From Sebaldella sp. S0638 (lineage in GTDB: Bacteria; Fusobacteriota; Fusobacteriia; Fusobacteriales; Leptotrichiaceae), in the NCBI RefSeq assembly GCF_024158605.1, contig NZ_JAMZGM010000009.1, positions 1-64,000 of the forward strand: 64,000 nt of DNA, written 5' to 3'. Below are positions 1-64,000 of this stretch, piece after piece (positions within the stretch are counted from its first letter, which is position 1; each line of letters starts with the position of its first letter). Both the position numbers and the translations under genes were made by a program. Under the pieces are notes generated by a model that saw only the letters and a list, made by a program, of their open reading frames with translations, was not told the DNA's origin and did no database searches.

Positions 1-7
1 TTTTCAT
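1..7 (-). CDS. start of a gene running off the left edge
   Basis: An ATG reads leftwards from position 7, and an AGGAGG ribosome binding site (complement, about positions 16-21) precedes it at good spacing. Only the first two codons (Met-Lys) are inside the window, so no product can be given. It diverges from the exporter operon that begins at 566. Confidence 0.55.
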
Positions 8-21
8 AATAAAGTCCTCCT

Positions 22-565
22 GTTTTTAGTTTATCATAAAAAGATTTTTTTATTTACAGACTTTTTATCACAGGCTCTTTTATTTTGAATATTATAAAAG
101 TAAATTCACTATCATAGAGGTTTCTTTAGTCTCTGACCGCTCTTTTTGGAACATCAGGAGCAATATGATGTTGAATTCACTTTCTTCACCTGAATGAAGT
201 ATTTTTCTTTTTTCAGGTTTACCTTTTATACCGGCAGGATTTTATAAATTGTTTTTATCCTGTTTCACATCCAACGCCGGCTGAATACATCAACAATACA
301 TCCGTTATCACATTTACATTCCTATATATTTAAAAATCTCTTATTAATATTTCCAGAAACTGTTTAATGTTTAAAAAATCATTATCCTCTTTTTTAGTTG
401 CTGTTTCATTTTGTTTCTTAATCTTATCCTTGGTTATTCACTCATTTTCTATTTGAGTTTAGTGTAAAAATAAAAAGATTCGCAGAAGAGATAAGAAAAA
501 AGTAAAATTTCTTATTTTAATAGTAAAATTTAAATTTGAATTTGAAAAATCAGGAAGGTGAACTT
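22..565. other. intergenic region upstream of exporter operon
   Basis: About 540 bases of AT-rich DNA between two divergent genes. I see no credible coding frame with a ribosome binding site. Close to the right-hand gene (about 500-540) the phrase AGTAAAATTT occurs twice, about 20 bases apart, and the AT-rich TAAAAT stretches could serve as a -10 element; no convincing -35 goes with them. An operator for the TetR-type regulator encoded at the end of the operon would be expected here but is not obvious by eye. Confidence 0.4.
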
Positions 566-2041
566 ATGAAAAAATTATGTAAACAGATTCTGTGTTCTAC
601 GTTTATGGTTTTAATTATTATTTCCTGCAGCAGCACTCAGGGACCTACAGAGAAACAATTTATGGAATCAAAACAACAGAAGTGGACAGAATTATCTACA
701 AAATACGACAGTCCTTATTTTGACGGAAAAGAACAGGAAAATCTTTCCCCTGAAGTATTAGCTGACTGGTGGACAGTATTAGAGGATGACACTCTTACAG
801 AGCTTATAACATTATCCCTGAAAAACAACAGAAACTTACAGGAAGCAAGGGCAAAAGTCAATGAAGCAAGAGCAGCACTGGGAATAAGTCAGGCAGAGCT
901 TCTTCCGTGGCTTGACAGCAACAATGCCTGGGGAAGAGCAAAAATACCCGAAAGTTTTCCCGGACAAAGCGGAATATATGAAGTTTACAGGCTGGGAATA
1001 GATGCATCATGGGAGATTGATATTTTTGGCGGAAACCGTTATAAAACAGATGCGGCAAAATCAGATTTACTTGCACAGAATGCACAGCTTCACTCTACGT
1101 GGGTTTCCCTTACTTCAGAAATAGCTGTTAATTATGTCTCTCTGAGAACATTACAGGAACGCCTGACAATAGCTGAAAACAATCTGGCTTTACAGGAGAG
1201 TACAGTTAAGTTATTACAGTCAAAATATAAGAACGGACTGATTGATGAAATGAATCTGAATCAGGCAAAATATACAGCTAGTCAGACTAAAGCGATTATT
1301 CCCTCTATTAAAATAAATATTGAAGAAATAATGAATAATTTGTCCCTGCTAACAGGACAAATACCCGGAAGTCTTGAAAAAAAGCTGTTAGAGAAAAAAG
1401 AACTTCCTGATATAAATGAAATGATATATGTGGGAATTCCCGCAGAAGCTTTAAGGCAAAGACCTGATATACAGGCGGCTGAACACCAGCTGGAATCACA
1501 GATTGCCCGTACTAAATCTGCACGTACCGACCTGCTGCCTAAGTTAAAATTATTCGGCTCAATAGGGCTGGAAAGTATTAGCAGCGGATCATTATTATCA
1601 GGAGCAAGTCAGGGATTTTCGCTTCTTCCCCAGATTACTTTTCCTATTTTTCACGCGGGAGCCATAAGAAAAAATATAAATGTACAGTCTGCCAGAGAAG
1701 AACAGTATCTTGCTGTTTATGAAAATACTGTCCTGAATGCTGCTGCCGAAGTAAGAAATTCACTGGTAGCTATAAGTCAGGAAACAGAAAAAAATACTGC
1801 TTTAAAAGAGGGGGTAGACAGTGCTGCTGCTGCTTTAAAAATAGCACAGAAGAAATACAATAACGGTTTACAGGATTACCAGGGTGTTCTTGATGCACAG
1901 CGTTCGCTGTTATCCATGCAGGATCAGTATGCAATAAGCAACGGTCAGAAAATCACAAATTTAGTAGGTTTATTTAAAGCGTTAGGGGGCGGCTGGAAAC
2001 CTCTGACTCAGGATGATATAACAACAACAGGTGAAAAATAA
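566..2041 (+). CDS. TolC/OprM-family outer-membrane efflux lipoprotein
   Basis: Outer-membrane channel component of a tripartite exporter. The protein (491 aa) opens with a lipoprotein signal peptide whose lipobox ends at Cys21 (IIISC), followed by the two repeated outer-membrane-efflux domains typical of the OprM/NodT type, including PDIQAAEHQLESQIARTKSA in the middle. An in-frame TTG lies ten codons upstream at 536, but the ATG at 566 has the AGGAAGGTGAAC binding site in front of it and begins the signal peptide, so I chose it. It is first in an operon with YbhG/F/S/R-like proteins, 33 bases ahead of the adaptor gene, so it most likely forms the exit duct for that pump. Confidence 0.88.
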   Translation: MKKLCKQILCSTFMVLIIISCSSTQGPTEKQFMESKQQKWTELSTKYDSPYFDGKEQENLSPEVLADWWTVLEDDTLTELITLSLKNNRNLQEARAKVNEARAALGISQAELLPWLDSNNAWGRAKIPESFPGQSGIYEVYRLGIDASWEIDIFGGNRYKTDAAKSDLLAQNAQLHSTWVSLTSEIAVNYVSLRTLQERLTIAENNLALQESTVKLLQSKYKNGLIDEMNLNQAKYTASQTKAIIPSIKINIEEIMNNLSLLTGQIPGSLEKKLLEKKELPDINEMIYVGIPAEALRQRPDIQAAEHQLESQIARTKSARTDLLPKLKLFGSIGLESISSGSLLSGASQGFSLLPQITFPIFHAGAIRKNINVQSAREEQYLAVYENTVLNAAAEVRNSLVAISQETEKNTALKEGVDSAAAALKIAQKKYNNGLQDYQGVLDAQRSLLSMQDQYAISNGQKITNLVGLFKALGGGWKPLTQDDITTTGEK

Positions 2042-2074
2042 CTTTTACATTTTATAGCTTTTTAGGAGGGAAAA

Positions 2075-3139
2075 ATGGATAAACAAGAGGTATTTTCGAA
2101 AATAAAAAATAAGAAAAAAATAATTATTCCGGTAATTATTATAATTATTGGTATTGTGATATGGTCTGTATACAGCAAAAAGAAGGAAAGTAAAGACATT
2201 ATACTATATGGAAACGTAGATATCAGACAGGTATCACTGTCTTTTAACGCTAATGACAGAATAGATAAAATCTTCGTGGAAGAAGGAGATGAAGTAAAAG
2301 AAGGACAGCTGCTGGCTACTCTGGATACAGAAAGTCTGTCTCTTCAGATAGAAAAAAGTAAAGCTAAAATAGAAGCACAGAGATATGTAGTTTTACGTCT
2401 GAAAAACGGAACAAGACCCAAAGAAATATCTCAAAAGCTGGCACAATTAAATGCTGCCAAAGCAGAAGCCGAAAATGCCGGTATACTGTTACGAAGAGTT
2501 CAAAATACTTATTCAGATTCTGAAGGGCGTTCAGTAAGCAAGCAGGAAATAGATGATGCAAGATCAAAGGTCAAAGTGACTTCTGCTCAGGTAAAAGAGG
2601 CTAATGATGCTTACCAGCTGGCTGTAACCGGCCCGCGTAGAGAAGATATCGCAGAAGCAGAGGCAGAATTAAAAGCTGCAACAGCTGAATTAGCATTACA
2701 GGAGTATTTACTAAGCCAGACCCAGTTAAAATCACCGATTAATGCAGTTGTGCGTTCCCGTCTGCAGGAACCGGGTGATATGGCTTCTCCTCAGCGTGCT
2801 ACTTTTCTTCTTGCAGTAAACGAGAAAAAATGGATACGCGCTTATATTCAGGAAATACAGCTGGATACTATAAAACCCGGAATGGAAGTCGATGTCTATA
2901 TTGACAGTTTTCCCAACAGTCCTATGAAAGGGCAGATTGGTTATATATCTTCAGTGGCTGAGTTCACACCGAAAACTGTACAGACAGAGGAACTGAGAAC
3001 ATCTTTGCTGTATGAAATCAGAGTTTATGTCGATGACACCAAAGATATACTGCGTATGGGCATGCCTGCTACAATAAAAATTATCAAACCCACTGACAAA
3101 TCAGCTAACAGTATGAAAAACAGGGAGCAATTCTTATGA
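2075..3139 (+). CDS. ybhG: HlyD-family periplasmic adaptor (YbhG-like)
   Basis: Membrane-fusion protein linking the ABC exporter in the inner membrane to the outer-membrane channel. It has one N-terminal membrane anchor (about residues 17-34), a lipoyl/barrel-sandwich half with the VEEGDEVKEGQLLATLDT signature, a long coiled-coil hairpin (about 90-210) and a C-terminal beta-barrel. The length of 354 aa fits YbhG/EmrA-like adaptors. The ribosome binding site is AGGAGGGAAAA. Its stop codon overlaps the start of the next gene (ATGA), indicating translational coupling with the ATPase. Confidence 0.85.
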   Translation: MDKQEVFSKIKNKKKIIIPVIIIIIGIVIWSVYSKKKESKDIILYGNVDIRQVSLSFNANDRIDKIFVEEGDEVKEGQLLATLDTESLSLQIEKSKAKIEAQRYVVLRLKNGTRPKEISQKLAQLNAAKAEAENAGILLRRVQNTYSDSEGRSVSKQEIDDARSKVKVTSAQVKEANDAYQLAVTGPRREDIAEAEAELKAATAELALQEYLLSQTQLKSPINAVVRSRLQEPGDMASPQRATFLLAVNEKKWIRAYIQEIQLDTIKPGMEVDVYIDSFPNSPMKGQIGYISSVAEFTPKTVQTEELRTSLLYEIRVYVDDTKDILRMGMPATIKIIKPTDKSANSMKNREQFL

Positions 3140-4899
3140 ACGAAGAAAATGTAATTATTGCGGAAAATTTATATAAACAATTTATTTCTAAATCATCAAA
3201 AAAAGAAGTAACAGAAGCTCTTAATAATATTAATATAAAAGTTCCCGCTGGAAAACTTACTGCATTAATCGGCCCTGACGGTGCAGGAAAAACTACTTTT
3301 ATGCGTCTGGTATGCGGTCTTATGCTTCCAAGTGAAGGAAATCTCACTGTACTTGGAATAAACACAAAGGATAATCCTCAGGAAATCCAGAATAAAATAA
3401 GTTATATGCCGCAGCGTTTCGGCCTTTATGAAGATTTGAGCGTTCAGGAAAATCTTAATCTTTATGCTGATCTGCATGGGATTTCTCAGGAGAAACGTAT
3501 AGAACGTTTTAGCGAGCTTTTGAAAATGACAGGGTTAGAACCCTTTACCAAAAGGCTTGCCGGAAAATTATCAGGAGGTATGAAGCAGAAACTGGGTTTA
3601 GCCTGTACACTTATCCGGACACCCGAACTTCTGTTATTAGATGAGCCGACAGTCGGGGTAGACCCTCTTTCAAGAAGAGAGTTATGGGAAATTCTGCAAA
3701 AACTTGTTGGAGATGAAAAAATAACAATTCTCGTAAGTACAGCTTATATGGATGAAGCAGAACTCTGCCAGAAAATAATAGTAATGCATAAAAGTAAAGT
3801 TCTCGCTGAGGGGACTTCGAAAGATTTAGCCTTAAAAGCCGAGGACAGATGTTTCAAAATTATGCCTCCCGCGGGAATGCCCTCGCGAATTTTGCAGTCA
3901 AAACTGCTTGACCAAAAAGAAAATATTGTTGATGCTGTTCCTGAAGGAGGAGAAGTACGGTTTATAAGCCGTACAAAGGAGGTTTCTAACAGCGTTAAAC
4001 AGATAAAAGATAATTTACAAATTGAAAAGGTTGATTCACGGCTTGAAGACGGATTTATGGTTTTGCTTCATGACTATGAAAGCAGTCATAAAGAAAAAAC
4101 AGAAGAAATGATTCCTCTGGAATTTCCTGAAAACTTCAAAATATCAGATCAGATTGATATAGAAGTCAAAAATCTTGTACGAAAATTCGGTGATTTTACA
4201 GCTGTGGGCAATACTTCCTTTCAGGTACACAGAGGAGAAATATTCGGGCTGCTGGGTCCAAACGGAGCAGGAAAAACTACTACTTTCAGAATGCTATGCG
4301 GACTGCTTCCTGCAACAAGCGGCTTTCTCTCTGTGGCAGGCGTTAATCTCAGAAAAGCAAGAACACAGGCGAGAGCTAATGTCGGATATGTTGCACAGAA
4401 ATTCTCTTTGTATTCGACTTTAACTGTAGATGAAAATCTGAAATTCTTCGGCGGAGTCTATGGTTTGAAAAGAGAAAAATTAAGAAAGAGAATGGATGAT
4501 GTAAAAGAACAGTTTGATCTTACAGGACTGGATACAAAGCCGAGCGGCGAACTGCCCGGAGGATTTAAACAGCGTTTATCAATGGCTGTAGCTCTTCTGC
4601 ATGAACCCAAGATACTTTTCCTTGATGAGCCTACAAGCGGTATTGATCCTCTTGCAAGACGTACTTTCTGGCGTCAGATAACAGCCCTTGCTGCTGAAGG
4701 AACTACAATAATAATTACTACACACTTTATGGAGGAAGCAGAATACTGCGACCGTATTATGATACAGGATCAGGGAAAAATGCTGGTTCTGGGTACTCCT
4801 CAGGAGGTAAGGGAAAAGGCTGGAAAAAATGTAATAACAATGAATCAGGCATTTATTGAAATAATAGGACAGAGCCGTTCGCAAAAGCAGGTAGTCTAA
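3136..4899 (+). CDS. ybhF: duplicated ABC transporter ATP-binding protein (YbhF-like)
   Basis: Energises the exporter; both nucleotide-binding domains are fused in one 587-residue chain, as in YbhF. Domain 1 has Walker A GPDGAGKTT (46-54), signature LSGGMKQ and Walker B LLLLDEPTVGVDP. Domain 2 (from about residue 330) has Walker A GPNGAGKTTT, a slightly altered signature LPGGFKQ, and ILFLDEPTSGIDP. Both sites therefore look catalytically competent. The start overlaps the adaptor stop by four bases, and the two permease genes follow directly. Confidence 0.9.
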   Translation: MNEENVIIAENLYKQFISKSSKKEVTEALNNINIKVPAGKLTALIGPDGAGKTTFMRLVCGLMLPSEGNLTVLGINTKDNPQEIQNKISYMPQRFGLYEDLSVQENLNLYADLHGISQEKRIERFSELLKMTGLEPFTKRLAGKLSGGMKQKLGLACTLIRTPELLLLDEPTVGVDPLSRRELWEILQKLVGDEKITILVSTAYMDEAELCQKIIVMHKSKVLAEGTSKDLALKAEDRCFKIMPPAGMPSRILQSKLLDQKENIVDAVPEGGEVRFISRTKEVSNSVKQIKDNLQIEKVDSRLEDGFMVLLHDYESSHKEKTEEMIPLEFPENFKISDQIDIEVKNLVRKFGDFTAVGNTSFQVHRGEIFGLLGPNGAGKTTTFRMLCGLLPATSGFLSVAGVNLRKARTQARANVGYVAQKFSLYSTLTVDENLKFFGGVYGLKREKLRKRMDDVKEQFDLTGLDTKPSGELPGGFKQRLSMAVALLHEPKILFLDEPTSGIDPLARRTFWRQITALAAEGTTIIITTHFMEEAEYCDRIMIQDQGKMLVLGTPQEVREKAGKNVITMNQAFIEIIGQSRSQKQVV

Positions 4900-4912
4900 T
4901 AAGGAGAAGATT

Positions 4913-6040
4913 ATGATCAGAAATAATTTTTTAATACGTCTTACTGCAATGGTAAATAAAGAATTTCGTCAGCTGATCCGTGATAACAGCAGTATTCTAA
5001 TCGGAATATTTTTACCTATTATTCTTATATTTATTATAGGTTACGGTGTTTCTCTGGATGTGAAGAAAGTCCCTGTGGCAGTGGTGCTTGAAGATACCTC
5101 TCCCACAGTTTATGACGTTTTCAGCTTTCTTAACGGATCAGAGTATTTTTCACCCCTTTATGTAACATCAATGCATGATGCAAAAAAACTAATGGATAAA
5201 AGGGAGGCTGATGCTATTATCAGAATTCCTCCTGATTTTTCAGAAAATTTATATAAACAGGAAACTAAAATACAGCTGATTTTATATGGTGTGGATTCCA
5301 GTACAGCTACAATTGTAAAAGGATATGTAGAAAGTGCCGTAAAACAGTGGGAAGCACTAAACGGATATAAATTTACAGACAGTCCGGATATGAGCAATAT
5401 AACCGTGGAAAACAGAATATGGTTTAATGATGCCAATTCAAGTATCTGGTATTTTATTCCCGGACTAATAGTGCTTATAATAACTATCGTGGGAGTATTT
5501 CTTACTGCTCTGGTTATGGCGCGTGAATGGGAACGGGGAACATTGGAGTCACTGTTTATTTCCCCTGTAAAACCTTTGGAAATATTATTATCAAAGATGA
5601 TTCCGTATTTTTGTATAGGAATAATCGGACTTGACCTTTGTCTTGTTGCAGCCAGATATTTATTCAAAGTGCCTATACACGGTTCTCTGACTATTATCAT
5701 TCTGTGCTCTATGCTTTATCTGTTTACTACTCTCGGAATGGGACTAATTATATCTTCCATTACCAAAAATCAGTTTTTGGCCAGTCAGATAGCATTAGTC
5801 GTAAGTTTTCTGCCGGCAATGATGCTGACAGGGTTTCTCTTTGATCTACGGAGTGTTCCCGTTTTTATTCGAAGTGTGGGGCAGATATTACCGGCAACAT
5901 ATTACTTACAATTACTAAAATCTCTGTTTCTCGCAGGAAACAACTGGGATTTGATTATCAAAAACTGCTTGATACTAGCTGCTTACGCTGTGTTTTTCGT
6001 TTCCGCAGCTTTGAAAGTAACTAAAAAAACCTTAGAATAA
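4913..6040 (+). CDS. ybhS: ABC-2 type permease (YbhS-like)
   Basis: Inner-membrane permease half of the exporter, 375 aa. It shows the ABC-2 arrangement: one N-terminal membrane segment (about 28-48), a long extracytoplasmic domain, then five hydrophobic segments from about residue 178 with the conserved REWERGTLESLFISPV motif between the first two. The start is preceded by AAGGAGAAGATT, 13 bases after ybhF. It is paralogous to the next gene, and the two are expected to form a heterodimer. Confidence 0.87.
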   Translation: MIRNNFLIRLTAMVNKEFRQLIRDNSSILIGIFLPIILIFIIGYGVSLDVKKVPVAVVLEDTSPTVYDVFSFLNGSEYFSPLYVTSMHDAKKLMDKREADAIIRIPPDFSENLYKQETKIQLILYGVDSSTATIVKGYVESAVKQWEALNGYKFTDSPDMSNITVENRIWFNDANSSIWYFIPGLIVLIITIVGVFLTALVMAREWERGTLESLFISPVKPLEILLSKMIPYFCIGIIGLDLCLVAARYLFKVPIHGSLTIIILCSMLYLFTTLGMGLIISSITKNQFLASQIALVVSFLPAMMLTGFLFDLRSVPVFIRSVGQILPATYYLQLLKSLFLAGNNWDLIIKNCLILAAYAVFFVSAALKVTKKTLE

Positions 6041-6053
6041 GAGAGTGATATAG

Positions 6054-7169
6054 ATGGATACTATTATGACATTTTTATCAAAATTTAGAAATATGTGTAA
6101 AAAAGAACTTTTAAGCACTTTGAAGGATCCCGCCACAAGAATAGTGCTTTTCCTTCCGGTTGTTTTGCAGACTATTTTATTTGGATATGCAGCTACTTAT
6201 AATCTTGATAATGTACCATATGCCATTATTGATAACAGCAGAAGCAAAACTTCCGCCGAGTTTCTTTCCAAACTTGACGGAACAGGTGTTTTCCAACGTA
6301 TACAAACTCTGATGAATGCCGGCGAGATCGCTAAAAGTATAGATTCCAACAAAGTAATGATGGTAATAAATATAGATTCAGATTTTGAAAGAAATCTTGC
6401 TGAGGGGAATCCCGCTTCGATTCAGGTAATTACAGACGGGCGTAATACTATGACTGCAGCAGTGGCTTTAGGGTATATCAGTGATATTGTCGGGGAATAT
6501 AATGCCGAAAGAGACGGGGGAAAACAGCTTATAAACATTGAAACACGGGCATGGTATAATCCTAACCTTATTACCAGATGGACTTTTCTTCCGGGAATGA
6601 TAGCAGTCTTCAGTCTGATACAGATTTTGATGCTTGCAGGATTATCTGTTGCCAGAGAAAGAGAGCAGGGGACTTTTGACCAGCTGCTTGTTACTCCTCT
6701 TTCTTCTACTGAAATTTTAATGGGGAAAGCTGTGCCTCCTATACTCATAGGCATGCTGCAGGTAACGTTTATACTGCTTTCATGTATATTTTGGTTTAAA
6801 ATACCGCTGAGCGGTTCATTAATTACATTATACCTTACTGTTTTTATATTTATGGTCAGCTGTACCGGAATAGGATTGTCCATATCGGCAATTTCCACAA
6901 GTATGCAGCAGGTAATGGTGTATACTTTTGTTCTTATGATGCCGATGGTTTTATTATCAGGTCTGGCAACACCTGTGCGTAATATGCCCGAAATTCTTCA
7001 GATAGCTACTTACGCTAATCCTCTCCGTTTTGGAGTGGAAGCTATAAGAAGGGTTTATCTCGAAGGCAGCAGTCTGGCTCAGGTTGCCCATAACTTTATC
7101 CCTATGGCAGCTGTCGCAGCCGTCACTCTTCCGTTGGCTGTCTGGTTATTTCGGAATAAATTAACTTAA
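6054..7169 (+). CDS. ybhR: ABC-2 type permease (YbhR-like)
   Basis: Second permease subunit, 371 aa, with the same layout as its upstream paralogue: N-terminal membrane segment, periplasmic domain, then a membrane block containing AREREQGTFDQLLVTPLSS. The conserved ...GLATPVRNMPEILQ segment before the last helices is typical of the family. It starts 13 bases after ybhS. In E. coli the YbhFSR pump has been linked to export of cationic drugs and to Na+(Li+)/H+ exchange; the cargo here cannot be read from sequence. Confidence 0.87.
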   Translation: MDTIMTFLSKFRNMCKKELLSTLKDPATRIVLFLPVVLQTILFGYAATYNLDNVPYAIIDNSRSKTSAEFLSKLDGTGVFQRIQTLMNAGEIAKSIDSNKVMMVINIDSDFERNLAEGNPASIQVITDGRNTMTAAVALGYISDIVGEYNAERDGGKQLINIETRAWYNPNLITRWTFLPGMIAVFSLIQILMLAGLSVAREREQGTFDQLLVTPLSSTEILMGKAVPPILIGMLQVTFILLSCIFWFKIPLSGSLITLYLTVFIFMVSCTGIGLSISAISTSMQQVMVYTFVLMMPMVLLSGLATPVRNMPEILQIATYANPLRFGVEAIRRVYLEGSSLAQVAHNFIPMAAVAAVTLPLAVWLFRNKLT

Positions 7170-7188
7170 TTTGTAAAGTAGGTAGTTT

Positions 7189-7827
7189 ATGAAAAAAGAA
7201 AAAATTATTCCTGATCATGAAAATATAAAGGAAACAAAGGCTTTGATCATTGATTGTGCAGGCAGCTTAATAGCAAAATACGGTTATGCAAAAGTAACGA
7301 GCAAAAGTATCTGCGAAAAAGCAAAAGTAAATATGGCAGCTATAAATTACCATTTTGGCAGCCGTGCAGGATTATATGTAGCTGTCCTGAAAGAGATCCA
7401 CGACTTTTTAATCAATGTCGACGAACTGAATAAACTGTATTTAAGTGATTTATCCCCAAAAGAAAAGGTGGAAATATTTATTGATCTTTTTGTAAAAAGT
7501 CTGTCTAATGATAAAAACTGGTATATAAAAATACTGGCAAGAGAAATCGTTGATCCTTCACCGTTTATAAATCAGATATTATCACAAGAAACTCTTTTAA
7601 AATTAGATATTATCTCAAAAATATTCAGTGAATACACAAAACTGCCTGTTACAGACCTCAAATTATACAGCTGTATCCTTAATGCTACATCATCATTTAT
7701 TGTTATATTTTTAGCACATAATACATTTGAACTTTTACCAGTGACATATTCCGATAAAGATTTAATAACTCATTTGAAAAGATCAATATTTGCCGGGTTA
7801 GACGAATTTAAAAATGAACACAGTTAA
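7189..7827 (+). CDS. TetR-family regulator (CecR-like)
   Basis: Likely repressor of the exporter operon. The 212-residue protein has an N-terminal TetR helix-turn-helix (about 20-66, with the diagnostic NYHFGSRAGLY end of the recognition region) and an alpha-helical C-terminal domain of the type found in CecR/YbiH. In E. coli cecR is the gene next to ybhGFSR, although there it is first; here it is last, 19 bases after ybhR, so it is probably co-transcribed and autoregulated. The inducer is unknown. Confidence 0.8.
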   Translation: MKKEKIIPDHENIKETKALIIDCAGSLIAKYGYAKVTSKSICEKAKVNMAAINYHFGSRAGLYVAVLKEIHDFLINVDELNKLYLSDLSPKEKVEIFIDLFVKSLSNDKNWYIKILAREIVDPSPFINQILSQETLLKLDIISKIFSEYTKLPVTDLKLYSCILNATSSFIVIFLAHNTFELLPVTYSDKDLITHLKRSIFAGLDEFKNEHS

Positions 7828-7914
7828 ATAAGTTCATAATCCATGAATGTTGATAAAGTGAACGTCGGAGAAAAACAGCAGATCCTGAAAGTGTAATAAG
7901 GAAATCATAAATTT

Positions 7915-7953
7915 ATCTATTTTGATAGATTTTCTAAACTTTTGTATTATAAT
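7915..7953 (+). promoter_or_regulatory. probable promoter and inverted repeat before the GH2 gene
   Basis: An inverted repeat ATCTAT-TTTG-ATAGAT (7915-7930) lies just upstream of a TATTATAAT -10 element (7945-7953). The -35 is unclear: TTGATA at 7922 is 20 bases from TATAAT, rather far. The repeat could be an operator for the glycosidase gene or a weak terminator for the TetR gene. Confidence 0.4.
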
Positions 7954-8018
7954 TCATACTAAGCATAAATTATTCTGATACCATAATCTGTAAAAAAACT
8001 ATTTAAAGGAGCAGAAAT

Positions 8019-9791
8019 ATGTATAGAAATGAATATCCAAGACCGGACTTTGTGAGAAAAGACTGGACTTGTCTAAACGGCACATGGGATTTTGAATTTG
8101 ACGATAATAATATCGGTATGGCATCAAAATGGTATAAAAAAGATCATAAACTTACGAAAAAAATCAATGTTCCTTTTGTTTTTCAATCAAAGCTGAGTGA
8201 TATTGATACAAATGATTTTCATGATTTTATCTGGTATAAAAGAAATTTCAAAATTGAAGGTTCGTGGAAAAATAAAGATATTTTACTGCATTTCGGAGCT
8301 GTGGATTACAGATGTCTTGTTTTTATTAACGGAGAACTGGCTGGAAGCCATGAAGGCGGGCATACTTCCTTTTCTTTCAATATAACAAATTATCTTACAT
8401 GGGATGAAGAGGAAATTACAGTATTTGTGGAAGATCCTTCAGAAGATGAAACTATACCGAGAGGAAAACAGCACTGGATTAAAAACCCTGAGAGTATCTG
8501 GTACAAGCGTTCGAGCGGTATCTGGCAGTCTGTCTGGCTTGAACCTGTTAATAAAAACCACATTACGGATTTTAAGTGTACCCCTTTATTTGATCAGGGT
8601 TCTGTAAAATTTCACATAAAAACAAGACTTCCCGAAGAAAATACCAAGATTATGGTAAAAATTTCATTCAAAGATACTTTGATTGTACAGGATGTAATAA
8701 ATATCAGCGGCACAGAAATCACACGTGTTTTTGATATTTTTCAAAAGAAAATTTTCAGAGGATGCACACATGGTCCGGGCTGGACATGGACTCCTGAAAA
8801 TCCTAATTTATTTGATGTTACACTTACACTTGTAAATAACGATGAGATTATAGATGAAGTAGACAGTTATTTTGGTATGAGAAAAATACATACTGAAAAT
8901 GGAAAAGTATATCTGAATAACAGACCTTATTACCAAAGACTGGTTCTGGATCAGGGATACTGGCCTGACAGTCTGATGACAGCTCCTTCTGATGAAGATT
9001 TCAAAAAAGACATCATACTGGCAAAAGAAATGGGATTTAACGGATGCAGAAAACACCAGAAGATAGAGGACTGCCGTTTTCTTTACTGGGCTGACAAACT
9101 CGGCTATATTGTGTGGAGCGAAATGCCAAGTACCATTTCCTATGATTCAAACTCTGTTGCCAGAACTACAAATGAATTAATAGAGTCTGTAAACAGAGAT
9201 TATAATCATCCCTGTATTGTCACATGGGTCGCATTAAATGAAAGCTGGGGTGTCTCAGAAATTAATTATGATAAAATACAGCAGAATCATTCGCTTTCTT
9301 TATATCATATGCTTCATTCACTTGATAATACCAGACTGGTTATTACAAATGACGGATGGGAAACTACAAAAACCGATATCTGTGCTGTACATAATTATCA
9401 CCACGGCACAAAAGACGAAAAAGAAAAATATGAGACTTTTATCAAAGATTTAAGTACAAAAGAAGAAATTCTGGAATCAAAACCGGCTGGCCGTAATATT
9501 TATGCAGATGGCTTTGAGCATATGGGCGAACCTGTTATGCTTACTGAATTCGGAGGGATAGGATATGATAAGACACGTCCGGACGGATGGGGCTATACTG
9601 TTGCTTCCAATGAAACCGAATTCATTCAGGATCTGGAACGTGTTTTTGATGCAGTCAGAAAATCAAAAGTTCTTACAGGATTCTGCTATACGCAGTTTAC
9701 AGATGTAGAACAGGAAATAAACGGACTTCTTACTTATTCCCGTGAACCAAAATGTGATCTGGAAATTATAAAAAATATTATAGAAAAATAA
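8019..9791 (+). CDS. glycoside hydrolase family 2 (beta-galactosidase/glucuronidase-like)
   Basis: Retaining exo-glycosidase acting on a beta-glycoside, cytoplasmic as no signal peptide is present. The 590-residue chain has the GH2 order: sugar-binding jelly roll (about 1-180, GTWDFEFDD and WYKRNF motifs), immunoglobulin-like domain, and TIM barrel. The acid/base is Glu408 in LNESWG and the nucleophile Glu510 in TEFGG. It is shorter than LacZ (about 1000 aa) and closer to compact GH2 enzymes. The binding site is AAAGGAGCAGAAAT. It stands alone between two convergent blocks; the exact sugar specificity cannot be stated. Confidence 0.87.
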   Translation: MYRNEYPRPDFVRKDWTCLNGTWDFEFDDNNIGMASKWYKKDHKLTKKINVPFVFQSKLSDIDTNDFHDFIWYKRNFKIEGSWKNKDILLHFGAVDYRCLVFINGELAGSHEGGHTSFSFNITNYLTWDEEEITVFVEDPSEDETIPRGKQHWIKNPESIWYKRSSGIWQSVWLEPVNKNHITDFKCTPLFDQGSVKFHIKTRLPEENTKIMVKISFKDTLIVQDVINISGTEITRVFDIFQKKIFRGCTHGPGWTWTPENPNLFDVTLTLVNNDEIIDEVDSYFGMRKIHTENGKVYLNNRPYYQRLVLDQGYWPDSLMTAPSDEDFKKDIILAKEMGFNGCRKHQKIEDCRFLYWADKLGYIVWSEMPSTISYDSNSVARTTNELIESVNRDYNHPCIVTWVALNESWGVSEINYDKIQQNHSLSLYHMLHSLDNTRLVITNDGWETTKTDICAVHNYHHGTKDEKEKYETFIKDLSTKEEILESKPAGRNIYADGFEHMGEPVMLTEFGGIGYDKTRPDGWGYTVASNETEFIQDLERVFDAVRKSKVLTGFCYTQFTDVEQEINGLLTYSREPKCDLEIIKNIIEK

Positions 9792-9822
9792 TATCCCTAA
9801 ATAAATCTTTTTAAACAAAAAA

Positions 9823-9849
9823 ACAGGATTACATTATATGTAATCCTGT
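9823..9849 (-). terminator. terminator between GH2 and enolase genes
   Basis: Perfect 12-bp stem (ACAGGATTACAT / ATGTAATCCTGT) with a 3-base loop. On the minus strand it is followed by a run of T, making it the enolase terminator; on the plus strand the tail is only moderately T-rich, so it may also serve the GH2 gene. Confidence 0.85.
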
Positions 9850-9863
9850 ACTTTATTTATTAA

Positions 9864-11207
<1,344 letters not shown>

Positions 11208-11214
11208 TTACCAT

Positions 11215-11253
11215 ATTATACTTCATTTTTCAAAGACTTTTTTGTACAAAAAA
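11215..11253 (-). promoter_or_regulatory. enolase promoter with a palindrome at the -35 position
   Basis: A TATAAT -10 (complement of 11215-11220) lies 44 bases before the enolase start codon. No -35 consensus is present; the expected place is taken by a perfect 16-bp palindrome, six T, GTAC, six A (11238-11253), which may be a regulator site. Confidence 0.5.
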
Positions 11254-11367
11254 CTTATTTAATATGACGTTATTCCTAATCAAAAACAAATATAAGAATA
11301 ATTCTGTTTTTAATTTTATGCTGCAGTGACCGAATGATGTCACAAAATAATTTTGTTTTTTAAAATA

Positions 11368-11395
11368 CCTGCTTTCCCGTTAATGGAAAAGCAGG
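11368..11395 (-). terminator. terminator of the parvulin gene
   Basis: Stem CCTGCTTT..CC / GG..AAAGCAGG with a short loop, just after the stop of the parvulin gene and followed on the minus strand by TATTTTAAAA. Confidence 0.75.
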
Positions 11396-11401
11396 CTTGT
11401 T

Positions 11402-13204
11402 TTATAATAATTTATCAAGTTCTTCTGTTGCGTATTTTAATGCCTCTTCATTTCTTATCTGACTCTTTACTTCTTCAAAAGTACGCTTTTTATATGGAAC
11501 TTCATTTGTTTTTACCATTAGGAAGTATCCGCCGTTAAATTCATATTCCAGAATTTCGTTTACTTTTGAAGCAAATAATTTTCTATTAGCTTCTTCTACG
11601 AATCCGATTCCCGGCACTGCAGAATTTTCGTATATTTTCTTAAACACTTCTTTTACTTCATACTTGTATTTATCCTGATCTATAACATCTGTCCAAGTTA
11701 CTTTCTTCTCGTCAAGTTCTTTTTTCAGACCCTGAAGTCTGCCTATAAGGTCTGTTCTTGAAGCTTCCGACGGTTTTGGAAGTAACAGGATGTGACTTAC
11801 TTTCTTTTTATCAGCATTAGCCGGGTCTACATCTTCCACATAGATAAGGTGCGATCCGAATTCTGTCTGAACCGGTCCTATAATTTGCCCTTTTTGTGCT
11901 GTTTTTATTGCTTCCAGAAATTCCGGAACAAAGTTAGTGCTAGAATCAACCCATCCGAGTTCTCCGCCCTGATCTTTACTTCCCGGATCTTCACTTACTT
12001 TTTTTGCTGTTTCTGCAAAATTCTCAGGTGTAAGGGTTTTCTTTAAGTCCTCAGCTTTTTTCTTTGTAGCTTCCTTATCTGCTTCTGTAGGATCAAAGAA
12101 ACTTCCTACCACATATCCGCCTACACTGTGTCTTATATCATATTTCCCCGGATCTGTATCATATATTTTCTTTAAGTCTGCATCAGACGGATTATATGAA
12201 CTTACCAGATATACAAAATATCTTTTCCCTAAATCTCTAAGCTCGTCTACACCTACAAAGTCAGGTGATGCCTTAAGCCCTTTTTCCTTAGCTGCTTTAC
12301 CTACAGCTACAAGATTATCAAGGTCTTTTTGTATACTTTCACGCACTTTGGCAACAAGCTCTTCATTGTACTCTGTTCCCGCTGAAACTACCATCATCAG
12401 GATTCTTGTGTACATCAGACCTTCTTTGAATGAATACCCGTCTTTTTCCGCTACGGGTTTTACCGTTTCTTCATATAGTTTCTTTATTTCATCATCTTTA
12501 AATACTATTTTTGCTTTTTCTCTCTGTTTTTCTATTAATGAATTTCTTATCAGATCAGAATATTCTTTTGCCACATAATCCTCTAATGTTGGTTTTACCT
12601 GTTCAAAAGTCTGATCCTGAAAATCTGTATATCTGTACATTTCATAATATTTTTTCAGATCTTCGTCAGAAAGCTTGTGTGCTTTTTGCTGTGATTCAAG
12701 AACTCTAGTCACTTCTATACTTTCCTTGATCATTCTTTTCAGCTCTTTTTCATTGGCAATTCCCATTGACTGCAGGTAGTTAAGGAAACTTTCCCCATTA
12801 GGCATTCCTGCTTTTATCTCATTTACTTTATCATTAATTTCTTTATCGCTTGCTTTTATTTTTAAATCTTCAGCGCTGCTCGCCAACAGGGCATTTGACA
12901 CTAATTCTCCTAATATTACTTTTTTGACTATATCATCAGGTACTTCACTCTTATCTTCTATACCTTGCTGTGCTTTCATTGATTTTATCTGCATTACTTT
13001 ATTCTTTACCCCGAGTACGCCACGTTCCAGATCCAGTCTATATATCTTATGGCCGTTCACTTCTGCAATGACTTCATTATTCTTCTGAATATTTTTGCCT
13101 GCTCTGATACTCTCGCCGATTTTCAAGAAAATCGGTACAAGCATCGCTGCAATGAATAAAACAGACAGTGGTACCATCAGCTTTTTAAATTTTCTAAGTG
13201 CCAT
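11402..13204 (-). CDS. membrane-anchored parvulin-type peptidyl-prolyl isomerase (PpiD/SurA-like)
   Basis: Periplasmic foldase. A single N-terminal anchor (about residues 9-28) is followed by a SurA/PpiD-type N-terminal chaperone region rich in charged helices, then a parvulin domain (about 353-458) with the family motifs DPGSKDQGGELGWV and GPVQTEFGSHLIYV. A second, partial parvulin-like segment begins with KKVSHILLL at about 463. The total of 600 aa and the anchor resemble PpiD more than the soluble SurA. Binding site AGGAGGAAAA. It has its own promoter and terminator and so appears to be a single-gene unit. Confidence 0.85.
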   Translation of the reverse strand: MALRKFKKLMVPLSVLFIAAMLVPIFLKIGESIRAGKNIQKNNEVIAEVNGHKIYRLDLERGVLGVKNKVMQIKSMKAQQGIEDKSEVPDDIVKKVILGELVSNALLASSAEDLKIKASDKEINDKVNEIKAGMPNGESFLNYLQSMGIANEKELKRMIKESIEVTRVLESQQKAHKLSDEDLKKYYEMYRYTDFQDQTFEQVKPTLEDYVAKEYSDLIRNSLIEKQREKAKIVFKDDEIKKLYEETVKPVAEKDGYSFKEGLMYTRILMMVVSAGTEYNEELVAKVRESIQKDLDNLVAVGKAAKEKGLKASPDFVGVDELRDLGKRYFVYLVSSYNPSDADLKKIYDTDPGKYDIRHSVGGYVVGSFFDPTEADKEATKKKAEDLKKTLTPENFAETAKKVSEDPGSKDQGGELGWVDSSTNFVPEFLEAIKTAQKGQIIGPVQTEFGSHLIYVEDVDPANADKKKVSHILLLPKPSEASRTDLIGRLQGLKKELDEKKVTWTDVIDQDKYKYEVKEVFKKIYENSAVPGIGFVEEANRKLFASKVNEILEYEFNGGYFLMVKTNEVPYKKRTFEEVKSQIRNEEALKYATEELDKLL

Positions 13205-13235
13205 TTTTCCTCCTATTTTTGATTAACTTCTTACA

Positions 13236-13264
13236 ATTATACCAATTTATTGCATTTCTTTCAA
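13236..13264 (-). promoter_or_regulatory. promoter of the parvulin gene
   Basis: On the minus strand TTGAAA, 17 bases, TATAAT, with an extended -10 (TGG before TATAAT). It lies 32 bases upstream of the start codon. Confidence 0.75.
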
Positions 13265-13272
13265 GAAAAAAA

Positions 13273-13290
13273 GCCACGATTTCTCGTGGC
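13273..13290 (-). terminator. terminator of the perR-ferritin-rubredoxin operon
   Basis: GCCACGA-TTTC-TCGTGGC stem-loop followed on the minus strand by seven T. It begins 12 bases after the rubredoxin stop codon. Confidence 0.88.
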
Positions 13291-13301
13291 CTTTATTTTA
13301 T

Positions 13302-13463
13302 TTAGTCTAAAGCTTCAAATTGATCTTTTCCTACAGCACATAAAGGACATACCCAGTCTTCCGGTAAATCTTCAAATGCTGTCCCTGGAGCTATACCGCT
13401 GTCAGGATCTCCTATTTCAGGATCGTAAACATATCCACATACTAAACAAACCCATTTTTTCAT
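13302..13463 (-). CDS. rubredoxin
   Basis: Small one-iron electron carrier. The 53-residue frame gives a full rubredoxin: iron ligands Cys6 and Cys9 in CLVC and Cys39 and Cys42 in CPLC, with the family core [20 protein letters not shown] between them. Binding site AGGAGGAAAAG. It is third in the perR-ferritin-rubredoxin operon, 45 bases after ferritin. In anaerobes rubredoxin feeds electrons to peroxide- and superoxide-reducing enzymes, which agrees with control by a PerR-type regulator. Confidence 0.95.
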
Positions 13464-13508
13464 ATTTTCTTTTCCTCCTGTATTTTTTAAGTATTTTATT
13501 TATTGATT

Positions 13509-14000
13509 TTAGCTTCTTGCACCTAATTCTTTGTCAAGCAGATACATTGACGCACTGTTTGTAACACCTAATAATTTTATTTTATCAATTATTTCAGTTA
13601 CGTTTTCTTCTTCTTCTATCTGTTCTGTTACGAACCATTGAAGAAATATTTCCGTAGCATAGTCATTTTCTTTTCTTGCCAGTGCATAAATTTTATCTAT
13701 AGATTTTGTTACTGCCTGCTCATGAGCAAGAGAATCCTTGAATACTTCCTCTGCATTTTTCCAAGAAGACTTAGGAGCCTCAATAGCTGCCAGTGTAACA
13801 GTTCCGCCTTTTGAAAATATATAGTCATATATTTTTCTGGCATGTTCCTGCTCTTCCTGTGTCTGAAGATCCATCCATTTTGCAAAGCCCTTAAAGTTCG
13901 TGCCTTCAAAATAAGCCGCCATTGACTGATATATATAAGCTGACTGTAACTCCATATTTAGCTGTTCATTCAGAGCTTTCTCTAATTTTTTATTTAACAT
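13509..14000 (-). CDS. ftn: ferritin
   Basis: Non-haem iron-storage protein that oxidises and sequesters Fe(II). The 163-residue four-helix protein has ferroxidase ligands Glu17 (NMELQSAY), Glu50 and His53 (EEQEHA) and the second-half Glu/Gln residues (FLQWFVTEQIEEE). An upstream in-frame GTG exists, but it overlaps the GAGGGTG binding site; the ATG at 14000 is six bases after that site. It lies 12 bases after perR, so iron sequestration is coupled to peroxide sensing. Confidence 0.95.
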   Translation of the reverse strand: MLNKKLEKALNEQLNMELQSAYIYQSMAAYFEGTNFKGFAKWMDLQTQEEQEHARKIYDYIFSKGGTVTLAAIEAPKSSWKNAEEVFKDSLAHEQAVTKSIDKIYALARKENDYATEIFLQWFVTEQIEEEENVTEIIDKIKLLGVTNSASMYLLDKELGARS

Positions 14001-14012
14001 TTTGATCACCCT

Positions 14013-14429
14013 CTATTTCATTTTTTTATTACATTCTTCACAGATTCCACGTAAATAAAAATGTGTCTCGGTTATTTCTATATTTCCAAGATTTCTTAAT
14101 TCTAACTTTGATAAATCTATATCAAAATCTTCTATTTTTCCGCATACTTTACACTTAAAGTGACCATGCGGTTCCACCTCGGCATCATACCTGGCTTCAT
14201 GGTCTTCTATTATTATAACATTGGCGACTTCATTGTCTACAAATAAATTTAATGTATTGTATACTGTTGTTTTCGATAGTGTCGGGATCTGACTCATCAG
14301 ATCTTTATAAATTATATCCACTGTTGGATGTTCGTAGTTGTTTAACAGATATTCATATATTTTGATTCTTTGTAATGAAGGCTTTATTCCGTGTGCTTTT
14401 AAATGCTCTGCAATATTTTCTACATGCAT
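14013..14429 (-). CDS. perR: Fur-family peroxide regulator (PerR type)
   Basis: DNA-binding metalloregulator of the oxidative-stress response. The 138-residue protein has the Fur winged helix (TLSKTTVYNTL recognition helix, about 50-60) and a structural zinc site from Cys93/Cys96 and Cys130/Cys133. The sensing ligands of B. subtilis PerR (His37, Asp85, His91, His93, Asp104) correspond here to His34, Asp82, His88, His90 and Asp101, all shifted by exactly three; the Asp in the last position favours PerR over Fur. Binding site GGAGGTGAAGACGA. It heads an operon with ferritin and rubredoxin. Confidence 0.88.
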   Translation of the reverse strand: MHVENIAEHLKAHGIKPSLQRIKIYEYLLNNYEHPTVDIIYKDLMSQIPTLSKTTVYNTLNLFVDNEVANVIIIEDHEARYDAEVEPHGHFKCKVCGKIEDFDIDLSKLELRNLGNIEITETHFYLRGICEECNKKMK

Positions 14430-14564
14430 TCGTCTTCACCTCCTTGTTTTTTTTGCTGACTTCTAAAAGTATCTGTATCTGCAAAACCTGCAATAATCCA
14501 TTTCTTGACCGACTGATCTAATTTATAGACTGGATTTAGTATTCATAGCAATACTTTTGAATTC

Positions 14565-14609
14565 ATTACAATTTTATAATAGAAAATTGAGAATGTCAAC
14601 TATTATAAA
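14565..14609 (-). promoter_or_regulatory. perR operon promoter with inverted-repeat operator
   Basis: On the minus strand TTGACA (complement of 14594-14599), 17 bases, TAAAAT (complement of 14571-14576). A perfect 10-bp inverted repeat, TTTATAATAG (14573-14582) and CTATTATAAA (14600-14609), brackets the promoter with a 17-base gap. A 16-bp near-palindrome at 14565-14580 covers the -10. The AT-rich TTATAAT half-sites resemble PerR boxes, so autoregulation is plausible. The 5' leader to the start codon is about 135 bases, and I see no other feature in it. Confidence 0.6.
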
Positions 14610-14820
14610 TACTTTTGTTATCAAAGTAATGCGTTTTTTCTGATCAAACTGCATATTTTTCCAGATTTTGGCTTTTCAAATTTATTTTCATAACATAAAA
14701 ATATCTTTTCTATTTTTAATTTTCAGGCGGCAGATATATAAATCCTTAATTTTCACGGCATTATGTAGACATAAAAATACACTTATTTATACTTTATAAC
14801 GTTTGATTGTAGATTTTTTA

Positions 14821-14849
14821 TTGATTATTTTCTGTAAATATTGTAAAAT
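14821..14849 (+). promoter_or_regulatory. promoter of the DUF3298 protein gene
   Basis: TTGATT, 17 bases, TAAAAT. It lies 62 bases before the start codon. The DNA between this and the perR promoter (14610-14820) is AT-rich and shows no other recognisable feature. Confidence 0.55.
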
Positions 14850-14911
14850 ATCTCTAGTACGTTAGTTACTTAAAAATATTGTGTTTTAAAAATTTATGAG
14901 GTGATAAATAT

Positions 14912-15550
14912 ATGAAGAAACTTTTGATTTTGGGTATGATGCTTTCAGTTTTCATGCTTACTGTAGGTGCAGAAAAATTTTCATTTAAGGATTATGATCC
15001 TAAATCTCCGTCTGTTATCAAAGTAAGAGATTCTATCAGTAAACTAAATGGAAACAGTATTGATTTTCCCAGAATAAGTGCAAAAAATCCTAAAGCAACA
15101 AAGTCTATCCAAAAATCAATGGATAAATTCGTAAAGAAAATGACTGGTGATAAAAACGGAAAATATTACGTTACATATGACATCACTACTAATAACAGCA
15201 AACTTGTAAGCGTTCTTTTTACAGTAGACAGAACAGATCTTAAGGATAAAACAACTGAGACTTATTACAGCGCACTTACTTTTGATCCTGTAACAGGTAA
15301 AGAATTAAAACTTGGAGACCTTCTTGTAAGCGGATATGAAAAATCTCTTGGTACGGTTTTCGGTGATAAAGTAGTTCAATTAAGTGTTCCTGTGAACGCA
15401 TCTTTTGATGGTCCTGCTAAAAAACAGGAATTCTATGTACAGAATACAGGAATCGTGTTTTTCTTTGAACCATACAAATACACTGATTTCGCAGATGGTC
15501 AGGTTTTTTTACCTTTTGAATTAGCTGATTTAAGAGGACTTTTAAGATAA
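14912..15550 (+). CDS. secreted DUF3298/RsiV-like protein
   Basis: Exported 212-residue protein of unknown role. It has a signal peptide (about 1-20, ending near VGAEK). The rest follows the DUF4163-DUF3298 pattern seen in RsiV and PdaC: DYDPKSPSVIKVRD... at the N-terminal side, YYSALTFDPVTGKELKLGDLL in the middle and FFFEPYKYTDFADGQVFLPF near the end. It lacks the membrane anchor and sigma-binding region of RsiV, so it is not an anti-sigma factor. Binding site GAGGTGATAAA. It is transcribed alone: own promoter, terminator directly after. Confidence 0.7.
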   Translation: MKKLLILGMMLSVFMLTVGAEKFSFKDYDPKSPSVIKVRDSISKLNGNSIDFPRISAKNPKATKSIQKSMDKFVKKMTGDKNGKYYVTYDITTNNSKLVSVLFTVDRTDLKDKTTETYYSALTFDPVTGKELKLGDLLVSGYEKSLGTVFGDKVVQLSVPVNASFDGPAKKQEFYVQNTGIVFFFEPYKYTDFADGQVFLPFELADLRGLLR

Positions 15551-15562
15551 ATTATATATTCA

Positions 15563-15585
15563 GGGGCTTCTTAGCTCCTTTTTTT
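15563..15585 (+). terminator. terminator between DUF3298 gene and recJ
   Basis: GGGGCT-TCTT-AGCTCC stem-loop (one G-U pair) followed by seven T. Confidence 0.8.
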
Positions 15586-15598
15586 ATAGGGGGAATTC

Positions 15599-18193
15599 AT
15601 GAAAAATACTAAATGGAATTTTAAAAAAATAAACAATGCTGAAATTGCTAAAAATAACGAGCTGCCTTTGGATAAGGATATTTTAAGTATCCTCTATTCC
15701 AGAAATATCTCAAATAAAAAAGATATCATCGAATTTTTGAATCCCAGTCTTTCTAACATTCAGGATCATTATCTGCTGAAAGATCTGAAAAAAGCCGTTG
15801 ATATTATTTCTAATGCAATGAAAAACAATAAAAACATCTGGATTTACGGAGATTACGATGTAGACGGAATCACATCCACTTCTTTACTTTATCTTACTTT
15901 CAAGAAACTGGGATATGACAGCATTAATTACTATATTCCCATACGTGATGAAGGCTACGGTCTGAATAAAAACGCCATTGAACAGATAAAGAATTCCGGC
16001 GGAGATCTTATTATCACAGTGGATTGCGGGATTACTTCATTTGAAGAAATAGATTTTGCCAATTCTCTTAAGCTTCCTGTTATTATTACAGATCACCATG
16101 AGATAAATAAGAAACTCCCGAAAGCCAGCGCCATAGTTAATCCAAAGAGAGAAGACAATGAATTTTCTTTCAAATTTCTTGCCGGTGTGGGAACTGCATT
16201 TCTTCTTGCCGCAGGATTATTTGAAGAAGCAGGGCGTAAAGACGAAGTCTACGGTTTTCTTGATCTTGTTGCTGTAGGAACTGTAGCCGACATTGTTCCG
16301 CTGGTTCAGGAAAATCGTATTTTTGTGAAATTTGGTCTTGAGCAGCTTCTTCATACAGAAATCACCGGCTTAAAATATCTGTGTTCCCTTATTTTTGATC
16401 CCGAAAAAAAAGAATTTACCACTTATGATATAGGCTTTATTCTTGCCCCTGTTTTTAATGCCGCAGGAAGACTAAAAGATGCAAAAATGGTGGTAAAACT
16501 TCTTACCACTGAAAACAAAAGGGAAATCGAGATTATATCAAAGGAACTTATCTCCAAAAATAATGAAAGAAAAGTCTTACAGGAAAAAATCATTGCAGAT
16601 GTAGAAGAAAATATACAAAAAAATTCGCTTAATGAAAATTATGTAATTGTTGATTATTCCCCCGAATATCATCATGGGGTAATTGGTATTGTAGCTTCGA
16701 AAATTATTGATACATACTATAAACCTACTGTTATTATGGAAGTAAAAGAAGATGAAGAGATTGCCGTGGCTTCTGCAAGAAGCATAGAAGGCTTTAACCT
16801 TATAGAAGCTCTCCAGACTATGCCTGAACTCTTTTTGAAGTTCGGAGGACATGCCGGTGCCGCAGGATTTACAATCCCTGTGAAAAATATCAAGTCCTTT
16901 GTAAAGAAAATAAATGATTATGCAAAGAAAAAACTTGATGAAAATGACTTTGTTAAATTAATAAATATTGATAAAGAGATCCCTATACAGAAAGTTTCCT
17001 ATGAATTTTACCAGATTATAGACCTGCTGAAACCTTTCGGCTTCGGGAATCCTAATCCTACCTTTGCAGTAAAAAATATTATACTCGAAAATATCAAGCA
17101 TATCGGCCAGAATAAAAACCACCTTATGTTTGACATAAAAAAGAACGGATTTACTTCAAGAAATGCTGTATGGTTCGGTGCAGGGGATAATTTTAAGGAT
17201 CTGAACCAGAATATTTTCTATGATCTTGCCTTTAAGCTGAAAGTGGAAGATTATATGGGAAAATCTTATACCAAAGTTTATGTTGACGATATAAAAAATT
17301 CCGAATTAAATAATGACCGTTATTCTTATTTTTATTCTTTGTATAATACTGTTTTCCCTCTAAAGTCGATATTTTATACAAATATTGAACTCAATCCGGA
17401 TATTCCCCTTACTCCAAAAATGGACTTTGAACAGATTTCTCTTTTTCAGGGCAGTAAATTCGTGGGGAGACTTGACTATAATATCTCAAACATGCTGACT
17501 CAGCTTATAAAATTTTATAATTATACTTTTAAGATACAGATAGAAGGAATTCAAAAAACAGATATTCATTATACAGTTGATATTTTAATCAAAAGGAATT
17601 ATGACTTTTTATCATATGCCTATAATGAAAAAAGGCTTTTTATAGACATCAAAAATTTTATTCTGGGTAATATGGAATATGACAGCTTCACTAAAACAGT
17701 CCTTGCAGCTTTTTTCAAAAGCGAGAAAAATCTTATTATCCCAAATGATAAAACATACAATTTCAAAAATGCTTTTTTGACTTTCGGTATATATTTTATG
17801 AAAAAAAACAATCTGAAATCACAGATTGTTACTTCGAGTAAAAGTCTTCAGTTTTCTGATACTTTTCTCCGGAATTACTATGATGTGAATAAGGATTATC
17901 AGGAAGGTTATCCTTTTACGGTATTTTTTAATACTGTACCGGAAACAGAAATCAATGAGAGAAATATTGTTATTTCTGATAACTACGAAAATGAAAATTA
18001 TGAAAAAATAGATTTTGAATTTATTATACCGGAAAATGTAATTATAAAAACACCGAAAGAAATAATGAAACTGGAAAATGAAAAAAATATATTTTTCGAA
18101 TTTATTCCGCTGAAAGAAAAACTAAAAATAAAAAAATTACTTGAAAACGGCGAGAAAATATATTCTGATAAAAGTATTTACGAAATTCTGTAA
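15599..18193 (+). CDS. recJ: single-stranded-DNA exonuclease RecJ
   Basis: 5'-3' ssDNA exonuclease for recombination and repair. Catalytic DHH-family motifs are intact: GDYDVDG (about 84-90), the DHH motif in ITDHHE (about 164) and GGHAGAAGF of the DHHA1 domain (about 416). An OB-fold follows (about 460-570). At 864 aa it is longer than typical RecJ (about 560-800); the roughly 290-residue C-terminal part is asparagine/lysine-rich and matches nothing I recognise. The start has only a GGGGGAATTC site. It lies 14 bases after the preceding terminator, so its promoter is not clear. Confidence 0.93.
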   Translation: MKNTKWNFKKINNAEIAKNNELPLDKDILSILYSRNISNKKDIIEFLNPSLSNIQDHYLLKDLKKAVDIISNAMKNNKNIWIYGDYDVDGITSTSLLYLTFKKLGYDSINYYIPIRDEGYGLNKNAIEQIKNSGGDLIITVDCGITSFEEIDFANSLKLPVIITDHHEINKKLPKASAIVNPKREDNEFSFKFLAGVGTAFLLAAGLFEEAGRKDEVYGFLDLVAVGTVADIVPLVQENRIFVKFGLEQLLHTEITGLKYLCSLIFDPEKKEFTTYDIGFILAPVFNAAGRLKDAKMVVKLLTTENKREIEIISKELISKNNERKVLQEKIIADVEENIQKNSLNENYVIVDYSPEYHHGVIGIVASKIIDTYYKPTVIMEVKEDEEIAVASARSIEGFNLIEALQTMPELFLKFGGHAGAAGFTIPVKNIKSFVKKINDYAKKKLDENDFVKLINIDKEIPIQKVSYEFYQIIDLLKPFGFGNPNPTFAVKNIILENIKHIGQNKNHLMFDIKKNGFTSRNAVWFGAGDNFKDLNQNIFYDLAFKLKVEDYMGKSYTKVYVDDIKNSELNNDRYSYFYSLYNTVFPLKSIFYTNIELNPDIPLTPKMDFEQISLFQGSKFVGRLDYNISNMLTQLIKFYNYTFKIQIEGIQKTDIHYTVDILIKRNYDFLSYAYNEKRLFIDIKNFILGNMEYDSFTKTVLAAFFKSEKNLIIPNDKTYNFKNAFLTFGIYFMKKNNLKSQIVTSSKSLQFSDTFLRNYYDVNKDYQEGYPFTVFFNTVPETEINERNIVISDNYENENYEKIDFEFIIPENVIIKTPKEIMKLENEKNIFFEFIPLKEKLKIKKLLENGEKIYSDKSIYEIL

Positions 18194-18207
18194 ATACTGT
18201 GAATATG

Positions 18208-18250
18208 AAAAAACCTGTCCAAATACTAAGGTATTCAGGCAGGTTTTTTC
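18208..18250. terminator. bidirectional terminator between recJ and PTS gene
   Basis: Long hairpin: AAAACCTG..CC pairs with GG.CAGGTTTT, with an inner AATACTAAGGTATT arm. A-run on one side and T-run on the other make it work for convergent recJ (+) and the PTS gene (-). Confidence 0.85.
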
Positions 18251-18308
18251 TTTTATATTTGTTTTGTTGGAAAAATAGTTTATTCTATTCAATTTTATTT
18301 AGAAAATT

Positions 18309-19691
18309 CTATTTTCTTTTGAATAGATTCAGTTTAGAATTGTTATCAATCCCCAGAATCAGCGTTAAAACAAAAGCACCTATGACTGCAATAAGAACTC
18401 CTGTTATAATATAGATAAAACTGTCTGCATTGTAAGTAGGAAGCGATAAAATTCCCGGAAGTGCCGCAGCTATACTATATGCGTGAAAAACACTCATATA
18501 CGCCGCTGCTGTTCCTGCTGCAAACAGTGCAGCATAAAACGGTTTTTTATATTTTAGATTATACCCGTACATTGCCGGTTCAGTAATCCCGAAAAGGGCT
18601 GAAAGAGCCGCAGAAAATGCTCCTGATTTCTCTTTTTTATCTTTAATAAGTATAAATGTCGCAAATGCTGCACCGGACTGTGCCAGATTTCCTGCAAGCA
18701 GAGCCGGAATAATAATTGTTTTCCCTGTTTCAGATAATTCCTGAACCATGATAGGGGTAATGGCATAATGCATGCCAAACATAACCAGAACAGGTCGGAA
18801 TGCGCCCAAAAGAAATGCACCGATGAAACCAAACGAGGTGTATAATATTTTTACCCCCTGGGCTATATACATTCCGAGATAAGAGCCGACAGGCCCGATG
18901 AGAATTAATTCGAAAGGCACCATTATAAGAAGAGTAAGCATGGACGTCAAAATAATTTTAAACATTTCGGGAACATGCCTGTCTATAAACCTGTGAACAT
19001 AACTTAAAATCCATACAGATATTATAATAGGTATTACTGTAGATTTATAATTAACATATAGTATAGGCAAGCCTAGAAAATCGAGAAACCTTACTCCTGT
19101 TGACGCTGCTTCTGCTGCTCCGTTCATAATCGTAGGGTACATATAAGCACCGGCTAATGCTACAGAAAGGTAAATACTGGTCTTGAATTTCTGAGCGGCA
19201 CTAACAGCCAGAAAAAAAGGCATAAAGTAAAAGATAAGGTCTCCTGTCATTTTCAGCACAAGAAAAAAACCTGAATCAGGCTGTACCAGCCCGAAAGTAG
19301 ATATTATCGCTGTAAGAGACTGAACCATCCCGCAGCCTACCAATATTGGAAGTACAGGGCTGAAAATACCCGAAATTGTTTCTATCAGCCTGTTTAGTCC
19401 AAATTTCTTTTTTTCCTGAGCAGAATCTGTTTTTCCCTGCTTACCTGTTTCCAGCATTTCTGAAAATTCGGCATATACTCCCGTTACTTTCCCCCCAAGG
19501 ACAACCTGCAGCTGTCCGTTACTCATCTGTGCTTTTATAACACCATCTATTTTCTCAAGTCCGTCTATTGACATCTTTTTTTCATCAGTTAAATTCAGCC
19601 TTAATCTTGTGGCACAATGTGTTGCATTTGAGATGTTTCCGTTTCCCCCGACATTTTTCAAAATTTCTTTTGCTATTTCTTTATTTGTCAT
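18309..19691 (-). CDS. PTS beta-glucoside-type EIIBC component
   Basis: Sugar permease that phosphorylates its substrate on entry. The 460-residue protein starts with a glucose-family EIIB domain (phosphorylated Cys26 in ATHCATRLRL) and continues with an EIIC domain of about ten membrane segments. There is no EIIA domain, so phosphate must come from another EIIA. Upstream in-frame codons exist, but the ATG at 19691 has a GAGGAG binding site and begins the standard EIIB sequence MTNKEIAKEIL. The neighbouring 6-phospho-beta-glucosidase suggests a beta-glucoside such as cellobiose or arbutin. Confidence 0.9.
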   Translation of the reverse strand: MTNKEIAKEILKNVGGNGNISNATHCATRLRLNLTDEKKMSIDGLEKIDGVIKAQMSNGQLQVVLGGKVTGVYAEFSEMLETGKQGKTDSAQEKKKFGLNRLIETISGIFSPVLPILVGCGMVQSLTAIISTFGLVQPDSGFFLVLKMTGDLIFYFMPFFLAVSAAQKFKTSIYLSVALAGAYMYPTIMNGAAEAASTGVRFLDFLGLPILYVNYKSTVIPIIISVWILSYVHRFIDRHVPEMFKIILTSMLTLLIMVPFELILIGPVGSYLGMYIAQGVKILYTSFGFIGAFLLGAFRPVLVMFGMHYAITPIMVQELSETGKTIIIPALLAGNLAQSGAAFATFILIKDKKEKSGAFSAALSALFGITEPAMYGYNLKYKKPFYAALFAAGTAAAYMSVFHAYSIAAALPGILSLPTYNADSFIYIITGVLIAVIGAFVLTLILGIDNNSKLNLFKRK

Positions 19692-19753
19692 ACCTATTTC
19701 TCCTCTCATCACCTTTAATAAAACAGTTTTATGAGTTTTCCCCGAAAAGTCTG

Positions 19754-21157
19754 TTATAAATTTTCTCCTCTTTCTGCAATTGTTTTTTTATACCAGTAAT
19801 AACTGTCTTTTTTTATACGGGACATGTCTTTCAAATCATTGTTATCCCTGTTTACATAGACAAAACCATAGCGTTTATCCATTCCTTCCCTGCCGCTTAC
19901 AAGGTCGATAAATGACCATGCCGAGTATCCGAAAACAGGATAACCCATACCAATACAGTCTTTGATCTGACTCAGATGTCTGCTTATATAGTCTATTCTG
20001 TAATCATCGTGTATCTTCCCGTCTTCCAGCCTGTCGTATGCTCCGAGTCCGTTTTCGGTAATAAGCATTGGAAGCTGATAACGGTTATATATGTCCATTA
20101 CTGCTATCTTCAATCCTTCGGGACATATATTCCAGCCCCAGTCTGTCTGAGGAATATGTTCGTTTTTAACGATCTTATATATTCCTTCTTCTTCTGAAAC
20201 GAATACTTCCCGCCCCCTGAGATTAATTTCTTCTTTATCGCTGTCTGCTGCTGTCTGGTTCATATAATAATTAACAGCAATAAAATCAGGAGGATTGTCT
20301 CTCATTAATTTCATATCCTCATCATTTATCTGCGGAAAAATGTCTCTGTCCTCAAGGTATTTACGATAAACAGGGGAATATTCACCTCTGCAGTTCAAAT
20401 CAAGTATATAGTAAGTCGCCAGTTCATTAAACTCCATCGAAGCAATAAGATCAGCAGGAAGATTGCTGGCAGGAATTGCCGGCATCGGATTAACAACAGG
20501 TGCAATTTTGGCATCAGGAATCATTTCATGACACAGCTTTGTTACTCTGGCACCTGCCACACACATATTGTAGTTAGCAATCTGGGCATTCCGCTCATAT
20601 TCAAGTCCTGTCATTTCTTCGGGAAATCCAATACGTTCAGGTATTTTCAACAGATGATCCTGCTCGTTAATTGTCAGCCAGTGCTTAACCCTGTCACCGT
20701 AATTTTCAAATAATATCCCGGCAAAATTAACATAATCATCAATACTTTCTCTGGACAGCCAGCCTTTATAATTATCTACAAGTGCTTTTGGATATTCAAA
20801 ATGATAAATTGTAACAATGGGTTTTATTCCCGAGTCTGTTAATTTTTGAATCAGTCTGTTATAAAATTCCACACCCTCTTCATTTATATTCTTTCCATCA
20901 GGAAGAATTCTCGTCCATGATATTGAAAATCTATAAGAGTCTAACCCCAACTCTTTCATTAAATCTATATCTTCTTCAAATCTATGATAGTGGTCACTTG
21001 CAACCGAAAAATCTGTTATCCCTTTCTTGGGTTTTTTCAGGTCATGTACCGCTGTACCGCGTCCGCCCTCTTTAATTCCGCCTTCCACCTGAAAAGACGA
21101 AGTTCCTGCTCCAAAAAGAAAATTATCAGGAAATTTTTTTATTCTTTTATGATACAT
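19754..21157 (-). CDS. 6-phospho-beta-glucosidase, GH1
   Basis: Hydrolyses the phospho-beta-glucoside delivered by the adjacent PTS. The 467-residue GH1 barrel has FGAGTSSFQVEG at the N-terminus, acid/base Glu165 and nucleophile Glu368 (ITENGLG). The usual TxNEP around the acid/base is TINEQ here, so the Pro is replaced by Gln. The C-terminal SGREGMDKRYGFVYVNRD is the usual phosphate-site-bearing loop region of the family. Binding site GGGGGAAC. It lies between the PRD regulator and the EIIBC gene on the same strand. Confidence 0.88.
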   Translation of the reverse strand: MYHKRIKKFPDNFLFGAGTSSFQVEGGIKEGGRGTAVHDLKKPKKGITDFSVASDHYHRFEEDIDLMKELGLDSYRFSISWTRILPDGKNINEEGVEFYNRLIQKLTDSGIKPIVTIYHFEYPKALVDNYKGWLSRESIDDYVNFAGILFENYGDRVKHWLTINEQDHLLKIPERIGFPEEMTGLEYERNAQIANYNMCVAGARVTKLCHEMIPDAKIAPVVNPMPAIPASNLPADLIASMEFNELATYYILDLNCRGEYSPVYRKYLEDRDIFPQINDEDMKLMRDNPPDFIAVNYYMNQTAADSDKEEINLRGREVFVSEEEGIYKIVKNEHIPQTDWGWNICPEGLKIAVMDIYNRYQLPMLITENGLGAYDRLEDGKIHDDYRIDYISRHLSQIKDCIGMGYPVFGYSAWSFIDLVSGREGMDKRYGFVYVNRDNNDLKDMSRIKKDSYYWYKKTIAERGENL

Positions 21158-21244
21158 ATTAAAAGTTCCCCCAATTCATATATTTCTATTAATTATTTTC
21201 ATAATTTTATATATAGAATTATATGAAAAACATAACAAAAAAGC

Positions 21245-21282
21245 CATTCACTTTTTTTCCCGCCTGAACGTGAAAAAGAATG
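21245..21282 (-). terminator. terminator after the PRD regulator gene
   Basis: On the minus strand CATTC and TTTTTC pair with GAAAAA and GAATG, then GC and a run of six T. It separates the regulator from the GH1 gene, or could be the target of regulated readthrough. A TATAAT (complement of 21217-21222) further down may start the GH1-PTS transcript. Confidence 0.55.
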
Positions 21283-21310
21283 AACAGCTGTTTTATAATT
21301 TTTTCAGATA

Positions 21311-23107
21311 TTACATAGATATTTTCTTTAATATTTCTTTTAATTCTTCAGGATTGAGCAGTTTTTTTATAATCAGGTAAAAATCTTTTATATCATTATT
21401 TTTTATATTATAACCTGAGACAACTATCGTTTTTATATCTCTTCCCTTATATCTGAGCGGATATTTAAAAATATAAGCTTTTATACAGCTCTCTTCATTA
21501 TTATATAAAAACTCCGAAAACAATAAAACTCCTGAATCCAGAACAAAATCATAGTTTTTTTTATTACGTTTCAAACCGGAAAATTCTAAAAATTCATCTG
21601 TAGATTCCATTTTTCTATTAATTTTTACAAACATTTTTTCATTGATATATAAAGAGTAAAGTTTCTTACATCTTTTTTCCTCTATATTTCTGACAGCTTC
21701 TCCAATCTGCTCTTTCATTTTATAAATATCCTCGTTTTCTATTACAGTTCCGATCAATACCAATTCCTTATTCTGCAGCAGCATCTCTTTTTCTGTGGTG
21801 ATAATCAAAGAATAGTCATCATCCTTATCTTCTGCTTTATATAAATACCGCGGAATTACTTTGAGAGAACAAATTTCATTCTGAAAATATTTATTGATAC
21901 TGTGAACTGTTTTGTGGAGCATGCTCATCGGCAGATTACTGACTAATGCTGCTTTCACGGAACTGATTCTGCTTTCAAAATCTGTAAAATATAAGACTAT
22001 ATAAGCTATTTCCGAATCTGGAATTACATAATCAAATAAAGGTATAAAATATTCATAAATTATATGCATTGTCATTGGGTATTTTCTGGCTATTTCTTTT
22101 CTGAAATAATTCATATTATCATGACCATAATTAGTACGCAGCTTTAATTTATACATATGAATGAAAAATACCTCTCTGAATTTTTCATTGACTTCCAGCT
22201 TTAAAGATAAATCCTCTCTGACTTTTTTTATAAAAGTATCCAGTCTGCCGTTAATATCTGCGTACGCTTCCTCCAAATTGCACTTTTTTGGTACAGCACT
22301 GATTACATTACATTCATTTAGTTTTTTCTGACAGTATATTATTTCTCTGTCGCTAAGTTCGAATCCTATTTTTTCAAAAATCTTCTGCTTAATTTCCTGC
22401 ATTAATGATGAAATCTGAACAGGTTCCTGATCTTCTTCTATGACAAAATTATAATAACTTCTGGCAATAGTGATCAATATGTAATTTTGAAATACTTTCA
22501 TTGAATCGCCGGAAATTATGTACTGATGATTTATAAACGCTTCTTCCAGTATTGGGAATAGGCTATTGCTGAGATACACATAACCTTCTTTAAGTGATAA
22601 AATCTCAAGAATCGAGCTGTCTGTTTCCATTGTCTTAGACAGCAAATAGCGTTTCCTTGATTCGGAAGCTTTTATTCTCAGACCCTTTGACTGTGACACC
22701 TCTATATTTTTTCCAACTCTCCATGAGTCTTCCAGAACTTTTCTCACCGAAGATTTTGAGAGATAAAGCTTATCAGCTATTTTACCCATACTTATATAAT
22801 TTTTCTCAAATAATAAAATAGTCAGAATCTCATTAATACGTCTGAATTCATCAGATTTCATTCTTTCTTCTTCTATTATTAAACTAATTTTATTTCTTGT
22901 TTTTTCAGTGAGGTTTTTAATAATATATCCTTTTTTGGAAACATATTCAATCTTTTCACCGTCTGGTAATATCTCATTAATATTTTTTATTTCCGTCTTT
23001 ATTGTCCTCGTGGATACATTTAATATCTCTGACAGGAATACACTTGTAGTTTCCCCGTGCTTTCTTATAACATAAGACAATAATAAACGCTGTCTGTCCG
23101 TAAACAC
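21311..23107 (-). CDS. PRD-containing transcriptional activator (LicR/MtlR type), degenerate PTS domains
   Basis: DNA-binding regulator of the adjacent PTS/GH1 genes. The order in 598 residues is: HTH_11 (about 1-60), second HTH (about 85-140), PRD1 (about 185-290), PRD2 (about 295-400), EIIB-like (about 400-480), EIIA-like C-terminus. It is not an RNA antiterminator, because it has helix-turn-helix domains instead of a CAT domain. In the EIIB-like part the usual Cys loop is replaced by ALVSNLPMS, and the EIIA-like end lacks the active-site His, so control may rest on the PRD histidines alone. The start is a GTG, preceded by GGAGTGATTTGA. Confidence 0.8.
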   Translation of the reverse strand: MFTDRQRLLLSYVIRKHGETTSVFLSEILNVSTRTIKTEIKNINEILPDGEKIEYVSKKGYIIKNLTEKTRNKISLIIEEERMKSDEFRRINEILTILLFEKNYISMGKIADKLYLSKSSVRKVLEDSWRVGKNIEVSQSKGLRIKASESRKRYLLSKTMETDSSILEILSLKEGYVYLSNSLFPILEEAFINHQYIISGDSMKVFQNYILITIARSYYNFVIEEDQEPVQISSLMQEIKQKIFEKIGFELSDREIIYCQKKLNECNVISAVPKKCNLEEAYADINGRLDTFIKKVREDLSLKLEVNEKFREVFFIHMYKLKLRTNYGHDNMNYFRKEIARKYPMTMHIIYEYFIPLFDYVIPDSEIAYIVLYFTDFESRISSVKAALVSNLPMSMLHKTVHSINKYFQNEICSLKVIPRYLYKAEDKDDDYSLIITTEKEMLLQNKELVLIGTVIENEDIYKMKEQIGEAVRNIEEKRCKKLYSLYINEKMFVKINRKMESTDEFLEFSGLKRNKKNYDFVLDSGVLLFSEFLYNNEESCIKAYIFKYPLRYKGRDIKTIVVSGYNIKNNDIKDFYLIIKKLLNPEELKEILKKISM

Positions 23108-23148
23108 TCAAATCACTCCATCAAACCGCCCAGTCTCCCCTTTTTTAT

Positions 23149-23177
23149 AATTTATCATAATTTTTTTGTTTATTCAA
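23149..23177 (-). promoter_or_regulatory. possible promoter of the PRD regulator
   Basis: On the minus strand TTGAAT, 17 bases, TAAATT, 42 bases before the GTG start. Moderate match only. Confidence 0.4.
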
Positions 23178-23233
23178 ATTATCACATTAATTTTAAAGAT
23201 ATAAGTTAATTTACGGCATTCCGGCAGAAACTT

Positions 23234-24019
23234 CTAAAGTTCTAATTCCCCCTTTGCAGTAAGATCCCAAGTTAATGGTGTAACAGAAATAACTTTATCA
23301 AAATAAAGTGCATAAATATCACTGTTCTTCTCAATATTTTTAATATCTACATCTAATTTTGACTTTAATATATAACTCTCATTTAGATTTCTCTCTTCGG
23401 GCTTTAAAAATACAGAGTAATTATGCCTGCTTTGTTTTGTTACTCTATATTCTGTTTTTTCATTTGCTTCACGGGGAACATTTACATTTAATATTCTTAT
23501 ATCATCATTTAGTCCCTTATTCAAAATTAAGTCTGCTAGTTTTGTTATGGCGGCTTTTGCAGCTTTCCAGTCTATTTTACTGTAATCTGAGGAATGTTGT
23601 TTATTCAGAGGTACGCCTACCGATACCGCAATAGAAGGTATATTATGACTGTCAGCTTCATAAGCCGCCCCCACTGTCCCGCTGCAGCTTATAGATAACC
23701 CCAGATTTTCCCCGTAATTTATACCGCTTATACATAAGGACGGCTTTCTGTCTGCCAGCTCAAGGATTCCGTGGGATACTGCAAGAGCAGGTGAACCATG
23801 CACCCCATATGCTTCCTTTTCTTCTCCGTTTATTTTCAGCTTCAATTTTTCTATTTTCCCTGCATTTTCATTTTTTGGAAGTGAACGTCCCATACTGGAC
23901 TGCTGAAATCTCGGTGCCGCTATCAAAACATCCCCTAACTTTGCCGCCGCTTCTGCAGCTGCCATTAATCCCGGCGAATTCACACCATCATCATTAGTAA
24001 TCAAAATCAAAGGTCTCAT
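23234..24019 (-). CDS. surE: 5'/3'-nucleotidase SurE
   Basis: Metal-dependent phosphatase acting on nucleoside monophosphates and some other small phosphates. The 261-residue protein has ILITNDDGVNSPGL (metal-binding Asp-Asp), the SGINYGENLGLSISCSGTVGAA block and the GVPLN segment; length is normal. It starts 17 bases after etfA2 and is the last gene of the long ETF operon, so it is likely co-transcribed with it. In that place it could act on a phosphorylated pathway intermediate, but this is inference. Confidence 0.93.
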   Translation of the reverse strand: MRPLILITNDDGVNSPGLMAAAEAAAKLGDVLIAAPRFQQSSMGRSLPKNENAGKIEKLKLKINGEEKEAYGVHGSPALAVSHGILELADRKPSLCISGINYGENLGLSISCSGTVGAAYEADSHNIPSIAVSVGVPLNKQHSSDYSKIDWKAAKAAITKLADLILNKGLNDDIRILNVNVPREANEKTEYRVTKQSRHNYSVFLKPEERNLNESYILKSKLDVDIKNIEKNSDIYALYFDKVISVTPLTWDLTAKGELEL

Positions 24020-24036
24020 ATCTGACTCCTTAAATA

Positions 24037-25071
24037 TTATATATTTATATTTCCGCCGGACTGCTTAATTTTCTTTATTAATTCCGGAATAATTTCGTAA
24101 AGATCGCCGCATACAGGATAATGAGCCATATCAAAAATTCCTGCATCAGGGTCTGTATTTATCGCAATTATATTTTCTACACCTGAAATCCCCGCCATAA
24201 ACTGCACTGATCCGGAAACTCCGCATGTAATAATAAGTTTTGACCTCACAGCCTGACCTGAAAGTCCTATCTGTCTGTCATGCGCAAGCCATCCTTTTTC
24301 CACAATTCCCCTTGTTGCGGCAATTCCGCCGTTTAATACCTCTGCCAGTCCTTCAAGTAAATGGAGGTCTTCTTTTTTCTTTATTCCTTTTCCTGCCACT
24401 ATAAGTATTTCCTTTTCCTGAATCCCTTCCTTTTTTTCAATTGGTATATTCTCTATCACTGTCATCCTGCTTTGCGTGAATTCACCGGCATTCTTATGTA
24501 TAAATTCAATATCATTATTATAAACCGGGTCTGCCGGGGGGACTATATTATACCTTACTGTTGCGAACTGCGGTCTGGAATTCTCTGTTAGTATTTCTGC
24601 CATTATATTTCCGCCGAAAGCCGGTCTTATCTGCACCAAATCTGTATTTTCAAGGAGTTTTAGCTCTGTACAGTCTGCTGTAAGTCCCGTATTAAAATTA
24701 ACTGCTGCCAGAGGTGCAAGGGCTCTTCCTTCCGGTGTTCCTCCGATTAATACTATAGACGGCTTTAATTCCAGAATACAGTCCGACACCATTTTTTCAT
24801 ATGAATCTGCCAGAAAATTTCCGTCTGTTTCATATAAAAAGACCTTTTTCAAAGGATAATTTTTCAGTTCATCTTTTATCCGGTCTGTGTTTTTCCCGAC
24901 GGCAACGCCGTGTATATTATATCCGGTCTGCTTTGCCAGTTCTCCGGCTTTTCCTATCATCTGGTAACTCACAGGATGAACTTCTCCGTGAAAAGTCTCT
25001 ATATACACCAGTATATCTTTCCAGTCTTCCTTATTTATTTTTTTTATTTCCCTGTTTTTAATTACAGTCAT
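24037..25071 (-). CDS. etfA: electron transfer flavoprotein alpha subunit (second copy)
   Basis: FAD-binding subunit of an ETF heterodimer; partner is the EtfB encoded 13 bases upstream. The 344 residues contain the EtfA N-terminal half (DILVYIETFHGEVHPVSYQM) and the C-terminal FAD domain with LSGQAVRSKLIITCGVSGSV and INTDPDAGIFDMAHYPVCGD, both strongly conserved. No N-terminal ferredoxin domain is present, unlike the A. woodii lactate-dehydrogenase EtfA. The gene order FAD oxidase-EtfB-EtfA suggests it serves the GlcD-like enzyme just upstream. Confidence 0.92.
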   Translation of the reverse strand: MTVIKNREIKKINKEDWKDILVYIETFHGEVHPVSYQMIGKAGELAKQTGYNIHGVAVGKNTDRIKDELKNYPLKKVFLYETDGNFLADSYEKMVSDCILELKPSIVLIGGTPEGRALAPLAAVNFNTGLTADCTELKLLENTDLVQIRPAFGGNIMAEILTENSRPQFATVRYNIVPPADPVYNNDIEFIHKNAGEFTQSRMTVIENIPIEKKEGIQEKEILIVAGKGIKKKEDLHLLEGLAEVLNGGIAATRGIVEKGWLAHDRQIGLSGQAVRSKLIITCGVSGSVQFMAGISGVENIIAINTDPDAGIFDMAHYPVCGDLYEIIPELIKKIKQSGGNINI

Positions 25072-25084
25072 ATTTTTTTCCTTT

Positions 25085-25873
25085 TCAGTTTTTTATGCTG
25101 TTTATTATTTCAAATATCCTGTCCGCAGACTCCAAAGCACTTTTTATCATTATATCCTGCTTTTTTGTTTTTACTGCGGGATATATCTTTCGTACTTTAG
25201 TAGGTGATCCTGATAATCCGTAGTTTTCTCTGTTTTTATCTTCAAGTTCGTCCAATGTAATAATTTTTATCTCTTTTTTTCTGGCTGCCATTTTCAGTTT
25301 AAGTGACGGAAGCCTTGGAATATAAATATTACGCTCCACTGATAAAAGGCAAGGATATGGTACTCTGATAACAGCCGTTTCCTTTTCCATGGTTTGTTCA
25401 ACAGTTATTCCGTCTGTTTCCGCGGAGTTTATCTTTGACACCCAGTTAATTCCGGGAATCCCGAACCATTTCGCCAAGGCACCGCTTACCTGTGCAGTAT
25501 CTCCGTCTGTTGTCTGTTTTCCGCAGATTATCAGATCATAATTATCGGTTAATTTCATTCCCTGCATTAGTGTATATGATGTAGCCAGTACATCTGCCCC
25601 TGAAAAACGCTTATCGCTGAGAAGATACCCTCTGTCTGCACCCATTCCGTATGCTTCCCTCATTACATCTGCTGCTTTTTCAGGCCCCATAGTAAATACA
25701 TCAATATTTGCCTCTGTTGCTTCTTTTATCTGCAAGGCAGTCTCCAATGCAGGAAGATCATAAACATTTAAAACAGGCTCTATTCTGTCTCTTAGAATGA
25801 CCCCTGTTTCAGGATCAGTCTTCCCTTCGGAAAATGCCGGAACCTGTTTTATACAAACTGCTATTTTCAACAT
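25085..25873 (-). CDS. etfB: electron transfer flavoprotein beta subunit (second copy)
   Basis: Nucleotide-binding ETF subunit, 262 aa. It has the EtfB core: KIAVCIKQVP, a conserved DLPALETALQIKE helix, and ICGKQTTDGDTAQVSGALA, the loop that contacts AMP or a second FAD. The glycine/aspartate-rich loop is fully conserved, unlike the copy at 28.3 kb. It follows the GlcD-like gene by 16 bases and precedes etfA by 13. Confidence 0.92.
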   Translation of the reverse strand: MLKIAVCIKQVPAFSEGKTDPETGVILRDRIEPVLNVYDLPALETALQIKEATEANIDVFTMGPEKAADVMREAYGMGADRGYLLSDKRFSGADVLATSYTLMQGMKLTDNYDLIICGKQTTDGDTAQVSGALAKWFGIPGINWVSKINSAETDGITVEQTMEKETAVIRVPYPCLLSVERNIYIPRLPSLKLKMAARKKEIKIITLDELEDKNRENYGLSGSPTKVRKIYPAVKTKKQDIMIKSALESADRIFEIINSIKN

Positions 25874-25889
25874 ATAAATCTCCTGTATT

Positions 25890-27314
25890 TTATATCATAT
25901 TATCAGGATTCCATAATCCTTCGGGGTCATAGATATCCTTTTCTTTTCTTATTTTATCAATAATAGTTTTAGGCATTATTTCCAGAAAAAAATCTCTTTT
26001 CAGCTTTCCAATGCCGTGTTCCGCTGCTATTTCCCCATTTTTTTCAATTATATCTTCTGACCATTTTCTAAGCAGGTTTCTTCCTTTGATATACTCCTCG
26101 TAATTCTCGGGAAGTATATTTATATGAAGATGATTACCGCCTATATGACCAAAAACACACCCTTTCAGCCCAGATTTTTTCAGATCTTCCTCATAGTTTT
26201 CCACTATACTCCCAAAATGCCCGCTGCTTAAACTCATGTCAGTCCCAAGTTTTGTTATCCTCGGTTCTTTTTGTCTTATTTCCTCAATAAACAAATTCGC
26301 CGATTCAGGGGCAGCATGGCGGAAGTCCCGCATTTTTTCTATTTCAGCCTCACCTGACACAGCCCAGCTGTTATCCGGATCACTATTTGCTTCCATTGCT
26401 GTTTCCATTAGAATTTCCGCTGTCTGTTCCACAGAATCCTCGCTGTTTCCATGAATTTCTATATATATCATTGCTTCCACATTATTATCTATATCGGGTA
26501 TTTCCTTTAGTTTTGTTACAGTTTCCTTTCTTTTCTGTATTATATCAATTGTATTTTTATCAAGATACTCCATTACTGCGATATTGCTTCCATCTATGTC
26601 CAAGTCTTTCTCAAAAAATTTTCCGATAAATAAAAAAGCATCTTTTTTATCATAAAAAAAGAATCCTATCCCCCAGATTTCCTTTGCCTGCGGCAGTAAT
26701 TCAAGAGTCAGTTCTGTAATAACACCGTACATTCCTTCGCCGCCCAGATATACATCTATTAAATCTGTCTGTTCTCCCAAAAAGATGACCGTTTCACTGC
26801 CTCTTTTTATTTCCCTGATTGTCTGATCCGAATGTATTACTCTTATTGCACTGATATGCTCTCTTGCTCCCCCGTATAAATAAGCACTGATTCCCTTTGC
26901 ATTGCACCCTGCGATTCCTCCTACAGTTGCTGTTACTTCCGTGGGGTCGGGAGCCCAGAAAAGCTTTCTGCCGTTACTTAGTTTTCTTACTGATTTTTTC
27001 AATTCCATCAGGGTCACTCCTGCTTCTACCCGTAGTAACGCCCCGTCTTCTGTCTCTGTATATTCTTTTATATTATTCAGTCTGGAAAGATTCATAATAT
27101 GCCCGCCTGCAGGAACTGCACAGCCTGTAATTCCTGTTTTCCCGCCCTGAATAGTTATTGCAGTGTTATTTTCTTTCATCACTGACATGACTTCCAGTAT
27201 CTCTTCCTCATTTTCCGGAAAGGATATACTTTCTGCAACACCTGCCATTCTGGACTCATCCCGTAAATATTCCGCATACTTTTCCTCCATGGGAAAAATC
27301 AGCTGCTTTTTCAT
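25890..27314 (-). CDS. FAD-linked oxidoreductase, GlcD/D-lactate dehydrogenase type
   Basis: Flavoenzyme that oxidises a 2-hydroxy acid or similar substrate and passes electrons to the ETF encoded next to it. The 474 residues show an FAD-binding PCMH domain (about 35-215; ITIQGGKTGITGCAVP and PDPTEVTATVGGIAGCNAKG) and a C-terminal cap ending with AAEHGIGKLKRDFF. Length and order match LctD of the electron-confurcating LctBCD lactate dehydrogenase of Acetobacterium, but no lactate permease or racemase is nearby. The substrate is therefore open. Confidence 0.85.
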   Translation of the reverse strand: MKKQLIFPMEEKYAEYLRDESRMAGVAESISFPENEEEILEVMSVMKENNTAITIQGGKTGITGCAVPAGGHIMNLSRLNNIKEYTETEDGALLRVEAGVTLMELKKSVRKLSNGRKLFWAPDPTEVTATVGGIAGCNAKGISAYLYGGAREHISAIRVIHSDQTIREIKRGSETVIFLGEQTDLIDVYLGGEGMYGVITELTLELLPQAKEIWGIGFFFYDKKDAFLFIGKFFEKDLDIDGSNIAVMEYLDKNTIDIIQKRKETVTKLKEIPDIDNNVEAMIYIEIHGNSEDSVEQTAEILMETAMEANSDPDNSWAVSGEAEIEKMRDFRHAAPESANLFIEEIRQKEPRITKLGTDMSLSSGHFGSIVENYEEDLKKSGLKGCVFGHIGGNHLHINILPENYEEYIKGRNLLRKWSEDIIEKNGEIAAEHGIGKLKRDFFLEIMPKTIIDKIRKEKDIYDPEGLWNPDNMI

Positions 27315-27360
27315 AATCCTCTCCTTTCAAAAAAATTTGTAAAAATTATTTTGGATATAT

Positions 27361-28314
27361 TCACTGATCAGCTATCAGCTTCACCAGTTCTTCCAGTATT
27401 TTTTCATAGTCGTCTATTATTGCCACATCTGAAGATTTCACCACAAAGGCTCTCTCATCTGTATTTACAGATATTATAAATTCACTTTTCTCCACTCCGG
27501 AAAAAAAAGCTGATGCTCCCGATGCTCCTGCTATTATGCATAATTCAGGGCTTGTCATAGCACCTGACACACCGATAAGCTGATTCATAGGTGCAAAAGC
27601 ACTTGTTGCTACAGGTCTGCTCACTCCCACTTCTGCTCCCAGCCTTCTTGCGATTTCCTCCACTGCTTTCATTTTTTCCCTGCTTTTTACTCCTTTTCCC
27701 GCTGCAAGGATAAATTTAGCATGTTCAAGTCCGCTCTCTTTTTCCTCTTTTTCAAATTTATATTCCTTAATAAAACTGTCTTCTGTAATTTCTGTCATAT
27801 CAATATCATGAACTATTTTATTACCAGTATCCGGAACCTCTCTGTATCCTGTACCTTTGGCAAGAGACAGACACCACGGCTTTTTATATAGTATAAAATC
27901 CCCTTTCATATTTCCCAGATAAACAAATTTACTGCATAATATACCATTCTGCAGCATTTTTACATTATTTGTTCCAGCGAGAGAACTTCCCTTCATTCTT
28001 ACAGAAAATCTCACAGATAATTCACTTCCTGAAAAGTCACCGGGAAACAAATATAAATCAGATTTATCCCCACTTTCAGTTTTCTCCAGTATTTTCAATA
28101 TATTCTCAGGCTGATATCCCTTTACTTTTATCATTAATATATTTTCAAGCGGAGAACCTGAAATTAACTCCTCTCTTTTTTCTTCCGCAGAATAAAATAT
28201 CACTGTTCTTCCTTCTGTAAAGTCTTTGTTATTGTTATACAGAAAGTTATTAATCTCTTGTGCCTGAGAAACAAAGCTGTCAGAACATCCGTTTAATACA
28301 ACTGTATATTTCAT
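27361..28314 (-). CDS. electron transfer flavoprotein alpha subunit (first copy, YgcQ-like)
   Basis: EtfA-family protein of 317 residues with a weakly conserved N-terminal half and a clear C-terminal FAD domain (AAGKGVKSREKMKAVEE, LIGVSGAMTSPELCIIAGASG, ISVNTDERAFVVKSSDVAII). Compared with canonical EtfA the second FAD motif is changed (TDERAFVVKSS rather than TDPDAGIFDMA). Position after a YgcU-like oxidase and an EtfB suggests equivalence to E. coli YgcQ. Its start overlaps the end of etfB1 by four bases. Confidence 0.82.
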   Translation of the reverse strand: MKYTVVLNGCSDSFVSQAQEINNFLYNNNKDFTEGRTVIFYSAEEKREELISGSPLENILMIKVKGYQPENILKILEKTESGDKSDLYLFPGDFSGSELSVRFSVRMKGSSLAGTNNVKMLQNGILCSKFVYLGNMKGDFILYKKPWCLSLAKGTGYREVPDTGNKIVHDIDMTEITEDSFIKEYKFEKEEKESGLEHAKFILAAGKGVKSREKMKAVEEIARRLGAEVGVSRPVATSAFAPMNQLIGVSGAMTSPELCIIAGASGASAFFSGVEKSEFIISVNTDERAFVVKSSDVAIIDDYEKILEELVKLIADQ

Positions 28315-29132
28315 AGTTTTTCCAGCCTTTCTTTCAGATACTTCTCATACAAAATCCGGGTTTTTTCCCCGGGAGTATCTCCTTTTATGATTATCCCCTC
28401 TCTTTTTGTATCTGTTTTTTCCATATTTACAAATTCATAATCCACGCTATATTCCCTCATGAGTTCCCTTATTCCAAACTCTTCACCATTAAAAACCTTC
28501 ACAGGAGTTTTTCCGTACTTCATTTTATCTTTTAATGTCGGTACCCTTAAATGAGAAACAGGTGCATTTCCTACTGATATTACCACAGGTGTCTCTACTG
28601 TCTGCGTAAGTATTCCCTCATCTGTCATACTTGCTATCCGGAGAGTTTTTTCAGTGTCCGGTTTTATGTCTGTTACCTGTGTAATACAAGGCCATCCCAG
28701 CATTTCCGATACTAAAAGCGGAGTTTTTGCATTATCGCCTTCACTGCTCTGTCTTCCCAGTATAAGAACATCCTGATCTCCATATTCTTTTGCATATCTG
28801 CTTATTACCGATGCAGTTACCTCGGGAAAAAATCTTATATCCTCGTTATTTTCAATTCTGATACCTTCCTGAAATTTTAAAGCATATAAATTTTTCAAAT
28901 AAACATCTGACTTTTCTCCTGCTATTGTCAATGCAGAAAGCTTCACCGGAATATCGAGACTCTCTGATAAATCAGAAAGCCTCAGTGTCATTTCCAGTGC
29001 ACTCTCATCAAAGCAGTTTAATATACTTCTTACATAAGTCATATCTACATTCAGCTTTGAATCTATATTCCATGCATCTTCAGACATCATCTCAAAATCA
29101 GGAACTGCTTTAAAACATACTAATATATTCAT
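28311..29132 (-). CDS. electron transfer flavoprotein beta subunit (first copy, YgcR-like)
   Basis: EtfB-family protein, 273 aa, with NILVCFKAVPDFE at the start, FDESALEMTLRLSD and ILGRQSSEGDNAKTPLL. The nucleotide loop (SSEGDNAK) deviates from the canonical TTDGDTAQ seen in the other copy, so the cofactor may differ. The gene overlaps both neighbours by four bases (ATGA), tying its translation to the YgcU-like oxidase and to etfA1. Confidence 0.82.
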   Translation of the reverse strand: MNILVCFKAVPDFEMMSEDAWNIDSKLNVDMTYVRSILNCFDESALEMTLRLSDLSESLDIPVKLSALTIAGEKSDVYLKNLYALKFQEGIRIENNEDIRFFPEVTASVISRYAKEYGDQDVLILGRQSSEGDNAKTPLLVSEMLGWPCITQVTDIKPDTEKTLRIASMTDEGILTQTVETPVVISVGNAPVSHLRVPTLKDKMKYGKTPVKVFNGEEFGIRELMREYSVDYEFVNMEKTDTKREGIIIKGDTPGEKTRILYEKYLKERLEKL

Positions 29133-30574
29133 TTTTCTATTGGTATCAATGTTCCCATATTCATAATTCCATTAGGATCAAATGATTTTTTCAGTGTTTC
29201 AAGCAGATAGTATGAAGAACCGAATTCTTCTTTTACCCAAGGTGCCCTGTGTTTTCCGATTCCATGGTGGTGAACCATTGAACCTCCGGCTTTTATAGTT
29301 TCTTCTACTATTATTGTATTTATCGGATTATGATATTTTGTAATTTCTTCCTCTGGTTTTATATCCACAAGGTTATAATAATACATAAAATACATATTTG
29401 TCCCGTTCATATAGCTGTGCGACGAATGTCCGCCCATCATTGTAATATCCGGTATTTCTTCTTTTATTCTTCTGCAGCATGCTTCATAGATATTATAAAT
29501 AACATCCCAGCTTCCTGACACTTCTGTGGTAAATCCTATATTTTGAGTCTCCTTTATTTCTTCTCTTTCCTCAGCTACCTTTTTCGGATCCCAGTTCAAG
29601 TTATCAAACCATGTTTTTATCAGCTGGCTGTCTACTTTTTTACATTCGGGATGTTTTCCTACTATCTCTTCTATTCCTGCCGCTGTGGCATCAGCAATAG
29701 CTTTTGTTCCTTCTGCCATGAATATAAGAACACATTTATTATTTGCAAAATGCGAAAAATAATAATCCCCGTCTTCTTCGTCATATAAACGTGCTACAGA
29801 AGGTTTATATCCTTCTACCATTACTTCACGCAGAATTTCAAATCCTGTTTTCATGTCATCCAGTACATACCCCATAAATATATTATTTTCCGGTCTGTAC
29901 TTATATATTTTTACTGTTACTTCTGTTATAAAACATAAAGCTCCTTCATTACCCACTACTATATGTCTTATATCAGGCCCTGCAGCTCTTCTCGGTACAT
30001 TTTTTATTCTTGTAATAAGACCATTTGGGAAAACTGCCTCAAGGCCCACTATCATATCTTCTATACCGCCGTATAATGTCGAAAACTGCCCCGTGCTTCT
30101 TACAGCGACTATTCCGCCCATTTGTGCCAAAGGTTTTGACTGAGGTGAATGTCCTGTTGTATATCCCTGTTCTCTCAGTATATTTTCCACTACTTCAAGG
30201 GGAACACCGCATTCACACGTTACCTGCATATTATAGGTGTCTATGTTAAGTATTTTGTCCATTCTTGAGCCGTCAAGGACTATCGAGTCCGGAACTACCG
30301 TTTCCAGCCCTCCTTCTATAGAAGAACGTCCTGTTCTGGGTACCACATTTATTTTGTTTTCATTGGCAAATTTCAGAATATCTGCTGTTTCCTGACTGCT
30401 TTCGGCATAAACCACTGCTGCGGGCAGCGGCTGTGTGTACACTCCGCTTACATCCTCATATTTTCTGAAACGGTCTATACTGCTTTCTTTCAAAACCTGT
30501 TCATCAGTAACTACTTTTTCTGCCCCCAATATCCCAATGAGTCCCTCTACTATTTTTTCCCTTGATAATGACAT
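29129..30574 (-). CDS. ygcU: FAD-linked oxidase, alkyl-DHAP-synthase-like (YgcU-like)
   Basis: Flavoprotein of the vanillyl-alcohol-oxidase superfamily, 481 aa (E. coli YgcU is of about the same size). The PCMH FAD-binding domain occupies about 40-220 (VPRTGRSSIEGGLETVVPDS, then AQMGGIVAVRSTGQFSTLYGG) and the C-terminal domain carries GGSMVHHHGIGKHRAPW (about 428-444), a His cluster shared with alkylglycerone-phosphate synthases. No N-terminal targeting sequence. It probably oxidises a hydroxyl substrate and hands electrons to the ETF encoded immediately downstream. Binding site GAGGAGACAAAT. Confidence 0.82.
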   Translation of the reverse strand: MSLSREKIVEGLIGILGAEKVVTDEQVLKESSIDRFRKYEDVSGVYTQPLPAAVVYAESSQETADILKFANENKINVVPRTGRSSIEGGLETVVPDSIVLDGSRMDKILNIDTYNMQVTCECGVPLEVVENILREQGYTTGHSPQSKPLAQMGGIVAVRSTGQFSTLYGGIEDMIVGLEAVFPNGLITRIKNVPRRAAGPDIRHIVVGNEGALCFITEVTVKIYKYRPENNIFMGYVLDDMKTGFEILREVMVEGYKPSVARLYDEEDGDYYFSHFANNKCVLIFMAEGTKAIADATAAGIEEIVGKHPECKKVDSQLIKTWFDNLNWDPKKVAEEREEIKETQNIGFTTEVSGSWDVIYNIYEACCRRIKEEIPDITMMGGHSSHSYMNGTNMYFMYYYNLVDIKPEEEITKYHNPINTIIVEETIKAGGSMVHHHGIGKHRAPWVKEEFGSSYYLLETLKKSFDPNGIMNMGTLIPIEK

Positions 30575-30621
30575 ATTTGTCTCCTCTCAAATCTATTTAT
30601 GTAATTTTATATGTTCGATTA

Positions 30622-32055
30622 TTATTTAAAAATCGGATATGATTTTTCCAGAATTTTATCTGAATAACTTGTTATATGTTTATATACTTCATTATTTGCT
30701 TTATCATATAAATCTGTATTCTCTCCATTTGGATGGAATACGTCTTTTACCTTTACCATTTTCTTAATTGCTTCATCATAAGAATCGTATATTCCCAGTC
30801 CTACTGCCACACATATTGCTGACCCCACACTTGCAGATCCGTTTACTACATTTCTTGATGCAGGAAGACCGAATACATCGGAGAAAATCTGCATAAACAG
30901 CTCACTGTTAGAACCTCCGCCGGAAATAATTATGCTGTCCATTTTTACATTTAACTCGTCACACATTTCATCCACACGGTTTTTCATTGTCATAGCAATA
31001 GCTTCCAGTATTGATCTGTACATATGCGCTCTTGTATGTCTCCCGTCAAAACCTACCATGAGACCTTTTCTGTATACTTTATCCGAAGGTGCAAGCCAGT
31101 CAAGAACTGTCATTAGTCCGTTGCTTCCCGCAGGAACTTTTTCTGCTTCGTTATTCAGATATTCTTCAGGTGAAACGCCTAATACTTCTGCTTTTTTTAC
31201 CACATCGTCACCAAGCAGATCTTTAAACCAGCTTACTGTCCACATTCCACGACGTATACCATTGCTTTCATACAGGTAATTTCTTGGTGTTGATGCAAAA
31301 TTAACCCAAAAATTACTTGTATTTTTCAAATTCTCATGTCCCGGCACCATGGAAGCAATATATGTCCCTAATGATATTAGTGCTGTTTTTTCTGATAAAA
31401 GCCCTGCTCCGAGCGCTTCCACCGCTTTATCATTAGCTGTTGCCACTACAGGAATTCCCTGTGGTATGCCTGTCAGCTTTGCCGCTTTTTCAGTTACATA
31501 TCCCAGTATATCTCCCGGCATTTTCAGATTAAACAACATCTCTCTCGGTATATTGTTATACTTCATTACCTCTTCATCAGTACTCCATTCCCATGTGTCA
31601 GTATTTACAGGCCACTGTCCCTGATAGTTTGCCGCAGTATCATTAAATTCCCCTGTAAATCTGTGTGTTATATATCCAGATGATGTAGTAACATATCTGA
31701 CTTCCGGATTAACGTGTTCATGAGGTCTTGATACTCTTGCGTCCATCCAGCTCATTGCAGGTGAAGCCAATGTCCCGTCTTCTTTCAGCAAAACCCTGCA
31801 AAATCTTATTGTACATAATCCCAATCCTATAATATCGCTGACATCTCCCGGAAAATTATCCAGTGCTCTTCTGCAGGCAATGACAATAGAATCCCATAAA
31901 TCATCTTCCGGATGCTCCACTATTCCCGGTTCTGCCAAGTGCATTGGTTTTAGTTTCTGGCTTCCCTCACAGATAATATTTCCCTCCAGATCAAATATAA
32001 CAACCTTCGAACTTTGTGATCCGCCGTCTACACCAATTATATATTTTTTAGCCAT
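30622..32055 (-). CDS. ygcE: FGGY-family carbohydrate kinase (YgcE-like)
   Basis: ATP-dependent kinase of a sugar or polyol, 477 aa. N-terminal actin-like fold starts GVDGGSQSSKVVIFDLEG; the FGGY signature region reads MVGFDGRHTRAHMYRSILEA; the C-terminal ATP site has IIISGGGSNSELFMQIFSDV. The family includes xylulokinase, glycerol kinase and erythritol kinase; the motifs do not decide the substrate. The ribosome binding site is weak (GGGATGAAATT, some 10 bases away). It lies between the SDR and the YgcU-like oxidase, as part of a ygc-type gene set. Confidence 0.85.
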   Translation of the reverse strand: MAKKYIIGVDGGSQSSKVVIFDLEGNIICEGSQKLKPMHLAEPGIVEHPEDDLWDSIVIACRRALDNFPGDVSDIIGLGLCTIRFCRVLLKEDGTLASPAMSWMDARVSRPHEHVNPEVRYVTTSSGYITHRFTGEFNDTAANYQGQWPVNTDTWEWSTDEEVMKYNNIPREMLFNLKMPGDILGYVTEKAAKLTGIPQGIPVVATANDKAVEALGAGLLSEKTALISLGTYIASMVPGHENLKNTSNFWVNFASTPRNYLYESNGIRRGMWTVSWFKDLLGDDVVKKAEVLGVSPEEYLNNEAEKVPAGSNGLMTVLDWLAPSDKVYRKGLMVGFDGRHTRAHMYRSILEAIAMTMKNRVDEMCDELNVKMDSIIISGGGSNSELFMQIFSDVFGLPASRNVVNGSASVGSAICVAVGLGIYDSYDEAIKKMVKVKDVFHPNGENTDLYDKANNEVYKHITSYSDKILEKSYPIFK

Positions 32056-32116
32056 AAAATAATTTCATCCCTTCTATAATAAAACTCTTGTTATGAATAA
32101 GACAGGATACTGCCGC

Positions 32117-32893
32117 TTATCTTACGAGATATCCTCCGTCTACTACCAGTAAGTGACCGTTTACATAGTCAGATGCCTTACTTGCTAAAAATACTGTTGC
32201 TCCCATTAAGTCTAATGTCTCTCCCCAACGATTTGCCGGTATATGATCCAACACTCTCTGGTTTGTTTCAGGATTGCTTCTTGTTTTTGTTGTTATTTCT
32301 GTTGCATAGTATCCCGGTGCTATTCCGTTTACCTGAATATTATACTGTGCCAGTTCGTCGCAATATGCTTTTGTAAATCCGGCAAGCCCGTGCTTCGTTG
32401 CTGAATAAGCCGGAGACCATTGTCCTCCGAGATATGAGAAAAGAGAACAAATATTTATTATTTTTCCGCTTCTTTGCGGTATCATTCTTTTAGCGGCTTC
32501 ATAGCTTAGTTCGAATGCTGCTGTAAGGTTAATATCTATCATTGCATCCCATTCTTTTCTGCCGAACTCAAGAACTTCCGCAATTTTGCAAATTCCCGCA
32601 CTGTTTACAAGAATATCCACAGAACCCAGACTTTCCACACAGGCATCTATTATTTTTTTTGCTGCTCCCTCTTCTGTAATATCTGCTTTCATAAATACCA
32701 TTTTCCCGCCTTCAGCTTCTATAAGCTTCTTCGTAGTTCCGTCATCTTCCATTATGCTGGGAATAAATATATTTGCCCCTGCCTTTGCCAGTGCCAGCGA
32801 AAAAGCCTGTCCAAGGCCGGTATTTCCTCCTGTAACTATTGCATTCTTACCTTTTAAAGAAAAATAATTCATTGAAAAATCTGTTATATTCAT
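32117..32893 (-). CDS. ygcW: short-chain dehydrogenase/reductase (YgcW/KduD-like)
   Basis: NAD(P)-dependent oxidoreductase, 258 aa. Rossmann motif VTGGNTGLGQAFSLALAKAG (about 18-37), NSAGI, catalytic Ser in ICSLFSYLGG, YSATK (Tyr-x-x-x-Lys) and the C-terminal VNGHLLVVDGGYLV. The GGNTGLGQ form and overall pattern resemble 2-deoxy-D-gluconate 3-dehydrogenase KduD and E. coli YgcW. Binding site AGGAGGAAACAGG. Acting before or after the FGGY kinase, it likely interconverts a polyol or aldonate and its keto form. Confidence 0.87.
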   Translation of the reverse strand: MNITDFSMNYFSLKGKNAIVTGGNTGLGQAFSLALAKAGANIFIPSIMEDDGTTKKLIEAEGGKMVFMKADITEEGAAKKIIDACVESLGSVDILVNSAGICKIAEVLEFGRKEWDAMIDINLTAAFELSYEAAKRMIPQRSGKIINICSLFSYLGGQWSPAYSATKHGLAGFTKAYCDELAQYNIQVNGIAPGYYATEITTKTRSNPETNQRVLDHIPANRWGETLDLMGATVFLASKASDYVNGHLLVVDGGYLVR

Positions 32894-32968
32894 CCTGTTT
32901 CCTCCTGTTTTTGTTTTATTTAATAGCTATTTTCAGTTTTATCAAATATCCGAAATGTAAATTCAAGC

Positions 32969-34249
32969 TTAATCATTCAGTACCTGTACACCTTCCTGAA
33001 CTTTTTCCTTCTGCACTTCCCGTTTATTTTCCAGATTGTAGATTATTCTTTTTACAAAATACATTATTACAGTTCCTATTATTGTTGTTGCCAGCATAAA
33101 CATAAACATATATTTGTATCCCTGTATTCCCGGATACTGGTCAAGCCATCTTCCTATGAGCTTATAAATGTATATATCCGGAATGTAACCTATCAGTGAC
33201 GCGAATCCCACAGCAGCTCCCGTTATTCTCAAAGGAACCTCAAGCTCGTCCACTATTGCAAAATAAAGTCCTCTCATTACATACACGGTTACGCCCATCA
33301 GGATTATATTCGCCACTATCAACATCATCATATTGTGCGATCCCGGCGTCACCAGAAATATCACCAGTGAAATAAGAATAATTATATATCCTGTGAAAAG
33401 CACCTTTGTTCTTGACCCTATTTTATCTGCAATTATTCCCCCGCCGGCTCCGCCGAGAAACTGCATAATATATCTCTGAAATATTCCTATTGCTGCTGCC
33501 ACTCCCACAGAAGCACCGAATACATTCTGGAGATACGGCGGTGTATAAGTCATTCCTGCAAATATAGAATATGTCGTAAACACTACTCCGCAAAGAAGCC
33601 ATACACGCGGCATTTTTATTACTGTCACAATATCGTCAAGTACAGGCGTTGTTTTTTCTGACTCTTTAGGGTCTCTTATTACCAGCCATGTTAATATACC
33701 TAATACTATATGAAGAATCGAATAGACATTTATTACCCATCCCATTCCATACGTTCCTTCACCTATTTTGGTATAAACTGCAAGCAGTGCATATGCTGCT
33801 ATTGCTGACGCTAGTCCTCGACCGCCTTCAAGCATCCCGTACATTCTCCCCTGTTCATCATGATTCCCCAGAGTTCTTGTGACTTTCAGCAAAGCTGCCC
33901 AGTATGTAAGTATTGTTGATACTCCCCAAAACGCATGAAGCAGCATGTTCATCCCGTATGACGGAAAAGTCGCAAAGTAAAATCCTGTAATCCCTGTTGA
34001 TATAAACGAAAATGTCAGCATCTTTCTCGCAGAAATACGATCCGCAAGCCATCCTCCGGGAAAATACGAAAGCATTGCCACTACTGCATATACTGTCATC
34101 AGATTCCCATATTGTTCGTGACTAAATCCCAATGCTTCCTGAAGCTGTGTATAAAATGCATATCTTAAATATGGAAGCTGAAATATAATTCCTCCGCCGG
34201 CTGCTAATACTGCCAGACTTATCCATTTTTTCTGAGCTTTTTCACCCAT
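32969..34249 (-). CDS. yqcE: MFS transporter (YqcE-like)
   Basis: Inner-membrane secondary transporter, 426 aa with 12 predicted membrane segments and the MFS loop motif GGWLADRISARK after helix 2. It is the first gene of the operon that also encodes SDR, kinase and FAD oxidases, so it probably imports their substrate. Size and N-terminal pattern (KWISLAVLAAGGGIIFQLPY, LGFSHEQYGNL) agree with E. coli YqcE as I remember it, but no alignment was possible. Binding site AAGGAGTGAAAAGG. Confidence 0.82.
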   Translation of the reverse strand: MGEKAQKKWISLAVLAAGGGIIFQLPYLRYAFYTQLQEALGFSHEQYGNLMTVYAVVAMLSYFPGGWLADRISARKMLTFSFISTGITGFYFATFPSYGMNMLLHAFWGVSTILTYWAALLKVTRTLGNHDEQGRMYGMLEGGRGLASAIAAYALLAVYTKIGEGTYGMGWVINVYSILHIVLGILTWLVIRDPKESEKTTPVLDDIVTVIKMPRVWLLCGVVFTTYSIFAGMTYTPPYLQNVFGASVGVAAAIGIFQRYIMQFLGGAGGGIIADKIGSRTKVLFTGYIIILISLVIFLVTPGSHNMMMLIVANIILMGVTVYVMRGLYFAIVDELEVPLRITGAAVGFASLIGYIPDIYIYKLIGRWLDQYPGIQGYKYMFMFMLATTIIGTVIMYFVKRIIYNLENKREVQKEKVQEGVQVLND

Positions 34250-34423
34250 GACCTTTTCACTCCTTTTATTTATATCTTATTTTTTATAACTCCACTCTCT
34301 GCTTATTAGTTGCCGGCTAATGTTTTACTTTTTGTCCCTGAAATTTTCTGTTCACCTCCTTACTTTTTAGTTAACTAATGCATTATTTATTATTTAAACA
34401 TTTTTTAATATAAAAATTTGGTA

Positions 34424-34474
34424 CAAAAAAAGAGAGAAAAGTCATTTTTTGTTTAAAAAACTACTTTTCTCTCT
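34424..34474 (-). terminator. leader terminator (attenuator) of the MFS-SDR-kinase-ETF operon
   Basis: Perfect 12-bp stem: ACTTTTCTCTCT (34463-34474) with AGAGAGAAAAGT (34431-34442), 20-base loop, then seven T on the minus strand. It lies between the promoter and the first gene, so transcription would stop unless antiterminated. The promoter-side arm of the stem belongs to the element shared with the other leader (34463-34481). Confidence 0.8.
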
Positions 34475-34481
34475 CCTCTAG
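34463..34481 (-). promoter_or_regulatory. shared leader element, copy A (candidate GlpP-type RNA target)
   Basis: On the minus strand CTAGAGGAGAGAGAAAAGT. It matches 16 of 19 bases of copy B at 37561-37579, and similarity extends upstream into the promoter. In this copy it forms the first arm of the leader terminator, so protein binding could prevent hairpin formation. Confidence 0.6.
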
Positions 34482-34497
34482 TAATTTTATCATTAAC

Positions 34498-34525
34498 ATT
34501 ATACCCTCATTTTTCATTTTGTCAA
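34498..34525 (-). promoter_or_regulatory. promoter of the ygc-like/ETF operon
   Basis: On the minus strand TTGACA (complement of 34520-34525), 16 bases, TATAAT (complement of 34498-34503). It is just downstream of the glpP-like stop codon, and about 250 bases before the MFS start. The remaining DNA between leader terminator and MFS gene (34250-34420) holds no gene. Confidence 0.8.
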
Positions 34526-34546
34526 CAGACAAAATAAATAATTTTT

Positions 34547-35110
34547 TTACATTGACCATATTTCCTGATTTGTTGTGGAAATTGCAACTGCTCCTGCATC
34601 CAGTGCTGCCAGCACATCTTCTTTTTCACACACCAGACCTGCTGCTATTATAGGGATATTTACTTTTTCCACCATCCATGAAATTACCTTAGGCCATCCC
34701 GGCAATACCTCTATACAGTCAGGCTGTGACATCTCTATCTGTTTTTCCACGTTATTAAAAGAAAAAGAATCTATCAGAAATAATCTGTGTATGCTGTAAA
34801 GACCGTTTAGCCTTGCTGCTCTTACCATTGGAGCCTTTGAGCTTAATATGCCGTCTACTTTTGTGTTTTTCTTCAGAAACTGAATTACAATCTCTTTATT
34901 TGAAAATCCTTCAATAAGATCGACATTTATAAAAGCCATTTTCCCTGAATCTTTTACCTTTTCCACTATTTCTCTTATATTTACGATATTTCCATATAAT
35001 ATAAATATTATTTCACAATCAGATAATAACGTTACCTCCAGACTTTTGTCATCTTTTACCCCTGCTATTACCGGATTATCACCCAGCAATTCATGTAAGT
35101 CATTTTTCAT
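34547..35110 (-). CDS. ygcP: GlpP-family antiterminator (YgcP-like)
   Basis: RNA-binding antiterminator of the glycerol-3-phosphate-responsive family, TIM-barrel-like, 187 aa (usual length). Conserved stretches are MAFINVDLIEGFSNKE, ILSSKAPMVRAARLNGLYSIHRLFLIDS, IEVLPGWPKVISWM and PIIAAGLVCEKEDVLAALDAGAVAISTT, the last forming the phosphate-binding end of the barrel. Binding site GGAGGTTTTT. It closes the OpuC-type transporter operon and directly precedes the promoter of the ygc-like operon; both operons have a leader terminator. The effector may be glycerol-3-phosphate or another phosphorylated intermediate. Confidence 0.85.
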   Translation of the reverse strand: MKNDLHELLGDNPVIAGVKDDKSLEVTLLSDCEIIFILYGNIVNIREIVEKVKDSGKMAFINVDLIEGFSNKEIVIQFLKKNTKVDGILSSKAPMVRAARLNGLYSIHRLFLIDSFSFNNVEKQIEMSQPDCIEVLPGWPKVISWMVEKVNIPIIAAGLVCEKEDVLAALDAGAVAISTTNQEIWSM

Positions 35111-35146
35111 AAAAACCTCCGTTAAATTTTTTATCCCAAAATTATT

Positions 35147-35881
35147 TTACATTACTTTCAGTTTATTTCCAAAGAAATCTTTCCCAAAATCTGAATTTAT
35201 CCCGCTGAAAAAATCCTCTTTTGTACCCAGCTGATCAATTTCCCCGTTATTCATCAGCACTATCCTGTCCCCGAGCTTAAATGCCTCGTCTATATCATGC
35301 GTCACCAATATTATCGTAACACCAAGTTCTCTTTGTATTTTTTTTATCTCATCCTGAAGATTTCTTCTTGTGACCTCGTCTAACGCCCCGAATGGTTCAT
35401 CCATAAGTATAATCTCAGGAGAATCTGCCAATGCCCTTGCTACACCCACTCTTTGCTGCTCTCCTCCGCTCAGCTCGCCGGGATACTTCCCCAGATAATC
35501 CTCAGGAAGTTTCATCATCCTAAGCAGTTTTTCCGTTCTCTTTTTTATCTCAATTTTGCTTTTATTTTTTAGTTCCATTGTGTAACCCACATTTTTTTCA
35601 ATGGTCATATGCGGAAAAAGTTCCGTATTCTGTATTACATAACCTATTTTTCTTCTCAGTTCTATCTCATTCCATGTTTCTATCTCTTTATTAAACACCT
35701 CAAGATTCCCTGAATTTTTCTTCTCAAGAAAATTTACAAGCCTCAGCAATGTTGATTTTCCTCCTCCGCTTTTCCCAAGAATAGTTATAAATTCCCCTTT
35801 ACTGACAGTAAGATTTATATTCCGCAGCACTTCATTGCTGTCATATGATTTATATACACCTTCAAATTTAATTATACTCAT
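35147..35881 (-). CDS. ABC transporter ATP-binding protein, OpuCA/ProV type
   Basis: ATPase of an osmoprotectant/quaternary-amine-type importer, 244 aa. Walker A GKSGGGKST, signature LSGGEQQRV, Walker B IILMDEPFGALDE and the switch His in ILVTHD are all present. The C-terminal CBS domains that sense ionic strength in OpuCA/OpuAA are absent, so it may not be an osmotically gated system. The start overlaps the permease gene by four bases. Confidence 0.87.
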   Translation of the reverse strand: MSIIKFEGVYKSYDSNEVLRNINLTVSKGEFITILGKSGGGKSTLLRLVNFLEKKNSGNLEVFNKEIETWNEIELRRKIGYVIQNTELFPHMTIEKNVGYTMELKNKSKIEIKKRTEKLLRMMKLPEDYLGKYPGELSGGEQQRVGVARALADSPEIILMDEPFGALDEVTRRNLQDEIKKIQRELGVTIILVTHDIDEAFKLGDRIVLMNNGEIDQLGTKEDFFSGINSDFGKDFFGNKLKVM

Positions 35882-37428
35882 TTTATTAAGTTCCTTTCCT
35901 TTAAAAATGTCTTTGCCACTTCATAAGGGGATTTTTTATTTACATCCACCTCATAATTCAAATCCCTCATCTGTTCGTCACTTATGCTGTTATTAAGCTT
36001 TTCCAAAAGCTCTGCTGCTTTTGGATATTTCCGTACAGTATCTTCCCTGATAATAAATCCTGCATTATACTGCGGAAAATAATTTCTGTCATCTTTCAAT
36101 ATCACTAAATCGTGTTTTTTTATAAGGCTGTCGGTAGTAAATGAATTTATCACATCCACATTACCGTTTGACACAGCTTTATATTTCAGATTTACATCCA
36201 TTCCCACTGTTTTCCTAAAATTCATCCCGTACAGATCAGACATAGCATCAAATCCGTCTTCTCTCTCAAAAAATTCAAATTCTGCCGCAAACTTGTAATT
36301 CCCGCTTTTTTTCGCTAAATCTGAATATGTCTTTATATTCTCTTTTTCTGCAAGCTCTCTTTTCAAAGTAAGTTCAAAAGAGTTATTAAATCCTAAAAGT
36401 CCCAACCACTTGAAATTATAGTTTTTTTGATATTCTTCATTTAGTATCTTGTATAACTCATCCTGGTTTTTTATCATTTTCCTCTTCAAAACAGTAAGCC
36501 ACGCTGTTCCTGTATATTCGGGATAAAGGTCTACTTCTTTATTCAGCATTGCCAGATGTATATTTCTTGTTCCTCCCGCTATATTGAACTTTCTTTCTAC
36601 TTTTATATCAGTATTTTCCTCTATAAGAATCCCCGCCATCTCGCCGAGTATTATCTGTTCTGTCCAAGGTTTCGAGGCTACCACTATTTTCTCATGTTTT
36701 TTTATACTTCCCGAAAAAGCCGCTGCAAAAATAAATATAAATATTAGCCATGTAAAATAAAACTGCTTTTTCTTCTTTCCGGCTTTACCATTTATCTTTT
36801 TTATCGTATAGCTTTCCCATCTTGAAATAAGAAAATCAAACGTAATATTCAGCATAATAATAAGTATGCTCCCTATTACAATCAAATTAGAATTATTTGT
36901 ATTTATTCCCCTGTAAATGCTTTCCCCCAGACCGCCTGCCCCTATAAAAGAAGCTATACCTGCAAGTGAGATTGTCATTGTCACCATAGTCTTAAACCCT
37001 GATACAAGCACCGGCATTGCCAGCGGGATCTGTACTTTTAGAAAAGTCTGTCTTTCTGTGGCTCCCATTGCTTTTGATACTTCCAGTGTCTTTTTATTTA
37101 CATTTTCAAGTCCTGTGTATGTTGCCGTTACAATAGGCAGAAGACCGTAAATCACCAGAGTGGTCACTGCATTAAAAAAGCCTATGCCTACAAAAGATAT
37201 AAGCAGTCCAAATGTGGCTATTGACGGAATGGTGTAAATAGAATTAACAACAGGCAGTATTACCAGCCTTAATTTTTTATTGTAATAAATCAAAATCCCC
37301 AGCATAATACCGAAAACAGTGGATAGAACAATCGCTGTTACTGATATTTGAATATGCTGGACTATTAGTTCCATATAATATTGTTTTTTGTCCATAAAAT
37401 CTTTAAGCAGAATACTTATATAATTCAT
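35878..37428 (-). CDS. fused permease and substrate-binding protein, OpuC/ProWX type
   Basis: Importer subunit of 516 residues. The N-terminal part (about 1-215) is a BPD permease with membrane segments and the EAA-type loop EVSKAMGATERQTFLKVQIP; a further membrane segment (about 222-240) leads to an extracytoplasmic OpuAC/ProX binding domain (about 247-516, with KPWTEQIILGEMAGILIEE and DLYPEYTGTAW). This architecture is known for choline/betaine/carnitine-type importers, and the aromatic ligand-box cannot be verified by eye. First gene of an operon with the ATPase and the GlpP-like protein. Binding site AAAGGGAGCTTT. Confidence 0.87.
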   Translation of the reverse strand: MNYISILLKDFMDKKQYYMELIVQHIQISVTAIVLSTVFGIMLGILIYYNKKLRLVILPVVNSIYTIPSIATFGLLISFVGIGFFNAVTTLVIYGLLPIVTATYTGLENVNKKTLEVSKAMGATERQTFLKVQIPLAMPVLVSGFKTMVTMTISLAGIASFIGAGGLGESIYRGINTNNSNLIVIGSILIIMLNITFDFLISRWESYTIKKINGKAGKKKKQFYFTWLIFIFIFAAAFSGSIKKHEKIVVASKPWTEQIILGEMAGILIEENTDIKVERKFNIAGGTRNIHLAMLNKEVDLYPEYTGTAWLTVLKRKMIKNQDELYKILNEEYQKNYNFKWLGLLGFNNSFELTLKRELAEKENIKTYSDLAKKSGNYKFAAEFEFFEREDGFDAMSDLYGMNFRKTVGMDVNLKYKAVSNGNVDVINSFTTDSLIKKHDLVILKDDRNYFPQYNAGFIIREDTVRKYPKAAELLEKLNNSISDEQMRDLNYEVDVNKKSPYEVAKTFLKERNLIK

Positions 37429-37520
37429 AAAGCTCCCTTTTTGTCCTTATTTTTAGTTGTATTAAACAAAAATAATTTGAAAAAAATTATTTTTTATTTA
37501 TATTTAAATTAAATAAAAAC

Positions 37521-37557
37521 AAAAAAAAATAACCTTTATATATATAAATATATAAAG
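37521..37557 (-). terminator. leader terminator (attenuator) of the OpuC-type operon
   Basis: Perfect 10-bp AT stem CTTTATATAT / ATATATAAAG (37534-37557) followed on the minus strand by GGTTA and nine T. It lies between the promoter and the first gene, directly after the shared leader element. The stretch from here to the start codon (37429-37520) holds no gene. Confidence 0.65.
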
Positions 37558-37560
37558 ATC

Positions 37561-37579
37561 ACTTTTCTCTGCTCTCTAG
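37561..37579 (-). promoter_or_regulatory. shared leader element, copy B (candidate GlpP-type RNA target)
   Basis: On the minus strand CTAGAGAGCAGAGAAAAGT, matching copy A (34463-34481) at 16 of 19 bases. Flanking bases up to the -10 are similar too. It is three bases before the leader terminator stem. Confidence 0.6.
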
Positions 37580-37594
37580 CAATCTTAATAATAA

Positions 37595-37623
37595 GGTATA
37601 CCTCATTTATCGGAATAAGTCAA
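37595..37623 (-). promoter_or_regulatory. promoter of the OpuC-type/glpP operon
   Basis: On the minus strand TTGACT, 17 bases, TATACC. It aligns with the TTGACA/TATAAT promoter of the ygc-like operon when the shared elements are superimposed. Confidence 0.6.
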
Positions 37624-37664
37624 TATGTTCCGGTATTTTGAACGGAATAAACCGTGTTTTGATA

Positions 37665-38210
37665 TTAATCTAAGCATTTATAATAAAGATTATTTTCTTT
37701 TAAAATCTTATTATATTCATTTTCTGCAAAATCACCAAAAACCAGAATATTATATTCATAGCTGCCTTTAAGCATAAATTTTAATTTATCAAAATAAAAA
37801 TCAGCTGTTCTATAAGTTCTTAGCTGAAATTTTAAAATAATTTCCAAGTCTTCTAATTTTTCTATCTTGAATTTTTTTCCATATAAAAGTTCCTTGCCGC
37901 TCAAAGAACTCAACACATCCTTTAATTGTTTCTTTTCCAATTCATCATATAAGAATAGATTTTCTTCTTCATATAAACCAAGATCGTCCATTTTATCAAA
38001 ATACCATAATCGTACTATAACACTGGAATCATTTTGGAAATAAAATTCTTTAAACATTTTTATGATATTTCTCTGATATTCTAAATGTTTTTCCCTTTCA
38101 TTTTTATCTGAAATATTTCCAAAAGATTTATCAAATAGTTCGCTATATTCTTCTAATCCCAGTGGCTCTTTAAAACCATTTATTAATCCAACCTCATCTT
38201 CATAATCCAT
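37665..38210 (-). CDS. uncharacterised acidic protein
   Basis: Cytoplasmic 181-residue protein without signal peptide or membrane segment and with no family that I recognise. It is rich in Glu, Lys, Tyr and Phe (e.g. VIVRLWYFDKMDDLGLYEEE). A TTG five codons upstream is in frame, but the ATG at 38210 has a GGAG site nine bases before it. It follows two tandem DUF7336-like genes on the same strand after 69 bases. The size, composition and place among small accessory genes are like immunity proteins of polymorphic toxins, but no toxin is seen. Confidence 0.65.
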   Translation of the reverse strand: MDYEDEVGLINGFKEPLGLEEYSELFDKSFGNISDKNEREKHLEYQRNIIKMFKEFYFQNDSSVIVRLWYFDKMDDLGLYEEENLFLYDELEKKQLKDVLSSLSGKELLYGKKFKIEKLEDLEIILKFQLRTYRTADFYFDKLKFMLKGSYEYNILVFGDFAENEYNKILKENNLYYKCLD

Positions 38211-38279
38211 TGTAAATTTCTCCAATCATGATATCTTTTCCATCTTTGCTTACTAATCCAGAATTTTTCTTTCTTTGAT

Positions 38280-38501
38280 TTAAACTGTAATAAATCCGTC
38301 TCCCCATTCAAAATCTTTATCCACTTCCCATTTATCTATCCAAAAACCATCAATATGTGATTTAAATCCCTTTATTTTCATATAATCTTTCATGGCTTCT
38401 CTGGCTTTCTTTTTTGTGGAATAAAGTCCGATTGTCCTAACTTCTTCATAGTCTTTATCTTTTCCAACGTTATACGTATGAGTTAATCGATATACTACCA
38501 T
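38280..38501 (-). CDS. DUF7336-like small protein (second of tandem pair)
   Basis: 73 residues. The pattern is a beta strand (VVYRLTHTYN), a GLYSTKKKAREAMKDYMKIKGF helix and a FWIDKWEVDKDFEWGDGF tail, as in the DUF7336 family (V-E-H-...-G-x-Y-S-S-K-E-K-A... type). Clearly a paralogue of the gene just upstream. AAGGAGTGGAATAAAA precedes its start and contains the end of that gene, so the two are translationally coupled. Function unknown. Confidence 0.65.
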   Translation of the reverse strand: MVVYRLTHTYNVGKDKDYEEVRTIGLYSTKKKAREAMKDYMKIKGFKSHIDGFWIDKWEVDKDFEWGDGFITV

Positions 38502-38503
38502 TT

Positions 38504-38731
38504 TTATTCCACTCCTTTCTTATACCAGGATTTAAAACCTTTTTTATGATAACTCTTATCTATCTCCATTTTTTTTATTCTAAATCCTTCTTTATACTTC
38601 TTAAACCCCTTCTTTTTTTGGTAATCTTTTATCAATTCTTCTGCTTTTTCTTTATCTGAAACTACTCCCATTATTTTCCCTTCGGAAAATCCGTTGATTT
38701 TTATAGTATGTTCTACCAGATATAATTTCAT
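38504..38731 (-). CDS. DUF7336-like small protein (first of tandem pair)
   Basis: 75 residues with the same layout as its neighbour: LYLVEHTIK strand, GVVSDKEKAEELIKDYQKKKGF helix, FRIKKMEIDKSYHKKGF tail. Binding site AGGAGGAAAGTGG region. Tandem copies of this size occur widely in accessory loci, often with immunity-like genes; nothing here says what they bind. Confidence 0.65.
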   Translation of the reverse strand: MKLYLVEHTIKINGFSEGKIMGVVSDKEKAEELIKDYQKKKGFKKYKEGFRIKKMEIDKSYHKKGFKSWYKKGVE

Positions 38732-38963
38732 CCACTTTCCTCCTATATTATTCTAAACACTTACTATTGAAAATATACATTTCAAATTTATTCTAAAAAT
38801 TATACCATCAACTAATTTAAACATCAATTTACTTTTTAACCAAAGTCCATGTTTTACTCATTTTTTAGTTAATTAAGCAAAAATCCATAATATTGAATAT
38901 ACTCCTATTTAATACATAAAATAACAAGTGTTCCTTTAAAATCACCAATTATATCCTATATGC

Positions 38964-38995
38964 AAAAAACAGGCCTGCCCTCACACAAACCTGTT
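38964..38995 (-). terminator. terminator of the pst operon
   Basis: AACAGG / CCTGTT stem with a G/C-rich interior, followed on the minus strand by TTTTTTGC, 11 bases after the pstA stop. The rest of the gap up to 38731 is AT-rich and empty. Confidence 0.75.
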
Positions 38996-39006
38996 ATCTT
39001 TACTAA

Positions 39007-39888
39007 CTATTCTCCTCTTTCCTTCTGATACTTATTTCTCAAAACAATTGCCACTGTATTGGCAGAAAGAAGAATTACCAGAAGTACTATTATTCCTGTA
39101 GCTGCCAGTTCCTGAAAATCTTTTTTCGGCATTCCCGACCATTGATATATCTGTATTGGAAGTGCTGTATACCTGGACATTATTCCGTTAGGTATTCTGG
39201 TTACATATGATGCTGCTCCTACCACTAATAAAGGTGCCGCTTCTCCCAATGCTCTTGAAAGGGAAAGTATAATTCCGGTAAAAATCCCCGGTGAAGCATA
39301 AGGAAGAACCACTGCCTTTATCATCTGCCATCTTGTGAATCCCAGACCATATGCCGCTTCTCTTAATATATTCGGTACTGCTTTTATAGCTTCCCTTGAA
39401 GAAACTATAACAACCGGAAGGACCATCAAAGACAGCGTTACTGCTCCGGCAAGTATACTTCCGCGAAAACCTTTCAGTCTCGAAAAAAGTGCAAGCCCCA
39501 AAAGACCGTAAACGATCGCAGGAACCCCTGCCAGATTCGATATATTTACTTCAAGAAAATTATAAAGTTTACTTTTTTTATTTGAATATTCCTCAAGATA
39601 GATTGCTGCTCCCACTCCCACAGGTATTGTTATAAGACCAACAAGCCCTACGAGCCATAAGCTTCCAAGGAGTGCGGGATAAACACCTGCACGCTGAGGT
39701 CTGATTTTTGAAGGAAAGTTTCTCAAAAAATCAAAGCTCATCCATCTTATACCCTGTTTTATTATTCCGGCCAGCAGTAATACAAGGAAAATTATACAAA
39801 ATACAATACAGCTGAAAAATAAATATCTAAAAATCTTATCTTTTAGTTTTCTGATTTTCAAATTGTCTATAGCCATTTTTTCCATCAT
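39007..39888 (-). CDS. pstA: phosphate ABC transporter permease PstA
   Basis: Inner-membrane subunit of the high-affinity phosphate importer, 293 aa, six membrane segments. Family motifs: GVYPALLGSLWLVGLVGLI near helix 2, VPAIVYGLLGLALF, and the EAA loop EAAYGLGFTRWQMIKAVVLP. A GGGAGGAATATT site inside the pstC end serves it. It is the last gene of the operon: a terminator follows and no pstB or phoU is present. Confidence 0.95.
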   Translation of the reverse strand: MMEKMAIDNLKIRKLKDKIFRYLFFSCIVFCIIFLVLLLAGIIKQGIRWMSFDFLRNFPSKIRPQRAGVYPALLGSLWLVGLVGLITIPVGVGAAIYLEEYSNKKSKLYNFLEVNISNLAGVPAIVYGLLGLALFSRLKGFRGSILAGAVTLSLMVLPVVIVSSREAIKAVPNILREAAYGLGFTRWQMIKAVVLPYASPGIFTGIILSLSRALGEAAPLLVVGAASYVTRIPNGIMSRYTALPIQIYQWSGMPKKDFQELAATGIIVLLVILLSANTVAIVLRNKYQKERGE

Positions 39889-39889
39889 A

Positions 39890-40963
39890 TTAATATTCCT
39901 CCCTAAATTTCAGAACTACAGTTTTAGCTATAACATTAAGCAGAAATGTCATGAAAAACAGAATTAATCCTACTACGAATATTGTCTGAAATTCCAGACT
40001 GCCTACCATTACTTCACCAAAGCTTTTATTTACCATATATCCTGTCATTGTCTGAACCTGACCAAGAGGATTAAAATTCAGAACCGGCTTTGCTCCGGCA
40101 GCCATTGCCACTACCATTGTCTCGCCTACTGCTCTTGAAATCGCAAGGATAAAAGAAGAAACTATTCCGGAAATTGCAGCAGGTATTGTTACATTCCACA
40201 CTGTTTCAAATTTAGTAGCCCCTAATCCCAGTGATCCTTCTCTCATTGTTTTCGGGACAGCCTTTAGTGCATCTTCACTTATTGAAGCTACCAGCGGTGT
40301 AATCATAATTCCCACAGCGAAACTTGAGCTTAAAACATTAAATGTATCTACTCTCAGATTTGATGTTTCTTTAAAGAATCCCACAAAATTAACTACAAGA
40401 TACAGAAACAGAGTCAAAAAAATCAAAAATAATATTCCCAAAATTATTTTAGTGCTGATTAAGTCCTTATCAATAAATCCTTTTACACACTTTATCATCA
40501 TGTACAATGAAAAAAGCACGAGAAAGATAAGTGCCACCTTTGCCAGCCATGATATATTATTTTTCAAAAAAGGCGTTATATAGAATAAAGCAAAAAAACC
40601 ATACACTACTGATGGTATTCCCGCCAGTATTTCCAGTACCGGTTTTAATATATTTCTTGTTTTCGGGCTGGCATATTCACTTAGATATATCGCGCTTCCC
40701 AAGCCCAGAGGAATAGCAAACAAGCAGGAAAATACCACTATCATCATTGTTCCCACTACAAGCGGCAGTACATAGTATTTTCCTCCTCTCGGATCCCATA
40801 ATTCACCATAGGAGAAAAGCTGCTTCAGACGCTCACCGCTAAAAAACGGAATTGACTCGGTGAATAAACTGACAACAATGGCAGCTGTTGTTATTACAGA
40901 TATAAAAGCAAAAATAAATAAGATTATTTTTACTATATTTTCTTTTATGTATTTATTTTTCAT
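39890..40963 (-). CDS. pstC: phosphate ABC transporter permease PstC
   Basis: Partner of PstA, 357 aa. Conserved segments LPLVVGTMMIVVFSCLFAIP, ILAGIPSVVYGFFAL and the EAA loop MREGSLGLGATKFETVWNVTIP. An additional hydrophobic stretch of about 50 residues (about 145-200) sits between helices, making it longer than E. coli PstC (about 319 aa). Binding site AAGGAGCCGGA. One base separates it from pstA. Confidence 0.95.
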   Translation of the reverse strand: MKNKYIKENIVKIILFIFAFISVITTAAIVVSLFTESIPFFSGERLKQLFSYGELWDPRGGKYYVLPLVVGTMMIVVFSCLFAIPLGLGSAIYLSEYASPKTRNILKPVLEILAGIPSVVYGFFALFYITPFLKNNISWLAKVALIFLVLFSLYMMIKCVKGFIDKDLISTKIILGILFLIFLTLFLYLVVNFVGFFKETSNLRVDTFNVLSSSFAVGIMITPLVASISEDALKAVPKTMREGSLGLGATKFETVWNVTIPAAISGIVSSFILAISRAVGETMVVAMAAGAKPVLNFNPLGQVQTMTGYMVNKSFGEVMVGSLEFQTIFVVGLILFFMTFLLNVIAKTVVLKFREEY

Positions 40964-41000
40964 TCCGGCTCCTTCATTATAATAAATATAAAATTACCCC

Positions 41001-41048
41001 TAACAGCTAAACAAGGAAAACCGCTTTTCAGCGATCTTCCTGCTGTTA
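41001..41048 (-). other. intercistronic hairpin between pstS and pstC
   Basis: TAACAGC / GCTGTTA outer stem, GGAA / TTCC middle, CGCT-GAAA-AGCG tip with a GNRA-type tetraloop, all in the 93-base gap. No T-run follows. Such hairpins usually lower downstream expression and protect the upstream message, giving more binding protein than permease. Confidence 0.6.
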
Positions 41049-41056
41049 TTTCTTTT

Positions 41057-41956
41057 TTATTTTAATTTGGCTTTTTCTGCCGAGTAATCATCTAATGGAA
41101 TATATCCCACTTCTCTTGCCAGATCTGCTACTTTATCCAGATAAAACTCCACAAAAGTTTTTACCTGTGGTTTTTCTGCATAAGACTTATTATTTATAAA
41201 TATAAATATTGGTCTTGATAATGGTTTATATGTACCATTCTGTACTGTTTCAGGAGTAGGTTCCACACCGTTTACTTTTAGAGCTGTTAATTTATCTGCG
41301 TTTTCCTCATAGTATGCAAATCCGAAAAACCCTAACGATCCTTTGTCACCTTCCACGCCTTGTACCAATACATTATCGTCAGAACTTGGTGTGTAGTCTT
41401 TTCTTATTTTTCCGTTTCCAAGTATTGCTTCTATAAAGTAGTCATAAGTTCCCGAATCTTCATCAGGAGCATATAATTTTATCGGTGTATCAGGCCATTC
41501 AGGTCTTATGTCTTTCCATGTTTTTACTGTACTTCCGTCAGACCAGATCTTTTTTAATTCATCTGTTGTTATATCCTGAGCCCAAGTGTTTTCTTTATTT
41601 ACAACCATTGTTATTCCGTCTTTTCCTACCTGAATCTCTGTAAATTCGATTTTATTTTTTTCTGCCAGAGCTTTTTCTTCAGGTTTCATCTCTCTTGATG
41701 CATTACTGATATCCAGTTCTCCTACTGTAAATTTCTTAAATCCGCCTCCAGTTCCTGATATTCCTACAGAAACATTTACATCAGGTTCTACTTCTCTGAA
41801 CTCCTCAGCTACAGCCTCTGTAATAGGCGCTACTGTAGAAGATCCATCTATTATTACTTCACCGCTCAACCCTGATGAGCTTCCTCCGTCTTTTCCTCCT
41901 CCGCAGGAAACCAAAAGACCCAGCGAAATTAACATTAAAGCAAACATTTTTTTCAT
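41057..41956 (-). CDS. pstS: phosphate-binding lipoprotein PstS
   Basis: Captures phosphate for PstCA. 299 residues with a lipobox ending at Cys18 (LLVSC), then the PstS ligand motifs DGSSTVAPITEA, GISGTGGGFKKF, and ISNASREM; APDEDSGTYDYF closes the site. An in-frame TTG six codons upstream overlaps the AGGAGGATATATA binding site, so the ATG at 41956 is the start. First gene of pstSCA, behind a Pho-box-like array. Confidence 0.95.
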   Translation of the reverse strand: MKKMFALMLISLGLLVSCGGGKDGGSSSGLSGEVIIDGSSTVAPITEAVAEEFREVEPDVNVSVGISGTGGGFKKFTVGELDISNASREMKPEEKALAEKNKIEFTEIQVGKDGITMVVNKENTWAQDITTDELKKIWSDGSTVKTWKDIRPEWPDTPIKLYAPDEDSGTYDYFIEAILGNGKIRKDYTPSSDDNVLVQGVEGDKGSLGFFGFAYYEENADKLTALKVNGVEPTPETVQNGTYKPLSRPIFIFINNKSYAEKPQVKTFVEFYLDKVADLAREVGYIPLDDYSAEKAKLK

Positions 41957-41990
41957 TATATATCCTCCTGACAACTTTTTTTCTATGGTA

Positions 41991-42044
41991 ATTTTACATT
42001 ATTTATGTAAACAGAGTATAAATCTAATGTAAAAAAAATGTAAA
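41991..42044 (-). promoter_or_regulatory. Pho-box-like promoter of pstSCA
   Basis: Four direct repeats at exact 11-base steps: complements at 42039, 42028, 42017 and 42006 read TTTACA, TTTACA, TTTATA, TTTACA on the minus strand. A TAAAAT -10 (complement of 41991-41996) lies nine bases after the last repeat, as in PhoB/PhoP-activated promoters where the box replaces the -35. Confidence 0.75.
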
Positions 42045-42069
42045 AAATTTTATATTTGCTTAATACCAA

Positions 42070-42104
42070 AAAGCAGCCCTGTCATTAAGACTAAGAGCTG
42101 CTTT
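42070..42104 (-). terminator. terminator after tRNA-Leu
   Basis: AAAGCAGC / GCTGCTTT stem followed on the minus strand by TTTTTGG, 27 bases beyond the tRNA 3' end. Confidence 0.78.
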
Positions 42105-42130
42105 CTCTATGTAATTATTTTATTTTCAAA

Positions 42131-42216
42131 TGGTACCGAAGGCGGGACTTGAACCCGCAAGAGCCTAAGCTCGTCAGATTTTGAGTCTGATGTGTCTACC
42201 ATTTCACCACTTCGGC
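42131..42216 (-). tRNA. tRNA-Leu (anticodon CAA)
   Basis: 86-base tRNA with encoded CCA end. Acceptor GCCGAAG / CTTCGGT (first pair G-U), anticodon stem CAGA / TCTG around loop CTCAAAA giving anticodon CAA (reads UUG), a long class II variable arm (GAGCTTAGGCTC), and T-arm GCGGG-TTCAAGT-CCCGC. Own promoter and terminator. Confidence 0.96.
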
Positions 42217-42227
42217 AATACCTATAT

Positions 42228-42256
42228 AGTATATAAAATAATTTTAAATTTGTCAA
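42228..42256 (-). promoter_or_regulatory. promoter of tRNA-Leu
   Basis: On the minus strand TTGACA (complement of 42251-42256), exactly 17 bases, TATACT (complement of 42228-42233), 11 bases before the tRNA 5' end. Confidence 0.88.
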
Positions 42257-42299
42257 TTCAGTATTTACAATATCTTTCATGTTTTTATTTTATCTGTGG

Positions 42300-42319
42300 A
42301 TTGTAAAAACTTTTACAAT
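42300..42319. repeat. inverted repeat 9-2-9 in intergenic DNA
   Basis: ATTGTAAAA-AC-TTTTACAAT between the comEA-like gene and the tRNA promoter. No T-run follows on either strand, so it looks like a protein-binding site rather than a terminator. The rest of 42257-42461 is AT-rich without features. Confidence 0.45.
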
Positions 42320-42461
42320 TACCTTATTTTACTGTTATATAAGTTGTTTTCCCTGTATTATGTGTTTTGTCATATAAAAAATATATGTTTTCCTTTATTG
42401 TCACAGTATAAAAATTTTGATCCGGAATCAATACCTATAATGTTCAATTATTATAAAAGCG

Positions 42462-43001
42462 TTAATCATAATACTTTATTCGTCCTTCAAGTACATTATA
42501 TCTCTCCGAGCCTATTAATTCCAGCAATTCTATGTTTGATCTGATTTTTTTGTTTTTTATCACAGACAATATCTGCTTTATTTCCTTATTTGTAAAACCT
42601 GTGAGCTTAAGGCTTTCCTCATTTAATTTATTAATATTATGCCTGTTTCTCACTTTTTCTTCGGAGGAAACATATAATATTTTTTCTGCTTTTTCCATAC
42701 TTGCTTTACCAAAACCTTTTACTCCCGACAGTTCATTAATTGAAAAAATATCTCCTGCAAAATCCTTATAAGCCGATATCTTTTCAGCCTGCGACTTACT
42801 GAAACCTGCACTGATAAAGTCTTCGTACTCAGATTTATTTATGTCTATTTTATTGTAATCCTGACTGTCATCCTTTTGTTTCAGAGATAATCCCGATTCA
42901 TCTATCTCTACTTTTGCTTTTATGTTATCACTTACGAATATTTTCAGAATATTCCCTGCTAAAACAAGGACAATCAAAAAAACTGTTATTTTCAATTTCA
43001 T
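42462..43001 (-). CDS. ComEA-like helix-hairpin-helix protein
   Basis: 179 residues with an N-terminal membrane anchor (about 4-22) and two helix-hairpin-helix-type segments: one around KIDINKSEYEDFISAGFSKSQAEKISAYKDF...GVKGFGKASMEKAEKI, a second around RHNINKLNEESLKLTGFTNKEIKQIL. This is the ComEA/T2SS-K-like arrangement of an envelope-anchored DNA-binding protein for uptake, though it stands without other com genes. The ATG at 43001 is chosen over a GTG two codons upstream because AGGGGGTGGG lies right before it. Confidence 0.7.
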   Translation of the reverse strand: MKLKITVFLIVLVLAGNILKIFVSDNIKAKVEIDESGLSLKQKDDSQDYNKIDINKSEYEDFISAGFSKSQAEKISAYKDFAGDIFSINELSGVKGFGKASMEKAEKILYVSSEEKVRNRHNINKLNEESLKLTGFTNKEIKQILSVIKNKKIRSNIELLELIGSERYNVLEGRIKYYD

Positions 43002-43045
43002 ACCCACCCCCTGATAAACCTCAAAATATCACTGATTAGTTTTTA

Positions 43046-43558
43046 TTATGTGTTTTGTTTTACTGCTCTCTGGCTCTTTCTCTTTTTTACGGTTTTTTTA
43101 CTAAATGAATCAGATAATACGCTGATATTCCCGTCTCTTTCAAGCATAGCCAGATCTACTTCCTTTATTTCCTCTACACCGTGTTCTCTTACTGCTTCAT
43201 ATAATTCCTCAAATGTTATTCTTGTTTTTCTCAAATTTTCCTCATTTACATAGCCTTTGTATATAAGGAGGACAGGCTTCCCCTGTATCGCATCATCCAG
43301 CTTCGGAGATTTATATAAAAGCATTTTCAGAAAATAATTCCATATAAAAAGTGTTCCTGCAGCTACTATTCCTCCGCTTAAAGTGCTATTCGGCCCCACC
43401 ATTGCATTTTGAACGGCATTACTGATCAGAAGGATAAAAACTAAATCCACTGTTGTCAGCTGTGCCAGCTCCTTTTTCCCGAAAAGCCTCAAAGCGAGAA
43501 TAATAAAAAAATATACTACAGTTGTGCTAAATGCTATTTTCAAATACTCATAAGCCAT
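43046..43558 (-). CDS. DUF421 membrane protein (YetF-like)
   Basis: 170 residues: about three N-terminal membrane segments followed by the cytoplasmic DUF421 domain (GKPVLLIYKGYVNEENLRKTRITFEELYEAVREHGV then EVDLAMLERDGNISVL). The family includes B. subtilis YetF and spore YkjA-type proteins; the molecular role is unknown. The tail is very basic (KKTVKKRKSQR). Start ATG at 43558 with AAGGAGTGAAAAAA; the GTG three codons earlier overlaps that site. Confidence 0.85.
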   Translation of the reverse strand: MAYEYLKIAFSTTVVYFFIILALRLFGKKELAQLTTVDLVFILLISNAVQNAMVGPNSTLSGGIVAAGTLFIWNYFLKMLLYKSPKLDDAIQGKPVLLIYKGYVNEENLRKTRITFEELYEAVREHGVEEIKEVDLAMLERDGNISVLSDSFSKKTVKKRKSQRAVKQNT

Positions 43559-43599
43559 TTTTTTCACTCCTTTATGTATATTTTTTCAGATAAGAATTC

Positions 43600-44796
43600 T
43601 TATCCTGTTATAAATTTTAGTATATTACCTACAATCACTCCCATATAGTTTCCAAGAATATATCCCCATATACCGGAAAGCATAACTGGTATAATAAGTG
43701 TATTCCATCCCTTGGCTATTGCCATGGCTGCTGCTGTAGTCGGTCCGCCGATTGCAGCATTAGTGGAAAGAAGTATTTCATCCAGCTTGAACTTAAATAA
43801 TTTCCCCACAGACAGCGAAAACAGCAAATTCACTATCACTATAAGCAGACAAAACGGAAATAATATTGCTCCGTGTTTTAATATCTCCATTATTGAGGCT
43901 GGAATCCCCAAAACCACAAAAAACAGATAAATCAAAAAAGTTCCTATTTCGTCTGAACCGTTTATTTTATTGAAAAATTTTGAAAATACCGTAGCAAGAA
44001 TTAGTGTTATTGTAGTCATTATCAGATACATATTTCCAAAAATAGTGTTTATTATTTCTAAAATTGTATTGTCTTTTGGTATGATTGTCTTAAAATATCC
44101 TGCTGCCATATTAGAGATACAGGCTATAAAAAAGGCAACCGCAAGGGATACAGCTATATCTTTCAGTGAAATTTCCTTCCCTTTCCAGTAATCTGCCGCT
44201 CCTGTATTTTCACTGCTGTTTTCTCCGCTTTCCAGCCCGAATTTCTTTATAAGAAACTTTGATGATGCCAGATTCATTACCATGAAGAAATACAGCGCCA
44301 TTACCATATTATCTGCTACAATTGTGGCATTTGTAATATTTTCAGGTGCATTAAAAGCAGCTGTCATTGCTACGAAATTTACTCCGCCCCCGATATAGCT
44401 TCCCGTTATCATTCCTGCTATTTTATAAAGATGAGGTACAGATGCCCCGAATACGAATGTTGCTATAAAGGCACCCAATACTGTTCCTACTGCTGATATA
44501 TTAAACATACCAAACATTCTTCCGCTTTCTTTATAAATCTTTCTTATATCTGCCTTAAACAGCAGAAGCGGTATAGCCACAGGAATCACATAGTCCCATA
44601 CCGTATCATACACAGGACTTGATGTGGGTATTATCTTAAAATTTGCCAGAAACATAGCTCCCAGCAATGCTATAATCGCCCCTGTTATTCTTGCAGCCCA
44701 CTTATACTTTTGTTCAAGTACAATACTTACTGCTGCCCATCCAATTATTATAGTCCACAAAACCCAATAGTTACCCTCTCCAATTAAAGAATTCAT
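43600..44796 (-). CDS. DUF819 family membrane protein
   Basis: 398 residues with about ten to eleven membrane segments. Characteristic DUF819 stretches: PVAIPLLLFKADIRKIYKESG, GMITGSYIGGGVNFVAM, and near the end AAIGGPTTAAAMAIAKGW; the paired glycine-rich re-entrant-like loops suggest a transporter fold. Function is not established for the family. Binding site AAAAGGAGAAGAAAA. Same strand as its neighbours but without overlap. Confidence 0.87.
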   Translation of the reverse strand: MNSLIGEGNYWVLWTIIIGWAAVSIVLEQKYKWAARITGAIIALLGAMFLANFKIIPTSSPVYDTVWDYVIPVAIPLLLFKADIRKIYKESGRMFGMFNISAVGTVLGAFIATFVFGASVPHLYKIAGMITGSYIGGGVNFVAMTAAFNAPENITNATIVADNMVMALYFFMVMNLASSKFLIKKFGLESGENSSENTGAADYWKGKEISLKDIAVSLAVAFFIACISNMAAGYFKTIIPKDNTILEIINTIFGNMYLIMTTITLILATVFSKFFNKINGSDEIGTFLIYLFFVVLGIPASIMEILKHGAILFPFCLLIVIVNLLFSLSVGKLFKFKLDEILLSTNAAIGGPTTAAAMAIAKGWNTLIIPVMLSGIWGYILGNYMGVIVGNILKFITG

Positions 44797-44823
44797 TTTT
44801 CTTCTCCTTTTATTATGTTTTTA

Positions 44824-45075
44824 TTATTTATGATTATGACAGTGACATTCTCCGCCAAAAGCATTCATTATACTTTCTTCGGTTCCGTCATAATATGAGA
44901 CTGCATTATATGTGCAGGCCTCTTTACATTCTTCACACCCGTCAGGACATTCAAATCCATCATTTATAATAATTTGGTTATTTACCAATGCTATGTTATG
45001 TATAGGACATTTTTCTATACAGTGTTCACATCTTGTACAATTTCCCTTTATTATGGGGTACCAATTATCTGCCAT
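44824..45075 (-). CDS. two-cluster 4Fe-4S ferredoxin-like protein
   Basis: 83 residues. First cluster motif Cys13-x2-Cys16-x2-Cys19-x3-Cys23-Pro is classical; the second set Cys43, Cys47, Cys50, Cys54 has C-x3-C-x2-C-x3-C spacing. A Cys/His-rich tail (GGECHCHNHK) may hold an extra metal. Its start overlaps the hemZ end by 11 bases and uses GGGAGGCAATTA inside that gene, so it is translated together with the radical-SAM enzyme and could be its electron donor. Confidence 0.85.
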   Translation of the reverse strand: MADNWYPIIKGNCTRCEHCIEKCPIHNIALVNNQIIINDGFECPDGCEECKEACTYNAVSYYDGTEESIMNAFGGECHCHNHK

Positions 45076-46471
45076 TAATTGCCTCCCTTATTCTTTCTTT
45101 TTTCTTTTCCAGTCTTTCTCCCAGTTCATCAATCCACATTAAAGGATCTTTTGGATTTACGAGCCTTTCTATCATTCTGTTTTTTATATCACCTGTTATC
45201 AGCTTTGTTATGGCTCCTGCACCTATCCCGATAATTGTCTTATTCTCTTCTATAGTTTCTATATTATACACAGACTCTTTATCCTGCAATGAATAACCTA
45301 TGTTTTCACCCCATTCGAAACTGTTTTTCTGTCTATACATATAGTAAGGATAGAGCCCTTTTTTTCTGGTTATTTTATATATATCACTGTAAATCTTTTT
45401 ATAATTCAGATTCTTTACAAGTGAGTAATTTCCCTTATTAAGCTCACTTGTTTTCTTAATTGCGAGATTATGTATTGTGAGATTATCCATATCATATGTT
45501 TCCGCTTTTTGTAAAGTGTAAAGTACATCATCTGTAGTTTCTCCGGGAAGCCCCAGTATCAAATCCATATTTACTGTAAAGCCCATTTCTTTTGCTTTGT
45601 CAAATATGAGATCAAATTTTTCCTGATCATGATATCTGTTTACCTCTTTCAGCGTTTTCATATTAAAGGTCTGAGGATTTATGCTTATTCTGTTTACATT
45701 CCAGTTTTTCAGCACTTCGAGTTTTTCTTCATCTATAGTGTCTATTCTCCCTAGTTCATAAGAAAATTCCTTTAAACTGTCTATATCATAATTTTGATTT
45801 ATTACTCTCAACATTTTTTCCATTTCTTCTTTCGAGAGTATTGACGGCGTACCGCCGCCTATATATATGGTATTTACTTCAAGATTCAGTTCTTTCACCA
45901 GTTTTCCTATCTCTCTGATCTCGTGTAACAGCATGTTATAGTACTCGTCAAATCTTTCCAGATACTTCCCCTCTTTCAAATATGAAGGAAACGAGCAGTA
46001 TGAACATCTGCTGGGGCAATAAGCTATTCCTATATAAATGCCTATTGTTGTCTTTTCCATGTATTTTATCTCACGTTTGGCTATTTCTATAAGAAGTTCC
46101 GCTTTTTCCCTGCTCACCTGATAAAAGTCCGTCAGTATGCTTTCTATATAATGAAGATTAAATCCTGAATCAAAGAATTTATGTACTATTTTAGTAGGAC
46201 GCACTCCTATGAGAGACCCCCATTTATAATCTTTATCATACAGCTTCAATAATGATATCCTAGCCATGACATCCAGCTGGTCATGAAAGTCATCACTGAT
46301 TTTATCATATGAAAATTCTACTGTTTTTTTATTATTTGAAGTAATTACCGTACATTTCCCCTCATCTTCCAGACCCTCTATCTTTACTGTTTCCTCTTCG
46401 GCTTCAGGCACCAGTATCCTTATGAATTCCGTAAGTTTTCCCGGATTCATTTTTATATTTGACTTTACCAT
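45065..46471 (-). CDS. hemZ: HemZ-like radical SAM protein
   Basis: Coproporphyrinogen-III-oxidase-like radical SAM protein of the HemZ group, 468 aa. The [4Fe-4S] motif Cys-x3-Cys-x2-Cys is in YCPSRCSYCSF (about 151-161), followed by NTIYIGGGTPSIL, the RISINPQTFN segment and DLILGLPGET. HemZ has an extra N-terminal domain (here about 1-145, with GVRPTKIVHKFFDSG) absent from HemN. No other haem gene is nearby, so real haem synthesis is not shown; family members include methyltransferases and haem chaperones. Confidence 0.87.
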   Translation of the reverse strand: MVKSNIKMNPGKLTEFIRILVPEAEEETVKIEGLEDEGKCTVITSNNKKTVEFSYDKISDDFHDQLDVMARISLLKLYDKDYKWGSLIGVRPTKIVHKFFDSGFNLHYIESILTDFYQVSREKAELLIEIAKREIKYMEKTTIGIYIGIAYCPSRCSYCSFPSYLKEGKYLERFDEYYNMLLHEIREIGKLVKELNLEVNTIYIGGGTPSILSKEEMEKMLRVINQNYDIDSLKEFSYELGRIDTIDEEKLEVLKNWNVNRISINPQTFNMKTLKEVNRYHDQEKFDLIFDKAKEMGFTVNMDLILGLPGETTDDVLYTLQKAETYDMDNLTIHNLAIKKTSELNKGNYSLVKNLNYKKIYSDIYKITRKKGLYPYYMYRQKNSFEWGENIGYSLQDKESVYNIETIEENKTIIGIGAGAITKLITGDIKNRMIERLVNPKDPLMWIDELGERLEKKKERIREAINGR

Positions 46472-46473
46472 TA

Positions 46474-46974
46474 TTATTCACCTGTTATTCCGTTATATTT
46501 TCTGACCCTTTCAGCTCTTCTCAGCATTTTTTTATATGATCGGAATGTGTATACTTCTACTTCTATATTAAGATTATCATTTTTATCAAAAACTTTTTTA
46601 AAAGCTTCCAGCCTTCCGTTTCCCTCAAAGGCTATATATGTGTTATCTTTTCTCTTTATTACTTTTATCCACGAAATAGACGGAAGATACTTTCCGAGAA
46701 ATTCCCTGTCAATATTCTTCTTCTCCCTTATTTCGGTTTTATTTTCCTCAATTACTGTAATTCTCTCATTAAGCTTAGATACAGCATTTTCCCTGTCTAT
46801 TATATGTATTTTATCTATATCATTCAGAGGTATCAGAAAAAACTCGGAACCTCTTTTGTTTCTCCCTGCATCTATCATAAATTTCGCAAGAAAAATATCT
46901 TTTTTATCCAGTTCTTTTACTTCTTTTCTTTTGGAAAATAAATAATTCCAAAATTTTTTCAGCATTTTAAACAT
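46474..46974 (-). CDS. uncharacterised protein with ParB/sulfiredoxin-like pattern
   Basis: 166 residues, basic at both ends. The middle reads like a ParB-type nuclease/Srx fold: IPLNDIDKIHIID, a long linker, SWIKVIKRKDNTYIAFEGNGRLEAFKKVF (compare G-x-R-R-x-x-A) and a final strand. No helix-turn-helix follows, so it is not a chromosome-partition ParB. It lies 2 bases upstream of hemZ and is probably co-transcribed. The match is from motif inspection only. Confidence 0.55.
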   Translation of the reverse strand: MFKMLKKFWNYLFSKRKEVKELDKKDIFLAKFMIDAGRNKRGSEFFLIPLNDIDKIHIIDRENAVSKLNERITVIEENKTEIREKKNIDREFLGKYLPSISWIKVIKRKDNTYIAFEGNGRLEAFKKVFDKNDNLNIEVEVYTFRSYKKMLRRAERVRKYNGITGE

Positions 46975-47012
46975 TTACCCGCCCTCATTCTGCTATCGTT
47001 TGATTTTCCAGC

Positions 47013-47825
47013 TTACTTAGTTACAAACATAAAGATAAGCATTACTATCCCTAATATTATTCTATAATATCCAAAAACCTTAAAATCATGCTTTTTTATA
47101 TAATCAAGGAAAACCTTTATTACTATATAAGATATAATAAATGACATAACAAATCCAATAGCTATAAGGAACACTTCATATCCTGAAAGATTAAACCCTG
47201 ATTTCATGATCTTATACGCACTTGCTCCAAACATAGTAGGAATAGCAAGAAAAAATGAAAATTCTGTTGCCAGCACTCTCTCAAGCCCCAGTAAAACTCC
47301 TCCTATTATTGTAGCTGCTGATCTCGAAGTTCCCGGCACCATGGCAAGACACTGAAAAAATCCGATTCCTATTGCTGTTTTAAAGCTAAGCTCCTGGATA
47401 GTTCTTGTTTTTACCTTTACTTTCTTGCTGCTCTCTATAATTATAAGAATAACCCCGTAGATAATAAGCACCAAAGATACTGTAAAAGGATTAAAAAATT
47501 TCTCCTCAAGAATATCGTCGAATAATTGTCCCAAAACGACAGCAGGTAATACCGCTACTATAATTTTCATCCACATATTCCATATATTTTTATTTTTTTC
47601 CTTATCCTTTGAAAACGGCCAAAGCTTCGGAAAATAATACACAAGCACTGATAATATCGCTCCAAGCTGTATTATTATCAGAAACGAGTCAGTAAACTCC
47701 TTATTTGAAGATAATTTTATAAAATGGTCTACCAGTATCATATGTCCCGTACTGCTTACAGGAATAAACTCAGTAAGACCTTCCACAAGACTCAGAATGA
47801 ACACTTTTATTATGTCTAAAATCAT
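47013..47825 (-). CDS. uppP: undecaprenyl-diphosphatase UppP (BacA)
   Basis: Recycles the lipid carrier of cell-wall synthesis by dephosphorylating undecaprenyl diphosphate; bacitracin resistance determinant. 270 residues, about eight membrane segments, with both active-site motifs: VEGLTEFIPVSSTGHM (about 15-30) and AMVPGTSRSAATI (about 160-172). Length is normal. Promoter with extended -10 at 47856-47864. Confidence 0.96.
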   Translation of the reverse strand: MILDIIKVFILSLVEGLTEFIPVSSTGHMILVDHFIKLSSNKEFTDSFLIIIQLGAILSVLVYYFPKLWPFSKDKEKNKNIWNMWMKIIVAVLPAVVLGQLFDDILEEKFFNPFTVSLVLIIYGVILIIIESSKKVKVKTRTIQELSFKTAIGIGFFQCLAMVPGTSRSAATIIGGVLLGLERVLATEFSFFLAIPTMFGASAYKIMKSGFNLSGYEVFLIAIGFVMSFIISYIVIKVFLDYIKKHDFKVFGYYRIILGIVMLIFMFVTK

Positions 47826-47855
47826 TGTATTTCCTCTTTCTTTTTTTATTTTATG

Positions 47856-47864
47856 ATTATACCA
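47856..47864 (-). promoter_or_regulatory. extended -10 promoter of uppP
   Basis: On the minus strand TGGTATAAT, 31 bases before the start codon; the -35 region (TGTTTT) is weak, which fits an extended -10 promoter. Confidence 0.6.
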
Positions 47865-47968
47865 TGTTTTATACTATAAAAACAGAATTTTAATTTAATT
47901 TTGTATCCTTGTGTTGAATACAAAATAAACAGATGATTTCTATTTAATTTTTTAGCGGATAAGAAAAA

Positions 47969-47989
47969 AACAGTGCCTTATACACTGTT
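47969..47989 (-). terminator. terminator of the ankyrin-SUKH gene
   Basis: AACAGTG-CCTTATA-CACTGTT hairpin with TTTTTTTC following on the minus strand, 25 bases after the stop. Confidence 0.85.
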
Positions 47990-48013
47990 ATTCTCTGATA
48001 TTCCAAAGCTGTT

Positions 48014-49534
48014 TCAACGTATTTTTTCCATTGATTCCAGCGATCTCCAGTAAGTATCCTCCAGCAGATTCTGCCTGCACAATTCTATATTTATTAAACG
48101 CTGAAAGAATTTCGACATTAATTCATCAAAGTCATCGTACCGGAGCAGTGACATCTCAGATTCTAATATTTCAGAATCAAAATATAAACCATCCTGCTGA
48201 AAAGGGCTTATACCATACTTTCCATTCTTGCCGAAGAAAAATTTGTAATGGGAGTCTTCATTTTCATAAAAAGTCGCAAATACTTTATAATTATTATTTA
48301 CAAATTCTTCTGTTTCCGGACTTATTTCTGACTCTTCCACAAAATCAAAATCATCATCTCCAAACCACCCCTGGATACTTTCAAAAAAACCGGTAATTTC
48401 ATCAGTATTAGAAAACTTCAGTCCGCTGCACCATATCAAAAGCTCATCGAAAAGCCCGTTGGCAGTATTCATATAAAACATCTTCAATGCCTCCGGCAAT
48501 TTCATTCCTAATTTGGCTTCAGCCGCAGTTATTTCTTCGCCTGTTGCCGGCTCCTTCAGTTCATATCCTTTATCTGTACCGATAATCTTTCTATAACGGT
48601 TAAAAGCATCAAGAAAACTCTCATCTTCCTGCCGTACTGCTGCTTCATTCTGCGGTAAAGTATATTTACCGCTTACATTCACATTATAATTAATAATATC
48701 CTCATAAATACTCTGATCCTGTAAAGGGATATTATTATCAACTATAGTCTGTAAAACTTCTTTATAATAAGGAATCCAGCCTTCATGACGTTCTGCGTAA
48801 ACCTTATACACATGCACACGTAATTCCTCATATTCCACTGCAAATAATTCTTTTTCATCTTCCATATCAGCAATGCTGAAAAGAAAATTCAGATGATCCA
48901 TTGCTGATTCCAGATCACCGCGATAATATTCAGTTTCTGCCAGCTGATAATATGCTTTACGCAGAGCATAGCGGTTTACAGCGTTAAGCGGCTGAATCCT
49001 TTCGACAAATTCCAAAGCGGCATTATAATACGCTGCTTTGATCTCAAGAATATCATTTTTACGTTCTTCCTGCCATTTTTCAATTCTTCCGTTCAGCATT
49101 CCAGAATCAGTTTTTGCATTAAGTGCTGTCATTAACATCAGCAGATGTTCCTTTTCTTCCATCTGCTGTGCAGCTCCGTTATTCCGTGAATAGGCTAATA
49201 AAGTAAAGGGAGTCCTCTTCCCCTGTTTCATTCCTTCATTTATATCAAAGGCAAAAGCATAATCAGCTAAAATCAGCTCTACTATCCTCAGCGAACCCCA
49301 TGCACAAGCTGTACTCAAAACTGAACTGCCGCTGCTGTCCGTTTCATCAATCTTCGATTTTCCCTTTGAAAGCAGCAGCTCAAATGCTTCAGGATTTTCT
49401 TCCCGTGCTGCACAGTGTAAAAAAGTATCTCCTTTACTGTCACGTGCTGTATAATCCAAAGTATCGTCCAGTACCTCAGCTAACTGTTCATTATCATATT
49501 CAATAATCATCTTAAAAATTTGTTCAGTATCCAT
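48014..49534 (-). CDS. ankyrin-repeat and SMI1/KNR4 (SUKH) domain protein
   Basis: 506 residues, cytoplasmic. The N-terminal part (about 1-110) holds ankyrin repeats (DYTARDSKGDTFLHCAAREENPEAFELLLSKG and SGSSVLSTACAWGSLRIVELIL); a helical TPR-like centre follows; the C-terminal part (about 330-470) is a SUKH domain (EEITAAEAKLGMKLPEALKMFYMNTANGL). SUKH proteins are commonly immunity proteins against contact-dependent toxins. The frame extends 43 codons further upstream, but that stretch contains an extended -10 (49575-49583), so I place the start at the ATG at 49534 with GGCGGG before it. Confidence 0.8.
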   Translation of the reverse strand: MDTEQIFKMIIEYDNEQLAEVLDDTLDYTARDSKGDTFLHCAAREENPEAFELLLSKGKSKIDETDSSGSSVLSTACAWGSLRIVELILADYAFAFDINEGMKQGKRTPFTLLAYSRNNGAAQQMEEKEHLLMLMTALNAKTDSGMLNGRIEKWQEERKNDILEIKAAYYNAALEFVERIQPLNAVNRYALRKAYYQLAETEYYRGDLESAMDHLNFLFSIADMEDEKELFAVEYEELRVHVYKVYAERHEGWIPYYKEVLQTIVDNNIPLQDQSIYEDIINYNVNVSGKYTLPQNEAAVRQEDESFLDAFNRYRKIIGTDKGYELKEPATGEEITAAEAKLGMKLPEALKMFYMNTANGLFDELLIWCSGLKFSNTDEITGFFESIQGWFGDDDFDFVEESEISPETEEFVNNNYKVFATFYENEDSHYKFFFGKNGKYGISPFQQDGLYFDSEILESEMSLLRYDDFDELMSKFFQRLINIELCRQNLLEDTYWRSLESMEKIR

Positions 49535-49574
49535 CAATAAATCCCGCCTATTCATATTTTCTTTATTACTCATT

Positions 49575-49583
49575 ATTATATCA
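49575..49583 (-). promoter_or_regulatory. extended -10 promoter of the ankyrin-SUKH gene
   Basis: On the minus strand TGATATAAT, about 41 bases before the chosen start. Its place inside the longer open frame is what argues against an earlier start codon. Confidence 0.6.
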
Positions 49584-49706
49584 GATATAAAGAAATAAAA
49601 AAAACAGAGTCTGAAATTTATCTTACAAATTTTCGTCTCTGTTTTTACAATCTCTTTATTCATGATGTTTCCATATTTTCATTGTGTTTCCTGAGTTTTT
49701 CCATTT

Positions 49707-50471
49707 TCAAAATAAATCCAGTTCCAACCCCAGATCTTTTCTTCTTTTCAGGAGCTTTGGAATTATATTTTCGAGATCATCCATTGCATCCTCAAAAGTA
49801 TCATAATCACCATATTTAGAGTCATCCATAAATATAATATCTTTCTCTATCTCTTTTATCTGATCCTTTGATAGCTTTACCTTTTCATCATCATCTTCAT
49901 CTGGCGAAGGAATATCGGAGTCAAAGTATTCCCCGCTGTATGAAATAAAATCATAATCTTCTTCAAGCAGCCCCATAGATGCAAGACTTTCAAACTGGGC
50001 ACCTTCGCCGTAAGTCTCTCTGCTCAGTTCTTCAAGAATATCTGCTGACAATTCTCCCAGCATTTCGGAATCAAAAAAAGATTCTTCATCTTCCCCGTCA
50101 AAAAGTTCCATATTAATATATTTATCCAGATCGGGCAGTCCCATAAAAGGTATATGCTCGAGTTCCGACAGCGAATCAGGGTCTTTCAGAGCAGAAAGCA
50201 GCACCTCTTTTCCCTGAGCTATCAACCATAAATTAAAATAAAGAGAAGTGTCATCACTGACGTATCCGTTTATTGCTTTGCAGGCCATATCCAGCCACAC
50301 GCATTCATTGATACTTTCCAGATATTTTCCGGTATAAAGATAAAATTCTATTCTTTCTTTTTGATTTAGTTTTGATACAGTCTCATGCCCCAGTACATGA
50401 AAGAAATTTAAGTCATTTTCACTTTTTTCCCTGAAAAGATCCATTAATTTCCAGTATGTTTCTTTTGTCAT
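49707..50471 (-). CDS. DUF4240 domain protein
   Basis: 254 residues, very acidic (DEDDDEKVK, FDGEDEESFF). The N-terminal 120 residues follow DUF4240: TKETYWKLMDLFREKSEND, a hydrophobic ESINECVWLDMACKAINGYVSDD and FNLWLIAQGKEVLLSALKDPDSL. DUF4240 proteins often sit among polymorphic-toxin immunity genes; the function is not established. ATG at 50471 has GGAGG six bases upstream; a GTG one codon before would be too close. Separated from the ankyrin-SUKH gene by 170 bases. Confidence 0.78.
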   Translation of the reverse strand: MTKETYWKLMDLFREKSENDLNFFHVLGHETVSKLNQKERIEFYLYTGKYLESINECVWLDMACKAINGYVSDDTSLYFNLWLIAQGKEVLLSALKDPDSLSELEHIPFMGLPDLDKYINMELFDGEDEESFFDSEMLGELSADILEELSRETYGEGAQFESLASMGLLEEDYDFISYSGEYFDSDIPSPDEDDDEKVKLSKDQIKEIEKDIIFMDDSKYGDYDTFEDAMDDLENIIPKLLKRRKDLGLELDLF

Positions 50472-50528
50472 CACTGTCCTCCTTTTTCTTTAAAATTATT
50501 TTGCTAACTGTTTCTTTGTTCTTAATTA

Positions 50529-50534
50529 ATTATA
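50529..50534 (-). promoter_or_regulatory. probable -10 of the DUF4240 gene
   Basis: TATAAT on the minus strand, 57 bases before the start codon; TTTACT 16 bases further up is a fair -35. Confidence 0.4.
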
Positions 50535-50687
50535 ACGTGATTTTCAATTTAGTAAAGACTATCAGACAGACTAATAAAAATTTTATGTTGAAGGCATCAA
50601 CAACCTTTAACACACCGAAACTCTTGGCGCCCCAGTAATTGAACTTCTGAAATATTCAAAAATACTGACCAAAAACAATAATTGTCA

Positions 50688-50717
50688 TTGACAACCATAT
50701 ATAAATATATGTATAAT
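50688..50717 (+). promoter_or_regulatory. promoter of the MORN-repeat gene
   Basis: TTGACA, 18 bases, TATAAT: both hexamers perfect. The spacer itself is AT-rich and nearly palindromic (ATATATAAATATAT). Confidence 0.82.
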
Positions 50718-50752
50718 TAATAATATCTAAGAATAGTAAAGGGCGGTAAATG

Positions 50753-51328
50753 ATGAAATTATTGGTATATTTTATTATTTCTATTTCTTTGGCAGCTTCA
50801 ACAGAAATAGATTTTTTCAGTATTAAGATTGAAAAGGGCAGTAACAGACAGAGAATCTACATGTCAGATGGAAAAATGCTGGATAAAGAAATCAGCATAG
50901 TAAATTTTCCCGAAGAATTAAGTGTAGCTTCAAAAGAGGGATATAATCTTTCCAGCTTATGCGACACAGAAAATATAAACATGACCAAAATATCAAAAAT
51001 CGATGTGGAGTTCAAAGATGGTATTTCCACACAAAATGTAAAATGTTATAACAGAAAGAATCTTTTGTTTTATGAAAGTGAAATATTAGAGGATAACTCA
51101 CTTAAAGCATCAAAATATGATATAAACGGAATTTTGGATCAAAAAAAGCTGTACAATGAGAATATTATTGAATTTACTTCATATTATGATAACGGACAGA
51201 TATTAAAAGAAGGTAATTTCAAAAATCATAAAAAAGAGGGAACATGGAAAGAATATTATAAAGACGGCAAGCTAAAAAGTGTAACAGAGTTTAAAAAAGA
51301 CAGAATAATAAATATTGTAAAATATTAA
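50753..51328 (+). CDS. exported MORN-repeat (YwqK-like) protein
   Basis: 191 residues: signal peptide (about 1-16, ending LAAS), a middle region without known family, and C-terminal MORN_2 repeats (YYDNGQILKEGNFKNHKKEGTWKEYYKDGKLKSVTEFK, about 145-182). Such proteins are often annotated as YwqK-family antitoxins, but here the export signal speaks against a cytoplasmic antitoxin. Two adjacent ATG codons exist; the second is six bases from GGGCGG. Perfect promoter upstream; the next gene starts after 20 bases, so it is a two-gene unit. Confidence 0.72.
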   Translation: MKLLVYFIISISLAASTEIDFFSIKIEKGSNRQRIYMSDGKMLDKEISIVNFPEELSVASKEGYNLSSLCDTENINMTKISKIDVEFKDGISTQNVKCYNRKNLLFYESEILEDNSLKASKYDINGILDQKKLYNENIIEFTSYYDNGQILKEGNFKNHKKEGTWKEYYKDGKLKSVTEFKKDRIINIVKY

Positions 51329-51348
51329 ATGAAAGGGTGAAAAGAACC

Positions 51349-51975
51349 ATGAAGAAAATTTTGGTATTATTGGTATTATTAGGAGGGTTAACGTACAGTT
51401 CTACTATCTACATTGATATTGCAGGACCTAAATATCTTACGGTGAACTCAGATCAGGGGTTTAATTTAAACGGAATCCCGCTGCATATGTTTACCAAAAA
51501 GGGAAGAGATACTGAAGCAAGAATGTATAAATTAACTGGTTATAAAGTATCAGGAAAAGTATATGCTGCAGAAAAACTATACAGCTATTTTCTGGAAAAG
51601 ATTACAAAAGATGAGACTTTTGAAGAAGAACTGAATAAATTATCAGAATTACCCACAAATGAAAAAGAAAATATACTAAATTCCCTGAGCAAAAGTTTTA
51701 CTTCAAAATGGAGCGACAATGGGGTAAAGATCATTGTCAGTAATTCTACAAATAAAAAACAATTTAATAGCAAAACCAGAAAAAATGCTATATTCTATGA
51801 TGATGTAGAACATAAATTATATTTCAACGAAGATCTGTTTGATTTCACAGATAAAGAAAAAGTTACAGGATCTGTGGGTTATGCAAATTATGATCATTTT
51901 CTTTTCTATAATAATGAAAAATGGAATGAATGGGATTTTTCAGATGTAAATGATTTCTTTGGTGTAACTAAGTAA
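51349..51975 (+). CDS. secreted protein of unknown function
   Basis: 208 residues with a clear signal peptide (KKILVLLVLLGGLTYSS, about 2-20). The mature part is about 190 residues, rich in Lys, Asp and Phe, with no motif that I recognise; GLTYSSTIYIDIAGPKYLTV begins it and YANYDHFLFYNNEKWNEWDF is near its end. A GTG four codons upstream overlaps the AAAGGGTG binding site, so ATG at 51349 is preferred. Pairs with the exported MORN protein; both probably act in the periplasm. Confidence 0.72.
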   Translation: MKKILVLLVLLGGLTYSSTIYIDIAGPKYLTVNSDQGFNLNGIPLHMFTKKGRDTEARMYKLTGYKVSGKVYAAEKLYSYFLEKITKDETFEEELNKLSELPTNEKENILNSLSKSFTSKWSDNGVKIIVSNSTNKKQFNSKTRKNAIFYDDVEHKLYFNEDLFDFTDKEKVTGSVGYANYDHFLFYNNEKWNEWDFSDVNDFFGVTK

Positions 51976-52027
51976 AATAATTTTTTAAAATTATATATAA
52001 CAAACTCCAAATAGATTAACACACAGA

Positions 52028-52053
52028 GAGCTGTATTGGATTAGATACAGCTC
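52028..52053 (+). terminator. terminator of the MORN/secreted-protein unit
   Basis: GAGCTGTAT / ATACAGCTC perfect 9-bp stem, then CCTTATATTTTTC. Confidence 0.72.
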
Positions 52054-52102
52054 CCTTATATTTTTCTCCCATAAAGAACAAAAATTATTATTTTATTTCC
52101 TG

Positions 52103-52468
52103 CTAATAAATCTCGAATATCAAGGTTGATATATCAGACTGCGATATTAATTTTTCAAAATATCCTTTTATCACTTTTACTGCATATAGAATGTCTTCAA
52201 GGTCATATTCCCATTCATCAGATAATTCATCTGCCGCGAACTTCTCATCATTTAATACCTCCAAAGCCTGCTGTGCCTGTTCCGGTAAAATTTCCAAAGC
52301 ATAAGAACCGGTATTTCCCTGAAAATTCTGTAAAAAATCAAAAATAATATCACATTCATCCACATAATCCAGAACAGCCATATATACATTCCCGGAAATA
52401 TAAACTTCATCATATATTTCTCTTATTTTTTCATTTTTCTTTTCAAAAATTCTAAATAATGCTGACAT
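52103..52468 (-). CDS. uncharacterised acidic protein
   Basis: 121 residues, cytoplasmic, acidic, predicted mainly helical; no family recognised. It starts one base after the S1 gene stops, so it is translated from the S1 transcript. Conserved-looking stretches are YMAVLDYVDECDIIFDFLQNF and EWEYDLEDILYAVKVIKGYFEKL, a pattern seen in small immunity-like proteins. Whether it belongs to translation or to the neighbouring accessory patch is open. Confidence 0.65.
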   Translation of the reverse strand: MSALFRIFEKKNEKIREIYDEVYISGNVYMAVLDYVDECDIIFDFLQNFQGNTGSYALEILPEQAQQALEVLNDEKFAADELSDEWEYDLEDILYAVKVIKGYFEKLISQSDISTLIFEIY

Positions 52469-52469
52469 T

Positions 52470-54518
52470 TTATTCTTCCTCTTTTTTCACTCCGTAAATT
52501 TCAAGAAGTTCTTTTAATTCTTTTTCTTCTTCCATTTCAGAAACTTTCTTTACAGAAAGGATAACAGATTTTCTTTTTTCATGCATTTCAATAATAATTG
52601 CCTCTACTGTATCTCCTACTGCAAGCGTTGTGTTTTCAGGAAGTTCCTTTTTAGGAATCAAAGCGCTGAATCTGTCTGTAAGTTTCACTATATATCCGTT
52701 TTCTATCTCACTTTCCACCGAAACTTTTACTTTATTCCCTACTTTATATGTATTTTCCATTTCTTTCCATGGCGATAATGTAAGCTGCTTTATTCCGCCG
52801 CTGATTTTCTTTTCTTTTTCATCAATTTTCAGAATTTTAAAGTTAATTATATCTCCAAGTTTATAATCTTTATGTTCTTCTCTTTCCCATGAAAAATCAT
52901 TACGGTGTATAAATACTTCCAAACCGTCTTCCAGCTCTGCAAATATTCCATATTCCTGAATATTTATTACTTTTCCGCTTACTTCCTGATTCAAAGAATA
53001 TTTTTCATTTATATTTGCCCATACATCGTCTAAAATAGCTTTCATACTTAATGATACTCTTCTTTTCTCTTCATTAAACTCAAGGATTTTGAACTTTATT
53101 TCTTCCCCTACTGCGAATTTATCTTTCAGGTTATTTACCCTTCTGTATGAAATCTCAGAAATATGAACCATTCCTTCTACATTTTCTTCTATTTCAACTA
53201 AAAGAGCAAAATCCAAAATTTCTTTTATTTTTCTTTCAAGAATTTGTCCTTTTTGATAATTTTCTTTCACTGTTTCCCATGGGTCACTGCTTAAACGCTT
53301 TATACTCAGCTTAAATATCTTGGCATCTTTATCCAGTTCTATAATTTTAGCCTTTACAGTATCACCCAGTCTGAATTGTTCTATGACACCTGTATGCGTT
53401 CCCCATGATATTTCTGAAATATGTATGAAACCAAGTACATCATCCACACTTGGAAGCACTGCGAAATCAAGTATTTTTTCTATTACGCCTTCTACTACAT
53501 CTCCTACCTTATACTTTTCGGCAAGTTTGTCCCAAGGATTTTCATCAAGCTGTTTTACGCTTAATTTATAATTTCTTCCTTTTTCATCTATTTCTATTAT
53601 TCTTGCTGTTATCTTCTGTCCTTCTGAATAACACTTTGACAGCTCTTCTATAGGATGCCAGCTTATTTCGGAAATATGTATAAACCCTCTGTTATGTTCA
53701 TGTTCTACTACAATTCCGAAAGGCATAACTTCACTTATTTCAGCTTCGAGAACGTCACCGGTCTTATACTTTTCGATGAATATATTCCACGGATCTTCTT
53801 TCATCTGCTTTATACTCATTTTTATTTTTTTATTTTCTTTATCAAGTTCTATTATTTTTGCTTTTACTTTATCATCTGCTTTAAATATATGTTTCAGATC
53901 TTTTACTGATGACCAGTCTACTTCTGAAATATGTATAAATCCAGTAGTTTTCCCTAAATCGACTATTAGTCCGAAATCCAGAATTTCCTTTATTTTACCT
54001 TCCAAAACGTCACCTTTTTGAACAGTTGAATAAAAATCTTCCTCTTCTTTTTTCACTAGGTCACTTCTTGACAGTGTGAGATTTTTAGCATCTTTATCTA
54101 TTATAAGAAACTTAAACTTTTTATTTTTATATTCATCATCACGTCTTAAATTAGAGATTGAGAATGGGAGGAACCCGGTATTTTTTCCTAATTTTACTTT
54201 ATAGCCGCCTTTTATTTTCTCAATAATTTCACCTTGAACGATATCCCCTGTTTCATATGAAGCAAATTCTTTTTCTTTATCGAGCAAAAATTTAGAAACG
54301 ATGATATTTTCGCCGTCATTTCTGATAATTTTCACTTCTACGACATCACCAATATTGAGGTTTTCGATTTCGTTGGAATAGATTTTCCCTTCAAGTTTGT
54401 CGTTAACGTCAAGGTAAGAATAATCTTTTTCTTTTCTAAGGATTATTCCTTCTATGAGTTCACCTTTCTTTTTTTCTTCTGGTAAATACTCGTTTAACAG
54501 TGTCTCGAATTCATTCAT
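52470..54518 (-). CDS. rpsA: S1-domain RNA-binding protein (ribosomal protein S1 homologue)
   Basis: 682 residues made of eight S1 domains in a row of about 75-85 residues each. Domains 3-6 are best conserved (GFIHISEV/ISW... and KIIELDKE-K-IKLSIKQ, each ending near DPW), domains 1, 2, 7 and 8 are more divergent. E. coli S1 has six. It binds mRNA and promotes translation initiation; here it is preceded by ispH, which is fused to S1 in various clostridia and some fusobacteria, but here the two are separate. Binding site AAAGGAGTAAATA. Confidence 0.88.
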   Translation of the reverse strand: MNEFETLLNEYLPEEKKKGELIEGIILRKEKDYSYLDVNDKLEGKIYSNEIENLNIGDVVEVKIIRNDGENIIVSKFLLDKEKEFASYETGDIVQGEIIEKIKGGYKVKLGKNTGFLPFSISNLRRDDEYKNKKFKFLIIDKDAKNLTLSRSDLVKKEEEDFYSTVQKGDVLEGKIKEILDFGLIVDLGKTTGFIHISEVDWSSVKDLKHIFKADDKVKAKIIELDKENKKIKMSIKQMKEDPWNIFIEKYKTGDVLEAEISEVMPFGIVVEHEHNRGFIHISEISWHPIEELSKCYSEGQKITARIIEIDEKGRNYKLSVKQLDENPWDKLAEKYKVGDVVEGVIEKILDFAVLPSVDDVLGFIHISEISWGTHTGVIEQFRLGDTVKAKIIELDKDAKIFKLSIKRLSSDPWETVKENYQKGQILERKIKEILDFALLVEIEENVEGMVHISEISYRRVNNLKDKFAVGEEIKFKILEFNEEKRRVSLSMKAILDDVWANINEKYSLNQEVSGKVINIQEYGIFAELEDGLEVFIHRNDFSWEREEHKDYKLGDIINFKILKIDEKEKKISGGIKQLTLSPWKEMENTYKVGNKVKVSVESEIENGYIVKLTDRFSALIPKKELPENTTLAVGDTVEAIIIEMHEKRKSVILSVKKVSEMEEEKELKELLEIYGVKKEEE

Positions 54519-54539
54519 ATTATTTACTCCTTTTAAAAA

Positions 54540-54860
54540 CTAGTGTTTTGTCTAACTATATTTCAATTAAAATTATACTAACAATGTCAAAACACTTGTA
54601 CCTGTTCCTGCGTGTACTATATTTCAGAACCGTAACAACCATAAGGTGCTAGTGTTTTGATACCTTTTTGCTAAATATGATATCTTACAATGCTAAAATC
54701 CCTGTCTCCGTTCCTGCGCGAACCATATTTCAGAACCAGAACAAACATAAAGCACTAATATTTTGATACCTTTTATTAAATGTAATACTCACAATGCTAA
54801 AATTCCTGTCTCCGTTCCTGTACGAACTTTATTTTAGATATGAAACCTCCATAAGATGCA
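54540..54860. repeat. three degenerate ~107-bp tandem repeats between ispH and the S1 gene
   Basis: Units start at 54540, 54649 and 54755, each with CTAGTGTTTTG or CTAATATTTTG. Recurrent blocks are ACAATG(C/T)-AAA, CCTGTNNCCGTTCCTG and CATATTTCAGAACC, followed by ACAA-CATAA. Units 2 and 3 are closest to each other. The repeats fill nearly the whole 375-base gap; no coding frame crosses them. Confidence 0.8.
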
Positions 54861-54893
54861 TCTCTATCCTCATTTCATACCCCGGAATAAGCC

Positions 54894-55769
54894 CTATCCC
54901 CCGATATCCCTGACCTTCGCTTCTATTATAGCAATCAATTCCTCCGGAGTCGAGGCTCCCGCCGACACTCCTATTCTACTTACCCCGTCCAGCATATGTT
55001 CTTTAATATCTTCCCCGTTCTCAATAAGATAACTTCTCTCATTAAGTTTCTTCGATATCTGATAAAGTTTCTTTGTGTTTGAACTCTGCTCGCTGCCTAT
55101 AATGAAAACCGCATCCACTTCTTGTGCCAGTTTCTCTATTGCCGACTGTCTCTGATGAGTCGCTCCGCAGATAGTCTTTACCACTTTATAATTAATAAAT
55201 CTGTTTACTATATATTCATTTATCTCCTGAAATATGAACCTGTTATAAGTAGTCTGAAATAAAAACACCCATTTTTCATTTATATCCAGCTCTGCATTTT
55301 TCAGTTCATCCAAACTTCCAAAAATCAGAGGTTCTATACCGTAACTGGTTATTCCTTTTACTTCAGGATGATCCTTATCTCCGATAAATACACTTTTGTA
55401 TCCTCTCTGTTCCCATATTACCACCTGATCTCTTGCACTTTTCACATAAATACATGCCATATCAATCAGCTTTACACCAATTTCCAAAAGCTTTTTCTGT
55501 ACATTCTGTGTAGTTCCGTGAGCTCTGATTATTACAATGTCTCCGCTTTTCAAAGGAGTATTATCATTAAGCACATCTTCCTCAGCTACAAAAATAACAC
55601 CTTTTTTCAGTAATTTCTCTATTACAAACTCATTATGCACAAGCATGCCCAGAACATATATCTGTCCCTTGTTCATGTCCACATATCTGTGTACTTCATC
55701 CACTGCTTCCCGCACTCCAAAGCAGAATCCCATGTGCTCTGCCCTGATAATCTCTATGTTAAGTTTCAT
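54894..55769 (-). CDS. ispH: 4-hydroxy-3-methylbut-2-enyl diphosphate reductase IspH
   Basis: Last enzyme of the MEP isoprenoid pathway; iron-sulphur reductase making IPP and DMAPP. 291 residues with the three cluster Cys: Cys16 (GFCFGV), Cys106 (DMACIYV, where most homologues have DATCP) and Cys201 (ICGATHQRQ). AHGTT and SSNTKKL are also present. It overlaps the HPr gene end by 11 bases. The downstream S1 gene is separate, with a repeat-filled gap. Confidence 0.93.
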   Translation of the reverse strand: MKLNIEIIRAEHMGFCFGVREAVDEVHRYVDMNKGQIYVLGMLVHNEFVIEKLLKKGVIFVAEEDVLNDNTPLKSGDIVIIRAHGTTQNVQKKLLEIGVKLIDMACIYVKSARDQVVIWEQRGYKSVFIGDKDHPEVKGITSYGIEPLIFGSLDELKNAELDINEKWVFLFQTTYNRFIFQEINEYIVNRFINYKVVKTICGATHQRQSAIEKLAQEVDAVFIIGSEQSSNTKKLYQISKKLNERSYLIENGEDIKEHMLDGVSRIGVSAGASTPEELIAIIEAKVRDIGG

Positions 55770-56028
55770 TAAATTTCTCCTCTTCGATTAAAATTCTAAG
55801 AGCTTCCAAAACTTCCTCCTCATCGTCGCCGTCTGCAGTTATTGTTAGTACTCTTCCTTTTTCAGCTGCCAGAAGCATAAGTCCCATTATACTTCTTCCA
55901 TTAACTTCCTCACCGTTAGTTTTTACTACTATTTCCGAATCATACTCACTTACCAGTTCTACAAATTTAGATGACGGCCTCGCATGAAGACCTGCTTCAT
56001 TTTTTATCTCCACATTTATTTCCCTCAT
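55759..56028 (-). CDS. ptsH: phosphocarrier protein HPr
   Basis: Transfers phosphate from enzyme I to EIIA domains. 89 residues with active-site His15 in GLHARPSSK and regulatory Ser46 in NGRSIMGL, the site used by HPr kinase in Gram-positives. It serves the PTS systems at 18.3 kb and 62.0 kb in principle. No ptsI follows; instead ispH overlaps its end. Binding site AGGAGATTCAAAAA. Confidence 0.95.
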   Translation of the reverse strand: MREINVEIKNEAGLHARPSSKFVELVSEYDSEIVVKTNGEEVNGRSIMGLMLLAAEKGRVLTITADGDDEEEVLEALRILIEEEKFNET

Positions 56029-56067
56029 TTTTTGAATCTCCTAAAATTTTTATCTTTAAATAACTTA

Positions 56068-56096
56068 ATTATATCGTATTATCATAAATTTTTGAA
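56068..56096 (-). promoter_or_regulatory. promoter of ptsH-ispH
   Basis: On the minus strand TTCAAA (complement of 56091-56096), 17 bases, TATAAT (complement of 56068-56073), 39 bases before the start codon. Confidence 0.68.
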
Positions 56097-56197
56097 GTGC
56101 TTATTTTTGGTTTTGGCACAGATTTTGCAAATATTTCAGACAAAAGCCGATATTTTCACTCTGAACACAACATGTTTCCCATGGTTTTTTTTTGTAA

Positions 56198-56234
56198 AAA
56201 ACTGACGGGCTCGAAATAAATCCACATCAGTTTT
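56198..56234 (-). terminator. terminator of the second 6-phospho-beta-glucosidase gene
   Basis: AAAACTGA / TCAGTTTT stem around a 21-base loop; on the minus strand TTACAAAAAAA follows after six T. Confidence 0.7.
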
Positions 56235-56248
56235 TTATTTTACACTTT

Positions 56249-57658
56249 TTATTCAAATTCATCTTCAAGCGGTTCAAAACCATTATCTTCTATTACTTTT
56301 TTTATCCAGTATCCCGACTTCTTTATTGTACGGTTTCTTGTTTTCAAATCAAGAGATACATACCCATATCTGTTTTTATAGGCATTTGTCCACGACCAGT
56401 TATCTACAAATGTCCATAAATGGTATCCCTGGCAGTTTGATCCTTCTTCCATAGCTTTATGGAGCCATTCCAGATGTTCTTTTATGAATTCTATTCTGTA
56501 ATCATCTTCTATCATACCGTCTTTATTTAAAAAACGTTCTTCATTCTGTACACCCATGCCGTTTTCTGAAATAAACCATTTTATATTACCAAATTCATTT
56601 TTTACACGCATTGCTATATCATAAATTGATTTAGGATATATTTCCCATCCTCTATGCACATTCATACGTCTGTTAGGCATTTCATAGTCTTCAAAATACC
56701 AGTTTGGTGTAAATGGTGCATTCATATTAGGAGTATACTTCGGTGCTCTTACACGCTGCGGCTGATAATAATTTATTCCTATAAAGTCCACTATGTTGTC
56801 TTTTATTAATTCCTTTTCTCCTGGCAGAACATCAATCATACAATCATGCTTTTCCAGTATCTCCAGATATTCGTCATCATATTGTCCATTTACACAGGGA
56901 TCCATAAATATCATATTGAAAAACAGGTCTGCCACCTTTGCAGCATATTTATCAGCACTTCTTGTGCTTCTTGGTATTGGCGGGAGCAAATCCAGCACTA
57001 TTCCTATTTCTCCGCCAAGTTGTAAACTTCTGTATACTTCACAGGCTCCTGCATGTGCAAGAAGAATATTGTAATTCGCCTGTGCAAAAGACTTTGTACT
57101 TAATTCTGTGGGATATATAAAATCATATAAATATGCTCCTTTTGTGTGTGCAACAGGTTCATTAAATGTTATCCATCTCTTTACCCTGTCACCAAAAAGC
57201 TCAAAAGCTGTTTTAGCAAACTTTACATATAATTCTGTAACCTTTTTACTCTTAAATCCGCCGTATTTCTGCTCCAGTTCAATGGGAGTATCAAAATGAA
57301 ACAGGTTCATTACAGGTTCTATCCCGTTTTTTATCATCTCATTGATATAATCATTATAAAATTCCACAGCTTTAGGATCAGGTTCCCCAGTTTCCAGATT
57401 CTTTATGAGCCTTGTCCACTGGATAGATGTTCTGAATGACTTTAAGCCTAATTCCGCCATTATTTTTATGTCTTCTTTATATCTGTTATAGCTGTCACAT
57501 GTTACTTTCGGCCCTACTTTTTGAAAAAAACGTTCTTTATCGTTTTTATACCAGTAATCCCATAAAGATTCATGCGGCTTATCTTTTGAACCCTCGCTCT
57601 GAGGTCCGCTTGATGCTGTTCCCCAATCAAAATTCTCCGGAAATTTAAGCTTTTTCAT
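56249..57658 (-). CDS. 6-phospho-beta-glucosidase/galactosidase, GH1 (second)
   Basis: 469-residue GH1 enzyme, cytoplasmic. Acid/base Glu167 in TFNEPVAH and nucleophile Glu365 in ISENGMG are both canonical. The N-terminus FDWGTASSGPQSEG and the C-terminal WTNAYKNRYGYVSLDLKT are typical for the BglA/BglH subgroup. It is not closely similar to the other GH1 at 19.7 kb. No PTS permease is beside it, so its sugar phosphate must come from elsewhere. Binding site AGGAGGATATAG. Confidence 0.88.
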   Translation of the reverse strand: MKKLKFPENFDWGTASSGPQSEGSKDKPHESLWDYWYKNDKERFFQKVGPKVTCDSYNRYKEDIKIMAELGLKSFRTSIQWTRLIKNLETGEPDPKAVEFYNDYINEMIKNGIEPVMNLFHFDTPIELEQKYGGFKSKKVTELYVKFAKTAFELFGDRVKRWITFNEPVAHTKGAYLYDFIYPTELSTKSFAQANYNILLAHAGACEVYRSLQLGGEIGIVLDLLPPIPRSTRSADKYAAKVADLFFNMIFMDPCVNGQYDDEYLEILEKHDCMIDVLPGEKELIKDNIVDFIGINYYQPQRVRAPKYTPNMNAPFTPNWYFEDYEMPNRRMNVHRGWEIYPKSIYDIAMRVKNEFGNIKWFISENGMGVQNEERFLNKDGMIEDDYRIEFIKEHLEWLHKAMEEGSNCQGYHLWTFVDNWSWTNAYKNRYGYVSLDLKTRNRTIKKSGYWIKKVIEDNGFEPLEDEFE

Positions 57659-57889
57659 ATCTATATCCTCCTAAAATTAAAATCTATGCCTTACATATGT
57701 ACACTTTACATATTACACAAAAAAAATCTTTATATGACAGATATTTATCCATATTATAAAATTTTATTATTTACAAAAAAAATAAAAATATTTCACAAAT
57801 AAAATTAAGAGTATTAAAAGTTTTTTCTAAGATTTATAAGCTACACTTAAGATATAAAAGAATATTTTTCTTCATATACCCCCTTGAGA

Positions 57890-57917
57890 CTGTTGAATCA
57901 GATTCAACAGTTTTTTT
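57890..57917 (+). terminator. plus-strand intrinsic terminator without a gene upstream
   Basis: CTGTTGAA-TCAGA-TTCAACAG perfect hairpin with seven T on the plus strand. All genes around are on the minus strand. A GATATAAAAG stretch at 57851-57860 could be a -10 for a short plus-strand RNA carrying the sequence TACCCCCTTGAG before the hairpin. The remaining gap (57659-57850) is very AT-rich and otherwise empty. Confidence 0.5.
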
Positions 57918-57926
57918 CTAATAAAA

Positions 57927-57962
57927 AGATGCTTTCACATGTTGTTTCATGTGAAAACATCT
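57927..57962 (-). terminator. terminator of pheST
   Basis: AGATGCTTTCACATG / CATGTGAAAACATCT stem with one mismatch and a 6-base loop; TTTTTATTA follows on the minus strand. Confidence 0.85.
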
Positions 57963-57968
57963 TCTTTT

Positions 57969-60368
57969 TTATTGTCTTAATTCTGCACCAAATTCTTTTT
58001 TCACTTTTTCCAGTATTTTTGTTATTACTGAATTTATCTCATTTTCTTCCAGTGTTTTATTTTTCTCTCTTAAAACAATACTTATTGCTATACTTTTCTT
58101 TCCTGCTTCTACTCCTGCTCCCTGATATACATCAAATAATTCTACTTTTTCAATAACAGGAGACAGTTTTGATATAGTTTTGATGACATCTCCCACAAGA
58201 ATGTTTTCTTCCATTACAAGTGCAAGGTCTCTCGGAACAGCCGGGAATTTGTTTATTCCTTTAAAGAATACGTTTTTATCTGTGTATTTTACTAATGTTT
58301 CCAGGCTAAACTCTGCTGCAAGAAGTCTTTTTTTCAGATCAAAGTTTTCCATTACATCTGGATGCAATTCTCCAAAAGTTCCTATATAGTCTCTGCCAAC
58401 ATAAATATCAGCTGCTCTTCCCGGATGATAGCTTTCCTTTGTAGATCTTACAAGAGTATATTTTTCAAATCTGATTTTTGAAAAAACTTCATCTACTATC
58501 CCTTTCAGGTCGTAATAATCATAAGGCTGAGGTTTTACATTCCAGATATACTTTTCAGGCTCTCCGCCGAGTATAATACCGAATCTCTGTTCTTCTTCTA
58601 TTTTTCCCTCAATTTTTCTGAATGTTTTTGACATTTCAAAAAATCTGATATCTGTTATGTTTCTATTTATATTATCTTTAGCATTTTTTATAAGGCTGTA
58701 TAACAAAGTAGGTCTCATAAGAACGAAGTCTTCTGTTATCGGCTTTCTTACCTCTAATATATCATCTTTGCTTACTTCAGTATATCTTATCTTCTCCAGT
58801 GCATCACGAGGAATAAAACTGTAGTTTATTACTTCTCTCAGTCCTGTTCCCACAGCGACTGCAACACTTCTTAACAGGTCTATTTCCTTCAGTGTATCTA
58901 TACGATTAGGATTTATATCCAGTTCAGGCATAACAGATTCTATATTATCAAATCCGTAAATTCTTATTATTTCTTCATAAAAATCCTGTTCTCTCTCAAG
59001 ATCACCCCTGAAACTCGGAGGTGTAAGAAGTAAAATATCACCTTTATCATCAACAGTAATTTCAAGATTTTCAAAAATCTCTATTATTCTTTCTTTCTCT
59101 ATTTCTTTCCCTACGAATCTGTGGAATCTCTTAAGATTAAACTCTATTATTGTTTCTTCATATTTTACAGGATAAGCTTCCGAAACTCCGTGAAGAATCT
59201 CTCCGCCAGCTGTTTCCTGTATTAATTCCGCCACTCTGTCTATTACTTTTACAGCATCTTCAATATCTATTCCACGCTCGAATCTATACGAAGCATCACT
59301 TGACAAAGTCAGCTTTTTAGATGTTTTTCTAATATTGTAAGGATTAAAATGAGCTACTTCTATTAATACATCTTTTGTATCAGCATCTATCTCAGAATTA
59401 TATCCTCCCATTACCCCTCCAAGGGCAACAGCTTTCTTATCATCTGCTATTACTATATCGTCAGAATCCAGTTCTCTTTCTTTTTCATCAAGTGTAATTA
59501 CTTTCTCACCTTCTGCTGCTCTTCTGACTATTATTTTCTTACCCTCTATTTTATTAAGGTCGAAAGCATGTATAGGATGTCCCATTTCCATAAGAACAAA
59601 GTTAGTAACATCTACTATGTTGTTTATGCTTCTGATTCCTATAGAATTAAGACGTTTTTGCAGCCATTCGGGACTTGCTTTTACTGTTACTCCTTTTACT
59701 ATTTTTGAAGTATATCTTTTTGAGATAGTTTCGTCAGCTATTTCTATATGTATAAAGTTTTCTGATTTTTCAAAATGTTTTTCATGCATCTTTACTTCAG
59801 GCAGCTTTAATTCCTTATTATAGTATACAGATAATTCTCTTGCTATCCCTATATGTGACAGACAGTCAGGTCTGTTCGGAGTGATTTCCAGCTCAAATAT
59901 TGTATCATCAAGACCGAAATAGTCTTTTATTTCCATTCCTATTTTAGTATCTTCGGGAAGAACTATTATTCCTTCATGATTATCACTAAGTCCCAGTTCT
60001 TTTTCCGAACAAAGCATTCCGAAAGACTCTATTCCTCTTATCTTTGACTTTTTTATCTTAAAGTCACCGCCAAGTACGGCACCAATACGTGCAAGCACCA
60101 CCTTGTCTCCCTGCTTATGATTAGATGCACCGCACACTATCTGAAAAATTTCATTTCCGTCATCCACTTTACACAAAGTAAGATGGTCTGAATCAGGATG
60201 CATTCCCTTTTCTACTATCTGTGCAGTTACTATATTTCCAAGGTTCTCACCCTGTATGTCTATTTTTTCTACTTCCTGTCCTATCATAGTAAGTGTATTT
60301 TCTAATTCTTCTATTGATATTCCTTCCAGGTCTATATATTGCTTTAACCAGTTTAACGAGATCAGCAT
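57969..60368 (-). CDS. pheT: phenylalanyl-tRNA synthetase beta subunit
   Basis: Editing and structural subunit of the heterotetrameric PheRS, 799 aa, full length. N-terminal OB/EMAP tRNA-binding domain (about 40-150, with DHLTLCKVDDG and GIESFGMLCSEKELGL), B3/B4 editing region (TPNRPDCLSHIGIARE start, GVMGGYNSEID), B5 and catalytic-like domain (YGFDNIESVMPEL), and C-terminal ferredoxin-fold FDX-ACB domain (KFPAVPRDLALVMEENI). Follows pheS after 47 bases. Confidence 0.97.
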   Translation of the reverse strand: MLISLNWLKQYIDLEGISIEELENTLTMIGQEVEKIDIQGENLGNIVTAQIVEKGMHPDSDHLTLCKVDDGNEIFQIVCGASNHKQGDKVVLARIGAVLGGDFKIKKSKIRGIESFGMLCSEKELGLSDNHEGIIVLPEDTKIGMEIKDYFGLDDTIFELEITPNRPDCLSHIGIARELSVYYNKELKLPEVKMHEKHFEKSENFIHIEIADETISKRYTSKIVKGVTVKASPEWLQKRLNSIGIRSINNIVDVTNFVLMEMGHPIHAFDLNKIEGKKIIVRRAAEGEKVITLDEKERELDSDDIVIADDKKAVALGGVMGGYNSEIDADTKDVLIEVAHFNPYNIRKTSKKLTLSSDASYRFERGIDIEDAVKVIDRVAELIQETAGGEILHGVSEAYPVKYEETIIEFNLKRFHRFVGKEIEKERIIEIFENLEITVDDKGDILLLTPPSFRGDLEREQDFYEEIIRIYGFDNIESVMPELDINPNRIDTLKEIDLLRSVAVAVGTGLREVINYSFIPRDALEKIRYTEVSKDDILEVRKPITEDFVLMRPTLLYSLIKNAKDNINRNITDIRFFEMSKTFRKIEGKIEEEQRFGIILGGEPEKYIWNVKPQPYDYYDLKGIVDEVFSKIRFEKYTLVRSTKESYHPGRAADIYVGRDYIGTFGELHPDVMENFDLKKRLLAAEFSLETLVKYTDKNVFFKGINKFPAVPRDLALVMEENILVGDVIKTISKLSPVIEKVELFDVYQGAGVEAGKKSIAISIVLREKNKTLEENEINSVITKILEKVKKEFGAELRQ

Positions 60369-60415
60369 TTCTCCTCCTTCTAGGGTATGTAAATTAGCTT
60401 TTTTCTTTTTATATT

Positions 60416-61435
60416 TTATTTAAATTGATCTAAAAATCTCACATCATTTTCATAATATGCTCTAATATCATCTATACCTAATTTTAACATTGCTACTCTT
60501 TCCATTCCCATTCCAAATGCGAATCCCTGATATTTTTTAGGGTCTATTCCCACTTCTTTTAAAACATTAGGGTCTACCATTCCGCTTCCGAGAATTTCCA
60601 GCCATCCGGTATTTTTACATGATCTGCATCCTTTTCCGTGACATACTCCGCATTCTACGTCCATTTCAGCTGACGGTTCAGTAAACGGAAAAAAGTGAGG
60701 TCTGAATCTTACTGCTCTCTCTTCACCGAAAAGTCTCTTTACCACACTTGTAAGAAGTGCCTTAAAATTGGCAAATGAAACATTTTCTCCGATCATAAGT
60801 CCTTCCATCTGATGAAACATCGGTGTGTGAGTAATATCATAATCCGATCTGTACACTTTTCCCAGTGAAACCATTCTGAACGGCGGCTTTCTTTCGAGCA
60901 TGTATCTTATCTGCATTGGCGATGTATGTGTTCTTAAAAGCAAATCGTCTTCTATATAAAAAGAATCCTGTAAATCTCTTGAAGGATGGTCTTTAGGGAA
61001 ATTCAAAGCATCAAAATTATAATAAGTCTGCTCTATTTCCGGTCCGTCCATTACATCAAATCCCATTTCCAGAAAAATAGCCCTTAATAGTCCCATTGTC
61101 TGTGTAATTGGATGAAGTGTCCCTACATTCTGTTTTTTTCCAGGCAGAGTAATATCAAGTACTTCTGTTTTCATCTTCTCTTCTTTTATTCTCGCTTTTA
61201 ATGCTGCTAGCTTTATGTCAAAGTTTTCCATTATTTTTTCCTTGACTTCATTGGCTGCTTTTCCGAATTCTGCTCTTTTTTCAGCGGCCGTATTACCCAT
61301 TTCCTTCATAATGGATGTTAGTTCCCCTTTTTTTCCAAGTATAGCTATTCTTAGCTCATCTAAATTTTCCAAACTATTTATCTGATCCAGTTTTTCTGTT
61401 ACCTGCTCTTTTAGCTTTTCTAATTTTTCTCTCAT
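60416..61435 (-). CDS. pheS: phenylalanyl-tRNA synthetase alpha subunit
   Basis: Catalytic subunit, 339 aa. Coiled N-terminal arm (about 1-85) and class II core with motif 1 region GFDVMDGPEIEQTYYNFDALN, motif 2 FRMVSLGKVYRSD.DITHTPMFHQ and motif 3 GFAFGMGMERVAMLKLG. A Cys pattern CGVCHGKGCRSC (zinc-like insertion) lies before motif 3. The frame opens 15 codons earlier, but AGGAGGACAG sits right before the ATG at 61435 and the promoter -10 lies in the longer frame. Confidence 0.97.
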   Translation of the reverse strand: MREKLEKLKEQVTEKLDQINSLENLDELRIAILGKKGELTSIMKEMGNTAAEKRAEFGKAANEVKEKIMENFDIKLAALKARIKEEKMKTEVLDITLPGKKQNVGTLHPITQTMGLLRAIFLEMGFDVMDGPEIEQTYYNFDALNFPKDHPSRDLQDSFYIEDDLLLRTHTSPMQIRYMLERKPPFRMVSLGKVYRSDYDITHTPMFHQMEGLMIGENVSFANFKALLTSVVKRLFGEERAVRFRPHFFPFTEPSAEMDVECGVCHGKGCRSCKNTGWLEILGSGMVDPNVLKEVGIDPKKYQGFAFGMGMERVAMLKLGIDDIRAYYENDVRFLDQFK

Positions 61436-61468
61436 CTGTCCTCCTGAAAAAATATAACTTTTAAAATC

Positions 61469-61477
61469 ATTATAACA
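61469..61477 (-). promoter_or_regulatory. extended -10 promoter of pheST
   Basis: On the minus strand TGTTATAAT, 33 bases before the pheS start; the -35 area coincides with the T-run of the preceding terminator. No T-box leader fits in this short distance. Confidence 0.6.
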
Positions 61478-61493
61478 CAAAACATAAACAAAA

Positions 61494-61537
61494 AAAAGCT
61501 TATAAAATTAGATTTCCCTAAATCTTACAGAGCTTTT
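61494..61537 (-). terminator. terminator upstream of pheST
   Basis: AAAAGCT / AGCTTTT outer stem with an inner AGATTT-CCCT-AAATCT hairpin, followed on the minus strand by a T-run. It ends the transcript of the small membrane protein/EIIA genes. Confidence 0.7.
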
Positions 61538-61566
61538 CCGTATTTACACTTTATTTCAAAATAATA

Positions 61567-61715
61567 AAAAACAGACATACCTTAGCTGACTGACTAAATT
61601 AAATTTTAGAATTCAAATACGTTTTTCATAAGAATATCATTTTCTCATATTAAATAATCCAATTCTGAAATTTTTTTAGCCAAAATCTGATAAACAAAAG
61701 GTTAGGTCTGTTTTT
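61567..61715 (-). other. non-coding stretch bounded by a 10-bp inverted repeat
   Basis: AAAAACAGAC (61567-61576) and GTCTGTTTTT (61706-61715) are exact complements 129 bases apart; on the minus strand the distal arm is followed by TTTATTATTTT. The interior has no open frame with a binding site. It may fold as an RNA domain after the small membrane protein gene. Confidence 0.4.
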
Positions 61716-61735
61716 GAATAAATATTACATATACT

Positions 61736-61900
61736 TTATAATACTTCATTTCCATCAGCTTCTTTTACTTCAAGTTCTTTTATTTCTTTTACTATTGAGG
61801 AATCATTTTTATGTGTTTCCTCTTTTTCCAAAAATGTAGCAAAAATACCTAAAAAGAAAACTATTGTGAAGAAAAAAATAAAATTAGCGTGTTTTTTCAT
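61736..61900 (-). CDS. small single-span membrane protein
   Basis: 54 residues: Met-Lys-Lys start, one hydrophobic helix (about 6-23, FIFFFTIVFFLGIFATF) and a charged cytoplasmic or periplasmic tail rich in Glu and Lys. Binding site GGAAGTGAG, four bases before the ATG. It lies 117 bases after the EIIA gene on the same strand. No family recognised; the tail could be a coiled segment. Confidence 0.6.
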   Translation of the reverse strand: MKKHANFIFFFTIVFFLGIFATFLEKEETHKNDSSIVKEIKELEVKEADGNEVL

Positions 61901-62017
61901 AGTCTCACTTCCGTTTTAAATTTTCTCTTTATTATATGCTGAACTTTTTAATCAAAACTTAGATTTATCCTTACTTTTTATTTGATCAGAGATTTATCTG
62001 CTTTTCTATTTTATGAT

Positions 62018-62380
62018 TTATGATTTTATAAACTTTAATATTGTATTTTCTCCGTTTAATAATATATTCTTGGCTTCTACATGGATTGTTCCGGGATTTT
62101 CGGCTTCAATACTTCCATCGAACTTTATAGTGGCATGCCCCAGTTCACTAAGAGTTTTATTCGCTCCTGACCCTACTGCTGTTATTTTATACTCTTCACT
62201 GTCCATACAGAATAAATCATCTTTTTTTATTTCTTCCCTTAATTCATTTATTGTATGAAGAAGACAGTATTCATGGTACATCTCTGGTGCATCGTCATTA
62301 AAAAGAATTATCAGATTCTCTTCCATTCCTTCTTCTACCATTTCCCCCACCTTTTTTACAACTGTTTCATATTTAACCAT
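62018..62380 (-). CDS. srlB: PTS glucitol/sorbitol-type EIIA
   Basis: Stand-alone EIIA of the glucitol family, 120 aa. The pattern YETVVKKVGEMVEEGMEENLIILFNDDAPE, the phosphorylated His42 in CLLHTINEL, ITAVGSGANKTLSELGHATIKFDG and EAENPGTIHVE matches the family closely. No EIIB, EIIC or sorbitol dehydrogenase gene is near, so the partner permease is elsewhere or the protein has a regulatory job. Binding site GAGGAGGGAACAAA. Promoter at 62532-62560, leaving a long leader (about 145 bases). Confidence 0.88.
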   Translation of the reverse strand: MVKYETVVKKVGEMVEEGMEENLIILFNDDAPEMYHEYCLLHTINELREEIKKDDLFCMDSEEYKITAVGSGANKTLSELGHATIKFDGSIEAENPGTIHVEAKNILLNGENTILKFIKS

Positions 62381-62394
62381 TTTGTTCCCTCCTC

Positions 62395-62410
62395 TGTTTC
62401 ACGTGAAATT
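62395..62410. other. parS-like site
   Basis: The plus strand reads TGTTTCACGTGAAATT, which equals the consensus bacterial parS TGTTTCACGTGAAACA at 14 of 16 positions, including the whole central 12-bp palindrome TTTCACGTGAAA. It lies in the leader of the EIIA gene. Confidence 0.65.
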
Positions 62411-62531
62411 TATTTGCTTTATTTATTTTACATCTCATCTTTTGTGTTAAGTCTCCACATTTTATCATTTCAAACTAAAAAAATATATTTTTGCACTTTT
62501 GTGCTAGACTAACACTTTTTATCTATATTAA

Positions 62532-62560
62532 TATATACTCTGATTTTCCTATTTTGTCAA
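62532..62560 (-). promoter_or_regulatory. promoter of the EIIA gene
   Basis: On the minus strand TTGACA (complement of 62555-62560), 17 bases, TATATA (complement of 62532-62537). The remaining sequence of this 264-base gap is AT-rich; only the parS-like site stands out. Confidence 0.75.
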
Positions 62561-62644
62561 TGCTTATTTCACATATATTTTTTGAAGGGATTTTTTAAAT
62601 ACAAATAATTGGAATCTGTTTAGTAAACATCAATATCGAAAATT

Positions 62645-63136
62645 TCATTCTTTTTCAATGTTTTCATTTTTTATCCTCTTATATTCAAGTATAGTTAATA
62701 TAATCATCATTATATCCAGAATTGTCAAAAGAAAAAGTATTATCGAACGGCTTTTCGTATAGCGGTATAGCTGATATCCTATAAATCCGGAAAATACCAG
62801 AATAGACAACGGATATGCCCACAGCTTCTTTTTCCACAGAAGAAATATAACAGATAACTTTATTATCCCGTGTGAAAGCAGATAAAGCATTGTAAAATAC
62901 TGCATATTTATTGAAAATACACGGCTGAACGCAATTAGATAATTCATTATAATATCTTTCGGGTCTTCTGATAATTCTTTCTTAGATATTATTCTTATCA
63001 ATCTGCTCATTTTTTCAGGATTAAGAAAAATCAATGCCGTTCCGCTTATTACTTCAAGAGAAGCAAATACGGTTTTCATAAGTAAACCAATATCAAAACC
63101 AATATGAATTATCTTTGGGCTGAGTTTATTTTTCAT
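62645..63136 (-). CDS. DUF2127 membrane protein
   Basis: 163 residues with four predicted membrane segments (about 14-38, 78-102, 104-122, 127-150). The opening IHIGFDIGLLMKTVFASLEVISGTAL and the central LSHGIIKLSVIFLLWKKKLWAYPLSI are the DUF2127 signature parts. Function unknown. It lies 64 bases after the DedA gene and is probably in one unit with it. Confidence 0.8.
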   Translation of the reverse strand: MKNKLSPKIIHIGFDIGLLMKTVFASLEVISGTALIFLNPEKMSRLIRIISKKELSEDPKDIIMNYLIAFSRVFSINMQYFTMLYLLSHGIIKLSVIFLLWKKKLWAYPLSILVFSGFIGYQLYRYTKSRSIILFLLTILDIMMIILTILEYKRIKNENIEKE

Positions 63137-63200
63137 AATATACCTCTATTTTTTTATTAAATATCAAAGCTCTAATATACCTGTTTGTAAAAAATTCCTG

Positions 63201-63842
63201 CTATTTTGCTTCCTGCTTTTTTAATTTCTTATATAAAGAAGAAATAACCGGCGGCATCACTGAAACTAAAATTATTCCCAGTATAACAACAGAAAAGTTT
63301 TTTTCCACAAAAGGAATATTTCCGAAAAAGAAACCGGCAAGTAAAAAGAAAACCGCCCATACTATTCCGCTGATCAGATTAAATTTTAGAAAATACCTGT
63401 AATTCATTTTTCCTATTCCTGCTACAAACGGCGCCACTGTCCGCACAATAGGAACGAATCTCGCATAAGCTATTGTTTTCCCGCCGTGCTTTTCAAAGAA
63501 ACTGTATGTTTCATCAAGATATGCCTGTTTAATAATTTTTTTCTTTATAATTGTGTCACCAAAATTCTTGCCTATATGATAATTAACTGTATCTCCCGAC
63601 ACTGCACTGATACATAAAACAAGGATAAGGATAAATATATTCAGGGAACCAATCGCAGCAAGCGATCCTGCGGCAAATAACAGGGAATCTCCCGGAAGAA
63701 ACGGAAAGATAACTATTCCTGTTTCGCAGAAAATAACAAAAAAAAGAATAAAATATGTAAAAAATCCATAATGAAGTACAAAACTCTTCAAATAGCTGTC
63801 AATGTGAATTATAAAATTAATCATTTCCATAAAGTAACTCAT
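63201..63842 (-). CDS. DedA-family membrane protein
   Basis: 213 residues with about five membrane segments. DedA hallmarks: FCETGIVIFPFLPGDSLLF near the N-terminus, GDTVNYHIGKNFGD and the arginine motif YARFVPIVRTVAPFVAGIGKM. Members are polyprenyl-phosphate or phospholipid flippases needed for envelope homeostasis; which lipid is moved here is not shown. Interesting neighbour: UppP is 15 kb away, not linked. Binding site GGGAGAAAAA. Confidence 0.92.
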   Translation of the reverse strand: MSYFMEMINFIIHIDSYLKSFVLHYGFFTYFILFFVIFCETGIVIFPFLPGDSLLFAAGSLAAIGSLNIFILILVLCISAVSGDTVNYHIGKNFGDTIIKKKIIKQAYLDETYSFFEKHGGKTIAYARFVPIVRTVAPFVAGIGKMNYRYFLKFNLISGIVWAVFFLLAGFFFGNIPFVEKNFSVVILGIILVSVMPPVISSLYKKLKKQEAK

Positions 63843-64000
63843 TTTTTCTCCCTGTTTTTTTATTGTATTTTCTATAATAGTACACTCTTATCCTGTTTTT
63901 TCTATTTTATAAATATGAAAAAACACTGAATAATAAAATTTCATGATAATTATACTCATTTTACCAGAAAATTACAATGTTTACGTTTTATATTTTATAA
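63843..64000. other. right-end intergenic sequence
   Basis: AT-rich sequence upstream of the DedA gene; a CTATTATAG stretch near 63875 may be part of its promoter. No gene begins before the window ends. Confidence 0.35.

Follow-up and report, generated by a model that had tools for sequence, protein, structure and literature searches.

Two minus-strand operons were predicted in the part of the window (the whole 64,000-nucleotide stretch analysed) described here. One encodes an OpuC-type transporter and the regulator YgcP, and the other a set of ygc-like catabolic genes (Table 1). The NCBIfam matches for 25893-27314 and 24040-25071, within the second FAD oxidase/ETF set, lie under the cut-off. 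The gene linkage recurs in Enterococcus and Caproiciproducens, where the OpuC-type transporter, the GlpP homologue and the ygc genes are all found together.

Table 1. Genes and leader features of the two operons.
Feature	Position	Strand	Basis
opuC-type operon promoter, weak	37595..37623	-	TTGACT-17-TATACC; by eye; fails promoter scan
opuC antiterminator	37555..37586	-	arm AAGATTGCT 37586-37578, loop AGAGAGCAGAGAAA 37577-37564, arm AGTGATCTT 37563-37555; 9-bp stem in truncated-leader MFE
opuC terminator hairpin and T-run	37515..37576	-	MFE -29.0 kcal/mol, z -8.8; model R1 34.3 bits
OpuC/OsmF-like fused permease and substrate-binding protein	35878..37428	-	PF00528, PF04069
OpuC/ProV-like ABC ATPase	35147..35881	-	PF00005; best NCBIfam match proV, under its cut-off
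YgcP, GlpP-family (G3P_antiterm) regulator, last gene of opuC-type operon	34547..35110	-	PF04309, 207.7 bits
ygc operon promoter	34498..34525	-	TTGACA-16-TATAAT; consensus 12/12 in promoter scan
ygc antiterminator	34457..34488	-	arm AAAATTACT 34488-34480, loop AGAGGAGAGAGAAA 34479-34466, arm AGTAGTTTT 34465-34457; truncated-leader MFE
ygc terminator hairpin	34426..34479	-	MFE -23.5 kcal/mol, z -5.3; model R1 42.5 bits
MFS transporter, ygcS-like	32969..34249	-	PF07690
SDR dehydrogenase, ygcW-like	32117..32893	-	PF00106; 79% identity to E. coli ygcW region
FGGY kinase, ygcE-like	30622..32055	-	PF00370/PF02782; 55% to E. coli
FAD-linked oxidase, ygcU-like	29129..30574	-	PF01565/PF02913; 69% to E. 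coli
ETF-like subunits, ygcR/ygcQ-like	27361..29132	-	PF01012 (28311-29132); tblastn synteny only (27361-28314)
Second FAD oxidase and ETF-like pair	24037..27314	-	ORFs; same set in Caproiciproducens

The initial annotation had recognized a GlpP/YgcP homologue, and the PF04309 match lies far above its cut-off of 27 bits. No other PF04309 protein was found in the genome. YgcP falls in a clade separate from fusobacterial GlpP, and therefore glycerol-3-phosphate need not be its ligand. E. coli K-12 YgcP, annotated merely as a putative anti-terminator, is 57% identical to it. A BglG/SacY antiterminator was rejected as an identification, since the regulator has no CAT RNA-binding domain or PRDs and matches only PF04309 and, below the cut-off, NMO. 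A sequence search against solved structures returned two YgcP relatives, 3kts and 1vkf, for which the molecules listed are proteins. The literature search found no paper on YgcP targets; PMC2965389 mentions neither glp nor ygc, and PMC11109978 contains no GlpP. An RNA-switch screen lists segments neighbouring ygcW that, by their coordinates, are not these leaders (PMC4448311, in excerpt).

Leader structure and covariation

As in GlpP-family targets, an intrinsic terminator lies between promoter and first gene in both leaders, the opuC promoter being weak. A sigma-70 promoter had been proposed for each operon; that of the ygc operon agrees with the consensus at every position, and the opuC one does not pass the promoter scan. 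Two 19-base elements, CTAGAGAGCAGAGAAAAGT at 37579-37561 and CTAGAGGAGAGAGAAAAGT at 34481-34463 on the minus strand, are identical at 16 of 19 positions as described earlier, and folding recovers the reported hairpin with its T-run in both leaders. The proposed order of element and then hairpin needs revision: both parts are present, and in both predicted folds the element overlaps the 5' arm of the terminator. The alignment does reach into the promoters, with a best local score of 42 for the two intergenic stretches, a score reached in 2 of 2000 dinucleotide-shuffled controls. Taken by itself, the ungapped match between the two leaders is weak, 12 of 300 shuffles doing as well. The likeness of the pair is thus of no more than moderate significance, and the case rests on comparison with other genomes. 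Scans with Rfam 15 at the gathering score returned only tRNA in the window, with no match over either leader, and a single cobalamin riboswitch, away from the leaders, in seven related loci.

Both leaders are predicted to form a hairpin with a 9-bp stem and a 14-nt loop, and the purine core AGAG-N2-4-AGAGA lies in that loop. The 3' arm of this antiterminator doubles as part of the terminator 5' arm, making the two computed structures mutually exclusive; in the ygc leader, the terminator 5' arm takes in the loop as well as the 3' arm. The antiterminator stem scores 18 in each leader, a value equalled by none of 66 mispaired flanks in either, and one base pair differs on both sides without loss of pairing (G-C in opuC, A-U in ygc). 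This antiterminator/terminator switch is a larger feature than the element first reported, and both the overlap and the covarying hairpin are new to that reading.

The stem was further assessed in 45 leaders from outside the window that had been selected solely on the element and the terminator. They were drawn from 263 candidates by allowing at most one mismatch and requiring a gene within 350 nt, a stem score of at least 20 and a distinct sequence. Across 33 cluster representatives the stem score is 277, against 187 ± 15.6 for shuffled pairings, and none of 100000 shuffles is as high. In alignment A4 (14 leaders), 82.5% of cells pair in the true register versus 31.7-50.8% in slid registers, with a covariation score of 0.465 versus 0.088-0.204, and the nine 3'-arm columns (28-36) all lie inside the terminator 5' arm. 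The number of pairs with double changes in A4 (5 of 9) is not unusual, being reached by 92 of 500 shuffles and by the register slid by +3. Isolated antiterminator hairpins are no more stable than shuffled sequences (z -0.96 and -0.90). Alignments A5 (broad) and A3 (short) were misaligned and were dropped from model building.

These data bear on the strongest alternative, in which YgcP binds a single-stranded purine stretch and thereby blocks the terminator 5' arm, the upstream stem being incidental. The purine core does overlap that arm, and several of the 45 leaders (for example L034, L083 and L120) have little or no upstream stem. The flank pairing that exceeds every shuffled pairing and the register that stands out from slid ones argue against it, and we regard it as unlikely.

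Recurrence and specificity of the switch

The initial annotation had let its reading depend on the element being present in orthologous leaders, and the element is found in all 13 ygc clusters fetched and in many glp leaders. The ygc clusters carry 26 operon-associated switch sites, counted in a wider 5' register than in the 45-leader stem test and including near copies (two Serratia, two Enterococcus, Caproiciproducens-like). The hosts include E. coli K-12 (ygcW, yqcE-ygcE), Serratia, Streptomyces, Enterococcus and Caproiciproducens, among others. In the same scan, the ygcN-O-P operon of E. coli itself gave no site, and one extra match (L042 at 4633, minus strand) was set aside as chance. Leaders of glp genes near glpP carry the AGAG-N2-4-AGAGA hairpin in Clostridia, Fusobacteriaceae and one Bacillales species, Cytobacillus, in which both the glpFK and the glpD leaders have the element. 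A strict composite scan of 80 GlpP loci left 47 without a site, and inspection by eye of divergent GlpP-like loci in Klebsiella, Listeria and Cupriavidus revealed no convincing leader site.

Among Fusobacteriota glpF leaders, relaxed criteria, tallied by hand, place a site in 35 of 43 GlpP-containing genomes against 1 of 9 GlpP-less ones, and strict criteria in 21 of 43 against 1 of 9 (p 0.06), a comparison that is confounded by family. The element is missing from eight of the nine GlpP-less leaders; the ninth genome is a draft ending at a contig end.

Model R1, built with the window excluded, was scored on 150 of 3704 candidates from the 4.27 Mb genome and placed the ygc leader first and the opuC leader second; the same two leaders came out on top when the whole window was scanned. 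R1 matches at E <= 0.1 were obtained in 18 of 33 family genomes, the window's genome counted. The model is not specific alone: a plain terminator in a GlpP-less family member scored 35.2 bits, above the opuC leader. R1 was rejected as a stand-alone detector because of such matches in GlpP-less genomes. The bare core is not specific either, since in the window's own genome its reversed pattern matches more often (30 versus 22 matches with at most one mismatch). Reversing the sequence left no sites in the composite scan; since a reversed sequence also loses its terminators, this control is too lenient, and letter-permuted motifs were added. The true AGAG/AGAGA motif gave 36 sites, compared with 27-35 for five shifted or overlapping motifs and 0-18 for the other 54 of 59 letter permutations; the composite scan counts 41, as merging preceded the stem filter in the permutation control. 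Ahead of that filter, three shifted motifs outnumber the true one (51-56 versus 50 hits).

Three further explanations were weighed against these distributions. YgcP might act chiefly on mRNA stability rather than termination, as GlpP is described as also stabilizing glpD mRNA (review PMC7430163, in excerpt); a terminator follows the element at every counted site, though sites were selected for terminators, and we hold this explanation to be very improbable. It is still less credible that another RNA-binding protein, for instance HutP, which according to the same excerpted review binds NAG repeats, recognizes the purine element. The genome does encode HutP (146.7 bits); among 14 control genomes, however, HutP matches only B. 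subtilis, E. coli has two sites and no HutP match, and the sites accompany PF04309 genes across phyla. Control of the leaders by HutP, the one other RNA-binding family searched for, was rejected because the E. coli control has the element and gives no HutP match. Equally implausible are plain unregulated attenuators or relics made alike by recent duplication or chance, since the weak ungapped match and the two sister genomes that lack PF04309 and a ygcU orthologue yet retain a near-identical promoter and leader, which we read as relics, are set against the compensated stem pair and the recurrence at 26 ygc-cluster sites.

Proposed regulation and comparison with known systems

Comparison between genomes supports the proposal of the initial annotation that both operons are under the control of the GlpP-family protein, with the shared element as its target. 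With a probability of roughly 0.8, judged from sequence, YgcP controls both operons through a leader RNA switch whose antiterminator hairpin is held by ligand-bound YgcP. Judging from the promoters, transcripts would start just ahead of the 9-bp purine-loop hairpin. Without inducer, the nascent RNA would refold into the stronger terminator, whose 5' arm comprises the hairpin 3' arm and part of the purine loop, and RNA polymerase would stop. Ligand-loaded YgcP is predicted to bind and hold the loop hairpin, allowing polymerase to read on; the likely ligand is a phosphorylated ygc-pathway metabolite produced by the FGGY kinase. Read-through into the transporter-ygcP operon would give positive feedback on YgcP, and the ygc catabolic operon would likewise be switched on by it.

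We lean slightly toward a broader reading, in which the AGAG-N2-4-AGAGA purine-loop hairpin may be an ancient recognition code of PF04309 proteins, conserved in Fusobacteriota, Bacillota, Enterobacterales and Streptomyces. The YgcP branch would sense a different phosphorylated metabolite and run an orphan catabolic regulon, including the E. coli ygc genes, with the substrate imported in some bacteria by the OpuC-type transporter. PF04309 regulators are known chiefly from the B. subtilis glycerol genes, and the switch gives this family a defined RNA target open to testing; it is also a covariation-supported motif without an Rfam 15 match in the loci scanned. It links a transporter of the OpuC type with a catabolic pathway that has so far gone unexplained, leads to the prediction that ygcP of E. 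coli K-12 acts by antitermination on ygcW and yqcE-ygcE, and would make a leader reporter a handle on finding the ygc substrate.

GlpP antitermination is already known in Bacillus subtilis, and the switch described here would be a variant of that kind. In the available excerpts of PMC9604022 and PMC7430163, B. subtilis GlpP acts by antitermination at glpD, glpFK and glpT, and GlpP bound to glycerol-3-phosphate is reviewed as binding the antiterminator. Compared by this published, excerpted description, the systems share a PF04309-type protein and a 5' leader with promoter, GlpP site and intrinsic terminator, whereas the window's operons are ygc and OpuC-type transporter genes and their regulator belongs to the YgcP clade. 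The E. coli K-12 ygcNOP/ygcWUSRQ/yqcE-ygcE cluster has the same kinds of genes and the same switch before ygcW and yqcE; unlike the window, the E. coli region read has no OpuC-type genes. In the BglG/LicT/SacY family, a controlled protein holds a small RAT antiterminator hairpin that overlaps the terminator. The proposed mechanism is alike, whereas the protein family is unrelated and the loop in the window is an AGAGA-type purine loop.

The opuC and ygc leaders

The opuC and ygc leaders precede minus-strand operons on either side of the gene encoding YgcP, a GlpP-family protein. An inverted repeat, which the initial annotation had not noticed, flanks the purine core (AGAG-N2-4-AGAGA) in both leaders. 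In the predicted folds, the truncated leaders form a 9-bp stem and a 14-nt loop; the full leaders form a terminator that absorbs the 3' arm of this hairpin. Folding, a check proposed earlier, has predicted both terminators plus a second, overlapping hairpin. A compensatory change (G-C in opuC, A-U in ygc) distinguishes the two stems, along with G-U exchanges. Taken in isolation, the hairpins are no more stable than shuffled sequences (z -0.96 and -0.90), so support for the antiterminator hairpin is comparative. The ygc terminator is nearly symmetric and gives a 28.8-bit match on the plus strand as well (34416-34472), suggesting that it may act in both directions.

Features of the window and of sister-genome loci
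Feature	Position	Strand	Remark
OpuC-type operon	37428-35147	minus	own leader at start
GlpP-family gene, end of OpuC-type operon	35110-34547	minus	PF04309, 207.7 bits
ygc-like operon	34249 to about 24037	minus	own leader at start
Probable relic leader, L151	about 3990-3870	minus	beside pstA, sister genome
Probable relic leader, L152	about 16700-16585	minus	beside pstA, sister genome

The 19-base elements lie where the initial annotation had placed them, with 16 of 19 bases identical between the leaders. Its assignment of a GlpP homologue to the last gene of the OpuC-type operon was borne out by the PF04309 match; no second PF04309 protein was found in the genome. The proposed promoters stood in part: that of ygc is a perfect consensus and that of opuC fails the promoter-scan rule. 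The local alignment score of the two intergenic stretches was reached by 2 of 2000 shuffles and the ungapped element match by 12 of 300. Taken as a pair, the leaders show a likeness that is only moderately significant.

The stretch separating pstA from the opuC operon contains two ORFs of about 70 aa, alike by eye (38280-38731, minus strand). After them comes a 186-aa ORF without Pfam match (37665-38225); together they possibly form a small lineage-specific cassette. The stretch 24037-30574 (minus strand) is one operon with two sets of FAD-linked oxidase and ETF-like pair, presumably resembling electron-bifurcating dehydrogenases. This doubled pairing is also present in Caproiciproducens.

Occurrence and comparative support of the predicted switch

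The initial annotation had suggested searching related genomes for the element at terminators. The switch, in which the 3' arm of the hairpin overlaps the 5' arm of the terminator, was identified in all 13 ygc clusters fetched, near copies and the window included, where 26 sites precede operons; one further match is probably due to chance. In E. coli K-12, sites precede ygcW and yqcE-ygcE. Other switch-bearing clusters are from Streptomyces clavuligerus, two Enterococcus, two Serratia, an Enterobacterales MAG, and Caproiciproducens and its kin. Of 5426 complete genomes, 4998 contain at least 80% of the length of the E. coli leader region. Both ygcW and yqcE-ygcE appear in a table of constitutive RpoD promoters (PMC3946193), which would fit post-initiation control. 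OpuC-type genes, ygcP and ygc genes adjoin in Caproiciproducens and Enterococcus, so the transporter probably belongs to the ygc pathway. At an Enterococcus raffinosus locus (L126, 14593-16390), an IS110-family transposase gene separates the leader from the SDR gene it should control.

An RNA model, R1, was built from 11 leaders (alignment A2) with the window leaders excluded. With 150 of the 3704 first-look candidates scored, it ranks the window leaders first and second genome-wide, at 42.5 and 34.3 bits, and a full scan of the window returned the same two on top. R1 matches at E ≤ 0.1 occur in 18 of 33 family genomes, that of Sebaldella sp. S0638 counted, and a plain terminator in a family genome scores 35.2 bits; the opuC site thus rests on element, stem and position, not on the R1 score.

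The comparison set comprised the best 80 of 200 confirmed, named GlpP-family loci, fusobacterial loci and annotated records. Leaders were chosen by element and terminator only, and 45 of 263 candidates passed, with no window leader among them. The flanks of 33 cluster representatives scored 277 when paired with their own partners, versus 187 ± 15.6 for shuffled partners (0 of 100000 as high). In an alignment of 14 YgcP-type leaders, which includes both window leaders and two probable relics, 82.5% of cells are paired in the antiterminator register versus 31.7-50.8% in slid registers; covariation scores are 0.465 and at most 0.204, respectively. Double changes in five of the nine antiterminator pairs of this alignment are not unusual alone (92 of 500 shuffles reach that count); the terminator fold shows at least one double change in 12 of 17 pairs. 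A composite scan over the best 80 loci gave 41 sites in 33 loci. When the motif letters were permuted, after the stem filter, the true order came top with 36 sites, followed by five shifted or overlapping forms (27-35) and the remaining 54 forms (0-18).

Probable relic leaders and the placing of YgcP

Two sister genomes, G089 and G090, carry a near-identical ygc promoter and leader adjoining pstA. Neither PF04309 nor an orthologue of YgcU, the sole ygc protein searched for, was found in them, and their leaders are best read as remnants after loss of the ygc cluster. In G090 the leader is some 110 nt upstream of a 630-aa ORF, and the ORFs after that one appear glycosidase- and PTS-like by eye.

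A tree of 49 GlpP-family proteins unites the 13 from ygc clusters in one group (82/73). The window YgcP pairs with that of Streptomyces (98/88) and next with Enterobacterales (90/66), apart from fusobacterial GlpP, which suggests horizontal arrival and that its ligand may be other than glycerol-3-phosphate. By parallel with GlpK, one candidate ligand is a product of the FGGY kinase. A Klebsiella GlpP-like locus (L125, 30% identity) contains FGGY kinase, SDR and PTS genes. Its upstream region has a strong inverted repeat plus T-run (7135-7167) and no recognisable AGAGA hairpin; this is perhaps a divergent target.

GlpP and glpF leaders

Leaders of glpF (PF00230) were compared between GlpP-positive and GlpP-negative Fusobacteriota. 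Under strict criteria, sites occur in 21 of 43 positive versus 1 of 9 negative genomes (p 0.06), and under relaxed criteria in 35 of 43 versus 1 of 9 (p 1.3e-4). The sole negative genome with a site is a draft with a contig end inside the fetched stretch, from a genus with PF04309 in 9 of 12 genomes. All positives belong to one family and 7 of 9 negatives to another, so this test is supporting evidence only. A cobalamin riboswitch lies near glpP in Cetobacterium (L119, 9311-9491, minus strand).

The leaders scanned, from the window and related loci, had no match in Rfam 15, and no description of the antiterminator hairpin or of YgcP targets was found in the open-access literature searched on ygcP, yqcE/ygcE/ygcW and GlpP. 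In B. subtilis, the glpD, glpT and glpFK leaders carry a GlpP binding site and a terminator (PMC9604022), and a review describes GlpP as binding the antiterminator (PMC7430163).
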